Positions 1 to 64,000 of a stretch of DNA of 64,000 bases are shown here, in pieces. Below the pieces are notes generated by a model. The model did no database searches, was not told the DNA's origin, and saw nothing but the letters and a program-made list of their open reading frames with translations. The translations under genes were made by a program, and so were the position numbers. How positions within the stretch are numbered: the first letter of the stretch is position 1; each line of letters begins with the position of its first letter. Where the stretch lies: assembly GCA_963921195.1 (NCBI GenBank), contig OY992536.1, forward strand, positions 109,456,778 through 109,520,777, given 5' to 3'. This stretch comes from Pegoplata infirma. Taxonomy: Eukaryota; Arthropoda; Insecta; Diptera; Anthomyiidae.

Positions 1-108
1 TCCATGTCAAATAGTATACTTCGCTTTATAAAAAGCCTCAACACATAGGGCACCTTATAGGATGCACAAAAGATCAAATTGGTCGCAGATGCACTGCTAT
101 TTTTTCTA

Positions 109-896
109 CACCAAAAAAATTTCCCAGTTACTGGCTACTAATATTTTAACTGAATCCCAGTTAAAATACACCTAACTGAGGCCCAGTTATTCAAATTAGT
201 TGGTGGTAACTAATATTTTTTTAAATAAATAAAGTTAATTATTGGGACGGGTACTGGTAACGATTTTCCCAGGTACTTTGAGAAATAATTTGAACTTAGT
301 TAAAAATAACTAACTACATATATGGATTGGTTGTGTGGAATCAAAATTAAAATTTAAATCAATTTTCTTTTTGCAATAAAAGTCTCCAAGCCATTTATTT
401 TTTATAATTTTATTCACAAACTAAATATACACAAAGTTAATTGCTTTATTCTTATTTTAAAAATGTATCTTCCTTAATTTGTCTATATTAGCATCCGATA
501 TTCTGAAAAGTTCTGCTGTTGGCGAAATTTCCTCCACCTTCGTCTCCTTTAAAATAATAATAAAAAGTATACTATAATTTTTTAAATAACATTCTAAATA
601 AATTATTCTCACCATGGACCGAGCCCTTTCTTGATTAGCGACAGCAAAACATCTTTATTTCCATATATTTTTTTTAAATTTGTTGTAACACTTCTGTCAG
701 TTAAAAAAATATTCCAAATACGATGTTGATTTTTCAAATTTGTAAACAAATAAATAAAATAGTATTAACAGGGTAACTGATAGATAGTTTTAATTAATTG
801 AAAATCCAGTTGTTTGTTACTAACCCAGTTATTTTAAATTTATTTCAAATCAACTAAGATTTTTCGTAACTATCTAACTGTGGAATTTTTTCGGTG
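109..896. mobile_element. 788-bp CAC-ended element, TA target duplication
   Basis: The left end reads CACCAAAAAAATTTCCCAGT and the right end is its near inverted copy (CACCGAAAAAATTCCACAGT on the reverse strand). Both are flanked by TA (107-108 and 897-898). The sequence outside matches the unit of the neighbouring minisatellite, so the element landed in that array. On the minus strand two exon-like stretches (about 612-700 ending in a GTGAGA donor, and about 482-553 after an AG acceptor) read as short open peptides, possibly remnants of an ancestral gene. No transposase is present, so it looks non-autonomous. Confidence 0.75.
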
Positions 897-898
897 TA

Positions 899-1450
899 TA
901 GAAAATTTCTCAAAGATAATTTTTCGATAGACAATCTTCTACAGAAAAATTCTTAAAGACAATCTTTAATAAATTTTCTATAGAAGAATTGTCTTTGATA
1001 AATTTTCTACAGAAAAATTGTCTTTAAGAAATTCTTTTATAGAAAAATTGTCTTTGGGAAATTTTCTTTAGAAAAATAGTCTTTAAGGTATTTTCTATAA
1101 AAGAATTGTCTTTCAGGAATTTTCTGTAAGGCGTGATTAGACGAGAGAGAATTCCCCTAGGTTTTCAGAAACTTTCTATAGAAAAATTGGCTTTCAGAAA
1201 TTTTCTGTAGAGAAATTGTTTATAGAAAAATTGCCTTTCAGAAATTGTTTATAGAAAAATTGCCTTTCATAAATTTTCTATTGAAAAATTGTCTTTCAGA
1301 AATTTTCAGAAATTGTCTTTGAGAAAGTTTCTATAGAGAAATTGTCTTTGAGAAATTTTCTATAAAAGAATTGTCTTTGGGAAAATTTCTATAGAAATAT
1401 TGTCTTTCAGAAATTTTCTCTTGTCATTGTTTTAATATTGTATTCTTTCT
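899..1450. repeat. AT-rich minisatellite, about 36-bp unit
   Basis: Roughly fifteen degenerate units each contain the palindromic core TTTTCTATAGAAAAATTGTC followed by a TTT(C/G)AGAAA linker. An unrelated stretch near 1130-1165 interrupts the array. No coding signal is visible. Confidence 0.8.
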
Positions 1451-1689
1451 TTGAAAAATTTCTCAAAGACATTTGGCGTATATCTCTGCACCTCTGGGTG
1501 ATAATTCTAATTCTAAACTGAAACAGGATCTCGTGCACTGTGTCGTGCTTGTTCAGGGCAAGCTCTAAGAAATGTATTCTCTTTCTTATTGAATTCTACA
1601 TAGAAATTAATCAAAATTGAAGCTGGTAGCGCAAAAACACTTCAAAAACCGATCAATTATTAAAATTCAGTGTCAAGCGGTTGTCGGGT

Positions 1690-1905
1690 TTCTTTATATT
1701 ATTTGATCAATCAATGATCAATTATTTTTATTTATTCTTTCTATTTATTTACAACTCATTTTTTAATAAATTCAACCTAACCGAGAACTGGTGACAATGA
1801 CCGTCGTCTCGTTGTAGCGAAAAAACCCAAGGGTTCTGGTGGGAATCGAACCCACGACCCCCACTTTGAAAGGCTAGCACGCTACCAACTTGCCTACGGG
1901 GCCCC
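1690..1905 (-). mobile_element. tRNA-derived SINE (minus strand)
   Basis: Read on the minus strand, 1905 to 1832 looks like a tRNA: a box-A-like D arm and an exact box B (GGTTCGATTCC) followed by CCACCAGAACCC. The acceptor stem and anticodon stem do not pair properly, so it is not a good functional tRNA gene. It is followed by an unrelated body and an A/T-rich AATAA-type tail near 1690-1750, which is the layout of a tRNA-derived SINE. The source tRNA is not identifiable by eye. Confidence 0.6.
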
Positions 1906-2234
1906 TCTTTACATTATTTTTGAAATACTTCAAAATGTATATGAATTTAGAATTTTTACTAGTGGTAAGAATTTTATGTTTATATTTAAACAATAAAAAT
2001 AAAAAATCGCTTTCCGCTCCAATTGTGATTAATCTCATACCGTGCTTGATCTGGACAAGTTCTAAAATATTTATTTACATTATCACTTTACAACACTGTT
2101 TCAAAAATTTAGTACTTTTAAACATCTGATAATTTTTTAATAAAGAAACAGAAACAAATTTTCACCAAAAGTTTTTTGATCTTGTATCGCCCACAAATTT
2201 AATAATCTTTAAAATTAAATTTTTACAGAAATTA
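1906..2234 (+). other. TMEM9 upstream region and probable 5'-UTR splice acceptor
   Basis: AT-rich, with no independent gene. A good acceptor (TTTTTACAG ending at 2228) lies 6 bases before the TMEM9 start codon, so the start codon probably sits in the second transcribed exon and an untranslated first exon lies upstream. I cannot place that first exon. Confidence 0.4.
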
Positions 2235-5200
2235 ATGGAGTATAAGCGTTTATTTCTATTTACAATATTACTAGCAGTATGTTTTTTAATTGGCGTGACA
2301 TGGGTAAGTAGAAAAATGAAACACAAAAAACCAAATTATATTTTATCAAAAAAAATTTCAGGCTGACACTGCAAATGAAACTGCTAGTAAAACGCAGCAA
2401 CAAAAGCCCTCTATTGTCACTAGTACCATACATCCTCCAATAACAAAGGTTTTAAGTAAATCTGAATTGTTGCCAGCTACTAATACAACGACAGCTCCCA
2501 AATGGTAAGTGATGTTTATCTGTTGAAAAAGGTGCTAATTTAATATAAGTTGACAAAAAATTTCGGGTTTTTATACATTCTACTGTTTATTATTTACTCT
2601 TTCTTAAGTAAACATAGTTTTTTTTTAATTTAATAATAAATTTATACATACATATTTACTTAAATGTTGTTTTAGCGTTTGTGATGGTGCTTTGTTACCA
2701 CGTTTGGGTGAAAATGGCAAAGCATTAGAAATATGTCCCGAATGCAAATGTAAACATGAAGCACGCAATACAACTTTAATTAAGGTAAGTGAAAATTATA
2801 AATGTTTTTTTTGATAACCCATAAAAAAAAAAAATAAGTTAACATCATGAGTGGACACTTATTATAAAAAATTTTTGGAGCACTGAATTCGAATCTGTCC
2901 TTGAAAGTCCTGTCCTTGAAATTACTCAAGATATTTTAAAAATCTCAAAAACCCTGATGCAATGGACCAATTCCAAGACAAAATCTTGGATTCAACGTGC
3001 CATACATGTTTTTATTTATTTTTATAAAAACGATCACAACATTGCCATTTTTGAATCGATTTTATCAGGCTAAAGCTCTTCATATTTAGAATAATATTGT
3101 CCTTCAGAATAAAACACAAGGAAATGAAAGGGCAGATGATCTCTAAAAACTTGGAGCTGATGGTGTAGGTACCATGGTGCTAAACTAAACTAACTAAACG
3201 CAAAAGCAAACAGAAAGTGGAGTTAACTAACAACATGCAAATTCAGAACTTTATGGCCGACTTATGACCATGGGAAAGCTAAATACCTTTTATCACTTAC
3301 GAGAAGGGAATTTCGGGCTCTGACTGGAATAATAACTGGTCACTGTCTTATCGGCATTCATGACAAGAATATTAGACTCATTTCAGACGCCAGCTCTAGT
3401 ACCGGTATTCCTGGTAATACCGGAAATTGGTACCGGTTTGCCAGTTCTTGTTTAGTTTCCGGGAATACCGGAATTCGCGGTTCCGGTTCTGACCGGAAAT
3501 GGGGGCACTAGTACAAATTTTAGGCAAATCGGATTAAAATCATCCGGCGATCAAAGTTTTACATTTTTGAAAATTATAAAACAATGTGCTCGATTCTGGA
3601 ATACGATTTCACCATTCACCTAATTTTTAAAAAATTTATATTCTTTCGAATTTTAAATTTGTTCTTGTAATTATTTAAGATATAAACTAGATCTTTAGTT
3701 GTTACAAGAAAAAAATTTAAAATCTTGGAATTTGAAAGGATATCAAATCTTTAAAAATTAGGTGAATGGTGAAATCGTATTCCAGAATCGACCACAATAA
3801 AAAAAGAAAAAATTGTATTGCAAAACATCATGTCCAACGGCGTATGCAGGTTGTTTTTTGGGGGCCCAACAACATTTTTTTTTTCTTTTCGCGAGATTTG
3901 AGTTTTCTAATACATGAAAAAATCAATCATTTCAACCCGTGGCGGCTTTTGATCAACATTTGGATTTTTGGATAACTTTTGAAAAACCAAAACTTTGATC
4001 AAAGAGATCCACGGGTTAAAATCATCTGATGTAAAATTTTTCGAATGGTTTTTAAGTATCGATATTAAAAATCTCAAAATTGGTGGTTTTTCCTACGTTC
4101 TACTTATTCAATTTTTGTTGCAAAAACTAGTAAAAAAAATATTTTGTTTCAATTTTTTTCGACTTTTTTAAGTGTCTTAAAATGCTCTGGTAGACCTAAA
4201 TTGTTCCATAAAAACTTTTTAAATATTTTTCCCTTATGGTACTAAACATTCCGCGAATGTTGACACCAATAGCGGTCAAAACAAAAAATATTTTTTTTTT
4301 GTTACAAATCACTACGATTGCGAACTTTAACCAGTTGTAGGGAGGCAAATACAGACTCAAAATTTCTTTTGGCTATTTTTCCCATTATCAGCTCTGTAAT
4401 ACGCATAATTTTTTTGCTATTACCAAGCGAAATTCCAAAAATTTAACATTTTCGGGAAAGGCTATTGTTCAAACGTACTTCAAAACAAGTAAGAGTGTTA
4501 AAATCGGATGTGCCAAATCTTTTCTATCTTCCAAAATGTAATAAAAAAACTGTCAGGGGCGTTTTTTTTAGGTCGGCGGGAGGCGTTTGGGGGCACCTTC
4601 AGCCTGGCGATAATTTTTTTTCAAATAGATTTGTTATTTTAAAATACATTTAGACAATTAAAAAATATATTTGGACATCGACAAAAACATATTTGGATAA
4701 TTTCGAAATACATTTGCAAAATTTTGAAACATGTATGGTTAATGGTTAATTTTAAACAGACAAGGTAAAAATCGAATTTTAGTATATAAAATTCATATAA
4801 AAGGCTTGTTTTTTGCAGACCGGAATAAGATTAGGATTAACTCTATTTAGTTAATAAAATGGGTCAAATCAAGTCCAGAATTTTTTTTTATTTTTTTTCC
4901 TGAATCTACTTCCAATTAGTTAATATAAACAGGAAAAAAAAATTAAGCGTTGTCCAAAATGTGAAATAGTATAAATAAATCTGAGTTAATTCTAGGATTT
5001 AACTAAATTTATTTTTCTATCTTAACATTTTGGACAAAGCTTAATTTGTTTTTCTGTTTATATTTACTAATTGTATGTAATTTCAGAAAAAAATTCTAAA
5101 AAAATATTCTGGACTTGATTTGACACATTTTTTAGCTAAATAAAGTTAATCCTAATCTTAATCCGGTCTGCAAAAAACAGGGCTAATATTTGAAAAAAAA

Positions 5201-8200
5201 TTTTATTTAATAAATTTCTCCAAAACATTTGAATTCTATCAGCCTTACCACATAAAAATAAAATAAATTTAAAATCGACGGCCCTATAATTTTAAGAACT
5301 TAAATTAAAATTTTTAAAGATATTAGGTCCGTTCGATTACCTTACTACAATCTACTCTTTTGAATTTTTTTTTTTTTACTACAGCTGGACATTTTCAATA
5401 CAAAAAGTAAACAAAACTTTTCAGTTGTAGACATTTTATTTTTTTCTAAGGGTCGAACCAGAATCAAATGCGTAGCGCAAGACGTAAAAAAAAAAACAAA
5501 AACAAACACATCAAATTTGAAATTTTTACGTCCGTTTGATTTAGGTAGCTCACATTTAAATATTAGAAACGAAAAATTATTGGGCGTTACGCCTTACGCG
5601 ACGTAATTTGATTCAGGTTGGACGCTAAAATAAAATTTTTAAATATTTAAGATTTTTATTTTTAGTAAAAATTGTATTTACTTTGTTTTAAAAATATATT
5701 TTTATTGAAATAAAGTTATTTTTACCCAATAAGCCAAATTGCTGGAATTCAAGTGTAAATCAAGCGTAATTCCAGTCATATTTTCAATTTTCAAGCCTTG
5801 AATTATACTTGAATTACACTGTAATTCAATAGCATATACCAGCGAAACGGACACTTGAATTCAAGTCAAACAAAACATTGTAAAAACACTTGAATTCAAG
5901 TCCTAAATTACAGCGTAATTCCAGTCGAACCAAAGAAAATTTTTGAAAAATTGCTTGAATAAAGCTTGAATTACAGTTTAATTCAAGCCTAATTCCAGTT
6001 CAATTCAAGTCATATTCAAGCCCAATTCCAGTGTATTCTATTCAAATCAGCATCATTTTTAAACATTGAAAAAACCAACTTCTTTTTATTTTTTATTTAT
6101 TTGCACAATATGTATATAAACCAAATATGTATTAAATTTTTAACAAACACAATAAATGTTCGCATCCCCATTAACTAGTCTGGACAAATCATCCTCGTCA
6201 TCAGATATTTGAATTAAAATTTGGAGTTTCTCACCAGAAAACCTAAAAAAATGTCATTTTGTTAATATTTTTTTGTAAAACATCCCAGCCAGAAAAATAC
6301 GGTGGGGCCTACATTGGCAAAGCGTTGTAACCGGTACAACAAACGTTGGCAAAACATCCTGACGTGCTGAGTCCATATATGACCTTTGAACTGGCGTATC
6401 GCTATTAGTTTTCGAGATATCTGCACATAAATGTGTGAAAATTGCTAAAATGCTATTGATGTGTTTTTTTTGAACATTTAGGTGCATATTTTTTTTCTAA
6501 GGGAAATTACACCGCTTTTTCTTTCCTGTCACAATGTTTCTAGTAATATAAAAAGTTCCAATGAAGTCTCCATCCTGAAAATTTAAACTTAAGTAGTATA
6601 GGTGATTCTTAACTCTGTTTTATATATTGTTGGACTTTTATATTTTCACAGTAAAAAGTTTTGGGTTAATTTTAATTCCTAGCTGGTGTGTATATATAAC
6701 AATGCCAAAAATAATTTATTCCATAAAAAGTTTACTTTTACACACAAAAAAATAAAAAATGAGTTTTGATTAAAAATTGCTCATATCGATTAAAATGTTA
6801 ATTAGATTTGCTCTAATTAAAAAAATGATAATAGTAATTAAAAAATTTAATAAAATTTAAAACTGAAAATAATTAAAAAAGTAATTAATAGTATTAAACA
6901 AATTAATAAAAATTATTGCTCAAAATCAGTACAAAATTACGCCCACTTAAAAAAAAAAACAAATATGAATTAAAAACAAAAATGTGTTTATTATTAACAA
7001 AATAAAAACTTATTAAATATAATAAATAAATATTTAAAGCATCAAAAATGTGTTTGAATAGATTTTTGTGTCATTTTCCTCCGTTGTTGTTTGCCGTTTA
7101 CCAAGATCTTCTTGTGGAGCTTCTTTGTATTATTTTTATCTTAATATTCACTTTTTTCATTTATTTATTCAATTTCAATTGTTCTCGTTTTTTTTTAATA
7201 ACAAAATTAATACCGATTCAGATATAAATTTGATAAAAACGCATTTTCATTAATTTAATCTTATAAAAATATATTTTTACTTTTTCTGTTTTGTATTGCA
7301 TTACACATGCAGAAGAAGCATGCGAAAAAATCAGAGATGTTTACATACGAAACAATTAAACATTTTAATTATATCAAATTTTGAATTCTATTAAAACTTT
7401 TAATTAAAAAATGTTCCTTGTTATTTTTTTCTGTGTAAAGAGATAAAAAGAGAGTGAGAGAATGGATTTTGAATTTATTTTTGGGTGTTATAATAAAACC
7501 AAAATATGGAAATAATTTTACATCTAAACAGGTGTTTATTTGAACAAGGCAGGACTTAAATTTCTCCAAAAATAAATAAAACAAATGTAAGGTTATGTTT
7601 TTTAATATTTTTGTGTATTGGATACAAATACAGACCAAATACATGAATAAAGTTAACATCCAGAGGACTGTTGATTTGTCACCCAAACTCAGCACAACTC
7701 TGCATAAAATAAACTGATACTGCTTCTTTATTAAGAAATTATTCCTGGGGGTAGGTAGGCACCGTCGTGATCTAAAAATTCCATCTCTCTGCCTTCTGCT
7801 TCAAGATTCAGCTGGCCTAAAAGTAAAGTTAACCAAAAATCAATTAAAATGATTGATAAACGTTTGTAGTCAATACTTACTTGATATTTATATTTCGGTC
7901 GGAGTAAAATCTTCACTTTCTGGATCACAAATTTTGATAATATAAAGATTTTACTTTTGTGTACATTTCTAACCTGTTTTCTCACTTTCATTGAATGAAT
8001 AATTATTTTTTGTTCACTCAATATGACAGCTGTTTTCAATTCCTTGTTAAGTGTTTATCTTAAACTGATGAAATACAATTTTTTGATGACGTTTGACGTT
8101 TATTTTTTATAAGTTTTTCGAGAGAGAAATTTAATTATTTTTTGGCATCAAAATAAAATTAAAACAAGTAGAAAAATTAAATTCGACTTGGTCGATTCTA

Positions 8201-11200
8201 TGAATACCCTCCACAATGTTATCTGATAGTAATTTTCTAAAAAAAAAAAATCAAAAAATTGCATTCAAAATTTTTATTAGAAATATATTAATTTGAGTAA
8301 AAATTTTTTTAACTAATCAAATTTTTTTGAGTGTAACATTTTTTTGACTGTCAACATTTTTTGAGTGTGACATTTCATTAAAAAAAAAAAAATTATGTGT
8401 ACATTTTTTTTTTTGAGTGTAACATTTTTTTTAGTGTAAAAATTTTTTGCAGTGTACAATTTCTTTGAGTAACAAGATTACTTTGTAAAATATTTTTGTT
8501 GTTTTATACCTACATATATGTAATGCAAAAAATAAACTATTTCACATTTTCCCTGTTTTTATTTTACCAACCTCTTCCTTAAAAATCAAAAACAACCTAA
8601 CATTCAATCATATGTATAAGTCCCACTTTTTTTGATTTTTTTCCAAAAATACTTACTTATACACCGTTACATTCAGTTACAAAAACAATAACAACACAAT
8701 AACAAATATTTACTTGTCTAAAAACTAAACTGCACGCCACGGCAAGAAAACTAACAACAACAAGTTTTAAGAAAACTGGTATTTCACCATGCTGTTAAAA
8801 CTTGTTAAACGAGTTTTCAACAGTTTAAGGTGAAACCAATCTGAAATTCAGGGCTTTGCTTATAACTTTTGAACTACTGGACCGATTTTGCTGAAACTCA
8901 AAACGAAACAGGCTTGGGGAACGACAAATATATATGCTAAGCTTCAGCACCCTCAGAATTGTCTTTCGAAAGTAAGAGTGGTTTTAATCTCGTAAATTCG
9001 TAAAATACCCTTGCCGAAATTTACTCTTTTGCTCATAACTTTTGAACCACTTGACCGATTTCGCTGGATTGCAATACCAACCTGACCCGGTAAATGATCA
9101 ACATATATGTCAAACTTCAGGAGCCTCCGTAAAGTCTTTCAAAAGTTAGCGTGTTTTCAACGGACAGACAGACGGACGGACGGACATCGCTAGATCGACT
9201 TAAAATCGATCAAGGATCATGAATATATATACTTTATGGGGTCCTAGACCAATATTTCGATGTGTTACAAACGGAATGACAAACTTATATATACCCTCTA
9301 TCACTAGAGTGGAGGGTATAAAAAATGACATAAAGATAATCAAATTTTTAATCCCTATGTGGTTTAGCATATAACCCATTTCGGATTTAACTTTGAGTTT
9401 AATTCCAAAGTAGTTTAAAATGTGCTCCGCTAGGTTTTAAATATAACCCAAAACTTTTTACTGTGTTATAACTGAAGTTTTTATTTATTTCGGTTTGAGT
9501 CCATATTAATTATTTCTGAGAAATAATTATTTTTGTTGTACAATGAGAAAATCTGAAAAAATTAATTGACAACACAGGCTAAGTGGAGATGTCGACAGCT
9601 TTCGGAAGAAGCCACCCTTCCTTCGTCAGCACTCTTCGATTGTCACTGTAGGTGTGTAAGATTAAGATCAGCTATTTAAACGTACATTAAGGTGAAAAAG
9701 CGAACGGGAATTATATCACATTTCATTACCCATATGTTACGTTTAGCACGAACTTAATGAATCTATAAATAAAAACTTCAGTTATAAAATATAAAAGTCC
9801 AACAATATATAAAACAGAATTAAAACTCAACTCATAAGGTACAATGCAATTTAGTAATATTTCTAAGAATTAGAAATACGAAATATAAATTCAAACCTAA
9901 CGGACATTTTTCAAGACTTGAAAAGTCCTACTAAGGGTTGCAACTCTGAGAAAATCTACTACAGTGTAAGAAATTACAACTGTGATGGAAAAAGTTAAAA
10001 ATAGATTCATTAAGTTCGTGCTAAACGTAACATATGGGTAATGAAATGTGATATAATTCCCGTTCGCTTTTTCACCTTAATGTACGTTTAAATAGCTGAT
10101 CTTAATCTTACACACCTACAGTGACAATCGAAGAGTGCTGACGAAGGAAGGGTGGCTTCTTCCGAAAGCTGTCGACATCTCCACTTAGCCTGTGTTGTCA
10201 ATTAATTTTTTCAGATTTTCTCATTGTACAACAAAAATAATTATTTCTCAGAAATAATTAATATGGACTCAAACCGAAATAAATAAAAACTTCGGTGATT
10301 CTTAGCAACATACATTTTTTCCAAAATTTTAAAAATATCGTGTTTTGAGAAATAGCTCTCCAAAAATTAAGGTTTAACCAATTACCTTTGACCTTTTCCA
10401 AAAAAAAAATCTTGAGGAATGCAGTTTTAAAGGCTGTCTCATTACCTATTATTTGAAACCTGTAGCGCAATTCACTAACTTTTTAACGACAAAAATCGGT
10501 AGTTATATTGTCAGAAATCGTTAATTATCGACAATTGTCTTTGAAAGCAATTCTATAACTTTTTTCTACCGAATTTTGTCGTTTTTGAAAATCGTTAACA
10601 TATCAACAAAAATTTTTTTGAAGTTAAAGTTAACGAAATTTTTCGGTTCTCAATACAATTTCAAAATAAACAAATTTTAAATCAACTATTTTTGTCGTTA
10701 ATTCTTGTCGTTAGTTGAAAAATTTATAGAATCACATATTCGTTAAAACAACCGACAATTCTCGTTAGTTAACGATATCGATAATTTCGATAAAAAAAAG
10801 TTACTGAATCGCACTACTGAATTGTTATTTCTTTTCGAGATATCATTATTTATTTCAGAACACCTTTGTCAAATATATAGGATTTTGTTAATTTTCAAGA
10901 CCGCATATCTCGAATACTGGAATGACCAGAAGCCTGAAAAATTTGCAAAATCTCTTTTTTGTTAAAGTAAACCACAGTACTTAATTTCATTAAATTTGGA
11001 GGGGGTGCGGTCAACTCCTCGGCTGAATTGAGGTGTTTTAGCTCATATTCGATATTTCTACAAAGCGTAGTATTTTTTTGTAGCCAATGTTTTGCCAGGA
11101 CATTTTTTTTTTTGTACTGTATATTTAGCGAGAAATTTCGACAAAGCGTAGTATTTTTTGTGTAGCCAATGTTTTGCCAGTACATGTTTTTTTGTACTTT

Positions 11201-14039
11201 TCGATATTTCTGCAAAGCGTAGTATTTTTTGTGTAGCCAATGTTCTACCAGTATATTTTTTTTTTGTACCGTTGCACATTGGGGCAAACATATACGATTC
11301 TTGGCATTAAATAAACCGCTTATTTTTAATAAGAGTGTGTGGTACCGTTGTAAAGGGGACAAGCTGTAGATCATATTTGCATTATAAAATTTCATGGTTA
11401 CCTTGCAAAATTCTGAAATTTTTGCAATATTATGTTCACTTAATGTATTTTTTTGTTTTTAAAATCTTTAGGTTAGGTTAGGTTAGGTTGTAAGTGGCTG
11501 CTGACGTTTTACGTCAACACACGTAGACTCTGAGGCCCATTGTGATACCACGGGATCGTAATAGGTTTCCCTACTAGTCCCTGTCGTTAAACCAGTTTGA
11601 GCTTCTTATGAAACTCCTTAGATGTTGTATTTTGACATCCGACAAATCAGAAAGATCGTACAGCTCCCTAGATCCCAGTGAAGCAAGTCGCTGACCAGAA
11701 AGTAAAATCTTTAATTACGTTCAAAAAAAAAAACAAACTCAGTTGGAATAATAAAATACATATACTTTCTGGTTTCTGTAAGAGTTTGCAAAAAAAATGC
11801 AAAAAAAATATTAAAAAATACAATTCAGAAATAATAAAAACTATTTTTTTCAACAAATGTGAATAAGAAATATTTAATAATATCATATTTTTTTTAGTTT
11901 TCCAATACTCAATCTATAACTTTTCGCAGACTTTTTTCAAAAGCGAAAAGGATGTTAACGAAAAAGCAAAAAGGGATTGTAATATTTCTCCTCCAAGAAA
12001 AAAAAAATAAATTCAAAATGGATACGATTAAAATACGTGAGTTGAAAATTTAGTGTAAAACCACTCATATGTAAATTACTCTAACTTATTATTTTGTTAG
12101 GATTATCAAAACAGTAACTTCGAAATTGATATGAATAAAATTTGTTGATTGGAAATTGAGTGTAAAACCCCGCATATAAAATCTCCAAATAGTATTTATT
12201 TTTTAAGAATATCGAAATAGTAACTTCAGAATTGATAATCGAAAGAGTAAGGTCGGAATAAATACGAATAAAATTTGTGAGTTGGAAATTTAGTGTGGAA
12301 CCCCTTATATAAAATCGCTTAATCCTCCTTTGTTGCTTATTTTCTTATATATCGAAATTTGTAAGATTTCTAATTAAATTCTTTAAAACACTTAATATTT
12401 TATTTTTTTTTTTTCGATTTTAGAGGGTTTTTAAAACCGCGATAACATGGCCTAGAGGCAAATTAAGGCAACCGTTTTACTTGGAATCTTGTTGTATACA
12501 TGTCGCTCTATATTCCACATATGAGTAGTATCAATTCAGTGCGATTCGCAGTATACTTTTATTCCTTTGAAATTATGAATTTTATTAATTTTTATTTTCT
12601 TAATAGCCTATTTGAAAATCCCCTAAAAGTAAAACTTTTTTGCATGTGTTTATAGCTTTAGTGGTCCAAAAATGTTCTTAACATAATTCTTAATCATGAG
12701 GCATTCAAAAAATTTCGGAGTGTGGACGTTTTATGTATCTTTAAGTGCACCAAACATTGCCTTCAAATTAAAATTATTTTAATTTATTAATTTAACATAT
12801 TTTTGCTTGACTTTGAACCCTTCCTATAGGAAGGCCCTAAGCTAAAAATAAAAATTAAGTATGAGGTTATAGCAGAATTTTGTTGTCTTTCCATTGGTGC
12901 TACCCGTTTTTCAAAATTCGCGGTTTCAGTTTTTGACTTTTTGCCAAGAGCCCCCATATAGCTGCCCCAATGTGCGTTGGCAATTTCTGGCTGGGATATT
13001 GTATAGACTGAACTTACCATGAATTAAATGTATTTTTGCAAAATAATCCTGAATAATAAGCGTATTTTAGATTTTTTTATAATTTGTTTAAAATATTTAT
13101 TTTTTCTTCAACAAATAAAAATGTTGTTTATTAATGACAATTTTTTCAAACTGTTTTGAAGTAATACTACAACTTGTTGAAATGGAATTTGGCTTGAAAT
13201 AATTGCTTGAATTCAAGTTAAATTCAAGTGATATTTCAAACACTTGAATTTTTAGTATTGTTTTGCTTATTGGGTATGATCCATTTAACAATTTTCAATT
13301 TAATTTTTGAAATATTTTATTCTAAGAATTAAGAATTTTATTTTAAAATCTTTCTTGAATTTAAATTTAAATTTTCTTCTTTTGCAGGTCGTTGTCATTA
13401 TAGTTATTTGGATAATATCCATACTAGTGATATATATGCTCTTCCTGATGTGTTTGGATCCTTTGTTAAACAAACGTGTCAAGGCGAATTATCAGGAGCA
13501 CACCAATGAAGATGTACATAATAACCGTTATGCTAGCGTTAAATATAGTATTTTAGTAGATGTTAATAAAGATTCTGACTGATTTTTTTTTTTTGTTTTA
13601 TATTAATTTTGTTACAAAATTGTTTTTGTTAATTTTTTACATATTTTTTTTTTTAATATTTTCCTAATTTAATATTTATTATCGTTTGCTTATTTATAAT
13701 TTCATTTTATTTGAGTAACTAGTGTCATAAATACATTTTCCTGATCTTTCTTTTTCTAACTCTTAACTTTTTGTTAAATTTTTCATTTTACTTTTTGTTA
13801 ACAATTCTATGTTTGTTTTGTAACGCTTAACTAAATGTAAAAAATTTATATTTTTCAATTTTCTCTTTCTTCTTTAGGATGATACCAATGCTTCTCCTTC
13901 TATAGCTCCTACAGGAAATCAAGAACTTAATTCAAGGGCTAATGTTCTTAATCGGGTGGGTCATCAGCAGGATAAATGGAAGCGTCAAGTGCGTGAACAA
14001 CGTCGTCATATCTACGATAGACGTACTATGCTTAATTGA
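2235..14039 (+). CDS. TMEM9: TMEM9-family transmembrane protein
   Basis: Exons 2235-2303, 2362-2504, 2676-2784, 13388-13513 and 13878-14039; 202 residues. Residues 1-24 are a hydrophobic signal peptide (MEYKRLFLFTILLAVCFLIG). A lumenal region carries several N-x-T sites, a CVC motif (71-73) and CPECKCKHEARNTTLIK, the cysteine signature just before the membrane span in TMEM9/TMEM9B. One membrane segment (about 108-130, rich in V/I/W/L) is followed by a DPLLNKR motif and a basic conserved tail ending DRRTMLN, equivalent to DRHKMLS in vertebrates. Known TMEM9 proteins act in late endosomes and lysosomes with the V-ATPase and CLC exchangers. Four of the junctions use consensus sites and phases close. 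The exon-4 donor (GAT then gtacat) is weak, and reading through gives a shorter alternative ending at 13582. The third intron is 10.6 kb of nested repeats. Confidence 0.93.
3105..3400 (+). pseudogene. Jockey-type LINE RNase H / C-terminal remnant
   Basis: Near 3114 the plus strand reads TQGNERADDL, then a stop, then KLGAD, the RNase H signature of non-LTR retrotransposons (usually GNExADxLAKxGA). Downstream, 3299-3394 reads LTRREFRALTGIITGHCLIG, the usual C-terminal block of jockey-clade polyproteins. Frames differ between the blocks and stops are present, so this is a dead fragment inside the large TMEM9 intron. Confidence 0.75.
3388..3510. repeat. CCGGTATTCC-rich repeat fragment
   Basis: A short GC-richer patch of CCGGTATTCC/GGAATACCGG motifs bounded by CTAGTACCGG on the left and GGGGGCACTAGTAC on the right. 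The imperfect CTAGT ends resemble degenerate hAT-type termini. No coding content. Confidence 0.4.
3586..3794. mobile_element. Palindromic MITE, copy 1 (TGCTCGATTC ends)
   Basis: Arms of about 95 bp face each other: GTGCTCGATTCTGGAATACG on the left and its inverse near 3794. A second copy with the same ends and core lies at 36437-36643. The size and palindromic structure fit a small non-autonomous DNA transposon; the family is unknown. Confidence 0.75.
4465..4640 (+). repeat. 5' fragment of the TATACCCTCC dispersed repeat
   Basis: Begins ACAAGTAAGAGTGTTAAA and continues through a degenerate CCAAATCTTTT stretch and a GGGGC-rich block, matching the left part of the fuller copy at 58826-59523. 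Truncated. The stretch 3800-4464 before it holds AT-rich repeat-like DNA with no gene I can support. Confidence 0.65.
4801..5187. mobile_element. Fold-back MITE with about 170-bp arms
   Basis: The left arm starts GGCTTGTTTTTTGCAGACCGG-like sequence; the right arm ends CCGGTCTGCAAAAAACAGGG. The arms stay complementary through TAATCCTAATCTTA and CATTTTGGACAA blocks. A solitary right arm of the same family is at 22061-22230 in the Prosalpha2 intron. No coding content. Confidence 0.75.
5325..5449. repeat. Dispersed palindromic repeat (CTACTACAGCTGG family)
   Basis: Contains TTCGATTACCTTACTACAAT and its inverse-like partner around a GTAAACAAAAC core. Related copies are at about 48600-48720 and about 59980-60065. 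Class unknown. Confidence 0.5.
5450..5625. mobile_element. Palindromic MITE, copy 1 (GGGTCGAACC ends)
   Basis: Termini GGGTCGAACCAGAATCAAA and inverse GATTCAGGTTGGACGC flank internal ACGTCCGTTTGATTTAGGTA. Other copies are at 35171-36130 (split by another insertion) and 47004-47180. Confidence 0.8.
6140..6242 (-). CDS. Possible terminal exon of a decayed element gene
   Basis: After a minus-strand acceptor (TTTTTTTAG) the frame reads FSGEKLQILIQISDDEDDLS and continues to a stop after 34 codons. The acidic, non-repetitive composition differs from the surrounding AT-rich DNA. I could not find the partner exon, so this may be chance or a remnant of the gene of the element at 5725-13274. Confidence 0.25.
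6741..7435. mobile_element. 695-bp CAC-ended MITE, TA duplication
   Basis: Ends CACACAAAAAAATAA and (reverse strand) CACAGAAAAAAATAA, flanked by TA at 6739-6740 and 7436-7437. The interior is AT-rich with ATTAA motifs and no supported gene. Confidence 0.75.
8165..9322 (+). repeat. TATACCCTCC...GGAGGGTATA dispersed repeat, long copy
   Basis: Starts near ATTCGACTTGGTCGATTC with TACCCTCCACA and ends GTGGAGGGTATAAAAA. The 3' third contains the GACGGACGGACATCGCTAGA block and TTTATGGGGTCCTAGACC shared with copies at 36130-36365, 46062-46672, 47280-47390, 58826-59523 and 60110-60337. I cannot assign the class. Confidence 0.75.
11040..11270. repeat. Three tandem copies of an about 85-bp unit
   Basis: Each unit contains CAAAGCGTAGTATTTTTT followed by GTAGCCAATGTTTTGCCAG and a T-run before GTAC. 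The overlapping minus-strand open frames are a by-product of the tandem structure. Confidence 0.85.
11468..11695 (+). repeat. Dispersed repeat beginning with four TTAGG units
   Basis: Starts TTAGGTTAGGTTAGGTTAGG and continues into a GC-richer unique body (GTGGCTGCTGACG, CCATTGTGATACCACGG). The TTAGG stretch is only four units and joined to a body, so it is a repeat-family start and not a telomere. Confidence 0.55.
12015..12325 (+). repeat. Three tandem copies of an about 115-bp unit
   Basis: Each unit contains GAATAAAATTTGTGAGTTGG, then GAAATTTAGTGTAAAACC and CATATAAAATC blocks. Divergence between copies is modest. No coding content supported. From 12326 to 13274 I see only AT-rich DNA with GAATTCAAG motifs near the end. 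Confidence 0.75.
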
Positions 14040-14621
14040 AGCGTTTCTTCTTAAACAAAACTATTTGTTGGGCCTATTTAAAATAAATGGTGGCGGCTTA
14101 ATATAAACATCTAAAATATATACATATAATTAATTTGGTTGCAAAATCATAAGCAATTTCTAATAGAACGTAGTAATATCCTTTCTGTTTTCATTTATTT
14201 TTGCTTTAAATATTTTTTTTTTGTATAACTAGCTCTAATTAACTAATTATGTATGCAATCTAATTATTTTTCAATATTCAGTGTATTTTGATGTCATATT
14301 GGTTTTTCCTTTTTTGTTCGACTAAAAATCTGTTTTAGGATCTCATTTAAAATGTTTTATTTTTTTTTTTTGCAACTACATAATATGAACATAAATACAT
14401 TTAGGATTTAAATTTATAAAACACAAGTAGAGAACAAACCCCAATAAATTATATTTAACCAATAACACTCTGCTCTAATCGGATACTTTCTTTTGTGGCA
14501 AGCGGGTCATCCAGGGATCTTATTGTGTAATTTTATTCAAAAAGATAAATCTTTCAAATTGAATGACAAAAACATGAAATTTTTGAAAAAAAAACGTCTT
14601 AATAGAATATATTTTTTTCTA
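14040..14621 (+). other. TMEM9 3' region
   Basis: The sequence after the TMEM9 stop has AATAAA motifs near 14080 and 14446, either of which could serve polyadenylation. No other gene is visible before the repeat that starts at 14622. Confidence 0.5.
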
Positions 14622-14740
14622 CACCTTATCCAAATGTATTTTAAAATTATCCAAATACATTTTAAAATTATCCAAATATATTTTAAAATTGTTCAAATGA
14701 ATTTTAATATGTAATATTTGTAATACATTGTCCAAATGTA

Positions 14741-15511
14741 CACACAAAAAAAGAGAAAAAAATTTTAATTAATAATATTAAAAAGTTGGATTTTTTGTAA
14801 TCATTTTTTTAACTGATATGATTACATTTTTTAATTAATTTCGAAAATTTCTGTGAATTGAGAATAAATGCACTTTTGCGATATTAAACTTTTACAAATT
14901 TTAGTAATTTATACTATCACTTTCGTGATAGGTGCAAAATCAATTAAAATAGTAATTAATAGTGTCCGACCGAATATTCGGCCTCGGCTTCGGCCAAAAC
15001 GCACTATTCGGCCACTATTCGGCTTCGGCCACAATTTTGGCCGAATAGGCCGAATACCGAATAATTGTATAATATTTGTGCTCACGTGTTGAAAAACATA
15101 CTAAACTAACGTTGAATCACATTAGTAAGCCACAAAAACATTTTAATAAGTGTTTTTGCAACTAAAAACATTGTTTACATTCAAAAAAAAAAAATTTCGA
15201 TCGAAAAAAATTTACACTCTAAAATATATTTTTTTACAAAAATGTCCAAAAAAATTTTTTGCTTAAAATAAAATCATTCTATACAGCATTCTCATGTATT
15301 TGAGTATTCCGCCGAGTCGACTTTTATTTTTTTCTTGTTTTTACTACATAAATATTTTTTTTTTTTAATATTCGGCTTCGGTTTGGCCGAATAGTGAAAA
15401 TTTGGCCGAATATTCGGCTTCGGCTTCGGCCAAAAAAGGTGTATTCGGTCGGACACTAGTAATTAATATAGTAATTTTAGTGATTGAAATCCATTTTCAT
15501 TTTTTTGTGTG
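14741..15511. mobile_element. 771-bp CAC-ended MITE nested in the minisatellite fold-back
   Basis: Ends CACACAAAAAAAGAG and (reverse strand) CACACAAAAAAATGA, flanked by TA at 14739-14740 and 15512-15513. The minisatellite phase resumes on the far side. It contains the hAT-like insertion 14960-15458. Confidence 0.8.
14960..15458. mobile_element. hAT-like element, 8-bp duplication GTAATTAA
   Basis: Terminal repeats TAGTGTCCGACCGAATATTC and its inverse are flanked by GTAATTAA at 14952-14959 and 15459-15466. The interior is rich in TTCGGC/GCCGAA motifs. An 8-bp duplication with TA-G ends fits the hAT superfamily. Partial relatives of the right end lie near 23725-23791 and 47395-47435. Confidence 0.85.
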
Positions 15512-15899
15512 TATTTTAAATTTGTCCAAATGAATTTTAAAATTGTCCAAATATATTTTAAAATTGTCCAAATGAAATTTAAAATGAATTTTAAAAGTGT
15601 CCAAATATATTTTAAAATTGTCCAAATGAATTTTAAAATTGTCCAAATGTATTTTAAAACTGTCCAAATGAATTTTTTAATTGTCCAAATTGTCAAAATG
15701 AATTTTAAAATTTTGCAAATGTAGTTTAATTGTTTTTTAAAAACTTTTAAAATACATGTGGACAATTTTAAATACATTTGGAAATTTTTAAAATACATTT
15801 GAATAATTTTAACAATTTTGAAAATGTATTTTAAAATTGTCCATGTATTTTAAAATTGTCCAATTGGATTTTAAAACTTTCCAAATGTATTTTAAAATA

Positions 15900-16222
15900 T
15901 GGGGGTTTTCGTGTCAACTGACACAACTTTTGAAACCGATGTCTTCCGATCGGGATGAAATTTGCACCAAGGTAAGTGCTATTGGATAGTAGTTCAGACA
16001 CAAATTTTCAGCGAGATCGGTCAAGGAATCCCTGAGTTGGAGGGGGTCGAAATTTGACATTTTGGCCAAAGAGGTGTTTATTCTCATCCATGTAACTTCT
16101 TACCTATTGTTTTTAGCAAAATGTGTCCCAAAGAGTTTAGATAGCTATTTCTTCAGTCTTTCAAAAAAAAATTATCAAGACATCGGTTTCAAAAGTTGTG
16201 TCAGTTGACACGAAAACCCCCA
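15900..16222. mobile_element. 323-bp MITE with about 46-bp inverted repeats, TA duplication
   Basis: The left end is TGGGGGTTTTCGTGTCAACT and the right end is its exact inverse, with complementarity continuing through CTTTTGAAACCGATGTC. Flanked by TA. It sits close to the centre of the minisatellite hairpin, where the unit orientation flips. Confidence 0.85.
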
Positions 16223-16650
16223 TATACATAAAATTCTACATAGAATATTTTAAAACACGTTTAGAAAATTTTAAAACACAATTGAAAATTTTTTAAATAC
16301 ATTTGGACAATTTTAAAATACATTTGGATAATTTTTAAATACATTGGGAATATTTTAATATTCAATTGGACAATTTTAAAATACATTTGGAAATTTTTAA
16401 AATAATTTTGAAAAATTTTAACTTCATTTTGAAAATTTTAAAAAACCTTTGGACAATTTTAAAATACATATGGAAATTTTTAAATTGTATTTGGACAATT
16501 TTAAATTATATTTGGACAATTTTAAAATAAATTTGTACAATTTCTAAACATATTTGAACAATTTTAAACCACATTTGGCCAATTTTAAACCACATTTGGA
16601 CAAGTTTAAAATGTATTTTGACAATTTTAAAATTCATGTGGACAGTTTTA

Positions 16651-16770
16651 GGCTCTTATTCATAATACTTATAACAGACTTATTGTAGGTTTATTTGACA
16701 ATTGTTCCTGCAATATCTGTCAAATAAACCTACTTTAAATATATTTTAGGTTTTATGAATAACCACATTA
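16651..16770. mobile_element. Small palindromic MITE
   Basis: Begins GGCTCTTATTCATAA and ends TTATGAATAACCAC, with internal inverse blocks GTAGGTTTATTTGACA and TGTCAAATAAACCTAC. It interrupts the 21-bp array. Confidence 0.6.
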
Positions 16771-16799
16771 AAATATATTTTGGACAATTTTAAATTGTA

Positions 16800-16917
16800 T
16801 TTAGGGCTGGTAACTCATTACAATATAATCAATCATTAAGGCTAATCAGTATTTGCAAACGTCAAATTTATATGAAGATAATCATTGATTAGCTTCTGAT
16901 AAGTTACCAGCCCTTAG
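16800..16917. mobile_element. 117-bp hAT-like MITE (AGGGCTGGTAACT ends)
   Basis: AGGGCTGGTAACTCAT on the left and ATAAGTTACCAGCCCT on the right form inverted ends; the interior contains inverse TAATCA motifs. The target duplication cannot be read in the surrounding degenerate array. Confidence 0.6.
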
Positions 16918-17584
16918 GCTATTTTTAATAAGATTTGGACAATTAAAATACATTTGGAAAATTTTAAAATACATTTGGAAATTTTAAAAAACATTTGGGC
17001 AATTTTATGGAAAATTTTAAATTGTATTTGGACAATTTTAAATTATGTATGGACAATTTTAAAGTACATTTGGACAATTTTAAAATGTATTTGGATAACC
17101 ATCCTCAAATAAAATAATAGAATAAACATCCTCAAAGTATTTGGATAATTTTAAAATACAACTGGAAATGGTGTAAATTTGGTTAAAATGTAAGCAAAAT
17201 TATCGATAAATTGCTTTTAAGGAGATGATCCGATTAAAAAATATTGTATGGAGAATTAATAGATAAAGCTTTTTTATTACCTGTAATTCAAAAAAATATA
17301 AAATCCATCTATTTGGTTCGAAGATATTTTTAATGAAGTGAAACCACTTTATTTTTAAAAAGAGAAATATCGGTTTAGCTGTTCAAATGAACTAAAATGT
17401 AAGAAACTCTCGAAAATTTTGATACATTCTACATAACCTAAAAAAACAAAATGCTTAAATTCAGCTGCGTATTTTTTTTTTCATTAAAATTTTTTTCGCG
17501 GCAATTTTTTTCACAAAAAATTTCAATACTTTTAACTTTTTTAAGTTTTAGATTTTTTTCTCTTTCTTTTTGTATTTTATGGTA

Positions 17585-17765
17585 TCCATGCAGGAAAAGT
17601 AACCGATTCTTGATAGGTCCCGTGACATGTCATATCGGACCAAATGGCACAAACTTGACACCTTTCATATAAAAACTCCTGTCTCTTTAGTGAGGAAATG
17701 TCTTAAACATTAATACATTACTTGTAACACGTCACTGGGACTATCCCTTATGAACCGGCACGGGT
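17585..17765 (+). repeat. Dispersed repeat shared with 31220-31410
   Basis: Shared blocks include CTTGATAG, AAACTTGACACCTTT, GTGAGGAAATGTCTTAAAC and GTCACTGGGACTATCCCTT. Two diverged copies only; no coding content and class unknown. Confidence 0.55.
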
Positions 17766-17939
17766 AGTGCCGGACCAATAGTGAAAAAATTCATTTTACT
17801 CAAAAACGCAAAAAAGTATTTTGTCCAGGAATTCGAAAATTTAAAAAAAAAAAAAATGGAACTAAGGTTGATGTTACAAAAAAGTAATTCACATAAAAAG
17901 GTTTGAAAATTGAAACTTCCGAATCTTTTTGGTGATCTA

Positions 17940-18217
17940 TGCCGCTGTTCCAAAAAAATACATAAAAAATGTGAAAAAGAAAATTTTCCAATTTTTTTGG
18001 TGTTCTAGATTTTACATCCGAATTTCTTTTTCGTTTTGTTTCACATAAATAACATTTGGTGAAAGTAAAACGAATGCACTTATTTCCTTACAATTTTTAA
18101 AATTTTAATAATTTGATATCAACTTCGAATGAAAACGTGATCAACAAAACACTAAACTTGATTTCATGTGATTCGGAAATTTTCATGTGAATTGAAAAGT
18201 TGAAAGACAGAAGAGGC
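17940..18217. mobile_element. GGCC-MITE copy 1
   Basis: One of five copies of an about 285-bp element with GGCCGCTGTTCC at one end and CAGAACAGAGGCC at the other. Conserved internal blocks are GTGATCAACAAAACACTAAA and CGAATGCAC. This copy has slightly eroded ends, and a partial copy precedes it (17860-17935). Confidence 0.75.
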
Positions 18218-18587
18218 CCTAGATTTCACTTCCGAAGTTTTTTTCTCGTTTTGTTTTACATTCGTTATAATTTTCATGTATGTATTTTACGAAACTCTGC
18301 ATTAAATTTACAAAACTTTTTTCGTATCATACATAAAATATTTTCATAAAATAAAAATATTTTTTGTACTGTATGAAACATTTCGTTTATTTTACGAATA
18401 TCTTTCGTTGTGTGAAATCACAAATGTTTTCGTACTTTTTACGAAAGGTTTTGTGTATTTTACGCATGTATTTTACGAATGAATACAAAAAGGAACAAAA
18501 AGTTGAGTAGTATGTCTTGAATTGTATTTTTAAACCATATATACCCTCTGGGCTCGGGCTTTGTGTAACATTGAAAAAATAAATTAA

Positions 18588-18876
18588 GGCCACTGTTCCA
18601 AAAAAAGTAATTCACATAAAAAATGTGAAAATGAAAATTTCCGATTTTTTTTGGTGTTCTAGATTTTACATCCGAATTTCTTTTTTGTTTTGTTTTACAT
18701 ATATTAAATTTGGTAAAAGTAACACGAATGCATTTTTTTCCTTATCGTTTTTTAAATTTTAATTATTCGATTTCAACTTCGAATGAAAACGTGATCAACA
18801 AAACACTAAACTTGATATCATGTGATTCGGAAATTTTCATGTGAATTGAAAAGTTGTGAAAGACAGAACAGAGGCC
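18588..18876. mobile_element. GGCC-MITE copy 2
   Basis: Ends GGCCACTGTTCC and CAGAACAGAGGCC. The interior is almost the same as copies at 17940, 22279 and 22614. The AT-rich stretch 18218-18587 between the copies has TTTTACGAA-type repeats and no gene. Confidence 0.8.
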
Positions 18877-18919
18877 TCAGACTTAGTCTGTTTTAGAATG
18901 GAATCGAATTGTTCTTATA

Positions 18920-19055
18920 TGGAGTTCACACTAGCGACTTTAAACAAGTTGTTTAACAAAACACCAGTAACAGAATAAAAACGTAATGGATACAGAACAA
19001 AGACTTTTTTAAACATCTCACTTTTAAACACTTCAAACCAGCAAGTGTGAACGCC
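18920..19055. mobile_element. Small MITE with GGAGTTCACACT ends
   Basis: GGAGTTCACACTAGC on the left and GCAAGTGTGAACGCC on the right are near inverse ends around 135 bp. It lies about 140 bp beyond the 3' end of Prosbeta7. Confidence 0.55.
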
Positions 19056-19138
19056 GTATTAAACAATTATTTAAAATTTAAGGCACCGAAAATCTGAAAC
19101 TACAACAAACTTCGAAAGTATAAAGTTGATTTTTAAAT

Positions 19139-19144
19139 TTTATT
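19139..19144 (-). promoter_or_regulatory. Probable polyadenylation signal of Prosbeta7
   Basis: AATAAA on the minus strand, about 55 bases beyond the Prosbeta7 stop codon. Confidence 0.5.
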
Positions 19145-19198
19145 AAAAAGGAAATAATAAATTTCATCTTTCACAAATAAATGAATTAGTACATCAAT

Positions 19199-20143
19199 TT
19201 AATAGCCCTTAACCATAGTAGCAAGTTGCCAATTTTCAGTTACATTAAATGGACCCTGAACAACACTTCCCTCCTTGGTACAAACAGCAACAGTATATTT
19301 AGGCATTGATCTGCAATCACGATAATACAAAACTTCCATACATTTGCGTAACTAAAAACAATCCAGAGAAGTTTATCAATAATTTTTTTAAAAAATCAAT
19401 GCGCAATTCAATGTTTAAAAACTTACAACTTCAGAAGCTTGCTGTTGTGTTAGTTTTTGACCTTCTACAAGTTGTTCCCGAACCAATGGTAAAGCTAAAT
19501 GTTTGCCAAAACCAGTAGCAACGACATCATCTTCATAAGCACGACCACGCAAATCAACATGACCCAAAAAGGGTACATCATTCTCTACACCACCAATGAC
19601 CATTTCCAACCACAAAGGATTGAAACGACTCCGGCGATTGTAGAAAACACGAGTTAACCAGTTATACAATGATTTGGGTTTCATATCAAGCTCATCTTCG
19701 TGGCACATATCTTCAATCATTTTTTGATCGATGCTACGTTTGAGAGATTGGAAGTCAGCAAAGTCACCGCCAGCTCCCATTATTGTCTTTTGATTTACTT
19801 TGAACACACGTTGAACATCTTGATAACGTGCCAAAGAGCCATAGGACACTAAATTATCGGCGGCTATCATAACACCACCATCAAATTTGATACCAATCAC
19901 AGATGTGCCAGTTGTAATGGGAGACCTATTTAAGATTGGTTTTATAAATCAAGTTCAGTACATTCCTTTTTAGCGTTTTACTTACGAACTGTGCTGTGTT
20001 CCAAACTGACCCGGTGTTGTATATTCTTTAAATTCATTTGTATTCATTACACCATTATAACCACCAGTAAAGTTATAGAATTGTCCCGGAGCTGGTCCAT
20101 TTCCCCAGAATTCTTTTTGGAATATTTGATTGCCGGCGTACAT
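19199..20143 (-). CDS. Prosbeta7: Proteasome subunit beta type-4 (beta7)
   Basis: Exons in transcript order 20143-19986, 19925-19427 and 19351-19199; 269 residues, the family length. The N-terminal GPAPGQFYNFTGG is the diagnostic PSMB4 propeptide block, followed by TTGTSVIGIKFDGGVMIAAD, the beta-subunit start. Also visible are SYGSLARYQ, NPLWLEMVIGG, FLGHVDLRGRAYED and a C-terminal tail ending NWQLATMVKGY. PSMB4 is a structural, non-catalytic subunit of the outer beta ring of the 20S core. All introns are short (59 and 75 bp) and phases close. The chosen start (MYAGNQ) follows an A-rich context; an in-frame upstream ATG is less likely. It lies head-to-head with Prosalpha2. Confidence 0.97.
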
Positions 20144-20496
20144 TATTTTACTCTCTTTTTTTCTAATTTTATTTATATTTTGGAAATTTATTTGCAAAAA
20201 AATTTATTAAAAATTGCAAGTTGTCCAATAATGTGTTGTATTTTATGAATGACAAACAAAAAATTTGATATACACGGTTGTTTCTTAAAGTAGTTCTTTT
20301 ATAATTTTCTACTCCGTGTTAAAAGTAGTATAAAAAATCTGAGCAGAGCAAGACCGGCACGGCGGACGTGTGCTGCCGTTTACCAGTTGAACTTATTTAA
20401 TTATGTGTTTTCCCCATACAATTTTAAACTCTTTATATGTCAAAATAAAACGCCGTTTAATTTTGACGTTTAAATTGTATGGGGAAAACCAATAAT

Positions 20497-20695
20497 CAGA
20501 TCTTCGAAGAATGAAATCGTTTTCGAATGAATTCTCAAAAAAATCCATTCAATTTTCATAGTGAATGCATCCGATTTCATAAATCAACATTGAATGCAGT
20601 CCTTGGAATTCATTCGATTGAATGGAAAAAATGAATGCATTTGATTTCTTGTTCATTCGATTTAGAAAAATCGAATGCATTCGATAAAACACTTT
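20497..20695 (-). mobile_element. Truncated, inverted copy of the hAT-like element at 32410
   Basis: Blocks such as TTGAATGCAGTCCTTGGAAT, TCAATTTTCATAGTGAATGC and repeated GAATGCATTCGAT match the right end of 32410-33804 in reverse orientation, including an end-like CAGATCTTCGAAG. Only one end is present. Confidence 0.7.
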
Positions 20696-21034
20696 ATATG
20701 TCAAAATAAAAAAGGTTAATTTTGACGTTAATACCAAATTCGCATTCATTTTTTTAAACATGTTTAACCACTTAAACATGTTAAAATTTAAACTTGTTAA
20801 GGTACAAAAACATGTTTAAGTGCTTAAACATGTTTAAAAAATGAATGCGAATTTGGTATTAAATTGCATGTGGAAAACCAATAATTAAACTAGTTAAAAT
20901 GAATGCGAACACCGTTTTAGACTCATCGTGAAAGCCCTCACAAATACAAAAAAAAATTGTCTTTTTAGGGTTAAGTATTTAAAAAACCATCTGGCAACAC
21001 CTAATAATTAAATTGACAGTTTGTTTGCAGCTTT

Positions 21035-21043
21035 GCTGTGTCA
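21035..21043 (-). promoter_or_regulatory. Candidate antioxidant/CncC-Maf response element
   Basis: On the minus strand 21043-21035 reads TGACACAGC, followed by AAAGC, fitting the TGACnnnGC consensus bound by CncC/Nrf-Maf dimers. It lies about 100 bp upstream of the Prosalpha2 start codon. Nrf1/CncC control of proteasome genes is established, but use of this site is inference: a 6-base fixed motif is expected by chance every few kb. Confidence 0.35.
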
Positions 21044-21140
21044 TTTTTAGTTTACTTGCTGAAAAAGAATTCGCGATTTCTTGTTATTCGCGTTTTATTA
21101 ATAATTAAAATATTTGGAAGCCTATTAAGAAAACAGTAAA

Positions 21141-24100
21141 ATGGCATCAGAACGTTATAGTTTTTCACTAACAACTTTCAGGTATGATATCTCATTATAT
21201 TTTAAGGAGACAAAAAAAAAGGCCAAAAAATTTGCCGCTATAGAAACAAAACATAACCTACACAATGACTTTACAAAAAAGTGTATAAAAAATATAAATA
21301 TTTTTTTTCCTGCAGTCCATCTGGAAAATTGGTTCAGTTGGAATATGCTTTAGCTGCCGTATCAGCTGGTGCTCCATCGGTTGGCATTATGGGTAAGTAA
21401 TACGAAACTTGGATGTTTATCATAGGGAATCTCATACTGACTTGGACTTATTTGTTTTAGCTTCTAATGGTGTAGTGATTGCCACGGAAAATAAACACAA
21501 ATCTGTTTTGTATGAAGAACACAGTGTTAACCGTGTAGAAATTATATCGGCTCACATTGGTATGGTATATTCAGGCATGGGTCCAGACTACCGGCTCTTG
21601 GTAAAGCAAGCTCGTAAGCTTGCTCAAAACTATTTTCTCACTTACAAAGAACCTATACCAGTGGCACAGTTAGTACAACGAGTAGCTACTTTAATGCAGG
21701 AATATACACAAAGTGGGTAAGTTAAAGCATAAAAATTAAATTCTGTTAAATATTACTGTAGTCGTATACAAAATATCGGGGTGTTTCAATATCCATCTAA
21801 AGCTCCTTATTGTAAACACCGTCGCATGAATAACAATTATAAAGCATAATTACCTTTACCTCCAAATCTGATAAAATTGTGAATCGACTAAGGACTTCAT
21901 CCCGAGTCTACTTTTCTCGGGGGGTGGAGGTGGCAAACGCCCGAAGGCCAGCTACCCATAAAAAAATTTAACAAAAAAAAAAAACTCTGCTTTGAGAAAA
22001 ACTATATACTACATTATTTTTTTCGGAAATACTGCACGTTTGCCTAAATTTATTTTTTATTCTTTACATTTTGGACAAAGCTTAATTTTTTTTTCTGTTT
22101 ATATTTACTAATTGTATGTAATTTCAGAAAAAAATAATAAAAAAAAAATCTGGACTTGGTTTGACCCATTTTTTAACTAAATAAAGTTAATCCTAATCTT
22201 AATATGGTCTGCAAAAAACAAGGCTAATATCACCTTATTATCATATATTATACAAAAACGAAATTGTTTTCGTTCTTAGGCCGCTGTTCCAAAACAAGTA
22301 ATTCACATAAAAAATGTGAAAATGAAAATTTCCGATTTTTTTGCTTTTCTAGATTTTACATCCGAGTTTCTTTTTCGTTTTGTTTCACATTAATAAAATT
22401 TGGTGAAAGTAAAACGAATGCACCTTTTTCCTTATAATTTTTTAAATTTTTTGAATTATTCAACTTCGAATGAAAACGTGGTCAACAAAACACTAAACTT
22501 GATTTCATGTGATTCGGAAATTTTCATGAGAATTGAAAAGTTGAATGACAGGACAGAGGCCTTATTAGTATACCTTTCCTTACGATCTAGTTTTTCCATA
22601 AAAATATGATGTAGGCCGCTGTTCCAAAAAAAGTAATTCACATAAAAAATGTGAAAATTTCCGAATTTTTTTGGTGTTCTAGATTTCACATCCGAATTTA
22701 TTTATTTTTTTTTTTTTCGTTTTGTTTCACATAAATAAAATTTGGTGAAATTTAAACGAATGCACTTTTTTCCTTATAATTTTTTAAATTTTAATTATTC
22801 GATTTTATCTTCGAGTGAAAACGTGATCAACAAAACACTCATCTTGATTTCATGTGAATCGAAAAGTTCTGAACGACAGAACAGAGGCCATAGTTTTAGC
22901 TATCGATAATTCTAGTCATAACGATTGTAAAATCGCCATTTTTCAGAATTTATCAAAAAACTATCGTTATTCCTGGCGATAAAGATATCGTTTCGATATG
23001 ATAAAGTGATATTGTTTTCGCTATCCAAATTTCCAGGAATGACGATAGCAAATTCGCCTAAAATTGGAAAATGGTATTCAATTTAAGGCGATAACGTAAT
23101 CGGTATAATACAGGTGATACTATTTTCGCTATCACTTATCGTAATTTAGTTTATTGGGTTGGGGTAGTTTATAAACGTACGATATAATGGGCATCTGTTC
23201 TGTCTTTCACAACTTTTAAATTCACATGAAAATTTCCGAATCACATGAAATCAAGTTTGGTGTTTTGTTGATCACGTTTTTATTCAAAGTTGAAATCGAA
23301 TAATTAAAATTTAAAAAATCATAAGGAAAAAAGTGCATTCGTTTTACTTTCACCAAATTTTATTTATGTGAAACAAAACGAAAAAGAAATTCTGATGTGA
23401 AATCTAGAACACCAAAAAAATTCGGAAATTTTTATTTTCACATTTTTTAAGTGAATTACTTTTTTTGGAACAGCGGCCATAATCTCTATTAAAATTAATC
23501 CGACATATTTTTGCGTTTGATGAAATTCCCGCTAGTTCGGATTTTATCTTAATTTCTTCCAAAATACCATATTATTCATAAAGTGGCAACGCTTTTTTAA
23601 CTATGAGATTGGGCAGCTAAAAAAAAAACCGGTAATTCTTATTTTTCTGCCCTCATTCCCATATGCAAGTTGCAGGACATTCGGTGGGAGCCCTCTGAAA
23701 GACCTCCGTTGTTAGTTATAGAGGTCGAATAGTGAAAATTTGAGCGAATATTCGGCTCTGACCAAAATGGTGTATTCAGTCGGACACTAGCAGCTATGAC
23801 CGTAGTTTAAATTATTTTTTAATTAACTAAATTCTATTTTCTTTATTTTAGTGGTGTAAGACCTTTTGGAGTATCATTGCTAATCTGTGGTTGGGATAAT
23901 GATCGTCCCTACTTATTCCAGTGTGATCCTTCGGGAGCATATTTTGCATGGAAAGCAACAGCGATGGGTAAAAATGCTGTCAATGGTAAAACATTCTTGG
24001 AAAAACGGTAAGTCAATGAAAAATACATGTTCTTTATAAATTCCAGGAATTCATTTTCATTCACTTTTTTTCTTCTAACACTGCAGTTATAGCGAAGATT

Positions 24101-24261
24101 TGGAATTAGATGATGCAGTTCATACCGCTATTCTAACGCTGAAAGAGGGCTTTGAGGGTAAAATGACTGCAGACAATATTGAAGTTGGTATTTGTGATCG
24201 TAACGGTTTCAAACGTTTGGATCCTGCCACCGTTAAAGACTACTTGGTCAATATTCCTTAG
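21141..24261 (+). CDS. Prosalpha2: Proteasome subunit alpha type-2
   Basis: Exons 21141-21181, 21316-21392, 21461-21716, 23852-24007 and 24087-24261; 234 residues, the same length as human PSMA2. The N-terminus [20 protein letters not shown] carries the alpha-subunit signature ([21 protein letters not shown]) that forms the gate of the 20S core. Later blocks [41 protein letters not shown] and [14 protein letters not shown] are typical of alpha2. All donors are GTA(A/T)G and acceptors are CAG/TAG; phases close throughout. The third intron (21717-23851, 2.1 kb) contains three GGCC-MITEs and half a fold-back element; the other introns are under 140 bp. The gene ends 257 bp from the convergent Aos1 stop. 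Confidence 0.97.
21780..22060 (+). other. GC-richer repeat-like patch in Prosalpha2 intron 3
   Basis: Includes CATCCCGAGTCTACTTTTC and a GGGGGGTGGAGGTGGCAAACG stretch followed by A-runs. It resembles the untranslated part of a retroelement but has no coding frame I can support. Confidence 0.3.
22061..22230 (+). mobile_element. Solitary arm of the fold-back MITE at 4801-5187
   Basis: From CATTTTGGACAAAGCTTAAT to GCAAAAAACAAGGC, it matches the right arm of that element. The left arm is missing. Confidence 0.7.
22279..22561. mobile_element. GGCC-MITE copy 3
   Basis: Ends GGCCGCTGTTCC and GGACAGAGGCC; about 50 bp from copy 4 in the same orientation. Lies in Prosalpha2 intron 3. Confidence 0.8.
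22614..22889. mobile_element. GGCC-MITE copy 4
   Basis: Ends GGCCGCTGTTCC and CAGAACAGAGGCC. Same orientation as copy 3. The following 300 bp (22890-23188) is rich in CGATAA/TTATCG motifs and has no gene. Confidence 0.8.
23189..23478. mobile_element. GGCC-MITE copy 5 (inverted)
   Basis: The same element in the opposite orientation, ending TTGGAACAGCGGCC. Opposed copies 4 and 5 inside one intron could pair into a long hairpin in the pre-mRNA. Confidence 0.8.
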
Positions 24262-24462
24262 ACATAAACAACAAGACGATTATGATTACTGCTGTTTTAA
24301 CACTAAGCAAGCAGGGTTTTGGAGAATTTTAAAATTAAAGAACTCACGATATAAACAAAACAAATATTTATATGTAAAACATTTCAAATGTGGTTTATGT
24401 GTGTTTTTTGAAAAAATATACATTTTTTTTATTTCAACCAATTCAAAATTTTATGATTATAA

Positions 24463-24468
24463 TTTATT
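24463..24468 (-). promoter_or_regulatory. Probable polyadenylation signal of Aos1
   Basis: AATAAA on the minus strand, 51-56 bases beyond the Aos1 stop codon, inside the short space shared with the 3' end of Prosalpha2. Confidence 0.5.
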
Positions 24469-24518
24469 TTCAATGGGAATATACAAAAATTAGTGTGATA
24501 GTTTGCATTGGGTAGATA

Positions 24519-27500
24519 TTAAACACCAATTGTCTCGATGAAACCACAGCAAGTCTCGGGATCAAATAGGAATACATTACAATTTGGCGACTCCTTTTTC
24601 GTTACAACTTTAATAATTTCCTGAGCTAAAACACCGCCCACAACAGCTGCTGCTGGTGAGATTTGACTGAATATGTATTCAAAATATTCGTTGGGTAAAG
24701 CCGATGCACTGGTCAGTTCGTTGCGTATTGACTCCAATTTTTTAACATCATCTTCTCTAGATTTATATGAGGGATCGCGTTTATGAGTCTCACGAAATAT
24801 TTGCAAAGTGCGCAACAATACAAAACTTGGTCCAGTACGCTTGAGTTTCTTTTGGAATGGTGCAGAGTTAATATCATATTCGAGAACATTCTGATATGGA
24901 GGAAAAGTAAGTTCTCGTTGAACTGTTGTTGTAACCAATTCCGTTTTGGTTTTTTCATTCGGTTTTGAAATAACTTTGTGCTTTACTGTATCCCTGTAGA
25001 AGAAACAAAATATCAATTAACAATGTGGTTTGTATTTTATGAAAATTAAACGTATCTTAAAAACATATTTGTGAATGTATATCTGTGTCATTGAAAGATT
25101 TTTGCCAGAAGTTTTGATTAAACCCTTCGTACAAGTATCTCGAGTATGAAAGTTCTTCAAAAGATCTATTTTTATCATTATTTCAAAAGTTTTGAGGCAA
25201 AAACCACCATAAAATGAAATGTTGCTTATCAAGTTTTTACAATAAGTCCTTCAATTGTAATTCGTAAAAAATCAATTGTAATTAAACAAATATCAATTGT
25301 AATTCGAAACTTTCAAATATATTCGTAAAAGATTAATTGATATTTTTTGATACAATTGATCTATTTCGATTTACAATTGATTTTTTTTTGAGTTATAATT
25401 GATGTTTTTCGAATTCCAATTGAACTTGTTCAAACTTGTTGATCTTATCCAGACCTGTAAAAAGGTTGTACTTAAGTATTTTCAAGTAAATATTCAAATA
25501 CTTATACTTAAAATTTTCAAGTTCAAATATTTGATTTACTTACTTAACATTTGTTTAAGTAAGTAAAAAAAATATTTGTATTTAAAAAATCAAATACAAG
25601 TAAATTCAAATATGTTTATACTTGCCATAAGTAAAATACTTATTATAAGTAAAATACTTATTATAAGTAAAATACTTGAAGAAAATGTTTACAAATAAAA
25701 TATTTTAACTCAAATAAAATATTTGGCAACATTTTTTCAAATAAATTTATTTGTCATAAATATTTTTATTTACATAAAAAAATTTCCAAGACTTTTTTTC
25801 CAAATTTATAAATTTTTCTGCTACGCAAAAAAGCTTAATTCAGCGAAAACTTTTGGGCTTCGTCTTTGGATTTGATAATCTCTAAGTCCGGCCAAAGGCC
25901 GATACACAGAAGAACTGTATTCAGCGAAGCCGGTTGTTTCAAGATTAATGGGACTTAAACCATACAAAAAAAGACGAAGTTCCCATAACGGACACTACGA
26001 ATAATAACCATACATATTATGACGTCAATGGCTGTTTTACAACATTTATCCATATATCTCTGAATTATGTCCATTTTTTCTACTGTTTATATCCCATTTT
26101 TTCCCCCCATTCAAGTCGACCAACACTAAAAATTAGTTTTGGCCGCTTAAAAAAAAATTACAGTTTTTATCCCAAGCAACATATAAACATTTCAAGAGGA
26201 TCAACCGGGGGCACGTAATCTTGTTATTCAAATGCGTTAGGGGTAATTTTTTACCATTCATCTACTCCGATACTCCATGTATCATGATCTTATCAAGATT
26301 TCGCGACCTTTGGACAACAAGGTTCTATTTGTGCCTATTTATTTAACAAATAGAACTTTGATCTCGATTTCCTTAAAAATAGGAAGTCCAATATCCATAC
26401 AATTCCAAACTTGAAAAAGAACGTAATTTCTTATAGAAAAATCCAAAAAAATTATTAATAATTTTACAGAAGGGCTTAGAGCTGTATTAGAAAAATGCAT
26501 TTGTGCAAAAAAATTGTGTAGAAAAAATTGGTCTTTATGCCCTTTTTTCGTCAACCATAATAATGTTGAATATTTGAAAATTTTGGGCAAGTATAAAAAT
26601 ATTTGAAAAAATGTTCTCAAGTATTTTATTTGTAAACATTGTTGACAAATATTTTATTTGTAAACATTTTTTCAAATATTTTATTTACAGTTGAACCTCG
26701 ATTATCCGGGTTGCACGGGACCGAACTTAGCACGGGTAATCGAAAAACACGGTTGAAAGAGGTTATATAGTTTTCTACATTTGTATATGTTCGTGAATAT
26801 ATTGCACGGATAAAAGAGGTAAAGCACGGTTAATAGAGGTAAAAACAATAACAAAAAATACAATATGTACGTACATGTATGAATTGCACGGATAGTAGAG
26901 GTAAAGCACGGTTAATAGATGTAAAAAACAAACACACAGCATGCCGGTTAATAGAGTCGCCGGTTAATAGAGGGCCGGATAATCGAGGTTCAACTGTATT
27001 TGAAAATATTTGAACTTGCACTCGTTAAGTAAGTATTTTGTTTTACTTACTTGAAAAATGTTAAGTAAGTAAAAAAAATATTTGTATTTGAAATTTTCAA
27101 GTACAAATACAAAAAATATTTGAAAAAATTTGAAATAAGTAAATAAATTTTCAAGTATTCACAGGTCTGATCTTATCGAACTGCAAGTTTTCGTATTTTT
27201 CGAATTACAATTGATCTTTATCGAATTAAAATTAATCCTTTTTCGTTTTCAATTGATCTTTTAGGAATTACAACTGAAGTCTCTTGAGTACAAATTGATC
27301 TTTTTCGAATTACAATTGATCTTTTACGAATTTTAATTGACCTTTTCATACTACAATTGGAATGTTCGAATTACAAATGGAATATACAAATTAGAAGTAC
27401 AAAAAATCTTTGAATTACAAATGGAATTTTCGAATTACAATTGATTTTTTCGAATTAGATCTGTAAATAATAAAGATGTTACACAGTCAATCAGTTGATA

Positions 27501-30500
27501 CGGGCACTAAAAAATGGGTTTTAGACAGATCTTAGGCAGATTTCAGAAAAACAAAAAATGTGCATCGGCGATAAATATTTCGCGGGATCTATCCGTTTAT
27601 ATTTAAATTCCGTATATCTTCGATTTAAATGGTCCGATCGAAATAATTTTTGAACGATGGAAAGGTAATTGGAATGAGCGTTGCCAGGTACTTTTTTCCG
27701 TTGTCCCCAAAAATAAAACAAAATATCCCCAAAAATCCCCAAGCACCAAAAAAATACGTTTTTGGTTAATCACACAAACATTTTTCAGTTAATTTTTAAA
27801 AAAATTTATGGATGGTAATTTTTTAATTTTATTTTGTAGATTTAAATTTTTAAAAATCCCAAAAAATCCCCAAACGAGTTAAGTAAGTAACGGGTTTTGA
27901 CAATGTTAATATACATTTTACTGCCGATAAATGCACGTTTTACTGAATGCGCTTCGTAATCTCGTACTAAAGAGTTATTTTCTAAAAATGTTGTTGAAAA
28001 TCGTAGATTATATCATAGAGTAAAGAAGATCAGAGATTTTGATAGGCCCCAAAACAATATGTCACTTTATATAAATTGGTTCTCTTAATGTTTAAGAGAG
28101 TTTTTACATGCAATAGCATATAGAGTTTCTGAATAACCGATAAATTTAGTAACCGCGGTTTCGGTTATCAAAAATTGAATAACCGATCGGTTTCGGTTAT
28201 TTTCGGTTATCAATAAAAATTTTACTCCAATGGAAAAATTTTATTTTTAAATAGTTTTTTTAGAATGAAATTCAGTTTAAATTCTTATTTTGGTTAAGAT
28301 TCCGGTTATGTCTTTTAAAAAGCTGAATTCAATTCATCTTCCAGAGATTGAGTGGTTCCTCATCTTCAGAACTGGATAATTCTTCATCATCTGGATATAA
28401 AAACTTAACTTATCTCGTTAGTAAGAATTTTAAATTAAAAAGATTTTAATTTTGTCATTACAAACGGTATTTTAATTGAGACGAACAATCTAACAATAAG
28501 TAATCAGAAACTTCAAATGTATTAAACTTGTCTCCATTACACACAAAAAACTATTGGCTAACAATTTTCAATTAAATATGTTGATCAACAAAATTTAAAT
28601 GAGTCAATCAATGTTTTGATTAAAATTTTTGTTATTTTCTTTAACTGTCGAATCACAAATTTTCAACACACCAGATTTTTTTCACTTTAATTTATTTGAA
28701 TAGATTAATTAAAAAATATTCAAAATAATCGGGTTTTACTTTTTTTATTGTTAGCAACATATTGGAAAGCAAAAAAGATGCATTTTTTGATGATTTTGTC
28801 ATAAGCTTACAATTCGTTTGTTAAATCAATCATTATTTTGATTGACTATAAATAAAAAATTGTTCAATCTTTTGATCAAAATCGAAAAAATGATTGATTG
28901 AAAAAAATTTTACTCAATCACCTACAATTTGATGATTGGTATAACAATTTTTTTAATTGGAGGAATTTCAATCAAAAAATTGATTGAATCCGCGTTTTTG
29001 TTGATTAAAATTCGTTTCAATTTTTTTCTGTGTAGATTGTTGTCTTTTTTACGAATTGCGTAAACCAAAAATTAGTCTGAGCCAAAAATTGTAAAGGTTG
29101 ACGTTGGATTCATGGATATTGACAGTTATATATCTCCTACCGCTAGTGCTTGTCCTTTCATTCAAGGCGGCAAAAAAAATCACCCGTGACATACTGCTGA
29201 CCATCCCTTTATAAAAAATCACTCTTGACATACTGCTGACCATCACTTTATTAAATTGCTGACATCTTCAAACAATTTTTCCAAATGTCGGCAATGTAAT
29301 GTTAAAGTGACTGCGTAGCGAGGAAATTTGGCGTATGTAGTTACAAAAGTTAATAATTAATTTTTTTTTGACGAAAAACATACAATATATATGAAGGGCT
29401 TACTGCAAGAACTTGATAAGCAACATTTTATTTTTTCGTGTTTTTCGCCTTCTGCTGATGTTCCATTGACAGATTTTTGCCAGAAGTCTTGCTTTATCCC
29501 TTGTACAAGTATATTGAGAATAAAAGTTTTGCAAAAGTTATTTTTTTTACATTATTTTAAGAGTTGTATGGCGAAAACCACCATTAAGTGAAATGTTGCT
29601 TATCTAGTTTTTACAATAAGCCCTTCATATGTAAATAGTTGTTAATTTAAATTATTTTTTTTAAAATGCCTAAAAAATCTATAAAATTTATAAAATTCGG
29701 ATAACCGAACAGATATCGGACGGTTTCGGGTTCGGTTTTCGGCTTCAATAACCGCGGTTTCGGTTACGGTTTTAACCGAAACAGAAACTCTATTAGCATA
29801 GGCAACATTAAGAGAACCCAACTTATTGAGAGAGCAAAATAAATTTCATTCAACCAATTTGACACCCACTGGATTATATTAAATTTAGCTTGTTGTATCA
29901 AATAGATACAATTTTAAATAACCCCAAAAAAACCCCAAAATAATTTTTGAAATCCCCATAAAAATCCCCAATCCCTAAATGAGATTTCTTGTCCTTTTTT
30001 CTCAACTTTGGGGGTAAATCCCCAATTCTGGTAGCCCTGATTGGAATATATAATTGGTTAATCCATTCCGACCCATATAAAGTTCTTGATAAAAAAAAAA
30101 ACATTAAAAGCTCAACATTTTGGGCATCTGACAAATGCTGTGTTTTTCAAAAATTGGATTTATTTTTGGATTAATCTTATTTAGTTAAAAAAAAATATTT
30201 TAACATGTATTTATAATCACCGTTAAATTAGCAATTCTAATCCGAAACCATAATAAAAAATTTTGGAAAATGAAAAAAGATATAAATGAATTAAATTCAA
30301 TCCACCTAAATCCTAGAATTTAGTAAGTCCAGTTTGAATTAATTTTGATTTATTAATATCTTTTTTAATTTTCCAAAATTTTATATTATTTTTTCAGATA
30401 AAAATTGCTTATTTAACGTAGATTACGGAAAAAATATTCCAAATTTGTTCTTGCATGTTAAAATAAGTTCTTTAAACTTATTAAAATTAATCCACTTATT

Positions 30501-33500
30501 GAAAAATATAGCAAAAGTCTTTGTCTGATAAATAATTTGGATTTGTAAAAATCATGATTCTTAAAAATTTTCTTTAGGATGGGTGTGTCTGAATGAATAA
30601 ATTAACAAACCAGATTGTTCCACAAGCAATATTACTTTGCAAAATTAAAATTTTCAAAATAACTTAAAAAAGTTTTCAAAAAATAAAAATTGTAGGAACG
30701 TCGTATAAGCAGCTTCGTATAAAGCGCATTTTGTTAAATAATGATTAATAACAAATACAAAATTCAGACGCAGGTTTTTTTTTTTTAGAAAATCGCATTT
30801 GAATCAAAGACTCCTATAGAAGACGTCCTATGAGCGGTAAGTGCGAAAGTGTCAGAAAGTTTATTCCCGTGGACGAAGATTTTTCTTCGTTTGCTTTGAT
30901 AAATCGTTAATTTCACTAATACATACTCATATTTACAGCAGAATCACTAATACTATCAAGTTTTTTGTATTTAGAATTGCGTAGCATCAAATAAAATTGC
31001 AATGGAACCCCTTTGATTTGAATATTGACCCTGGCAGAAAATGCCAACCGTTCCAAAGAAAGTCTCGGCAAAGCACTTTATTTTTTGTGTAAAAGGTAGT
31101 ATGAATTCGAAAAAGTGCTTTGCAAGAGCTTTGCTAATGTTTTTCTATTTAAATCCGTTCAAAGTATAAATTTTTTATTAAAATTTATTAATTTTCGTAA
31201 CAATTGGAATATTTTTTATTTCCCTGCAGGATAAGTGGCCGGTCCTTGATAGTTCTCGTGATATGTCACTTAGACACAATGACCTACATATTACAAACTT
31301 GACACCTTTTATGTAAAAACACCTGTTGCTTTCGTGAGGAAGTGTCTTAAACTCCGGATACATCACATGTGAAATGTCACTGGGCCTATCCCTTTGGAAC
31401 ACTACCCGATTCGGTTCAATACACCACTTTTCTTCGGGACTTTTCGAAAAATTTTCCTGGAAGCATTTTAAATAATTTTTTTATTCCAAAACGCAAAGAA
31501 AACTGCAAACAACTTTTTTCTGGGACTTAGAAAATATTTCAAAGTTTGTTGAAATTTTTTTATCCTAATAAATTAGTCAATAAATTTGTTATTCTAATTT
31601 AATAAATTTCTTTATTCAAATAAACACCAAAAAAAGTTGTGTCTTATGGACTTATACAATTTTGATACGTCCCATTTTTTTTTTTTTTTTTGTTCTAAAA
31701 GTGCTATAATAGTACCATATTTTTTGATTTAAAAGCGCTTTCAAAGCGCTTTAAAAAGCAACGGCATACCGTTTACCGTGGTTATCACTTTGGACGCTGG
31801 GGGAGTACTAAACTGTGATGCTTTCCCAGCACACAAGCGACCATAAAAGGTACTTTGCCAGCGCTTTCCCGTTCGTATTTTTCTGCCTGGGGAATTTCAT
31901 AGCAATGTTGTAATTTGCTTGTATTTCGTTGTTTCAACATAGCGGATGAGTAACATACATATATTTGCAAAAATGTTGCTCATACGCTACGTTAAAACAA
32001 AAAAATTTAAGAAAATTACAAAATTCTTATAAAATTCAATATTCAAATGAATATTTCTAAAAAAAAACGAAAAATGTGCGTCTGTTTTTTTTTTTTGTGT
32101 GGATAGACAAACTCTTAAACTTAAAAAATAAAAAAAGTGGTCGAATTTTTGATAAATTATCTTTTTTAAAAAATGAAAAATTTAAAAAATTCTTCAAAGT
32201 AAAAATATATTGCAAACTTTTGAGATTATGGTGCATTCCGTTTTTATTTAATAAAAAAGTATTAATTAATCAAGGCAAGTCGACACAAATTTGACCATTT
32301 TTCAGTATTTAGCCACGCCTCTAGAAAATTTTAAAAACCAAAAACGCAATTTTCTTAGTTCCATATAGAGCTATCAATACAACCTATTCAGAAATTCATG
32401 GGATACATGCAGAGCTTCGAAGGATTTCATTCCTTAATTCGATTTGTCATTCTGAGTAAAAATTTAGTGATTGCATTCCCCAATCACATTTTAGCGAATT
32501 GATTGAATTCACTTTAGACTCATTCGATTTATAAATATCGAATGCATTCGTTTTATTTTTCATTCGACTTTCAAAAATCGAATGCATCCGATTTTTTTTC
32601 ATTCGACTTTTAAAAATCGAATGCATTCACTTGCGAATGCAATCGATTTTCTTTTCATTCAATTTGAAAAATCGAATGGCTTATTCATTCATTGCATTAA
32701 AAACTTAAAAAAACTAACCAAGATAGAGCAAAACAGAGCCAATTTTTTGTCCATAGTATCGCTAACAATCTTCACATTTTTTTGTCGTATAGGCAGTTAA
32801 TATGTGCATTTTTAAAATTTTCGGGAACACTAATTTTTTTGGATTCAAAATTAAAGCCCATTAGGGTCATCGTATGTATAGAGAGTAGGCGATACTATGG
32901 ACCAACATTTGGCTCCGTTTTGGTATATATACCATAGATGGGACTAATTAATTAAAGGGACCAATTAATTGATGGTTTAATTACCATTTAATTGATGTCA
33001 ATGGTAATTAAATTTTTTTCATTACCATTGGTTGTATCAATTGTACCAATTAAATTACTTATCAATTTAATTACTAATTAAAATTAAAAGAAAAATAATT
33101 ACCATTGGTATGGCATCAATTAAAAAAAATAATTACCATTAGTAAAAGTCGTCACAATATTGTCAAAATCGTTAATACTTGGAAATATCTGTTGTTTTTT
33201 GTTATATGGTGTTTTAGTTTTTCACATTTTATAAACCAAACACACGTTGCTTGCCTTTGTATAGCACAATATTTGAAATTTTTATTTGCGTTTTGTTTTT
33301 TGTCTTTAACATTTTCATATTTTTTTTGTAAAAACATACTTTGATGTTTAAATTTTTAACTTTTCAAAAAAACAAAAATGTGCAAACCAATGGTTTTGAA
33401 ACCAATTATAATTGGTGTTTTTCAACAATTGGTGCATTTCATTACAATTAGTAATTATTTTTTCAATTAAAAAAATTTAATTACCATTAAATGGTAATGA

Positions 33501-36500
33501 AAATTTTTTCATTACCATTGATATCAACCAATGGTAATTAAATTTCAATGGTAATGAAAAATTCCCATCTATGATATATACATATTTACAAAATCGATTG
33601 CATTCGCAGGGAATGATAAAAAATCGAATGCATTCGATTTTTCTAAATCGAATGCATTCATTTTTGTTCATTCAATCGAATGAATTCCAAGGACTGCATT
33701 CAATGTTGATTTATGAAATCGAATGCATTCACTGACTATGAAAATTGAATGGCTTTTTTTGAGGATTCATTCGAAAAGGATTTCTTTCATTCTTTAAAGC
33801 TCTGGATACATGTTTGTTTTCGCTGGACATTTGATGTGGAATGCCTTATATGCGCAGTTTCGTTTTAAATAAATAAAAAGGACTACCATCTACAATTTTT
33901 TTTTTTTAAATCAGAGATGTCTTTTAAATTTTTTAAAGAGTTAAGGTGCATATTGTCGCTGCGCCTAAAAATGGAGTCATGTGTTTTGGGGCAAGTGTTC
34001 AGGAGAGCAAAAAAACTGTTTATTTTCGCCCCTTCGCGATTTTTTTTTAAAGTTTGTTCTATAAAAAATTCTTGTACCGATATGCTATCCACAAACTACA
34101 AAAAAAGTATGAAACATTTAACGGTTTTCCCGTGGTGCAGAAATTTTCAAAAAACATACACTTAACTCCTTTTTTAAGTACTTTTTGGAACAAAATTTAA
34201 ATAAAATGGAAATATTTTTTACACATAACTCCTTTTGTTTACAAAACCATTCTTATTGTTAATTTCTTTTCGAGAGGGACAAAGACTAAATATAGATTGT
34301 TGGCGGTTTAAAGCGACATTAGTTAGACAAGGTCCTTAAAATTTTGGTATTTAAAAGATCTTCACTAAACAGCGAACAACAGATTTTTCGCAAAACTGGT
34401 GCTAATTTTTTGTTTTTTCTTGTAAATATTCAAGAGCTTTGGCATAAATTGACATCTGCGAAAGATGCGGTACTTTAGATACTAAAATTTTCCGCCGTTA
34501 ATGATTTAATTGCTTTCAGAAGGCTTTATTACCCGCGATTTAATATTTAGATAACAGGATGAAAATTTGCAAATATTTTTAAAAAAATCTTGACAAATTC
34601 ATTTAAAATACTTTGATGCTATGTGTTAACCTCATATTACTAAAAAAGTGGTCCATTTTGTCACGTTCTGTTACTTTTTTATCAAAAAAAGTTATGTGTA
34701 GCTTAACACATAACTCTTTTTCAGACCATTTTTAGTATGACGAACACATAGCTACTTTTACTAACTTTTAAACCAATCAAGATATCAAAAAACGGTTTAG
34801 TGAGTAAACGTATGACCAATAGGGGATCATAAAGATGTAATAAAAAAAATTTAAAAAACTACACATGACTCCATTTTTAGGCGCAGCGACGATATTCTGT
34901 TTGTGCTCACGTGAAAAAAATCTGTCAAACTCCAAACAAAAAATATTTTTGGCAACTCGGATATTTATAGGGAAATCGTTTAAACTGATTTAAAGTATAT
35001 TTAAAAATTTTCACGTAAAAAACAACTTACTTAGCTTTGGGCTAAATTTTGGAAATATCTCAAACACGTTCCTGAGACAGGCTATAGTTAAAGTTTTAGC
35101 TATAATTTAATATATATCTACTAGGGGGCGCTGCATGACCCTTTTTTAAAACTTTCAATGTTTCTGATTTAGGGTCGAACCAGAATCAAATTGCTTCACG
35201 TAGGACGTAAAAAAACAAAAGCAAACACATTCAATTTAAAGTTTTTACGCCCGTTTGATTTACAGTATTGGCCAAAACTAAAGCACCCCCAGTGAATTTT
35301 TTTTTAGATCATAATTTTTTGTCATAAAAACTCTATTTTTAATTGTTTGTCTATTGTTTAATTTGTTTTTCGTATTTTTTTATTGATAAACAAAAACTGT
35401 GGAAGTCATCGTTCTATAAAAAATAAGTTATAACCAAATAAAACGGAAAATATGGCGAACAAAACTAAAGCACCCCTTCATGAAAAATAAACAAAGACAA
35501 CTTAAAAATAATAATTTGTTGCAAATCCATTCCATCCCTTATTATATCATGGGACTTGAATAGATCAATAATTCCATTAAATCTATGAATAAGCCGAATT
35601 CCTTGACCAGAGAAGCAATCCCAGACCATTAAATTCCCCCTTCCGTGTTTGACCGTTGTTTTGCAATACTTAAATTAAAAATGGTCTGGTATTGCTTCTC
35701 TGGCCAAGGAATTCGGCTTATTCATAGATTTGATGGAATTATTGATCTATTCAAGTCCCATGATATAATAAGGGATGGAATGAATTTGCAACAAATTATT
35801 AATTTTAAGTTGTCTTTGTTTATTTTTCAAGAAGGGGTGGTTTAGTTTTGTCCGCCATATTTTCCGTTTTATTTGGTTATAACTTATTTTTTATAGAACG
35901 ATGACTTCCACAGTTTTTGTTTATCAATAAAAAATACGAAAAACAAATTAAACAATAGACAAACAATTAAAAATGGAGTTTTTATGACAAAAAATTATGA
36001 TCTAAAAAAAATTCACTGGGGGTGCTTTAGTTTTGGCCAACACTGTAGGTACCTCACATTTGAATTTTATAAAAGAAAAATTAATATGGCGTTACGCCTT
36101 ACGTGACGTAATTTGATTCTGGTTCGACGCTTATAGGTCTATATATTGATTAGTGATCGATTCTAAGACATTCTAGTGATGTCCCTCTGTCTGTTGAAAT
36201 GGTGATGACGGCCAACATATTACACAGATATGACTGAAACTTAACATAGTTACTTTTTGTTGTCCCGAGAAGTTTGGTATTACATTTGAGCGATATCGCA
36301 TCAGCGGTTTTAAAAGTTACGAAAGAAATTTTAAGGACACATCGAAAATATTGGTACATTTAACATAAACTAAAAATACAAAATGCTCTAATTAGGCTGC
36401 TGGTTGACATATGTGAACAGAATTCAGTATCAAATGGTGCTCGATTCGGGAATACTCTTTCACCATTCACCCAATTTTAAAAAAATCGATATCCTTTCGA

Positions 36501-37512
36501 GTTTTAAGATTTTAAAATTTTTTTCTTAAATTATTGGAGATATAAACTGAAATCATGAACTAACAAGAAAATTATAATCTTAAAATTCGAATGAATATCA
36601 AATTTTTAAAAATTAGGTGAAAGAGTACTCCCGAATCGGGCACATTATTACAAACTCCATAGATTCAACCCAAATGGATTCGCTTAATAAAGGGTAAAAA
36701 AATCAATGCGACCGGATTATTAAAAAAAAAAACTATAAAGCGATATATCTTGCGGAATATATCTCACCGATCATCAATTTTTCTTTCGTTGGAATATGCA
36801 TGATGAGGTCTATCAATGACGTTAATTTTTTAAAAATTTGGAGTAATGGCAGTATTCTAGAGTTAAACCCGACTCAGACTAGACATCAGAATTTTTTCCC
36901 TGATTCAATCTGTCACTCAAATGATTATCTTTAACATACTTTCAATTAGTATACTTACTCGACAAAACTATGTTGTTGCAAATCAGCAAAACAAAAACCA
37001 AACATGCCCCAAACATCACCGACAAAGAATTTAATACCCTTATCCCGACATATATTGTCAATTCGCACCAGTTCATTATTTGGTGCTCCTATAACCACTA
37101 CGACATCGAAATCCTCAAAGAATTTTGCATCTTTTTCCGATAACGACTGAGTATCTGCAGATATTTCGACCATTGGATTTAAAACTTTAGCTCTTTCAAT
37201 GGATGCTTCGGCTCGATTTGTACCCAGAGAAGAACGGGCCGCCAAAAACTGTGAACAGAAATCCTCTTCTGTAACTATTTGGTCATCGTTCAGTTTGACA
37301 GAATGTACACCGGATAATATAATGTTTTTGGTAACTTCCGCTCCAACCCCGGATAGACCAGAAATTAATACTTTGGCAGTGCGTAAACGCTTTTGAGATT
37401 CCAGGCCCCACAAACGAATTTGTCTATCGTACAATTCATTTTCCGTCTCCGTTAGCTCTATTTCAGAATTTCCATTTTCTTTTGTATTGTCTACTTCCAT
37501 TTGTTCACCCAT
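24519..37512 (-). CDS. Aos1: SUMO-activating enzyme subunit 1 (E1 small subunit)
   Basis: Exon 1 is 37512-36959 and exon 2 is 24993-24519; together 342 residues (human SAE1 has 346). Residues 28-36, YDRQIRLWG, hold the conserved arginine that contacts ATP in the Aos1-Uba2 heterodimer, and 52-60, GLSGVGAEV, is the glycine-rich nucleotide loop of the ThiF/E1 fold. NRAEASIERAKVLNPMVEIS and IKFFVGDVWGMFG follow; exon 2 supplies the adenylation-domain end with AAAVVGGVLAQEIIKVV. As expected for this half-E1, no catalytic cysteine domain is present. The junction (GTCGA then GTAAGT; CTGTAG... acceptor on minus) restores FVEEDTVK in frame. The 12-kb intron is entirely repeats nested several deep. Confidence 0.96.
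25450..27169. mobile_element. hAT-like element, 8-bp duplication ATCTTATC
   Basis: Ends CAGACCTGTAAA and (reverse strand) CAGACCTGTGAA, flanked by ATCTTATC at 25442-25449 and 27170-27177. The subterminal regions repeat AAGTAAGTAAAA/TTTACTTACTT motifs. No intact transposase frame is seen; 25800-26640 is AT-rich and unassigned. A pogo-like MITE is nested at 26688-26996. Confidence 0.85.
26688..26996. mobile_element. Pogo/Tigger-like MITE, TA duplication
   Basis: Ends CAGTTGAACCTCGATTATCC and its inverse, flanked by TA. The CAGTxGAACCTCGATTA terminus is characteristic of pogo/Tigger elements (Tc1-mariner superfamily). The interior has GCACGG and GGTTAATAGAGG repeats and no gene. Confidence 0.85.
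28121..29792. mobile_element. hAT-like element with demonstrable empty site
   Basis: Ends TAGAGTTTCTG and CAGAAACTCTA. Flanks are ATAGCATA (28113-28120) and TTAGCATA (29793-29800), an 8-bp duplication with one change. The uninterrupted target is present at 41213-41220. Inside are CGGTTTCGGTTA motifs near both ends and two direct copies of TGACATACTGCTGACCATC near 29186 and 29226. Confidence 0.88.
28540..29032. mobile_element. 493-bp CAC-ended MITE, TA duplication
   Basis: Ends CACACAAAAAAC and (reverse strand) CACAGAAAAAAATTG, flanked by TA at 28538-28539 and 29033-29034. The interior is rich in TTGATTAAAA/AATCAA motifs. It is the innermost layer of a four-deep nest. Confidence 0.8.
31029..31891. 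mobile_element. CCCTGGCAGAAA-ended element
   Basis: Left end CCCTGGCAGAAAATGCCAAC; right end (reverse strand) CCCCAGGCAGAAAAATACG. A relative with CCCAAGTAGAAA ends is at 49721-51024. It contains the dispersed repeat 31220-31410. The AT-rich stretch 30048-31028 before it has no gene I can support. Confidence 0.6.
31220..31410 (+). repeat. Dispersed repeat shared with 17585-17765
   Basis: Same block order as the copy at 17585: CTTGATAG, AAACTTGACACCTTTTATG, GTGAGGAAGTGTCTTAAAC, GTCACTGGGCCTATCCCTT. Confidence 0.55.
32410..33804. mobile_element. hAT-like element, 8-bp duplication GATACATG
   Basis: Flanked by GATACATG at 32402-32409 and 33805-33812. Ends CAGAGCTTCGAAGGA and (reverse strand) CAGAGCTTTAAAGAA. 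Many GAATGCATTCGAT palindromes lie inside both ends. A second hAT-like element is nested at 32933-33573. No transposase frame. Confidence 0.87.
32933..33573. mobile_element. Nested hAT-like MITE, 8-bp duplication ATATATAC
   Basis: Flanked by ATATATAC at 32925-32932 and 33574-33581. Ends CATAGATGGGACT and (reverse strand) CATAGATGGGAAT. The interior is almost entirely AATTACCATT and AATGGTAATT motifs. Confidence 0.87.
33953..34900. mobile_element. Element with 30-bp inverted ends (GTCGCTGCGCCTAAAAATGG)
   Basis: The left end GTCGCTGCGCCTAAAAATGG continues into AGTCATGTGT; the right end is the exact inverse at 34866-34895. Flanks ATATT/GATATT hint at a short duplication but are ambiguous by one base. 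The interior repeats ACATAACTCCTTTT. Class unknown. Confidence 0.75.
35171..36130. mobile_element. GGGTCGAACC MITE, copy 2, split by a Tc1-like insertion
   Basis: Ends match copies at 5450-5625 and 47004-47180. The GTTTGATTTAGGTAC core of those copies is interrupted here at TA by the element 35263-36045. Confidence 0.8.
35263..36045. mobile_element. Tc1/mariner-like fold-back, TA duplication
   Basis: Ends CAGTATTGGCCAAAACTAAA and (reverse strand) CAGTGTTGGCCAAAACTAAA, flanked by TA. Arms of about 365 bp are near perfect inverses around a short centre near 35630-35675. TA with CAGT ends is the Tc1/mariner pattern. Empty targets exist at 5535-5550 and 47085-47100 (reverse). Confidence 0.85.
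36130..36365 (-). repeat. Fragment of the TATACCCTCC dispersed repeat
   Basis: Contains GATCGATTCTAAGACATTCT and GATGTCCCTCTGTCTGTTG as in the copy at 46062-46672, same orientation; the ends are missing. Confidence 0.65.
36437..36643. mobile_element. Palindromic MITE, copy 2 (TGCTCGATTC ends)
   Basis: GTGCTCGATTCGGGAATACT to its inverse, with CACCATTCACC and ATTAGGTGAA inside, matching 3586-3794. Confidence 0.75.
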
Positions 37513-37825
37513 ATTGTAATTTATAAATAGGACTCCTTTTAATCACAAACTGATTTTTTCCCCCAAAACAAAATTTAGCAAAAAATTGTGAAAATCGCGT
37601 CGTCTGCACAAAAATGCCGACTATCAGTGCTGCCAATATTTAAAAATTGTTAAATCTGTTTCTGTAAAAAACAGAGATGTTTAACAAACATCCCTGCAAA
37701 CAATTGGACAAGATAATCACACAAGTCACAATTTGTTCGGAAAACAAGCACCACAAATCGTTTTTGAGCATAAATAAAGTTTAGCGAACTTTGTTTAAAT
37801 TAAAAAAAATATATATATGACCTTA
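37513..37825 (-). promoter_or_regulatory. Aos1 upstream region
   Basis: Contains the Aos1 leader and proximal promoter by position. No TATA, DRE or other named element stands out by eye. Confidence 0.4.
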
Positions 37826-38448
37826 AAGCCGCATTCACAATGTTGGAGTACTCCAATCTGTGGAAAATTTTATACCTTTTCCTTTTGCACTTTCATATTT
37901 TTGAATTTGACTATCTTTTTTCAATTCACTCCAGAGTCAAACATGTTCTACTCTGGAGTTCCAATCTGGAGTTAACAGAGCCTATGTTAACCGTTAACAG
38001 AGAAAAAATACACCTCTGCAAAAGTGCCATCTCTAATAATGTCATAAAAAAATAATAAACAAAACAAAAATTGCGTTAATTTAAAAATAAAATGTTACAA
38101 AAATTAAAAAAATACAAAAATTTTAATTTTAGAATTATGTGGCTAAAATTTAAAAGGATATTTTCCCAAAATTGCAAAGCATGTAAGTAATATGTCAACA
38201 ACAATGTGACAGAACTCCACTCTATATTATGCACGGTTAACATTTCAATCTGTGCCATGGATTGGATTGACTCTGACATTGTGAACGTAGCTTAAACGCT
38301 CCGACACAATGTCGGAGTACTCTGTACTACGGAGTACCATCTCTAAAAATAGAGATACCATCATACAAAAAACGTGTAAGTGCGAAAGAAAAAAGGGACA
38401 AAATCCATTCTCTGGCACAGAGTACTCCGTCATTGTAAATTCAGCTTA
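37826..38448. mobile_element. Fold-back element with GGAGTACTC motifs
   Basis: Left GCCGCATTCACAATGTTGGA and right (reverse strand) GCTGAATTTACAATGACGGA ends are inverse. Further inverse ACTCTGGAGT and CACAATGTCGGAGTACTC blocks lie inside (38275-38330), suggesting two fused or tandem copies. The stretch 38449-39395 beyond it is AT-rich with a GGGGTGGGGGG patch and no gene I can support. Confidence 0.55.
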
Positions 38449-39395
38449 ATCCTTGGACTGATAGATTTAGAGTGTGGTGTTCAAACACGTGGGGACGTAC
38501 CCCGTTTGGGAGGGGCACGAGTTTAAAGTTAAAGTGGTTTTTCTTAAATATTGCAAAAACTACTTATCCGATCAAGATGGTTATGGTATTATTAGAAAGG
38601 GTAATTTAAGACCTTTCCAACGGTAGTTTAATTAACCTTTTAAGCGATAAAAATTGATTTAAAAAATTTTAACTAGACTTTTTTACAAAATGCTTATTAT
38701 CTCAAAATCGCACGTATATAAACATTTTTTTGTCTATATAGGCTTGTAGCCAAGATATTAAGCTTTCATTTGCGCCAAAAAACAAAAAACAGGGAGGGGA
38801 AAGACTCTTTCCTCTCTTTCTGATACACAACAAAATCAGAATTGCCGCAATTAAAATTGCCTAATGTAAATTCGGTCAGAAGTTTTTTTAAATATTTGTT
38901 GCACAACCGCACCGAATAGGGGGGTGGGGGGTTTGCCAAACATACGTAGACATTTGAATTAAGCCTGAATTACTTTAAACGTGCATGAAACGTATACTCT
39001 TAAGCAAAATTCAGTAAGCACGTTTAATTCAGGCTTTAGTAATAAAGTACTTATACGTTCTGGGTGAAATTAAAAAAAAGCTTTTCGCTCCAAAAAGCTA
39101 TTGTATGTTTGTAATTGACAAATATTTCTGCTCTCTAGCCCTTTTAAAAACAGAGACATTAAGGGTAACGATTTTAGTACTTATTTAATTTTTGATCCAT
39201 CTTGTTTTACATTTGCTTAATATTCTGTTTGGAATTTTTCTAGATCCTATTCTATATCTGGTTCAAAACTGGATATTGCGAGAAAGATTTATAATTAGTC
39301 CGTGGTTTATTGTTATATAAGCTGTCCCAAAAGCGATGTTTTTTAACATTTTTACTTGTTTTTAAATTTTTGGGTTACAAAAAAAACATGTTCTA

Positions 39396-40170
39396 CACCA
39401 TTTCTAATTGTATTTTAAAATTTTCCAATTTAATTTTAAAATTTTCGATATACATCTGAAAATTTTAAAATACTCAAATGTATTTTTAAATTGCCCAAAT
39501 ATATTTTAAAATTGTCCAAATGTATTTTAAAATTGTCCAAATATATTTTAAAATTTTCCAGATGAATTTTAAAAATTTCCAAATGTATGTTACAATTGTC
39601 CAAATATAGTTTAAAATTGTACAAATGTATTTTAAAATTGTCCAAATATAATTTAATATTGTTCAAATACATTTTACAATTTTCCATATGTATTTTAAAA
39701 TTGTCCAAATGAATTTCAAAATTATCCAAAAGTGTTTTAAAGTTTTCCAAATGTAGTTTAAAATTTTCAAAATGTAGTTTAAAATTTTCCAATTCTATTT
39801 TAAAATTATCCAAATCTATTTTAAAATTATCCAAATGTAGATTAAAATTTTCCAAATGTATTTTAAAAATTACATTTGAAAAATATTAAAATTCATGTGG
39901 ACAATTTTAAAATATATTTTGATAATTTTAGAAAATTTTAAAGTACATTTGGACAATTTGAAAATACATTTTGACAATTTTAAATATATTAAGACAATTT
40001 TATGATACATTTGGACAAATTTAAAATATGTTTGGACAATTTTAAAATATATTTGGATGATTTTAAAATATATTTGGACAATTTGAAAATTCATTTAGAA
40101 AATTTTAAAAAAATCATTTACAATTTAAAAATTTCGTTTGAAAAATTTTAAAATACAATTGGAAATAGTG
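39396..40170. mobile_element. Fold-back element built from the 21-bp minisatellite, copy 2
   Basis: Ends CACCATTTCTAATTGTATTT and (reverse strand) CACTATTTCCAATTGTATTT, flanked by TA at 39394-39395 and 40171-40172. The left half repeats CAAATGTATTTTAAAATTGTC; near 39870 the unit flips and the right half is inverted. The 139- and 74-residue open frames across it are artefacts of a unit length divisible by three. Confidence 0.85.
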
Positions 40171-40374
40171 TATAACAGATTGTTTTAGAATCGATTCCAA
40201 CAAATTTTTCTGGGACATGGTGTGAAATCTTTAATTTTTTAAAAAGAGAAATGTTATGATAAATTAATCTATGTATTAATAATGTATTTTTTTTTTTTTT
40301 TTTGACATTAGTTAATCGAACTGAACTATTATATTTAGGTGTAAAAAAAACTATCCTATTTAACAATTGACAAA

Positions 40375-40850
40375 TCAGTACAAATAAACACCAAATACGG
40401 TGGTAACACAAAACAGACTAGAATTTGTAAATATATCCGATGTTTGGGAATCGGATTCCGCATCCCAACAACATTTGCAATAGTAATGACATCCAGCTCC
40501 CAGCTGTTGGCCCAACATAACTTGCACCACGTACTTATAGCGAGGCATGACTATGCGATCCTTGATCGCATTATTAATACCATCAGCAATATCTCTGGTC
40601 CAATGACGAACATCATCAATATTATATGTTTTACCTAAAATTGTATGCATATTTAGTTGTATTAAGGGTTTCAAATAAATACCATATTGCTTAACAAACC
40701 TTGCAATTTTTCAGCCATTATTTCTCGTATGATTTCCTTAATACAACTTCCTTTAAAAGTTTCACCTAATGATGGGCGCATCTTGTAAGATGTTACTGCA
40801 GCCGCTGGCTGTGTATCACTTTGTTGAGGTAAAACATCTTCCAGGCCCAT
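40375..40850 (-). CDS. DYNLT2B: Tctex1-domain dynein light chain (DYNLT2B/TCTEX1D2-like)
   Basis: Exon 1 is 40850-40700 and exon 2 is 40634-40375; 136 residues (human DYNLT2B has 142). The start MGLEDVLPQQ sits in a good fly context (CCAAAAATGG). Exon 1 has the family's SYKMRPSLGETFKGSCIKEI block; exon 2 has RYKYVVQVMLGQQLGAGCHY, then CCWDAESDSQTSDIFTNSSL and FCVTTVFGVYLY, the complete Tctex1 fold. The junction restores KLQGKTYN in frame across a GTTTGT donor and a TTTTAG acceptor. In vertebrates this protein is a light chain of dynein-2, used for retrograde transport in cilia; the same role in fly sensory cilia is inference. The intron is 65 bp. Confidence 0.92.
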
Positions 40851-41109
40851 TTTTGGTTTTGACTTTGATGTATCCGTTTTTGTTTAAATTATTCCTTATT
40901 TCCTTTTTTTCTATTTTGCTTTTTGTTGTCATGGGCATTAATTTGTTTATTGTTTGTTTATACAGGCGGAAATATATTGTTATCGTTTCTTCACAATCAC
41001 GGCAGCAAGCAGCAGCTTCATCACCACATGTATCATATTCAAAAGCTGCTTGTTGTGAAACTAGAACTATGATATTATAATTACAATTAGAGCGGAAAGC
41101 AAAAAAAAT

Positions 41110-41290
41110 AACATAGAGTAAAGAATATATCAGAGATTTTGATAGGCCCCAAAACAATATGTCACTTTATATAAATTGGTTCTCTTAATGTTTAAGAGAG
41201 TTTTTACATGCAATAGCATAGGCAACATTAAGAGAACCAACTTATTGAGAGAGGAAATTAAATGGTAGCCAACCAACCTGATACCCACTG
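41110..41290. repeat. AGGCCCCAAAACAATATG repeat, uninterrupted copy
   Basis: Same as 28010-29870 but without the 1.67-kb insertion: GCAATAGCATAGGCAACATT is continuous at 41211-41230. It is the empty site for the element at 28121-29792. Confidence 0.85.
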
Positions 41291-41528
41291 AAAAAAACGA
41301 GCGATTAATTTTATGGTCCCAACCACAGTACATAAGTAGTCGGTTCACAGAGTTGCATTTGATGTGTGCAAGTATTAGTGAACGCACACGGTGTAACTTT
41401 TGACGTTTCATACAAAACGTAAACAAACAACAAAAATACATACACAAAAGCTTACACGTACAGGCACACATACAATAGGCAGCGATGATAATTCTGTACT
41501 AAAAACCATGCCACCATATTGGAAAGCA

Positions 41529-41636
41529 CGCAATTAGCACCATTGTTTGCATACTAGTCTGTACTGTGGTTCCAACAAACCACAACAAACCACAGTCACA
41601 GTACAGACTAGTATGCAAACACTGGTGCTAATTGCG
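41529..41636. repeat. Strong hairpin, about 42-bp arms
   Basis: CGCAATTAGCACCATTGTTT and the continuing GCATACTAGTCTGTACTGTGG are mirrored by their inverse at 41594-41636 around an about 22-base loop of CAACAAACCA repeats. One base separates its end from the TA into which element A inserted. Confidence 0.8.
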
Positions 41637-41927
41637 TACACGCAAAAAAAAATCTGTGTCGGAGTGAGCAAAAATCTGGCATAATTTTACCAAGAATATG
41701 CTAAAACTACAACCGACGAAGTAGTTTTCGTAATTTAGCCAAAACACTTATGTAAAAAATTTTGAAGAAAATGCTAATGCTATTTAAGCAAAAACTTGGT
41801 AAAATATACCAAAAGAAATATGGTGAAATATACCAAAATTATTAGAAAAGGTGACTAAAAATAATGCTAAAAATTTCCACATTTATGCTAAAATAAATTT
41901 TCTATAAAATTTTTGTAAAAATTTGTA

Positions 41928-42696
41928 CACTCATAGAAATATCTTAGTAGAAAAATTAGTAAACCCATTGTAGATCAAGTTTTACAGAATTTAACAAAAA
42001 TCAATGTTGATATTACAAAATTCAATAGTTGAAAAATACATAGTTGGAAAAAGTTGTATAAAATATAAGTACATGAAATGTGCAACACTGTTTTTGCTGA
42101 TCGCCATTTGTAAATTTTTGTTGTCTTGTACGGAAGGGATGTTTCTCAAAAAAAATCTTTTTTATTAGAAAATATTTGGTGAGTAATTAAATATATTTGT
42201 TATTTAATTCATTAATAAAGCAATTTTTTATTTTTTTTTTTTTTTGATAGCAATTTGTGATTTGGAATCTTTCTAAAAACTCTAGAAGCTAATCACGTAA
42301 AATGATTACCGACAGCAAAACAACAGCGAAATACATCACAGTCCAAGGAAACAAAAAATATCATCTAAAAACAAATTAAGTTTATGTGAAAATAATGAGT
42401 TAATGAAAACCACAAAAAAATATTGTGAAAATATCCAATTAAATAAAATAACATTTACAACACAAATAAGAATTTCATTTTAATAAATAAAATTGCATGA
42501 ATATACAAAACAAAACGAGTATGATTAACAAAAACACGAATAGAACCAACAAAAATACGAATTAATCAGCTTTTACAAAAACTGACAACAATTAATGTTG
42601 AAATCAACATAAATATTTGTAGGGTCAAAATCAACAATGGTTTCTGTTGAATTTACTACGATTTTCTTTGGGAATACAATGATTTTTGGTTGAGTG
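41928..42696. mobile_element. 769-bp CAC-ended element in A, TA duplication
   Basis: Ends CACTCATAGAAATAT and (reverse strand) CACTCAACCAAAAAT, flanked by TA at 41926-41927 and 42697-42698. The intact target is in element C at 63370-63371. The interior has GTTGAAATCAACA motifs and no gene. Confidence 0.88.
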
Positions 42697-42748
42697 TATA
42701 TTTGTTGAATTTAAAATTTTCACAGAATAAATCCATATTAATATAATA

Positions 42749-43294
42749 GTGGAGCTCACATCATTTGCTTTTTGGCTGATAAACGGTGCAAACTTGATAA
42801 ACTAGGAATATTTGCAAAGTGTGCAAAGTCACAACAACAAATTATATGGGTTTGACATTTCATTTGCACTTGCATTTATCCTCACGAATTTATTCATATC
42901 CTCACAAAAAAACAAGTGTATATTTCATTTGCACACGAAAATAAAATATATCTGTGAGGAAATAACAAACAGAGTTGCATTTAATTTGACATTTGAACAA
43001 TCATAAAAATATTTTTAATTAAAATGTGGTGTTTGTTTAAAAAAAATAATTAAATCAATTAACAAAATAAGAAAAATGTTTTTATTAAGTAAAAAAATAA
43101 ATAAAATGATAGTAAACGATGTTAAGAAAATTGTTTTGTCTTCTTCTTAACTCTTGTTTGGATGTGTGCGTGTGAAAAAATAAAATTTATATCAGTTTCC
43201 AATTGAATAAAACTGGGACGCTCACAACAAGTAACAAAATAATTTATTTTATCTGCATAATATGGAAATCGGGTGCAAATGACGTGAAAACCAC
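42749..43294. mobile_element. 546-bp MITE in A, 5-bp duplication TAATA
   Basis: Ends GTGGAGCTCACATCATTTGC and (reverse strand) GTGGTTTTCACGTCATTTGC, flanked by TAATA at 42744-42748 and 43295-43299. The intact target is in element C at 63417-63421. The superfamily is unclear. Confidence 0.88.
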
Positions 43295-43374
43295 TAATAA
43301 ATGTTGTGTAGGATTTTATTTACCACCGACCAACTGACCCTTTATGTACAATTTTCTCCAGTGACTGCTGCCTA

Positions 43375-43720
43375 CACGCAAAAAAAAACTTGTGTCGGAG
43401 TGAGCAAAAATCTGGCATAATTTTACCAAGAATATGCTAAAACTACAACCGACGAAGTAGTTTTCATAATTTAGCCAAAACACTTATGTAAAAAATTTTG
43501 AAGAAAATGCTAATGCTATTTGAGCAAAAACTTGGTAAAATGTACCAAAAGAAATATGGTGAAATATACCACTATTTTTAGAAAAGTTGACCAAGTATTT
43601 GCTTAAAAATACAGCGACAAAATTTATTACACAAAATCTTATTAAAATTATGCTAAAAAAATTACCATATTTATGCAAAAAAAAACCAAATTGTAACAAG
43701 TTCTTATTAAATTTTGATAA
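43375..43720. repeat. Left terminal and subterminal repeats of element B
   Basis: After the terminal CACGC repeat come repeated TTTACCAA, TTGGTAAAA, GTACCAAA and TTACCA motifs and their inverses. The right end has the mirror arrangement (62150-62230). Subterminal clusters of short motifs in both orientations are the transposase-binding pattern known from CACTA elements. Confidence 0.65.
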
Positions 43721-43929
43721 AGAATTTGTGTATTTGTTGAATTTAATTTTTTTTTAAATAAGCCCCTTGGTAAAATTATGATAAACAAATGATCAAACTT
43801 GCCCTTAAACTGCGTAATTTAGCAATTTTATTTTAATAAATTTTGGTAATACTTGCTGAATTTTTAAAAATATTTTATGAAAACTCATTTTATTTTTTTT
43901 TGGAAAAAAACCTTTATTTCAAATTTTAA

Positions 43930-44465
43930 AAAGTATTATATAGTAAATCACAAAAGTAATATATAGTAAACCATAAAAAGTAGTACATATGTATTAAATC
44001 ACAAAAGTAACATATTGTAAATAACAAGTATTTCAAATACTTATACAGTCTTATATGTGTAAAAATTTAAATTTATGTTAAATAATTTAAATTAAAAATA
44101 AATATATGAGTATTTTTTAACTATGAGTTTTAAAACGAACTTTTAAAACAGATTTCTAAAGGCATTATCATTATAAAAGACAAAAAGAATTAACATTAAT
44201 TAACAAGCATTAACATTATATTTAATAACAAGAGTGTATTGTAAATCAGAAAAACAATATGTAGTTAATCACAAATATAATATATTGTAAATAACAAGTA
44301 TTTTAAATACTTATACACTATTATACATTTATATGTGTAAAGATTTAATATTAAATAAATTATTTAAATGAAAAATTAATATATGAGTATTTTTGATATT
44401 TATGATTTATAAAACGAACTTTTCAGATTTCAAAGGCATTAACATTATATAAGATAAAAATAAAA
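43930..44465. repeat. Tandem duplication, about 250-bp unit, in B
   Basis: Both units contain ATATTGTAAATAACAAGTAT, CTTATACA, TATATGTGTAAA, ATATGAGTATTTTT and AAAACGAACTTTT in the same order. Non-coding, downstream of the partner gene. Confidence 0.7.
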
Positions 44466-44559
44466 GTCAATTACTCCCAATTCCAAAAAAAAATGTCACC
44501 TATAATAAATGAAAAATTATAACAAGACAAATTTTTTACGTAAGTATCTTAATAGTTAA

Positions 44560-44726
44560 ACCCTTATGATGTTGACTTTTTTAGAATCTTTTTCTTGTCG
44601 TTTTGTAGGGGTTTTCTACATAAATTTGAAAATTACTTCAAACAAAATTTGAAATTTTGAAATTTTTTATATTAAACCCCTACAAAAAGACAAGAAAAAG
44701 ATTCAAAAAGTCAACATCATAAGGGT
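44560..44726. mobile_element. 167-bp TTAA-flanked MITE
   Basis: Ends ACCCTTATGATGTTGACTTT and its inverse, with arms of about 55 bp running through CTTTTTCTTGTC. Flanked by TTAA at 44556-44559 and 44727-44730. TTAA duplication fits piggyBac-type (or Kolobok) elements. Confidence 0.8.
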
Positions 44727-45024
44727 TTAAGCAAGTTTTGTTTTCATTTTTATATAACAAATTGTCATGATGAGACTTTTTCTGGAATAGGGAGGTTAAC
44801 ATAAAGTTTTAAATCTGATGAAAAAATTTTAAAGATAAAAATAAAGCAGAAAAAGCGAAATTGTTCAAAACATTTTATGTTAATTTCATTACTTTTAATT
44901 TAAATAAAAATTAAGGTATATATAAAAAACTTAAAAAAACATTTTTTTATATATTGAAAATATATGTTTCAAATTTAATTTTTAAATGTTTTTTTTTTTT
45001 GTAATTTATAAAAATAAAACTTTT

Positions 45025-48000
45025 TTAAGCATTTTCTAAGTCATTTAAAAATGTGAGAAGAAACGGATTTTCATTTTCCAAATCTATATTGAAAAAATAT
45101 TTTTGGATAAAATTCCAAATATTTAAACATTCATATGGAAAATCGATATTTAAAGTTTTATGTAATTTAAAACTAAAAATTAAGGCGTCCAAATATGTGT
45201 CGAATTTTAAGGACACCTGTCCAAAAAAAACTTTACAAAATTCAAATGGGTTTCCAACTGTCACTATTCTTATTAATTCTTCTTTATGAGTGTATTCATC
45301 TATATTATGAACTTCAATGGAAAATGCTTTTTGGGAATCCCCAATAGTGACACGTTTTTTTCCCCCTTTGTAGCACGTGTTTGGTTTTAACACTCCATGG
45401 AGCATTTGAAATATACCAATAGCCAACAAATCTATATTGTAAATGAAACAAAATAAAATAATTTAGAATTGTTTACATAAAAAATGATGTATTCATAAAT
45501 ACCATTGTTTGTTTCATCATTTTCGGACATCATTTTTAGTTTTGTCAAAAGTACTGGATCTTTAATTGAACTTTTAAACAATGTTGCGTGTTTTTCTATA
45601 AGTAGGCTCCAATTCGTGTAGTTGAAGTTTTTGTTATAGTGGAAGTTGAAATCTATGTCAACCTAAAAGTAATTAAATAATATGCTATTAATGCGTTCAA
45701 AATACACATGGTTTTGCAAATCATACCGCTCTCTAACCCAGCAAAAACTTTGTAATGGGTACCCCTTTCCATCTCGGTTACCTGGTAATGGCTATGAATG
45801 CTACTAATTACCTCCAATGACATCACCGTGTTAAAGTAATTAACATTGAAATTGGGAGGTAACTAGTCACTCATTTTTTTTAAACCCCTAAGTTAATTAC
45901 ATGGTAAGTAAAGTTTTTGCTGGGAATTTTAGGCAGTATTAAAAGTATTTTTAAGCAAAAAAAAATTATACCGTTTAAATTTTTTTTAGCGTTTTAGAGT
46001 AAACAATTTATTAAAAATGATTTTAGATTTTTTTACAAATTTCAAAATTCCGATTTTTTTTATACCCTCCAACTACAGTATGGGGGTATACTCACTTTGT
46101 CATTCCGTGTGTAACGCATCGAAATATCGGTCTAGGACCCAATAAAGTATATATATTATTGATCCGTGATCGATTCTAAGACATTCTAGCGATGTCCGTC
46201 TGTCCGTCCGTCTGTGGAAGACACGATACAGTCCAAAATAAAAGTGCTAGACTCGTGTAATTTGGCACATATATGTCTTATGTTCATAGGCTGGTTAAGC
46301 TCCGAGATGGGCAAAATCGGACCTGGGGAAAAAGTTCCCCATTGAGGAAGTAAACCAACCCATGAAAAAAGGTAACTTTATAGTTTTTTTTGTATTTTTG
46401 TTAAACAAATAAAACATTTTTATGGTTTTTGGGCCGTCCCCTTTTGTGGGCGTGGGTATTAGCAAATAATTTATATAATGATGAAATTGTATATCTTTTG
46501 TACAAAAAGCTAAGTAATTAAATTTGTAAACATTTTTGATCAGAGAGAAGGTGTCCCCAAGGACCCCCGACAAGCCCCCCCCAAAAAAAAAACGCCCCTG
46601 GAATTTTTTTTTCAACGTTGGAGGGTATACAAGATTCGGCAAAGCCGAATTTAACACTCTCACTTGTTTTTTTAACTTCATATTTCCTTCCCTGTGTTTG
46701 TTGTAAACACATTCATAAAATGTCTTTAAAATTCAGCAGGTCTTTATTTTTGTTTAAAATTTGAAAAAAAAATTTATGATTGTTTAAAACAACCAAATCA
46801 AAAAAAAATTGCCTTATAATTGAGTTATGACGATTTTTTAAAAATTTATTTTGGCTTTAAAATAATTTTTATTCCAAAACGCTAAAAAAAATGTCATTAC
46901 ATTTTTATGTCCGGGAAAATTTTTCAATATTTGTTTTTTTTTTTAATTTTTTTACTACAAAACCCTTCAAAAAAAACTGTGTCTGAAACTTAGAAAATTT
47001 TTAGCGTCCAACCTGAATCAAATTGCGTTGCGTAAAGCGTAACGCCCAATAATTTTTCGTTTCTAATATTTAAATGTGACGTACCTAAATCAAACGGACG
47101 TAAAAATTTAAAATTTTATATGTTTGTTTTTGTTTTTTTTACGTCTTGCGCGACGCAATTTGATTCAGGTTCGACCCTTAAGTTTTGTTTCTGGAGAAAA
47201 TTGAAAAATTTTCTTTTGTGGGACAGTTTAGCGATAAGTCCAATTTGTATTTATCACGTGAAAGGCATGTTAGTGATATACCCCGTTACAATATATATAT
47301 TTTGTGGAGTCAAAGTCCGATATATCGATGCGTTACACACGTAATGACAAAGTAAGTATACCCCCTTTCTGAAGTTAGAGGGTATAAAAACGCAGTATTC
47401 GGCTTTGACCAAAAAGGTGTACTAGGTTGGACATGGTTAGCAAAAATATATAAGCAAGTCAATGTTATATCCGGTTATGCCGAATCTTAAAACGTATATT
47501 TTAAGAACTCGTTGCATGACATAAATGTGTTATTAAGATACCTACAAAATTTTATAATAGCCCTGTTTTCGCACAACCATATATATGTTAACATTAACCG
47601 AAAACGCATTCACGTTTAACAAAATTTACTTGGCATCACTGTAGTTAAATGTCAAAATTTATAAAGGCAAACACGAACAAAAAGGGTTGTGTCAATGCTA
47701 TTGCATTAAAAAAATGCGAACTTGACTTCACTTTTTATCGAAGCTTAAAATTAACGCCGATAATTATACAAGCTAAAAATAAGTGTGGATAATTTAAATT
47801 TGTATAGGTAAGCGTATATACGATTTTGCGAAAACAGGGCTAATATTGTCCTACCAGTTCGGAACATTTTTGGTGACTGTAAAGAGGCCACAATTCAAAA
47901 GATTCTTTAACATTATTTGACAAAGTTAACTTTCTATACTCGGATGTAGCTCGCCAATGTTGAGTAACCGTGGTCCAATCCTTAGTATATTTCAATGCAT

Positions 48001-49618
48001 TCCTAATGGCTTCCATTTCTTTGGTATTAAGTGTTGTTTTTTCAGCTGTACTTGGGTTTTTAGCACGTTTGATTTTTTTTTCTTTTATATATACATTAAT
48101 TTTTTCCAAGGATCTTTTTCGTCCGCGATATCGGTCCCATATCTTTCCTCTGGGTGGGAGAGCTGCATCCTTTTGGGAAAAATACGTTTGCTACAAAAGT
48201 AAAGTATATTAAAAGTTTTATTTAAGAGACGAGACAATTTTTGTATACTTACTCTTAGTTCCGTTGGAAAAATTTGAACAATTTCATTTGCCACTTCACG
48301 ACATACTTTTACACCCATTGGAATCAACTGTTCGACATAACCTTGGACAATCTTGTGCACAATAAATATTCTGTCGTTAGCAGTTAACATGTTGCGTGCT
48401 TTATAATTTCGTAAAACAAATTTTCCATCAGCTGTATTAGATAGAATGTCAATCACCTTAAGAATAATAAAATTTTTTATTAGTATCAAAATATATTAAG
48501 GTTTTCACGATCCTGTGCTTTTTTATCGTTAAGGTTTTTAGATTATTTTGCAAACTTTAATACCAACAATTTCATGATTTAATTTGTATCAATATGTGTG
48601 TTCGTTTACCGTACTACAATCTACTCATTTTTACTGGAAATTTTCAATACAAAAAGTAAACAAAACTTTCCAGTTGTAGCTATTTTTAATAGCAACAAAT
48701 TTGGGTAAACAAACATACCTTATATGTGGACCCAGGCACGAATCCAGGGGGGGGGGGGGGCTGGGGAGTTGGGAATGTGACGTCTACCACCAAAACGACT
48801 TAAGAAAAATATAGAATGAAAATTATCAGGAGGCTAATCACGTAAAACGATAGACGATGCATAAATACATATCGTTTTGAAGGGAAATTTGAAAGTTTTT
48901 CTTTGTAAAATTATTAAAGAGTGTTGTTTAATCCAGAAACATTAAAAAATTGGAAATATTTTGATTAGTTTAGGAGCAACAAGGCTCCAAAAATCGACGA
49001 TAGTTAACTATAGTTTTACGTGATCACAGTCCAGGAAGTAAAAAAAATCCTTAGGATGAGTATATGTGTGCTGATTCTTAACGTCAGCTCAATAGGTATT
49101 GGTAGTGTAGAATAAAACTATTGCTTTTTAATCGGTATTGGTTTTCAATTTGAATCGGTATCAACGGTAAGTTAAAAAATCTCAGGTATTTTTGAAATGA
49201 AAAGACAAAGTCATACGTGCTTTACCTTTGGATTTGGAATTTTTCTGGACATTGAAGATGGTGGATGCTCAATATTTTCATTATTATTATGTGTTGATGG
49301 TATGTTGTCGGCTTTTTCAATGATGGTATTCTGGACTTTATGAGAAGTTGATGGTATGTTGTCGGCTTTTTCATTAGTGGTATTCTGGACTTTATGAGAA
49401 GTTGATGGTATGTTGTCGGCTTTTTCATTAGTGGTATTCTGTTTTTTACGATAAGATGAGGAAATATCACTAAGAACACTATTTTCCGTCTCCGGAGTTT
49501 TACAATGATCTACTTCGTATAACTTTTCAATATCCACAAATTCAGCATCGTAGAGCATCTCAGTATCGTCAAATTCAAGTTCAGCTAATGGATCTTCTGA
49601 AGATCGCGAATGTTCCAT
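45025..49618 (-). CDS. Five-exon partner protein of the element B transposase
   Basis: Exons in order 49618-49226, 48456-48253, 48190-47855, 45662-45503 and 45431-45025; 499 residues and every junction in frame. Exon 1 is acidic (LAELEFDDTEMLYDAEF) and carries three copies of an 18-residue repeat (EKADNIPSTSHKVQNTTN-like). Exon 2 reads DGKFVLRNYKARNMLTANDR and GVKVCREVANEIVQIFPTEL. Exon 3 has YFSQKDAALPPRGKIWDRYR then a basic stretch and TVTQHWRATSEYRKL, FELWPLYSHQ. Exons 4-5 hold DIDFNFHYNKNFNYTNWSLL and DYLDALIFSF-like hydrophobic text ending DLENA. I do not recognise a domain; the layout recalls multi-copy uncharacterised insect proteins, from memory only. Introns 47854-45663 and 49225-48457 contain MITEs. 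It likely works with the transposase; its role is unknown. Confidence 0.82.
45739..45925. mobile_element. 187-bp MITE (CCCAGCAAAAACTTT ends)
   Basis: ACCCAGCAAAAACTTTGTAA and inverse AAGTTTTTGCTGGG flank GGTAATTA-type inverse motifs. Inside intron 3 of the partner gene, 77 bp beyond exon 4. Confidence 0.7.
46062..46672 (-). repeat. TATACCCTCC dispersed repeat, inverted copy
   Basis: Starts TATACCCTCCAACTACAG and ends GGCAAAGCCGAATTTAACAC, CTCTCACTTGT; the reverse of the copy at 58826-59523. In the same intron. Confidence 0.8.
47004..47180. mobile_element. GGGTCGAACC MITE, copy 3
   Basis: GCGTCCAACCTGAATCAAA to inverse GATTCAGGTTCGACCC. It has an uninterrupted GTACCTAAATCAAACGG core, one of two empty sites for the insertion at 35263. 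It is followed by a 3' fragment of the TATACCCTCC repeat (47280-47390). Confidence 0.8.
47563..47846. mobile_element. 284-bp MITE (AGCCCTGTTTTCGCA ends)
   Basis: AGCCCTGTTTTCGCA and its inverse TGCGAAAACAGGGCT bound AT-rich DNA with TATACG/CGTATA motifs. The right end is 8 bp from the exon 3 donor of the partner gene, so it inserted next to a splice site. Confidence 0.75.
48600..48720. repeat. Dispersed palindromic repeat (CTACTACAGCTGG family), copy
   Basis: Related to 5325-5449 and 59980-60065: GTACTACAATCTACTC, GTAAACAAAACTTTCCAG. Within the first intron of the partner gene. Confidence 0.5.
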
Positions 49619-49720
49619 GGTTTCTGTTTAATAAATAAAAAATGCGTCAATATTTTTACGTTTAAAAGGTTTTGAAATACAAATGTGTCAAGCTTATACG
49701 TGCAAATTACTTTAAAAGTA

Positions 49721-51024
49721 CCCAAGTAGAAATTCATGACGGTTATAAAAATAAAGCGTCTTTAAAGCACTCTTTAGTAGAAATTCATGACGGTAATAAG
49801 AAAAAGCGTTTTCAAAACACACCATCATGAATTCATACTTGGGTATGAATTCATGATGGTTATAAGTAAAATAAAATCAAGTCTTATCAAAAATAACTCA
49901 ATTTTAAAGCATAACTTCATAACGCTTTTCGAACGATTCGTAAAAGCGTTTTGAGAATACTTTTCAACTAAACCTATGATTTATTGCACTGTCATTCAAA
50001 AAATAAGAACTGTCAAAATTGTTTTTGGCTTGATTTGAGCAAAAAATTGGGTTTGCTATCGTGATTTTTCCATTACAAAGTATTTTCAACATTATATCCT
50101 ATTATGTCCTGCATCTATTGATAAAATTGGGTTATAAAATGTTGTTCATTTCATTGAAGATATTGGATACCTTTGTGACAAAAATATGATTTACAATCAT
50201 AGGTTTTGCATTTCATTTTGTCATTTTGTTGCATTGGATTCTATTCTTGTAGAGTGGGTATACCTAATGGCGTTTTATTTTGAGAATTTGTATGAAGCAT
50301 TTACAATTGATTTTAAGAAACTGGTTTCAAAATCGAAGTCAGAAAACTGAGATATTGTAGCTTCCATATTAGCTACATCATCTGCGATGTGAAAAATTTT
50401 GTGAAAATTTCTTGTTTGTTTCTACTAATTTTCTTAAAATTGTCTTCGCATTAATCGGTTTTGAGGTATCTATTTTTCTGGTTGGAAAAATACGACAAAC
50501 TGTATAAAGAATTTAAAGTGTCTGTACTGCTACAATTCCACTACATTTTTTAAAATTATTGCTCAACCATATAACAAAAATATCTAATTTTCCAATTTTC
50601 AATATTCATTAAAACGAAAGATTTCTTCTAAAACCATAAAGTTATGACATCAGATATTTTATTAAAATTTTGTTGCAATATTACATTTTCTTCCAAACTT
50701 TAACATTTTTACAACTAATTTTTGCAGCAATTTCTTTCCTATACCAAGATACAACTTATATCGTCCAGTACGACAAAGTTTACAAAAATTTTAAAATTGC
50801 TTTATTTTTTTGCTTTTTAACGCTTTAATAATGCTTTAACGAAGCGTTCTCAAATCAACATTATAAATGTCTTTAAAAACGCTTTATATAAACCGTTTAA
50901 CGGTGTTATCATTAGGACTATCTGAAAGCGCTCTGAGGATGGTTTTCCGTATGATCTGAAAGCATTCGTACTACCATGCAGAGCGCTTTAAAAGCGTTTT
51001 TACGGTTGTATTTTTCTACCTGGG
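49721..51024. mobile_element. 1.3-kb element (CCCAAGTAGAAA ends), TA duplication
   Basis: Ends CCCAAGTAGAAATTCATGAC and (reverse strand) CCCAGGTAGAAAAATACAAC, flanked by TA. Internal GCGTTTTAAAGCGC-type repeats. It occupies most of the space between the transposase and partner genes. No gene inside. Confidence 0.75.
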
Positions 51025-51441
51025 TAGTCATTTATATTATTCAAAATACGTGTATAAAAAAAAAATCTTTTGCCACAGGGCAAGCGTCCCAAATTATTAA
51101 TATTATAGCTATTATTTTTTTTAAAACTTTATGGTTAGATTTATTATGACTGAGTTATGATTGTTTTCTATGCATAGGCCCCTAAATTACTAAAGCATAC
51201 ATATCAGATTATATACCTTATATACACATTTGAAGAGTAAACCAATTTTTCTACATTAAAAGAATCTAAACGTCAGATTTCGATTTACGATTGTAAAATC
51301 TTTAGGCAAACATATACTAAATCTAGCGAAAACTAGATAGATAACACTGAACTTCGGAAAAATATATTTTTAACTACGTATCTTTTTTAAAGTGAAAAGA
51401 CTTACTTTGATTTTTTTTTATATAATGGCGGAAGACGTTTT

Positions 51442-53823
51442 TTAAAGAAAATACTTTTTTGGTCGTAATATCTCATTGCCATCACTTAATACATGTGACC
51501 ACACTGGGGGTCCATCAAAAATGTCTATTTCAAAAATGTTCGTACCTTCATCTTCATCTCCTTGTAATTCATAGGACATAAAATGTTCGTTCCAAAAATG
51601 TTTTTGCTTTTTTAGTTTGAAATAAACTTTTTCATTTTGTACAACCATAATTTCTACGATCAAATAAATTTGTGTTATATTTGATACTGTTTTTGTCAAA
51701 AGTTGATTGTTTGTATAAATATATCCACAGTATTTAATTTGACTGTATATGCTTAAATTGTTTGGAGATATGTTAAGTTTGGCACAATAAGCGTCGAAAT
51801 CATTACTATGTTTTTCGTGAAGTTTTTTACATATAAGAGAACTTTCCGTTTCTGTTATTATCTGTCTAGCAAATTTAAAATTTAATTTTTTGCTTATCGA
51901 AAGTAAAAGGTTTTTTCTGCTGTTTGTCGCTTTCGTATATTGCTTGAGCTCTTTATGTTTTGCTTCATATCTAAAGCACCAGTATTGCTTTGGAGGCCCT
52001 GAATACTGTATAACTCGGGGATAATGGGTAAGTATATGGTACTTTGGTTTCAAATGGACTTTGAAAAGCCTTTTAAATTCACTGTTGTGTTTTTCAATCA
52101 GCATTCGAAGCTCATCTAATTCCTCTTCACCAAAACTTGTACGATGTAAATAGTCCAACATCTTTAAAAATAAACAAAAAAAATTCCATACCTCATCCAA
52201 AGGTGATATTTTGTGTCCTATCATAATTGGTAAATTATGAACTAGATTCCACATTTCTCTGGCAGAAGTATCAAGTCTTTTTCTTTCTATGTGTTTTTTC
52301 GTGATATCTTTAAACGTGTATTTATCTTCGTACGAAAAGTTTTTTTTTATGATATTAAAACCTTTTAAAGTAAAGATTTTTTTTTTTATGAAATACTCAA
52401 TTATGTGAGCCACGTTACAGTGAGCAATGCCTTCATAAACGTCGTGCATTAAATCGACTGCAAAATTTTGTGTGACATGAAATCCTCTAATGTTGTTGAA
52501 TATTGAATTCTGTTGTTGACCATTTGCAATACCATTAGTGTAATTTTCACAGTTTCTCAAACTGGAAGTTATTTCAGACGTAAGGTGTCTACAATCTTCT
52601 TTGACTTCTAAGCAAAAACGACAATAATTGTTTGCGGAGAATGATTTTGCAAAGTTAAGAGTACAATTTATACCCAAATTATCACCTGTCACCAAAGCTA
52701 AAACAAATCGAATATTAACAACATTTCCATTTACGTTAAAATTAATTCCATCATTTTGTAGGGAGTTAATTTCTTTTATTAACTCACGAAGCATTTTTTT
52801 ATTTCCATATTTTTTAATATCCAAAGATTTATATAATGCCGCAACGAAAATTGAATTTAATTTTGAAGAGTTTTTAATGTTTGGAAAGGAATAATAAAAT
52901 GCTGTTACAGCTTGTGTTCCACTATGAGATCCCAAAACATTATTTGTCTCGAAATCATCCGTGTACATTATAAATGGAATTGCTGTTTCTCCATAAAGAT
53001 CTTTTTTGTTTGTCCAAGTCTTCCCTTGCACAAAGTTTTGTATTTCATCACTTGGTAGTTCAAAATTCCTCATCTCCTCCAAGTATGTTTTTAAGTAATT
53101 ATCTTTTTCAAAAAAATGCTTTATTTGAAACTTTATAGGCATTATAATAAATGACTCATTGATTTTTGAACCTTGTTGACTTGGTTCACTTGCACGGACT
53201 GTGGACTTTTTTACTTCAAAAACTGTTGAGGATTTATACAAATTTTCTTCTTCTAGATATTTTATAAGTTTGTACTCTGTATTTTTGTTTTGAAAAGAAG
53301 TTTGGATAACATCTATTACGTTAGCAATACTTGAATTATTGGCACATTTATTTATGATTGTCAGTATTTTTTTCAAAGGATCCAAAATGTTTTGCTCCAC
53401 TTGCTGAATAATGTATTGAACATCTTTAAAAGTAAAATTGTTTTTATCTTCCAATGATAAAATAAATTCTAAAACGTTGTTTTCAAACGTGTTTTCAAAG
53501 TTTTGGAATGGTGGTGAATTGTCATCCATTAAATGATCTGTCGGATTATCCATGAACATTTCTCTTTCTTCAGTTTCACTTTCAGTTGCATTTAAAATTT
53601 CATTATCAGGACGATTCGGCATTAAGTTGTTTCCCGAGCTATTTGTAAACTCATGGGCATTCCTCAAGTGCCTCTTAAATACAAAGGGGCTACTAAAAAT
53701 TTGCTCACATGATGTTTCAGGACAACTGTAATTAGATTCTTTCCCATATCCATGCAAGCGTTTGAAATGCGTAAGAAAATAGTCGACATTATTGAATGTG
53801 AGTTTGCATATTTTACAGTTCAT
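51442..53823 (-). CDS. Zinc-finger CACTA-like transposase of element B
   Basis: One uninterrupted 793-residue frame. Two C2H2 fingers open it: C3-x2-C6-x12-H19-x4-H24 and C34-x4-C39-x12-H52-x4-H57. A linker (60-230) precedes a core whose layout matches Transposase_21/CACTA enzymes: FIMYTDDFE (D289/D290), RFVLALVTGDNLGIN (D381), a CRFC knuckle (401-404), VDLMHDVYEGI (H460, D461), and LKPKYHILTHYPRVIQYSGP followed by WCFRYEAKHKELK (E620). D290/D381/E620 are candidates for a DDE triad, from pattern only. The C-terminal 150 residues are an unnamed beta-rich tail. Family naming is from memory of plant CACTA proteins (TDGFNPF, INDFPAYG blocks) and needs a profile search. The start is the first methionine and lies directly before finger 1. 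Confidence 0.85.
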   Translation of the reverse strand: MNCKICKLTFNNVDYFLTHFKRLHGYGKESNYSCPETSCEQIFSSPFVFKRHLRNAHEFTNSSGNNLMPNRPDNEILNATESETEEREMFMDNPTDHLMDDNSPPFQNFENTFENNVLEFILSLEDKNNFTFKDVQYIIQQVEQNILDPLKKILTIINKCANNSSIANVIDVIQTSFQNKNTEYKLIKYLEEENLYKSSTVFEVKKSTVRASEPSQQGSKINESFIIMPIKFQIKHFFEKDNYLKTYLEEMRNFELPSDEIQNFVQGKTWTNKKDLYGETAIPFIMYTDDFETNNVLGSHSGTQAVTAFYYSFPNIKNSSKLNSIFVAALYKSLDIKKYGNKKMLRELIKEINSLQNDGINFNVNGNVVNIRFVLALVTGDNLGINCTLNFAKSFSANNYCRFCLEVKEDCRHLTSEITSSLRNCENYTNGIANGQQQNSIFNNIRGFHVTQNFAVDLMHDVYEGIAHCNVAHIIEYFIKKKIFTLKGFNIIKKNFSYEDKYTFKDITKKHIERKRLDTSAREMWNLVHNLPIMIGHKISPLDEVWNFFCLFLKMLDYLHRTSFGEEELDELRMLIEKHNSEFKRLFKVHLKPKYHILTHYPRVIQYSGPPKQYWCFRYEAKHKELKQYTKATNSRKNLLLSISKKLNFKFARQIITETESSLICKKLHEKHSNDFDAYCAKLNISPNNLSIYSQIKYCGYIYTNNQLLTKTVSNITQIYLIVEIMVVQNEKVYFKLKKQKHFWNEHFMSYELQGDEDEGTNIFEIDIFDGPPVWSHVLSDGNEILRPKKYFL

Positions 53824-54049
53824 TTTAAACTCCTATTATGATGGAAAGAAAAAATATACTTTCATTTTTTCTGTTTAACAAAATGGATATAAATGGAGGA
53901 AGTGCTTTGTTCCGGACTATTGATTCAGAACGAACATAGCAATTATTGCTTAGCTTTATTCTCGCTCTTAAATTGGACATTCAAAATCGTATTCGATCGC
54001 AATTAGAAAAATTCAGCCATTAGCTAAATTTCTGCAAAATGTTTTTATA
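53824..54049 (-). promoter_or_regulatory. Transposase upstream region
   Basis: Immediate 5' sequence of the transposase gene. AT-rich, with no named promoter motif visible. Confidence 0.3.
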
Positions 54050-54795
54050 TACCGAAATCTGTCCAAATACTTTTTTTGGTCATACTCTTCAATCGGACAA
54101 AAAGTCCCAAAACATTTTTTTTTAAATACAGGATCTTTCTTTAAAAAAAAAATCGGAAGTTTAAATTAAAAAAAAATTCCAATTGTTAATATTCATTTGT
54201 CAACAAATTGTTTTAATGACCCAAAAAATTTTTTTTATTAATTTTAATGCTGTAGAAAAAATCCGCATTTTATGACCACCAATTTTGCGTTAACATGGAA
54301 AAAGGTAAATATTTTCATTTCCTATAAGAATACACTAAGGTGTACTAAAATTAATAAACAATAAAATATTTTTTTTGTTTACAAAAAATTGGTGGTCAAA
54401 AGAATTGGAGGTCATAAAATGCGTATTTTTTCTATAACATTTAAAAAATTACTTATTTTTGGGTCATTAAAAATTTTTTTTTGACAAATGAATATTAAAT
54501 TTTTTTTTAATTTTCTATGTTTAAACTTGGGGAAAAAAAATTAGAAATATTTTTTAAAATTTTTTTAAAAAATGTCTATAAAAATTATAATTTTTCAGTT
54601 CGACCCTCGTAATACATTTGTTATTAACTAAATCTGCACGCTATAAAGCTTAAACTAAAGCTTAATAAATTATCTACAAAATACTATATAAGAAAAATAC
54701 CCGTTTGATAAAAAAAACATCTGGTATTTTAAATTTTGTCTTTAACAAATTTCATCTACTATTGCTTTGTGTGAATACTTTTGTCCGGCACTGTA
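54050..54795. mobile_element. Degenerate Tc1-like element with internal fold-back
   Basis: The right end (reverse strand) is CAGTGCCGGACAAAAGTATT next to TA. The left end near 54050 only loosely matches (TCTGTCCAAATACTTT). Inside, TTGACAAATGAATATT/AATATTCATTTGTCAA and TGACCACCAATTTT are inverse pairs (54180-54500). Confidence 0.45.
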
Positions 54796-55877
54796 TATGA
54801 TCACTAGGGCAAGTACTTTAATGAAAATGCATGTTTTTACTCAGCATTGTAAACATAACATAAATTAAATCCGAATCAATAAATTTGCAGTGAAATGGCA
54901 TCGATTTGTAGTTGCATATTTTTGCATTTTTGGTATAAATGCATATTTTATAATTTTTTTTTTTTAATTTTTATCAATATTTTTTCAAAACCTCCTTATG
55001 AAAATTCAAACCCTAAAATCCCCTATTTATTATAGAAAAATTAATTTATTTATAGAAATCATATTCTGAAGTATTTCTTATAGATAATTGATTCTGGAAG
55101 TGTATTTTTTAGATTTTGAGAAATGACAAATGTTGCTTTTATTCGACCTTCTTTTAACATATTTTGAGAAATGTTTCCTATTTAAAATGCTCCTGTTTTA
55201 CTTTACTAATCGTAAAGAACAAACGTTTTCAAATTTAAGATTCGACAGGAAAGCGTTTTTTTTATTTCGCTTAGAGTCAGGGTGGGGTCTTTGGTCAATG
55301 ATTTATTTTTTTTTTTTCTTTTAAATCGGAAAATTCTAAAAAAAAATTTTTTTAAAAATAAATCATTTTCTTTAAAATCGGAAAATTCTAAAAAAAAATA
55401 TTTTAAAAATAAATAATTTTTTTAGGAAAAAAAAATATTTAAAAATTACTTTTAGAAAAATGTTGTATAATAATTTTTTTACTCCAGAAATATTTAGTGA
55501 CATTTTTCACCGGGATCTGACATTTTTCACCAGGCATATTTAACTTTTTATGTTTCCAACTAACCAAAAATTTTCAAAGTTAGTTGAGCAAAGTAAGTAA
55601 GAAACTTTTTAAAATGTTTCTAAACATTTCCCAACTTTTTGAAAATCTTTAAGAAAATATTACGGCTATGTATATCATCTTCTGGTTCGAAGCGTACCCA
55701 AACCATTTTTTATTTTTGGAAATTTCGTTTCATAGTCAGGGTTAAAAAGTGTACTTTTCAAACTTTTAATATTTGATGAACTGATTATTGATAGAAAAAA
55801 AGGGATAATGTACACTAAAAAACTAATTTTCAAATCAAGTAAAAACAATCTCATGTTTAAGATAAAACAGTGACTAA

Positions 55878-57950
55878 CAGGGGCGTATCCAGGATTTTAT
55901 TTCGGTGGGGGCCCAACATTTTTTTTCAATTTTTTTTTTTTTGCAAAAAATTTACGTTTTAGAAATTTTCTCGATCTTTTCCTTGAACTGAATGTAACAC
56001 AATCAGATTCTTCATTTTTGTGTAAGTTTAAAACTGTTGGGGGGAAAAATATTTTTTTATACTTTAAAGTTTTTTGAAAGACTTAATCCTTTTTTTTTAA
56101 CTGTGAATTGTATCAGATGCTGATACAAGATTCAGAATCTATTTTTTTTTTTTTTAAAGAAAAGTCTAAGATTCTATGACAATTTCCAGTTAAGACAGTT
56201 TTTGTTATAGAAGAAGTCAGACTCTAAATCATATTTTCAATGGAAAACGTTTCTCCGAAAAAGTCACTTTAGAAAATGAGTCTATTAACATATTCATAAA
56301 ATACTTTTCCAAACGAAAGGACTCCGGTTGTGAGACATTTTCCCATAATCAGAGATATTTCTAGTTTTTTTCAGATTCTGAAAAATTCTACACAAAAAGT
56401 TCTAGAATCTGAGAAAATCTTCGCTTTTTCTATAAGAAAAACCTGGTACCTTTTTAAAAAGAAAACAGTATAGAAAGTCTTAGACTCTAAAACATTTTTG
56501 CTAAAGAAAAACTCTTGGATTCTGAGAAAATTTTTCTATAGAAAAAGTCTAAGATTCTTAGACATTTTTCCTATAGAAAAAGTTTCTAATTCTGAGACAT
56601 TTTTCCTATAGAAAGTCTAAGATTCTTATGGAAAAAGTGTCACATTCTTCGACATGTTTCTTACAGAAAAAGTCTCAGATTCTTCGACATTTTTGCTATC
56701 GAAAAAGTCTCAGATGCTTAAACACTTTTCTATAGAACAAGTCTCAGATTCTGAGACATTTTGCCTATAGGAAATTGTCAGATTCTGAAACATTTTTCAT
56801 ATAGAAAAAGCCTCAGATTCTAAAAATTTTTCCTAATGAAAAAGTCTCTGATTTTGAAACATTTTTCAAATAGAAAAGCCTCAGATTTTTACAATAGAAA
56901 AGCTCTCAGATTTTGAGCATTTTTTTCTATACAAAAAGTCTCAGCTTGTGTCTCTAAAACATTTATTCTATATAAAAAATCTACGATTTTGAGATAATTT
57001 TTCTTAGGAAAAATTCGTTGATTCTGAAACATTTTTCGTGACATTTGAGACATTTTCCTCATTTTCTCAGATTCAGAGACATTATTCCTATAGAAAGTCT
57101 CAGATTCTAAAACATTTTTCATATAGAAAAGCTTCAGATTCTAAGAATTTTTAATAGAAAATATCTTAGATTTTGAGAAATTTTTTTAAATTCAGAGACA
57201 TTATTCCTATAGAAAGTTCTCAGATTCCGAAACATTTTTCATATAGAAAAGCCTCAGATTCTGAAACATTTTTCATATAGAAAAGCCACAGATTCTCACA
57301 ATTTTTTATACAAAAAGTTTTAGATTCTGAGACATTTTTCCTATAGAAAAAGTCTAAGATTCTGCGAAAAAGGCTAATATTTTAAGGCTCTATTCCTATA
57401 AAAAAGTCTTAGGCCCTTACCACAAGAAAACAAAAAGTCTATTTTAACAAAAGTTTTATTTTAAATTTCAAAATTTCAATACATTTTTTGAAAGTCGATT
57501 TTAAAAACAAAAACAATTTGTATGGAAATAAAATTAAAAGCTGCTTTTAAATATATTTTATTTTTCTATGGTAAGGCTGTTAAATTCTGAGAAATTTTTT
57601 TTTTAAGAAATAGTCTCGTTCTGAGAAATTCTTCTTAAAGACAAAATCGCATTTTAAAATTTGACTACATTTTACTTATAATTCGGTCCATTTTTTGTGT
57701 ACATAAAACTTTATGTTCTAAGATATTTTTTATTTGAATCTTAAGTTGGAAAATTTCAAATTCTAAGAAAAAATTTTCAGATTTTGAGATTTTTTTAACA
57801 GAAAAATTATCAGTTTCAAAACATTTTTCTTCAAAATTTTTTTTTTTATTTTTTAAAGAAGATTTTTAATATAATACTTGTGATTTGATACCAAATCCTG
57901 AAATTTGTGAAATCATTTCGGGGGCCCGGGCTCCCCTGTATACGCCACTG
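55878..57950. mobile_element. hAT-like element carrying a 36-bp minisatellite
   Basis: Ends CAGGGGCGTATCCAGG and (reverse strand) CAGTGGCGTATACAGG; each is followed inward by GGGGCCC. Flanks GTGACTAA and GTGACATA match at 6 of 8 positions. Most of the interior (56160-57420) is a minisatellite. No transposase frame. The stretch 54796-55877 before it is AT-rich with no gene I can support. Confidence 0.7.
56160..57420. repeat. Minisatellite, about 36-bp unit
   Basis: About thirty degenerate copies of CAGATTCTGAGACATTTTTC plus CTATAGAAAAAGTCT. The CTATAGAAAAA core resembles that of the array at 899-1450, though the rest of the unit differs. Confidence 0.8.
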
Positions 57951-58129
57951 GTGACATAAGTCACCAAAGTTTGTTTTTTTCTCAATTTGAGAATATTCAT
58001 AGACACTTTTAATATGACTTGAGTAACAAACAGCATTTAAAAAATAAAATGAAAGAACTGTGATTTGAATATGTTTTATTTTTAATTCAAAGATGCTAAA
58101 AAAAATTAAAATTGACCATTATAAATATA

Positions 58130-58506
58130 TCGTCACCTAAAATGCAAAAGGCCTAACAATTAATTAATTTTACAGGAGGAGCAAAGAACAGTATTGAATT
58201 ATATTTAAATTTGTTAATAACTTTGTTGCTTTTTAATGAATTTGGTTAAAAGTTTGGGAGGACGTTCTTTTAATAAATATGAATTAAAATAAATCAAAAA
58301 ATAGTAAAAAAGTTTTTGTTTAGCTACGTTCATTGGCGATTGCCCAAATCACATGTTGTTTAATTTTGGCTATAAAATCGCTAATTTTTATAATGCAGTC
58401 CTAATTTTTTGTGGAGACGTGTATGTGGATAAAATAATCCAGAACCAATCAAAAAACTGATTTTGAATTTTTTGTTAGTTATGGCCTTTTGCATTTTAGG
58501 TGACGA
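58130..58506. mobile_element. 377-bp MITE, TA(TA) duplication
   Basis: Ends TCGTCACCTAAAATGCAAAA and inverse, continuing to AGGCC. Flanked by TATA on both sides, so a TA or TATA duplication. Confidence 0.8.
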
Positions 58507-58825
58507 TATAATTTTGTTTTGAAATAAAACAACTACAAAATTTTTTTATGTATATTATTTTATTTTACTACAGAATAATTAAAAAATACATTTGTACTAT
58601 ATGTAGGAAAAATATATATCATCGCTGCTTCAAAGAAAACACCAAACTAAAAACTTTTAAAGATGCCAACAAATTTGCTTAATTTTGACCTTTCGCGGTA
58701 CTTTAAAGTAATAAATATTTTAATAATATGTATTGCAATGTCCTAGTTCCATTAAGGTGAGTTATAAAAATCCGCCAAAAGTTTACAAATACACTTGCTT
58801 TCGTAAGAGCAGCGACAGTATGGAA

Positions 58826-59523
58826 AACAAGTAAGAGTGTTAAATTCGGCTGTGCCGAATCTTTTATACCCTCCAACATGCAAATAAATAAAAAAATTGC
58901 AGGGGCGCCTTCTTTTTTTTTTGGGGGGGGGGGGTCGGTAGTGGTAATTGGGGGCACAATTCCTCTCGAATAAGTGTTAGAAAAAAATAATTCTTATGCT
59001 TTTTGCACTAAAGAAATACAAATTTATCATTATATAAAAAAAAAAAATTATTCCACGCCCAAAAAAGGGGGCGGACCGTAAAACGATATTTTCTAATTCT
59101 GTGGGTCCAAATGCAGGACCTTGAACTTCTTGTAGCATAAAAATGTTGGATTTGTTAAACAAAAACCCAAAAAATCATTTAAAAATATGATATTTTTCAG
59201 AGGTTGGTTTAGTTCTTCAAGGGGGAACTTTTTCCCCCCTGGTCCGATTTTGCCCATCTCCGAACTTAACCAGCCTATGAACATAAGACATATATGTGCC
59301 AAATTTCAGGAGTCTATCACTTTTATTTTGGACTGTATCGTGTCTTCCACAGACGGACGGACGGACAGACGGACGGACAGACGGACATCGCTAGAATGTC
59401 TTAGAATCGATCACTGATCAATAATATATATACTTTATGGGGTCCTAGACCGATATTTCGATGCGTTACACACGGAATGACAAAGTGAGTATACCCCCAT
59501 ACTGTAGTTGGAGGGTATAAAAA
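58826..59523 (+). repeat. TATACCCTCC dispersed repeat, full-length reference copy
   Basis: Runs from ACAAGTAAGAGTGTTAAATT through TATACCCTCCAACATG, a GACGGACGGACAGACGG block and TATATACTTTATGGGGTCC to TTGGAGGGTATAAAAA. About 700 bp. No long open frame. Confidence 0.8.
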
Positions 59524-60109
59524 AAATCAAATCATGTAAAGCACATATTCCAGGAGACAATTTCAAGTTGTTGATACCCTCTTGTACTCCATATAAATTT
59601 CCACATCTTCATTTTTCATTTTTCTGTTCAAACTTTTTAAACTTTTTCTTAAATTGTCTATATTATTTTTCACCGAAACGAAGATGATAATGTGCCAGCG
59701 AATTTGTTCAAGTTTTATTGTTTAAATTATTTTTTGAAATATTATTTTATGAGAGACTTAAACGTTTACAATTACAAAAGACTCCGTAGGACAAATTTTG
59801 TTAAATCGGGACTCTAATCTAAAATAGGGCCGTTATGGAACTCAGTCTCCTCGCGATAAATGTTAATAAATACATTTGTTATGATTTTTGTTATTATTTT
59901 TTGTATATGCGTCCACAAAAGGAAGCGAGTCGAGAATACAAAAATATGTCTATTCGATTACCTAAAATTAAAATTATTTTTGCTACATCTGGAAAGTTTT
60001 GTTTACTTTAAATTTCCAGCTGTAGTAAAAAATAGAAGATTGTAGTAAGGTAATCGAAAGGACCTAATATACCTATTGCGTAATAAAAGTATAAATAAAA
60101 CCCTTTTAG

Positions 60110-60337
60110 ATGTTGGTTTAGTTCTTTTAGCTTAACCAGCTTATGACCATAACACATATTCATGCCAAACTGCAGGAGTCTACCACTTTAATTTTGGATT
60201 TTATCGTTTCTTCCACAGACAGATGGACACTACTAAAATGTTTTTAGAATATGGGGTTATAGACCGACAGTTTGATGTGTTACACACGGTATGATAAAGT
60301 AAGTATACCCCCATTCTGTGGTGGAGGGTATAAAAAT
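60110..60337 (+). repeat. TATACCCTCC repeat, 3' fragment
   Basis: Matches the 3' part of the copy at 58826 (TTAACCAGCTTATGACCATA, GGTGGAGGGTATAAAAA) with more divergence. Confidence 0.7.
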
Positions 60338-60364
60338 ATGTTTCTTCGAAAAATTGTGTACTAG

Positions 60365-61056
60365 GGTGGGGCGATTAGTATGGAAGGAAAAAAAATCTTA
60401 ATGGGCGCTTCGCGTTTCTGATTCTTGGGATTGTACTGAGAAAAAAAGTCCACAAGGCCATACGTCTACGGTAAAAATCGAGCTTACAATTTTTGACTTG
60501 CAGTTTTTTCTCAGACTTTATTTTTTTGGAAAATTTGCAATTTTCTTGGGCTCATATTTCCCAAACTATTTGAAATTTTGACTTATTTTCAAAAGTAAAG
60601 TTGTAGCTATTGTCTCGGGCTACAAAAGTGCAAAAATTTGTTCTTAACTTTTGTATTGGCTACAATTTTTGGATCGAAAATCTCAATGGTTTGGTTGTTA
60701 TAGGTCAAAATATCCAAAAAACGTGATAAAAAGTGGTGAATTTTCTACATTTTCGACTTTTTGACCATGAAAACGAAGTTTTTCTAAGTAATATGTTCAG
60801 AGAAATTGTAGCTCGAGACAAAAGCCACAACTTTACTTTTGAAAATAAGTCAAAATTTGAAATAGTTTACAAAATATGAGCCCAAGAAAATTTGAAAATT
60901 TTCCAAAAAAATAAAGTCTGAGAAAAAACTGCAAGTCAAAAATTGGAAGCTCAATTTTTATCGTAGACGTATGGTCTAGTGGACTTTTTTGCTCAGTATA
61001 ATCCCAAGAATCTGAAACGCGAAGCTCCCATTAAGATGTTCAAATCGTCCCACCAT
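60365..61056. mobile_element. Fold-back element with about 245-bp arms
   Basis: Left GGTGGGGCGATTAGTATGG and right inverse AAATCGTCCCACC. The arms remain complementary through TGCAGTTTTTTCTCAGACTT, GGGCTCATATTT and GACTTATTTTCAAAAGTAAA. The centre is near 60700. Confidence 0.8.
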
Positions 61057-61073
61057 ATTGTTTATTAGCTTAC

Positions 61074-61210
61074 CTTATGTTTATCAAATTTTAAAGCAAG
61101 TTTTTGTATTTTTAATGACTGTAGAGTTTCTAAATATTGTGTAGGATTCAATTTACCACCGACTAACTTGCCCAGCAGTTTTCGTCCAGTTTCTCCAATT
61201 CCAGTAATTG
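61074..61210 (-). CDS. Possible additional upstream exon of element B
   Basis: The minus strand reads GETGRKLLGKLVGGKLNPTQ then YLETLQSLKIQKLALKFDKH before a good GTAAGC donor. Elements A and C carry a degraded counterpart (GGTCGGTGGTAAAT..., 63424-63470). It may be a leader exon or part of a third gene of B; no matching acceptor was established. Confidence 0.3.
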
Positions 61211-61309
61211 CTTATAACGTTTTATTTTATAGATGACTGCACGATTCTTCTTGCAGTGAAGGATTCAATATAGATTCACGAATTTATTAACCAGCACCTG
61301 TAAAAAACA

Positions 61310-62245
61310 GAAAATAGTTACAGCACAATAAGGCAAAATTGCAGTTTATGGGGCACGCCGAAATTTAAATTATTAAGAGGTTTTTTGCGAAGCCGACTTC
61401 GACTAACTCCATCCCTTAGATGCAAACTTCCTTAGACGCAAACATTATCCCTTAGACAAGAACTCCATTCTTTAGACGCAAACTCCATCCCCCAGACGCC
61501 TGTGGACAGGATCCGCCAACTCTGCGAAAATAGTTTTTTTTCGTATCAGGATTTACGCGTTTGTTTCATGTGTTAAGATACTAAACCACTAATTGTTCAA
61601 TATAAACGGTGGCGTTTTATTTTTAATTTTTGATGTTGCCCATAAACTGGAATTAAGACTATAATTCCTCTTGTTCACGTGAAAAAAAGATAACTATTAA
61701 ACTTTACTGTCGTCTTCGGAACTTACAAATTTATTTTCTTATAAATATATGTATTTACTTTTTCGAAATGTTATGTATCATTTAATTATTTTTATGAAGC
61801 CTCAATAAAATCTTTACTTACTTACTTTTATTTTTTTTAATAACGCGCACCACTCACACTCAAATTAAATCACAAATGAAAATGGTGGCTGGTGGCTGGT
61901 GGGCGCTAAATTTTGGTTTCTTTTAGTTTGCTTATTCGTATTCGTCGCTTTTTTTTTTTTTTTGTAATCGTTTTTACACAACATCACATGTTTACACTGC
62001 CACAATTTTTATCATATTTTGAATAATTTTGACAATAGGAAAATTGTGCAAGTAAATTGCGTAATATACACATTTATTTAGCATCAACCAAGAATACTTG
62101 GTTATTTTGCATAAAAAATGAATTATGTTACTTTAACATCTACAAACATAATTTTAGCAAAAACTTGGTAAAAAATTTTTTTTGGTAGGAAAAAATTTTT
62201 ACCAAGTAGGCTTGCTCATTCTGACACAGATTTTTTTTTTGCGTG
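61310..62245. repeat. Right subterminal region of element B
   Basis: Contains a patch of CTTAGACGCAAACTCCATCC-type short repeats (61400-61500), then AT-rich DNA, then TTGGTAAAA/TTTACCAA motifs and the terminal repeat ending GCGTG at 62245. Confidence 0.6.
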
Positions 62246-62247
62246 TA

Positions 62248-63081
62248 CGCTTTTTCTTGAAGTGAAGGATCCGCTATAGCTTCACGAATTTATTTAGAAG
62301 CATCCTATAAAAATAGAAAATTATTACAAAACATAAATTTTTAATTTAAAAAACTAGTAAACTCCATTGGTATTTTGGTTAGGAGGAACACTTACTTTGT
62401 GATTCCATTTGTAACTCATCAAAACAGGTCTGGACTCCATTGGCTTTGCTATATAAATGACTTTTTAGGTTTTAATTTTATAACTAAAGGGAGGACTGGT
62501 GCCCACGCTCTTTATTGTAGTGAAGGATTCGCCATAGCTCCAAAAATTTATTTAGCAGTACCCTGTAAAAATAGAAAAATATTACCAAACACTAATTTTT
62601 AACTAAAAATCTATTAAACCTTATTGGTGTCTTCGGAATAGGGGTATACTCACTTTATCATTCCATTTGTAATTCATTGAAACAAACGTCTGGGACTCCA
62701 TTGGTTTTGCTAAATGAATGGTGTTTTAAGTTATGACAGCAAAATTAACTTTAGCATTTTTTTTATCTTACATTTATTTATCTTTTAAAAAACTAATTAT
62801 TTAGTTTTATTTATTAATTTATTTTAATTTTATTTATCAATTTCCTTTTTACGTTTTTATAACACAAAAAATAAACGAAGCACGCACACAAAAATACAAA
62901 ATGAATATGGCGTTCTGTGTTTGTTTTTTTTTTTTGTTGTTTTCTTTCGATAAATTTGTGTGCAAGTAATTTGCGTTATTGTGCAAGCTACTTGGTTATT
63001 TTACATAAAAAACTAATTATGTTACTTTAACATCGACAAGCATAATTTTAGCAAAAATTTGGTAAAAAAAATTTTTTGGTA
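62248..63081. mobile_element. Element A, right part
   Basis: Continues element A after B: CGCTTTTTCTTGAAGTGAAG onward matches element C from 63497. It ends at TTTTTTGGTA where element C is inserted. The last about 50 bp of A should lie beyond C, outside the window. Confidence 0.82.
62262..62750 (-). repeat. Tandemly duplicated exon-like unit in A
   Basis: Two units of about 255 bp. Each, on the minus strand, has a short open stretch starting ATGGAGTCC and ending TACAAATGGAAT(G/C)A(T/C)AAA before GT(G/A)AGT, reading MESQTFVSMNYKWNDK and MESRPVLMSYKWNHK. Each is followed downstream by an ACAG/ATAG acceptor and NPSL/DPSL-type text with stops. Element C carries the same pair (63490-64000). Confidence 0.5.
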
Positions 63082-64000
63082 CACGCAAAAAAAAAACTTG
63101 TGTCGGAAGTGAGCAAAAATCTGGCATAATTTTACCAAAAATATGCTAAAACTACAACCGACGAAGTAGTTTTCGTAATTTAGCCAAAACACTTATGTAA
63201 AAAATTTTGAAGAAAATGCTAATGCTATTTAAGCAAAAACTTGGTAAAATATACCAAAAGAAATATGGTGAAATATACCAAAATTATTAGAACAGGTGAC
63301 TAAAAATAATGCTAAAAATTACCACATTATGCTAAAATAAATTTTCTATAAAATTTTTGTAAAAATTTGTATATTTGTTGAATTTAAAATTTTCACAGAA
63401 TAAATCCATATTAATATAATAAATGTTGTGTAGGATTTTATTTACCACCGACCAACTGACCCTTTATGTACAATTTTCTCCAGTGACTGCTGCCTACGCT
63501 TTTTCTTAAAGTGAAGGATCCGCTATAGCTTCACGAATTTATTTAAAAGCATCCTGTAAAAATAGAAAATTATTACAAAATATAAATTTTTAATTTAGAA
63601 AACTAGTAAACCCCATTGGTCTTTTGTTTAGGAGGAACGAACACTTACTTTGTGATTCCATTTGTAACTCATCAAAATAGGTCTGGACTCCATTGGCTTT
63701 GCTATATAAATGAGTTTTAGGTTTTAATTTTACAGCTAAAGGGAGGAATTGTGCCCACGCTCTTTATTGTAGTGAAGGATTCGCCATAGCTTCAAAAATT
63801 TATTTAGCAGTACCCTGTAAAAATAGAAAATTATTATTACCAAACACTATTTTTTAACTAAAAATCTATTAAACCTTATTGGTGTCTTCGGAATTGGGGT
63901 ATACTCACTTAATCATTCCATTTGTAATTCATTGAAACAAACGTCTGGGACTCCATTGGTTTTGCTAAATGAATGGTGTTTTAAGTTATGACAGCAAACT
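63082..64000. mobile_element. Element C, left part (runs off the window)
   Basis: Starts CACGCAAAAAAAAAACTTGT after TA (63080-63081). It lacks all three insertions seen in A and so supplies their empty sites: TA at 63370, TAATA at 63417 and TA at 63495. The right end is not in the window. Confidence 0.85.

Follow-up and report, generated by a model that had tools for sequence, protein, structure and literature searches.

A two-gene CMC-clade DNA transposon in Pegoplata infirma, with a RAG1-like transposase and a DUF4769 partner

Transposases of the CACTA/CMC type have already been described in animals, including Aedes, and Drosophila pseudoobscura figures among the CACTA-type hosts by way of a listed accession (PMC1636069). 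The animal TRC elements, represented by SmTRC1 of Schistosoma mansoni and by a 9.2-kb element of Aedes aegypti, have in common with the element described here a CACTA-like transposase, 2-bp target duplications, a host range in which insects are included and more than one protein product (PMC1636069). They differ in that their ends start with CCC, rather than CACGC, and in that the products of SmTRC1 arise by alternative splicing of one unit; a DUF4769 partner is not mentioned in the excerpted text of that source (PMC1636069). A plan of two genes is standard for CACTA elements (PMC4158355). Plant CACTA/En-Spm elements likewise encode a transposase (Transposase_21, DUF4218, DUF4216) and a second protein, and likewise bear direct and inverted subterminal repeats, but their ends read CACTA and their duplications are of 3 bp (PMC4158355, PMC8978399), as against CACGC and TA here. 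Our partner protein matches DUF4769, and plant ORF2/TnpA is likened to it by description only, not by sequence.

Fungal relatives offer further parallels. Sly1-1 of Neurospora crassa, a CMC element of 11.5 kb, carries a transposase and a conserved second gene of unknown function; the element is fungal and homologues of its two genes are divergently transcribed, the comparison with ours being by description only (PMC4592977). In ESTA and further elements of the CMCT clade the transposase is EnSpm-like, shows the C(2)C and H(3-4)H motifs and resembles RAG1, and ESTA has TA duplications, but these elements too are fungal and their accessory gene encodes a TET/JBP dioxygenase (PMC12730594). The same two motifs, placed between the second catalytic D and the E, define the CMC group (PMC12730594, PMC4592977). 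The superfamily, its distribution in animals, 2-bp duplications, subterminal repeats and the two-gene plan are, in the parts of these sources that treat them, already described for CACTA/CMC (PMC1636069, PMC4158355, PMC8978399, PMC4592977, PMC12730594). A preliminary description of the present DNA held a fly element of this size with a spliced partner gene not to be a standard described family, which was too strong in the light of the animal members of the clade (PMC1636069) and of the standard two-gene plan (PMC4158355). What do look new are DUF4769 as the partner and the BAH-like domain of the transposase, and Repbase may already hold a consensus of the lineage.

The window, by which we mean the whole analysed stretch of 64,000 nucleotides, contains one such element (Table 1). 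Its left junction reads CTGCCTA followed by CACGCAAAAAAAAACTTGTGTCGG, the element starting at 43375, and its right junction reads GACACAGATTTTTTTTTTGCGTG followed by TACGC, the element ending at 62245. The CACGC terminal repeats and TA duplication first reported are both present: the 33 bases at the left end and the 34 at the right form an inverted repeat with 30 matches, three mismatches and one gap, and TA stands on both sides. The inverted repeat is too weak to prove the ends by itself, since the DNA is AT-rich and random pairs can score equally (8 of 20,000 random pairs of 40-mers from window positions 1-43000 equal it). The ends are fixed instead by the flanks which, when joined with one TA removed, match positions 63417-63594 without gaps over 178 bases with four mismatches, and the delimitation to the base that had been claimed stands. 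Both 500-bp ends carry CTTGGTAAA-type repeats. Individual 7-mers such as TTGGTAA and CTTGGTA occur 5-6 times in the two ends compared with 1-2 times in the 16.5 kb interior, a density 33- to 66-fold that of the interior.

Table 1. Positions in the window of the element, its genes and repeats, and the flanking non-autonomous elements
Feature	Position	Strand	Remarks
Large element	43375-62245		18,871 bp insert; TA on both sides
TA target-site duplication, left copy	43373-43374	n/a	Read at junction
TA target-site duplication, right copy	62246-62247	n/a	Read at junction
Left terminal inverted repeat	43375-43407	+	33 bp; starts CACGC
Right terminal inverted repeat	62212-62245	-	34 bp; terminates GCGTG
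Left subterminal region	43375-43874	n/a	CTTGGTAAA-type repeats, both orientations
Right subterminal region	61746-62245	n/a	CTTGGTAAA-type repeats as in left region
Transposase gene	51442-53823	-	Single exon; 793 residues
BAH-like C-terminal domain, coding region	51445-51879	-	Folded separately (predicted)
Partner exon 1	49226-49618	-	ATG at 49618
Partner exon 2	48253-48456	-
Partner exon 3	47855-48190	-
Partner exon 4	45503-45662	-
Partner exon 5	45025-45431	-	Stop at 45025-45027
Repeat in partner intron 3	46052-46670	n/a	Inverted relative at 58824-59528, 77% identical
MITE1, left part (target, non-autonomous)	41639-43374	+	Interrupted by two non-MITE stretches
Non-MITE stretches inside MITE1 left part	~41928-42694, ~42749-43296
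MITE1, right part	62246-63081	+
MITE2	63082-64000	+	Inserted at TA in MITE1 right end

Positions 63490-63505, within the stretch 63417-63594, had been presented as an uninterrupted copy of the target. Such a copy is indeed present but is not unique, the target being a repeat in its own right that shares the ends of the large element. Exact matches to its 16-base core number 806 across the genome (401 forward, 405 reverse), compared with 1 and 0 for the reversed pattern. Eight copies of the repeat were read (L001-L008). L001 is a TA-flanked element of 1,269 bp. It resembles the large element at both ends, with 95% identity over its first 220 bases and 91% over its last 151, and its interior is mostly without a match there. 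L003, L005, L006 and L008 match L001 end to end, and L002, L004 and L007 do so in part. Each of the five end-to-end copies has an identical dinucleotide on both sides, TA in L001, L005, L006 and L008 and CA in L003. The large element therefore jumped into MITE1, a non-autonomous relative sharing its ends. The uninterrupted copy sits within MITE2, the end of which falls just past the right edge of the window, where the remainder of MITE1 also appears to be located.

The 793-residue transposase is intact, as originally described, with an open frame at 51442-53832 on the reverse strand, a first ATG at 53823 and its own stop at 51442. It comprises a C2H2 zinc-finger-like N-terminus, a RAG1-like DDE core and a C-terminal BAH-like domain. 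A protein search returned 65 homologues at E <= 0.001, those with a named source coming from Lucilia, Haematobia, Brassicogethes, Linepithema, Aedes, Diaphorina, a sea cucumber and cichlid fishes; the best named relatives are those of Lucilia and Haematobia. When 33 of the 65 were aligned with the window protein (34 sequences), D289, D381, C401, C404 and H596 proved invariant, and H600 and E620, the latter completing the catalytic triad, were kept in at least 90% of them. Fold prediction gives the protein an RNase H fold like that of RAG1/Transib and its tail a BAH fold. At E <= 10, ten of the 34 family members match Pfam Transposase_21 (PF02992; best E 8e-5) and six match DUF4218 (best E 7.8e-4), the window transposase matching neither even at that threshold; DUF4216 is absent among the 25 families listed of the 53 that the 34 proteins matched. 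The Pfam matches of the window transposase itself consist only of C2H2-type zinc fingers below their cut-offs, plus weaker ones.

The element has the CMC/CMCT motifs in the form of C401xxC404 and H596xxxH600 together with D381 and E620, its termini are of the 5'-CA...TG-3' kind (CACGC...GCGTG) and its TA lies within the 2-5 bp range of duplications of that group. As in CACTA/EnSpm elements there are two open reading frames, for a transposase and an accessory protein, and there are direct and inverted subterminal repeats. The pentamer and 3-bp duplication of strict CACTA/EnSpm are, however, represented by CACGC and TA, and of the animal TRC features the 2-bp duplication is present but the CCC core is not, the ends again reading CACGC. 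Because it has neither the CACTA pentamer nor the CCC core, the element is filed as CMC-clade and not as CACTA in the strict sense. Transib makes target duplications of 5 bp, as against 2 bp here, and the transposase is only ~10% identical to RAG1, Transib and ProtoRAG. Moreover, compared with RAG1 systems, the chromatin-reader-like module is here carried by the transposase itself, and the partner matches DUF4769, from which RAG2 differs. The KDZ (Zisupton) group was dropped because Zisupton makes 8-bp duplications, according to the excerpted text of PMC12730594, and because the homologues matched Transposase_21 instead. A giant virus-like or Maverick/Teratorn-type element was set aside as well: the TA duplication speaks against it, and Pfam scans covering five of the element's seven open frames of 100 residues or more gave no significant polymerase, capsid or integrase match. 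No relative of the transposase turned up in viral contigs.

The second gene was said to be an intact five-exon gene for 499 residues, and this holds, with all four predicted introns being GT...AG. Residues 55-226 of its product match Pfam DUF4769 (PF15992) at 24.5 bits against a cut-off of 23.9, a narrow pass. Partner pieces from sibling loci fall on both sides of the cut-off, with 43.2 bits at L042, 65.2 at L047 and 43.0 at L050 above it, and 20.0 at L052, 22.0 at L043 and 15.4 at L041 below. The five-piece layout at L043 can be read as the same exon structure as that of the window partner. DUF4769 is named, in one paper of the excerpted literature, in a table of expanded gene families, and it is annotated as a domain of unknown function. 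In a gene model of Lucilia cuprina (protein P0019) this transposase is joined to positions 1-68 of DUF4769, a hint that the two genes are paired in another fly too; the fused model may be an annotation error. Protein searches found nothing, whether made with the partner alone (7,992 candidates scored) or with a six-row partner alignment (7,989 candidates scored), so that beyond this genome the spread of the partner is seen only in the fused Lucilia model and through its match to Pfam. Against solved structures the partner profile gave no match at E <= 10. By eye there is a stretch at the N-terminus of the partner in L041, L042, L047 and L050 that we take to be SAM-like; the Pfam SAM model is not among the hits for partner proteins.

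How regularly the two genes travel together was assessed in the 1.38 Gb genome (813 contigs). Searching with the transposase gave at least 66 matches, the window copy included. Of the 65 others, 20 span almost the entire query as uninterrupted open frames and are 31-54% identical to it. The closest relatives are eight fragments at 83-93% identity, and no other full-length copy of the exact subfamily is among the matches listed. Downstream DNA was examined for the partner at 12 transposase loci and, far from the genes turning up separately at unrelated places, the partner adjoins the transposase on the same strand at ten of them. It was reached by direct tblastn with the window protein at four loci, and at L042 it was spotted by eye before the DUF4769 match was obtained. 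A partner profile, to which five of the ten positive loci contributed, found it at five of the seven loci left out of the profile, which are the independent tests. Those five include a near-identical pair, L023 and L024, and the ten positive loci therefore amount to nine lineages. The partner was not found in 7 kb beside L026/L049 nor in 6 kb at L053 (C1:303.08 Mb), where it may lie farther away or have been lost. In controls the best chance hits of the profile had E-values of 0.038, in the window's 45 kb outside the element, and 0.32, in the eight MITE loci.

The identities of the two proteins also rise and fall together. Across 11 copies, the window's included, the correlation between transposase and partner identity is r 0.95 (53 of 55 pairs; 0 of 5,000 permutations). 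Correlations for subsets, computed from rounded identity matrices, are 0.90 without L024 and 0.88 without L024 and L014 (0 of 5,000 permutations in each case). The relationship weakens to r 0.57 (36 of 5,000 permutations) when a single copy represents each deep lineage, and to r 0.68 (215 of 5,000) when the comparison is confined to the window and the four lineages that did not contribute to the profile.

Sibling elements show what is constant in this arrangement and what is not. The element at L015 (C5:131641403-131649736) is 8,334 bp long and contains both transposase and partner, 41% and ~33% identical, respectively, to those of the window. Its ends, CACGCC... and ...GTGTG, match those of the window element over 37-38 bases, so the ends do recur together with both genes, as the first account had proposed for a genuine element; its flanks show TA on one side and TT on the other. 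L023 and L024, 96% identical in protein, represent an element of ~5.2 kb, again with both genes, whose ends differ from the window's (CATACACAG) and whose duplication reads as TAA or TA. At L010 the second exon of the partner is ~9 kb beyond the transposase, compared with 3 kb in the window, and no match to the window element's ends occurs in 20 kb downstream. Since these loci carry both genes at differing sizes, the two-gene plan is general and element size varies with intron and repeat content. The very large size originally emphasized is therefore true of this copy, at 18,871 bp, but is not a constant of the family. Within the element, the repeat in partner intron 3 is probably a nested insertion, and the five stretches that match other parts of the window (46052-46670, 46999-47181, 47290-47430, 58824-59528 and 60129-60336) are probably nested repeats.

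Several sister copies in the genome are strikingly alike. There are 5 differences in 2,493 coding sites between L010 and L011, and 3-5 among L028, L029 and L031, all of these copies lying at distant locations; the likeness of L028 and L029 extends to the end of the examined loci, and this pair may be a segmental duplication. Between the transposases of L014 and L015 dN/dS is 0.11, at a dS of 1.9 that is near saturation. Near-identical pairs, with very few changes, give values between 0.39 and 0.98 or no computable value. Leaving aside the activity of the window copy, these comparisons point to recent movement and, over the long term, to selection on the transposase.

The element, then, has delimited ends with a TA duplication and two intact genes, these genes lie side by side and covary across relatives, and near-identical copies of sister elements are found at distant sites in the same genome. 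It is very probably an autonomous cut-and-paste transposon of the CACTA/CMC (CMCT) type working as a two-protein system. The transposase would cut the CACGC ends through a RAG1/Transib-like DDE site (D289, D381, E620) and insert at TA, a step for which the motifs and the predicted fold argue strongly. The DUF4769 protein is a candidate reader of the subterminal repeats, to which its linkage alone points: it might correspond in function to plant TnpA/ORF2, in that it would bind the CTTGGTAAA-type repeats and aid assembly of the ends, a role on which our judgement is evenly divided. In maize Spm a similar layout of subterminal repeats serves TnpA. More speculatively, the BAH-like tail of the transposase might contact histone tails and so bias where or when insertion occurs. 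Non-autonomous relatives of 1.27 kb, which are abundant and have the same ends, are probably moved by this machinery as well, and one of them is the present insertion site of the large element. It is tempting to go further and see here an animal RAG-like system independent of RAG1/RAG2, its transposase equipped with its own BAH reader and its DUF4769 cofactor obligatory, in which a histone mark, and not DNA sequence alone, guides the choice of target; this we consider doubtful.

The close association of the two genes might also be understood as a single transcription unit, with the exons of transposase and DUF4769 protein in one primary transcript that is alternatively spliced. The genes are on the same strand with the transposase upstream and ~1.8 kb between them, the Lucilia cuprina model P0019 joins a transposase to the start of DUF4769, and the excerpted text of PMC1636069 reports such a unit for tnpA and tnpD of maize Spm. 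Yet the transposase has its own stop at 51442 and partner exon 1 its own ATG at 49618, while the Lucilia model is possibly an annotation error, and we think this arrangement possible but rather less probable than separate genes. Equally, the partner could protect the element, for example against host silencing, instead of binding its ends. Accessory TET/JBP genes of fungal relatives in the same clade have a supposed counter-silencing role (PMC12730594), and plant ORF2 is said to be able to take on further domains (PMC8978399), at least in the passages concerned. A protein present at 10 of 12 transposase loci and covarying with the transposase looks more like a regular component, however, and subterminal repeats possibly needing a reader are present, so that we regard a protective role as unlikely.

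Two further alternatives fare worse. That DUF4769 is annotated solely as a domain of unknown function, and that intron 3 of the partner contains another repeat, would suit a gene captured from the host, or one that happened to lie nearby and was taken up by the element, but co-inheritance largely contradicts this: nine lineages beside the window keep the partner in the same place and order, with transposase identity falling to ~31%, and we consider it very improbable. It is scarcely credible, finally, that no insertion took place and that segmental duplication or an assembly artefact produced the arrangement. The empty copy is only ~1.2 kb away, which might raise such a suspicion, yet the breakpoints are defined to single bases with a TA duplication and inverted ends, and those ends are common to the MITE copies read and to an independent two-gene element.

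Under the favoured reading of a two-protein transposon, DUF4769 would acquire a likely identity, that of a partner encoded by a transposon lineage widespread in animals. Gene models containing the domain, among them the fused Lucilia protein, may belong to transposons and not to the host. With a BAH-like domain built into a RAG1-like transposase, chromatin-guided integration would become directly testable in a compact system. Since several lineages in this genome have open transposase frames and near-identical copies, natural elements could be used for an activity assay.

As a minor observation, open frames in the left flank of the insert match a proteasome subunit, ThiF (in two pieces, one of them below the cut-off) and Tctex-1.

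The target of the large element, MITE1, is itself a nest of insertions (window 41639-43374 and 62246-64000, and locus L046), its interruptions being listed in the table. MITE2, another non-autonomous relative sharing the ends of the large element, lies within MITE1, its insertion point being a TA inside MITE1's own end. Elsewhere in the genome one MITE copy (L003 positions 617-1925) is flanked on either side by CA, not TA, so that any of several dinucleotides may serve as target.

Features of the window and interruptions of MITE1
Feature	Window positions	Strand
Host gene exons	36958-37542, 24522-25016, 19418-19948, 40378-40710	(-)
Simple-repeat open frames, LDNFKIHLENFK type	15463-15849, 39436-39885	(-)
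MITE1 interruptions: two non-MITE stretches (~767 and ~548 bp), the large element and MITE2		

Of the at least 66 transposase matches of the genome search, 10 are clustered within around 0.6 Mb (G000:C5:187.6-188.2 Mb). These are fragments of 52-93% identity, several of them containing stops, and the cluster is a graveyard of relatives of the large element's subfamily. At another transposase locus, L014, a second, partial transposase copy lies directly behind the first on the opposite strand (G000:C5:105120986-105121984).

Among deposited proteins, Lucilia cuprina P0019 (CVS40_6090) consists of this transposase fused to the start of DUF4769, the Pfam domain matched by the partner, so what is annotated there as a host gene looks like a pair of transposon genes. 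By eye, a putative SAM-like N-terminal stretch can be made out in the partners at L041, L042, L047 and L050; it is apparently absent from those of the window and L043.

Next to the L022 element's partner gene lies a tetranucleotide repeat array of around 4 kb, reading as (TDRQ)n (locus L042 positions 1-4168). Simple-repeat open frames like those of the window are also present in locus L040. The host exons of the window include two ThiF-family pieces around 12 kb apart, one of which falls under the cut-off; of the others, one represents a proteasome subunit and one a protein of the Tctex-1 family.
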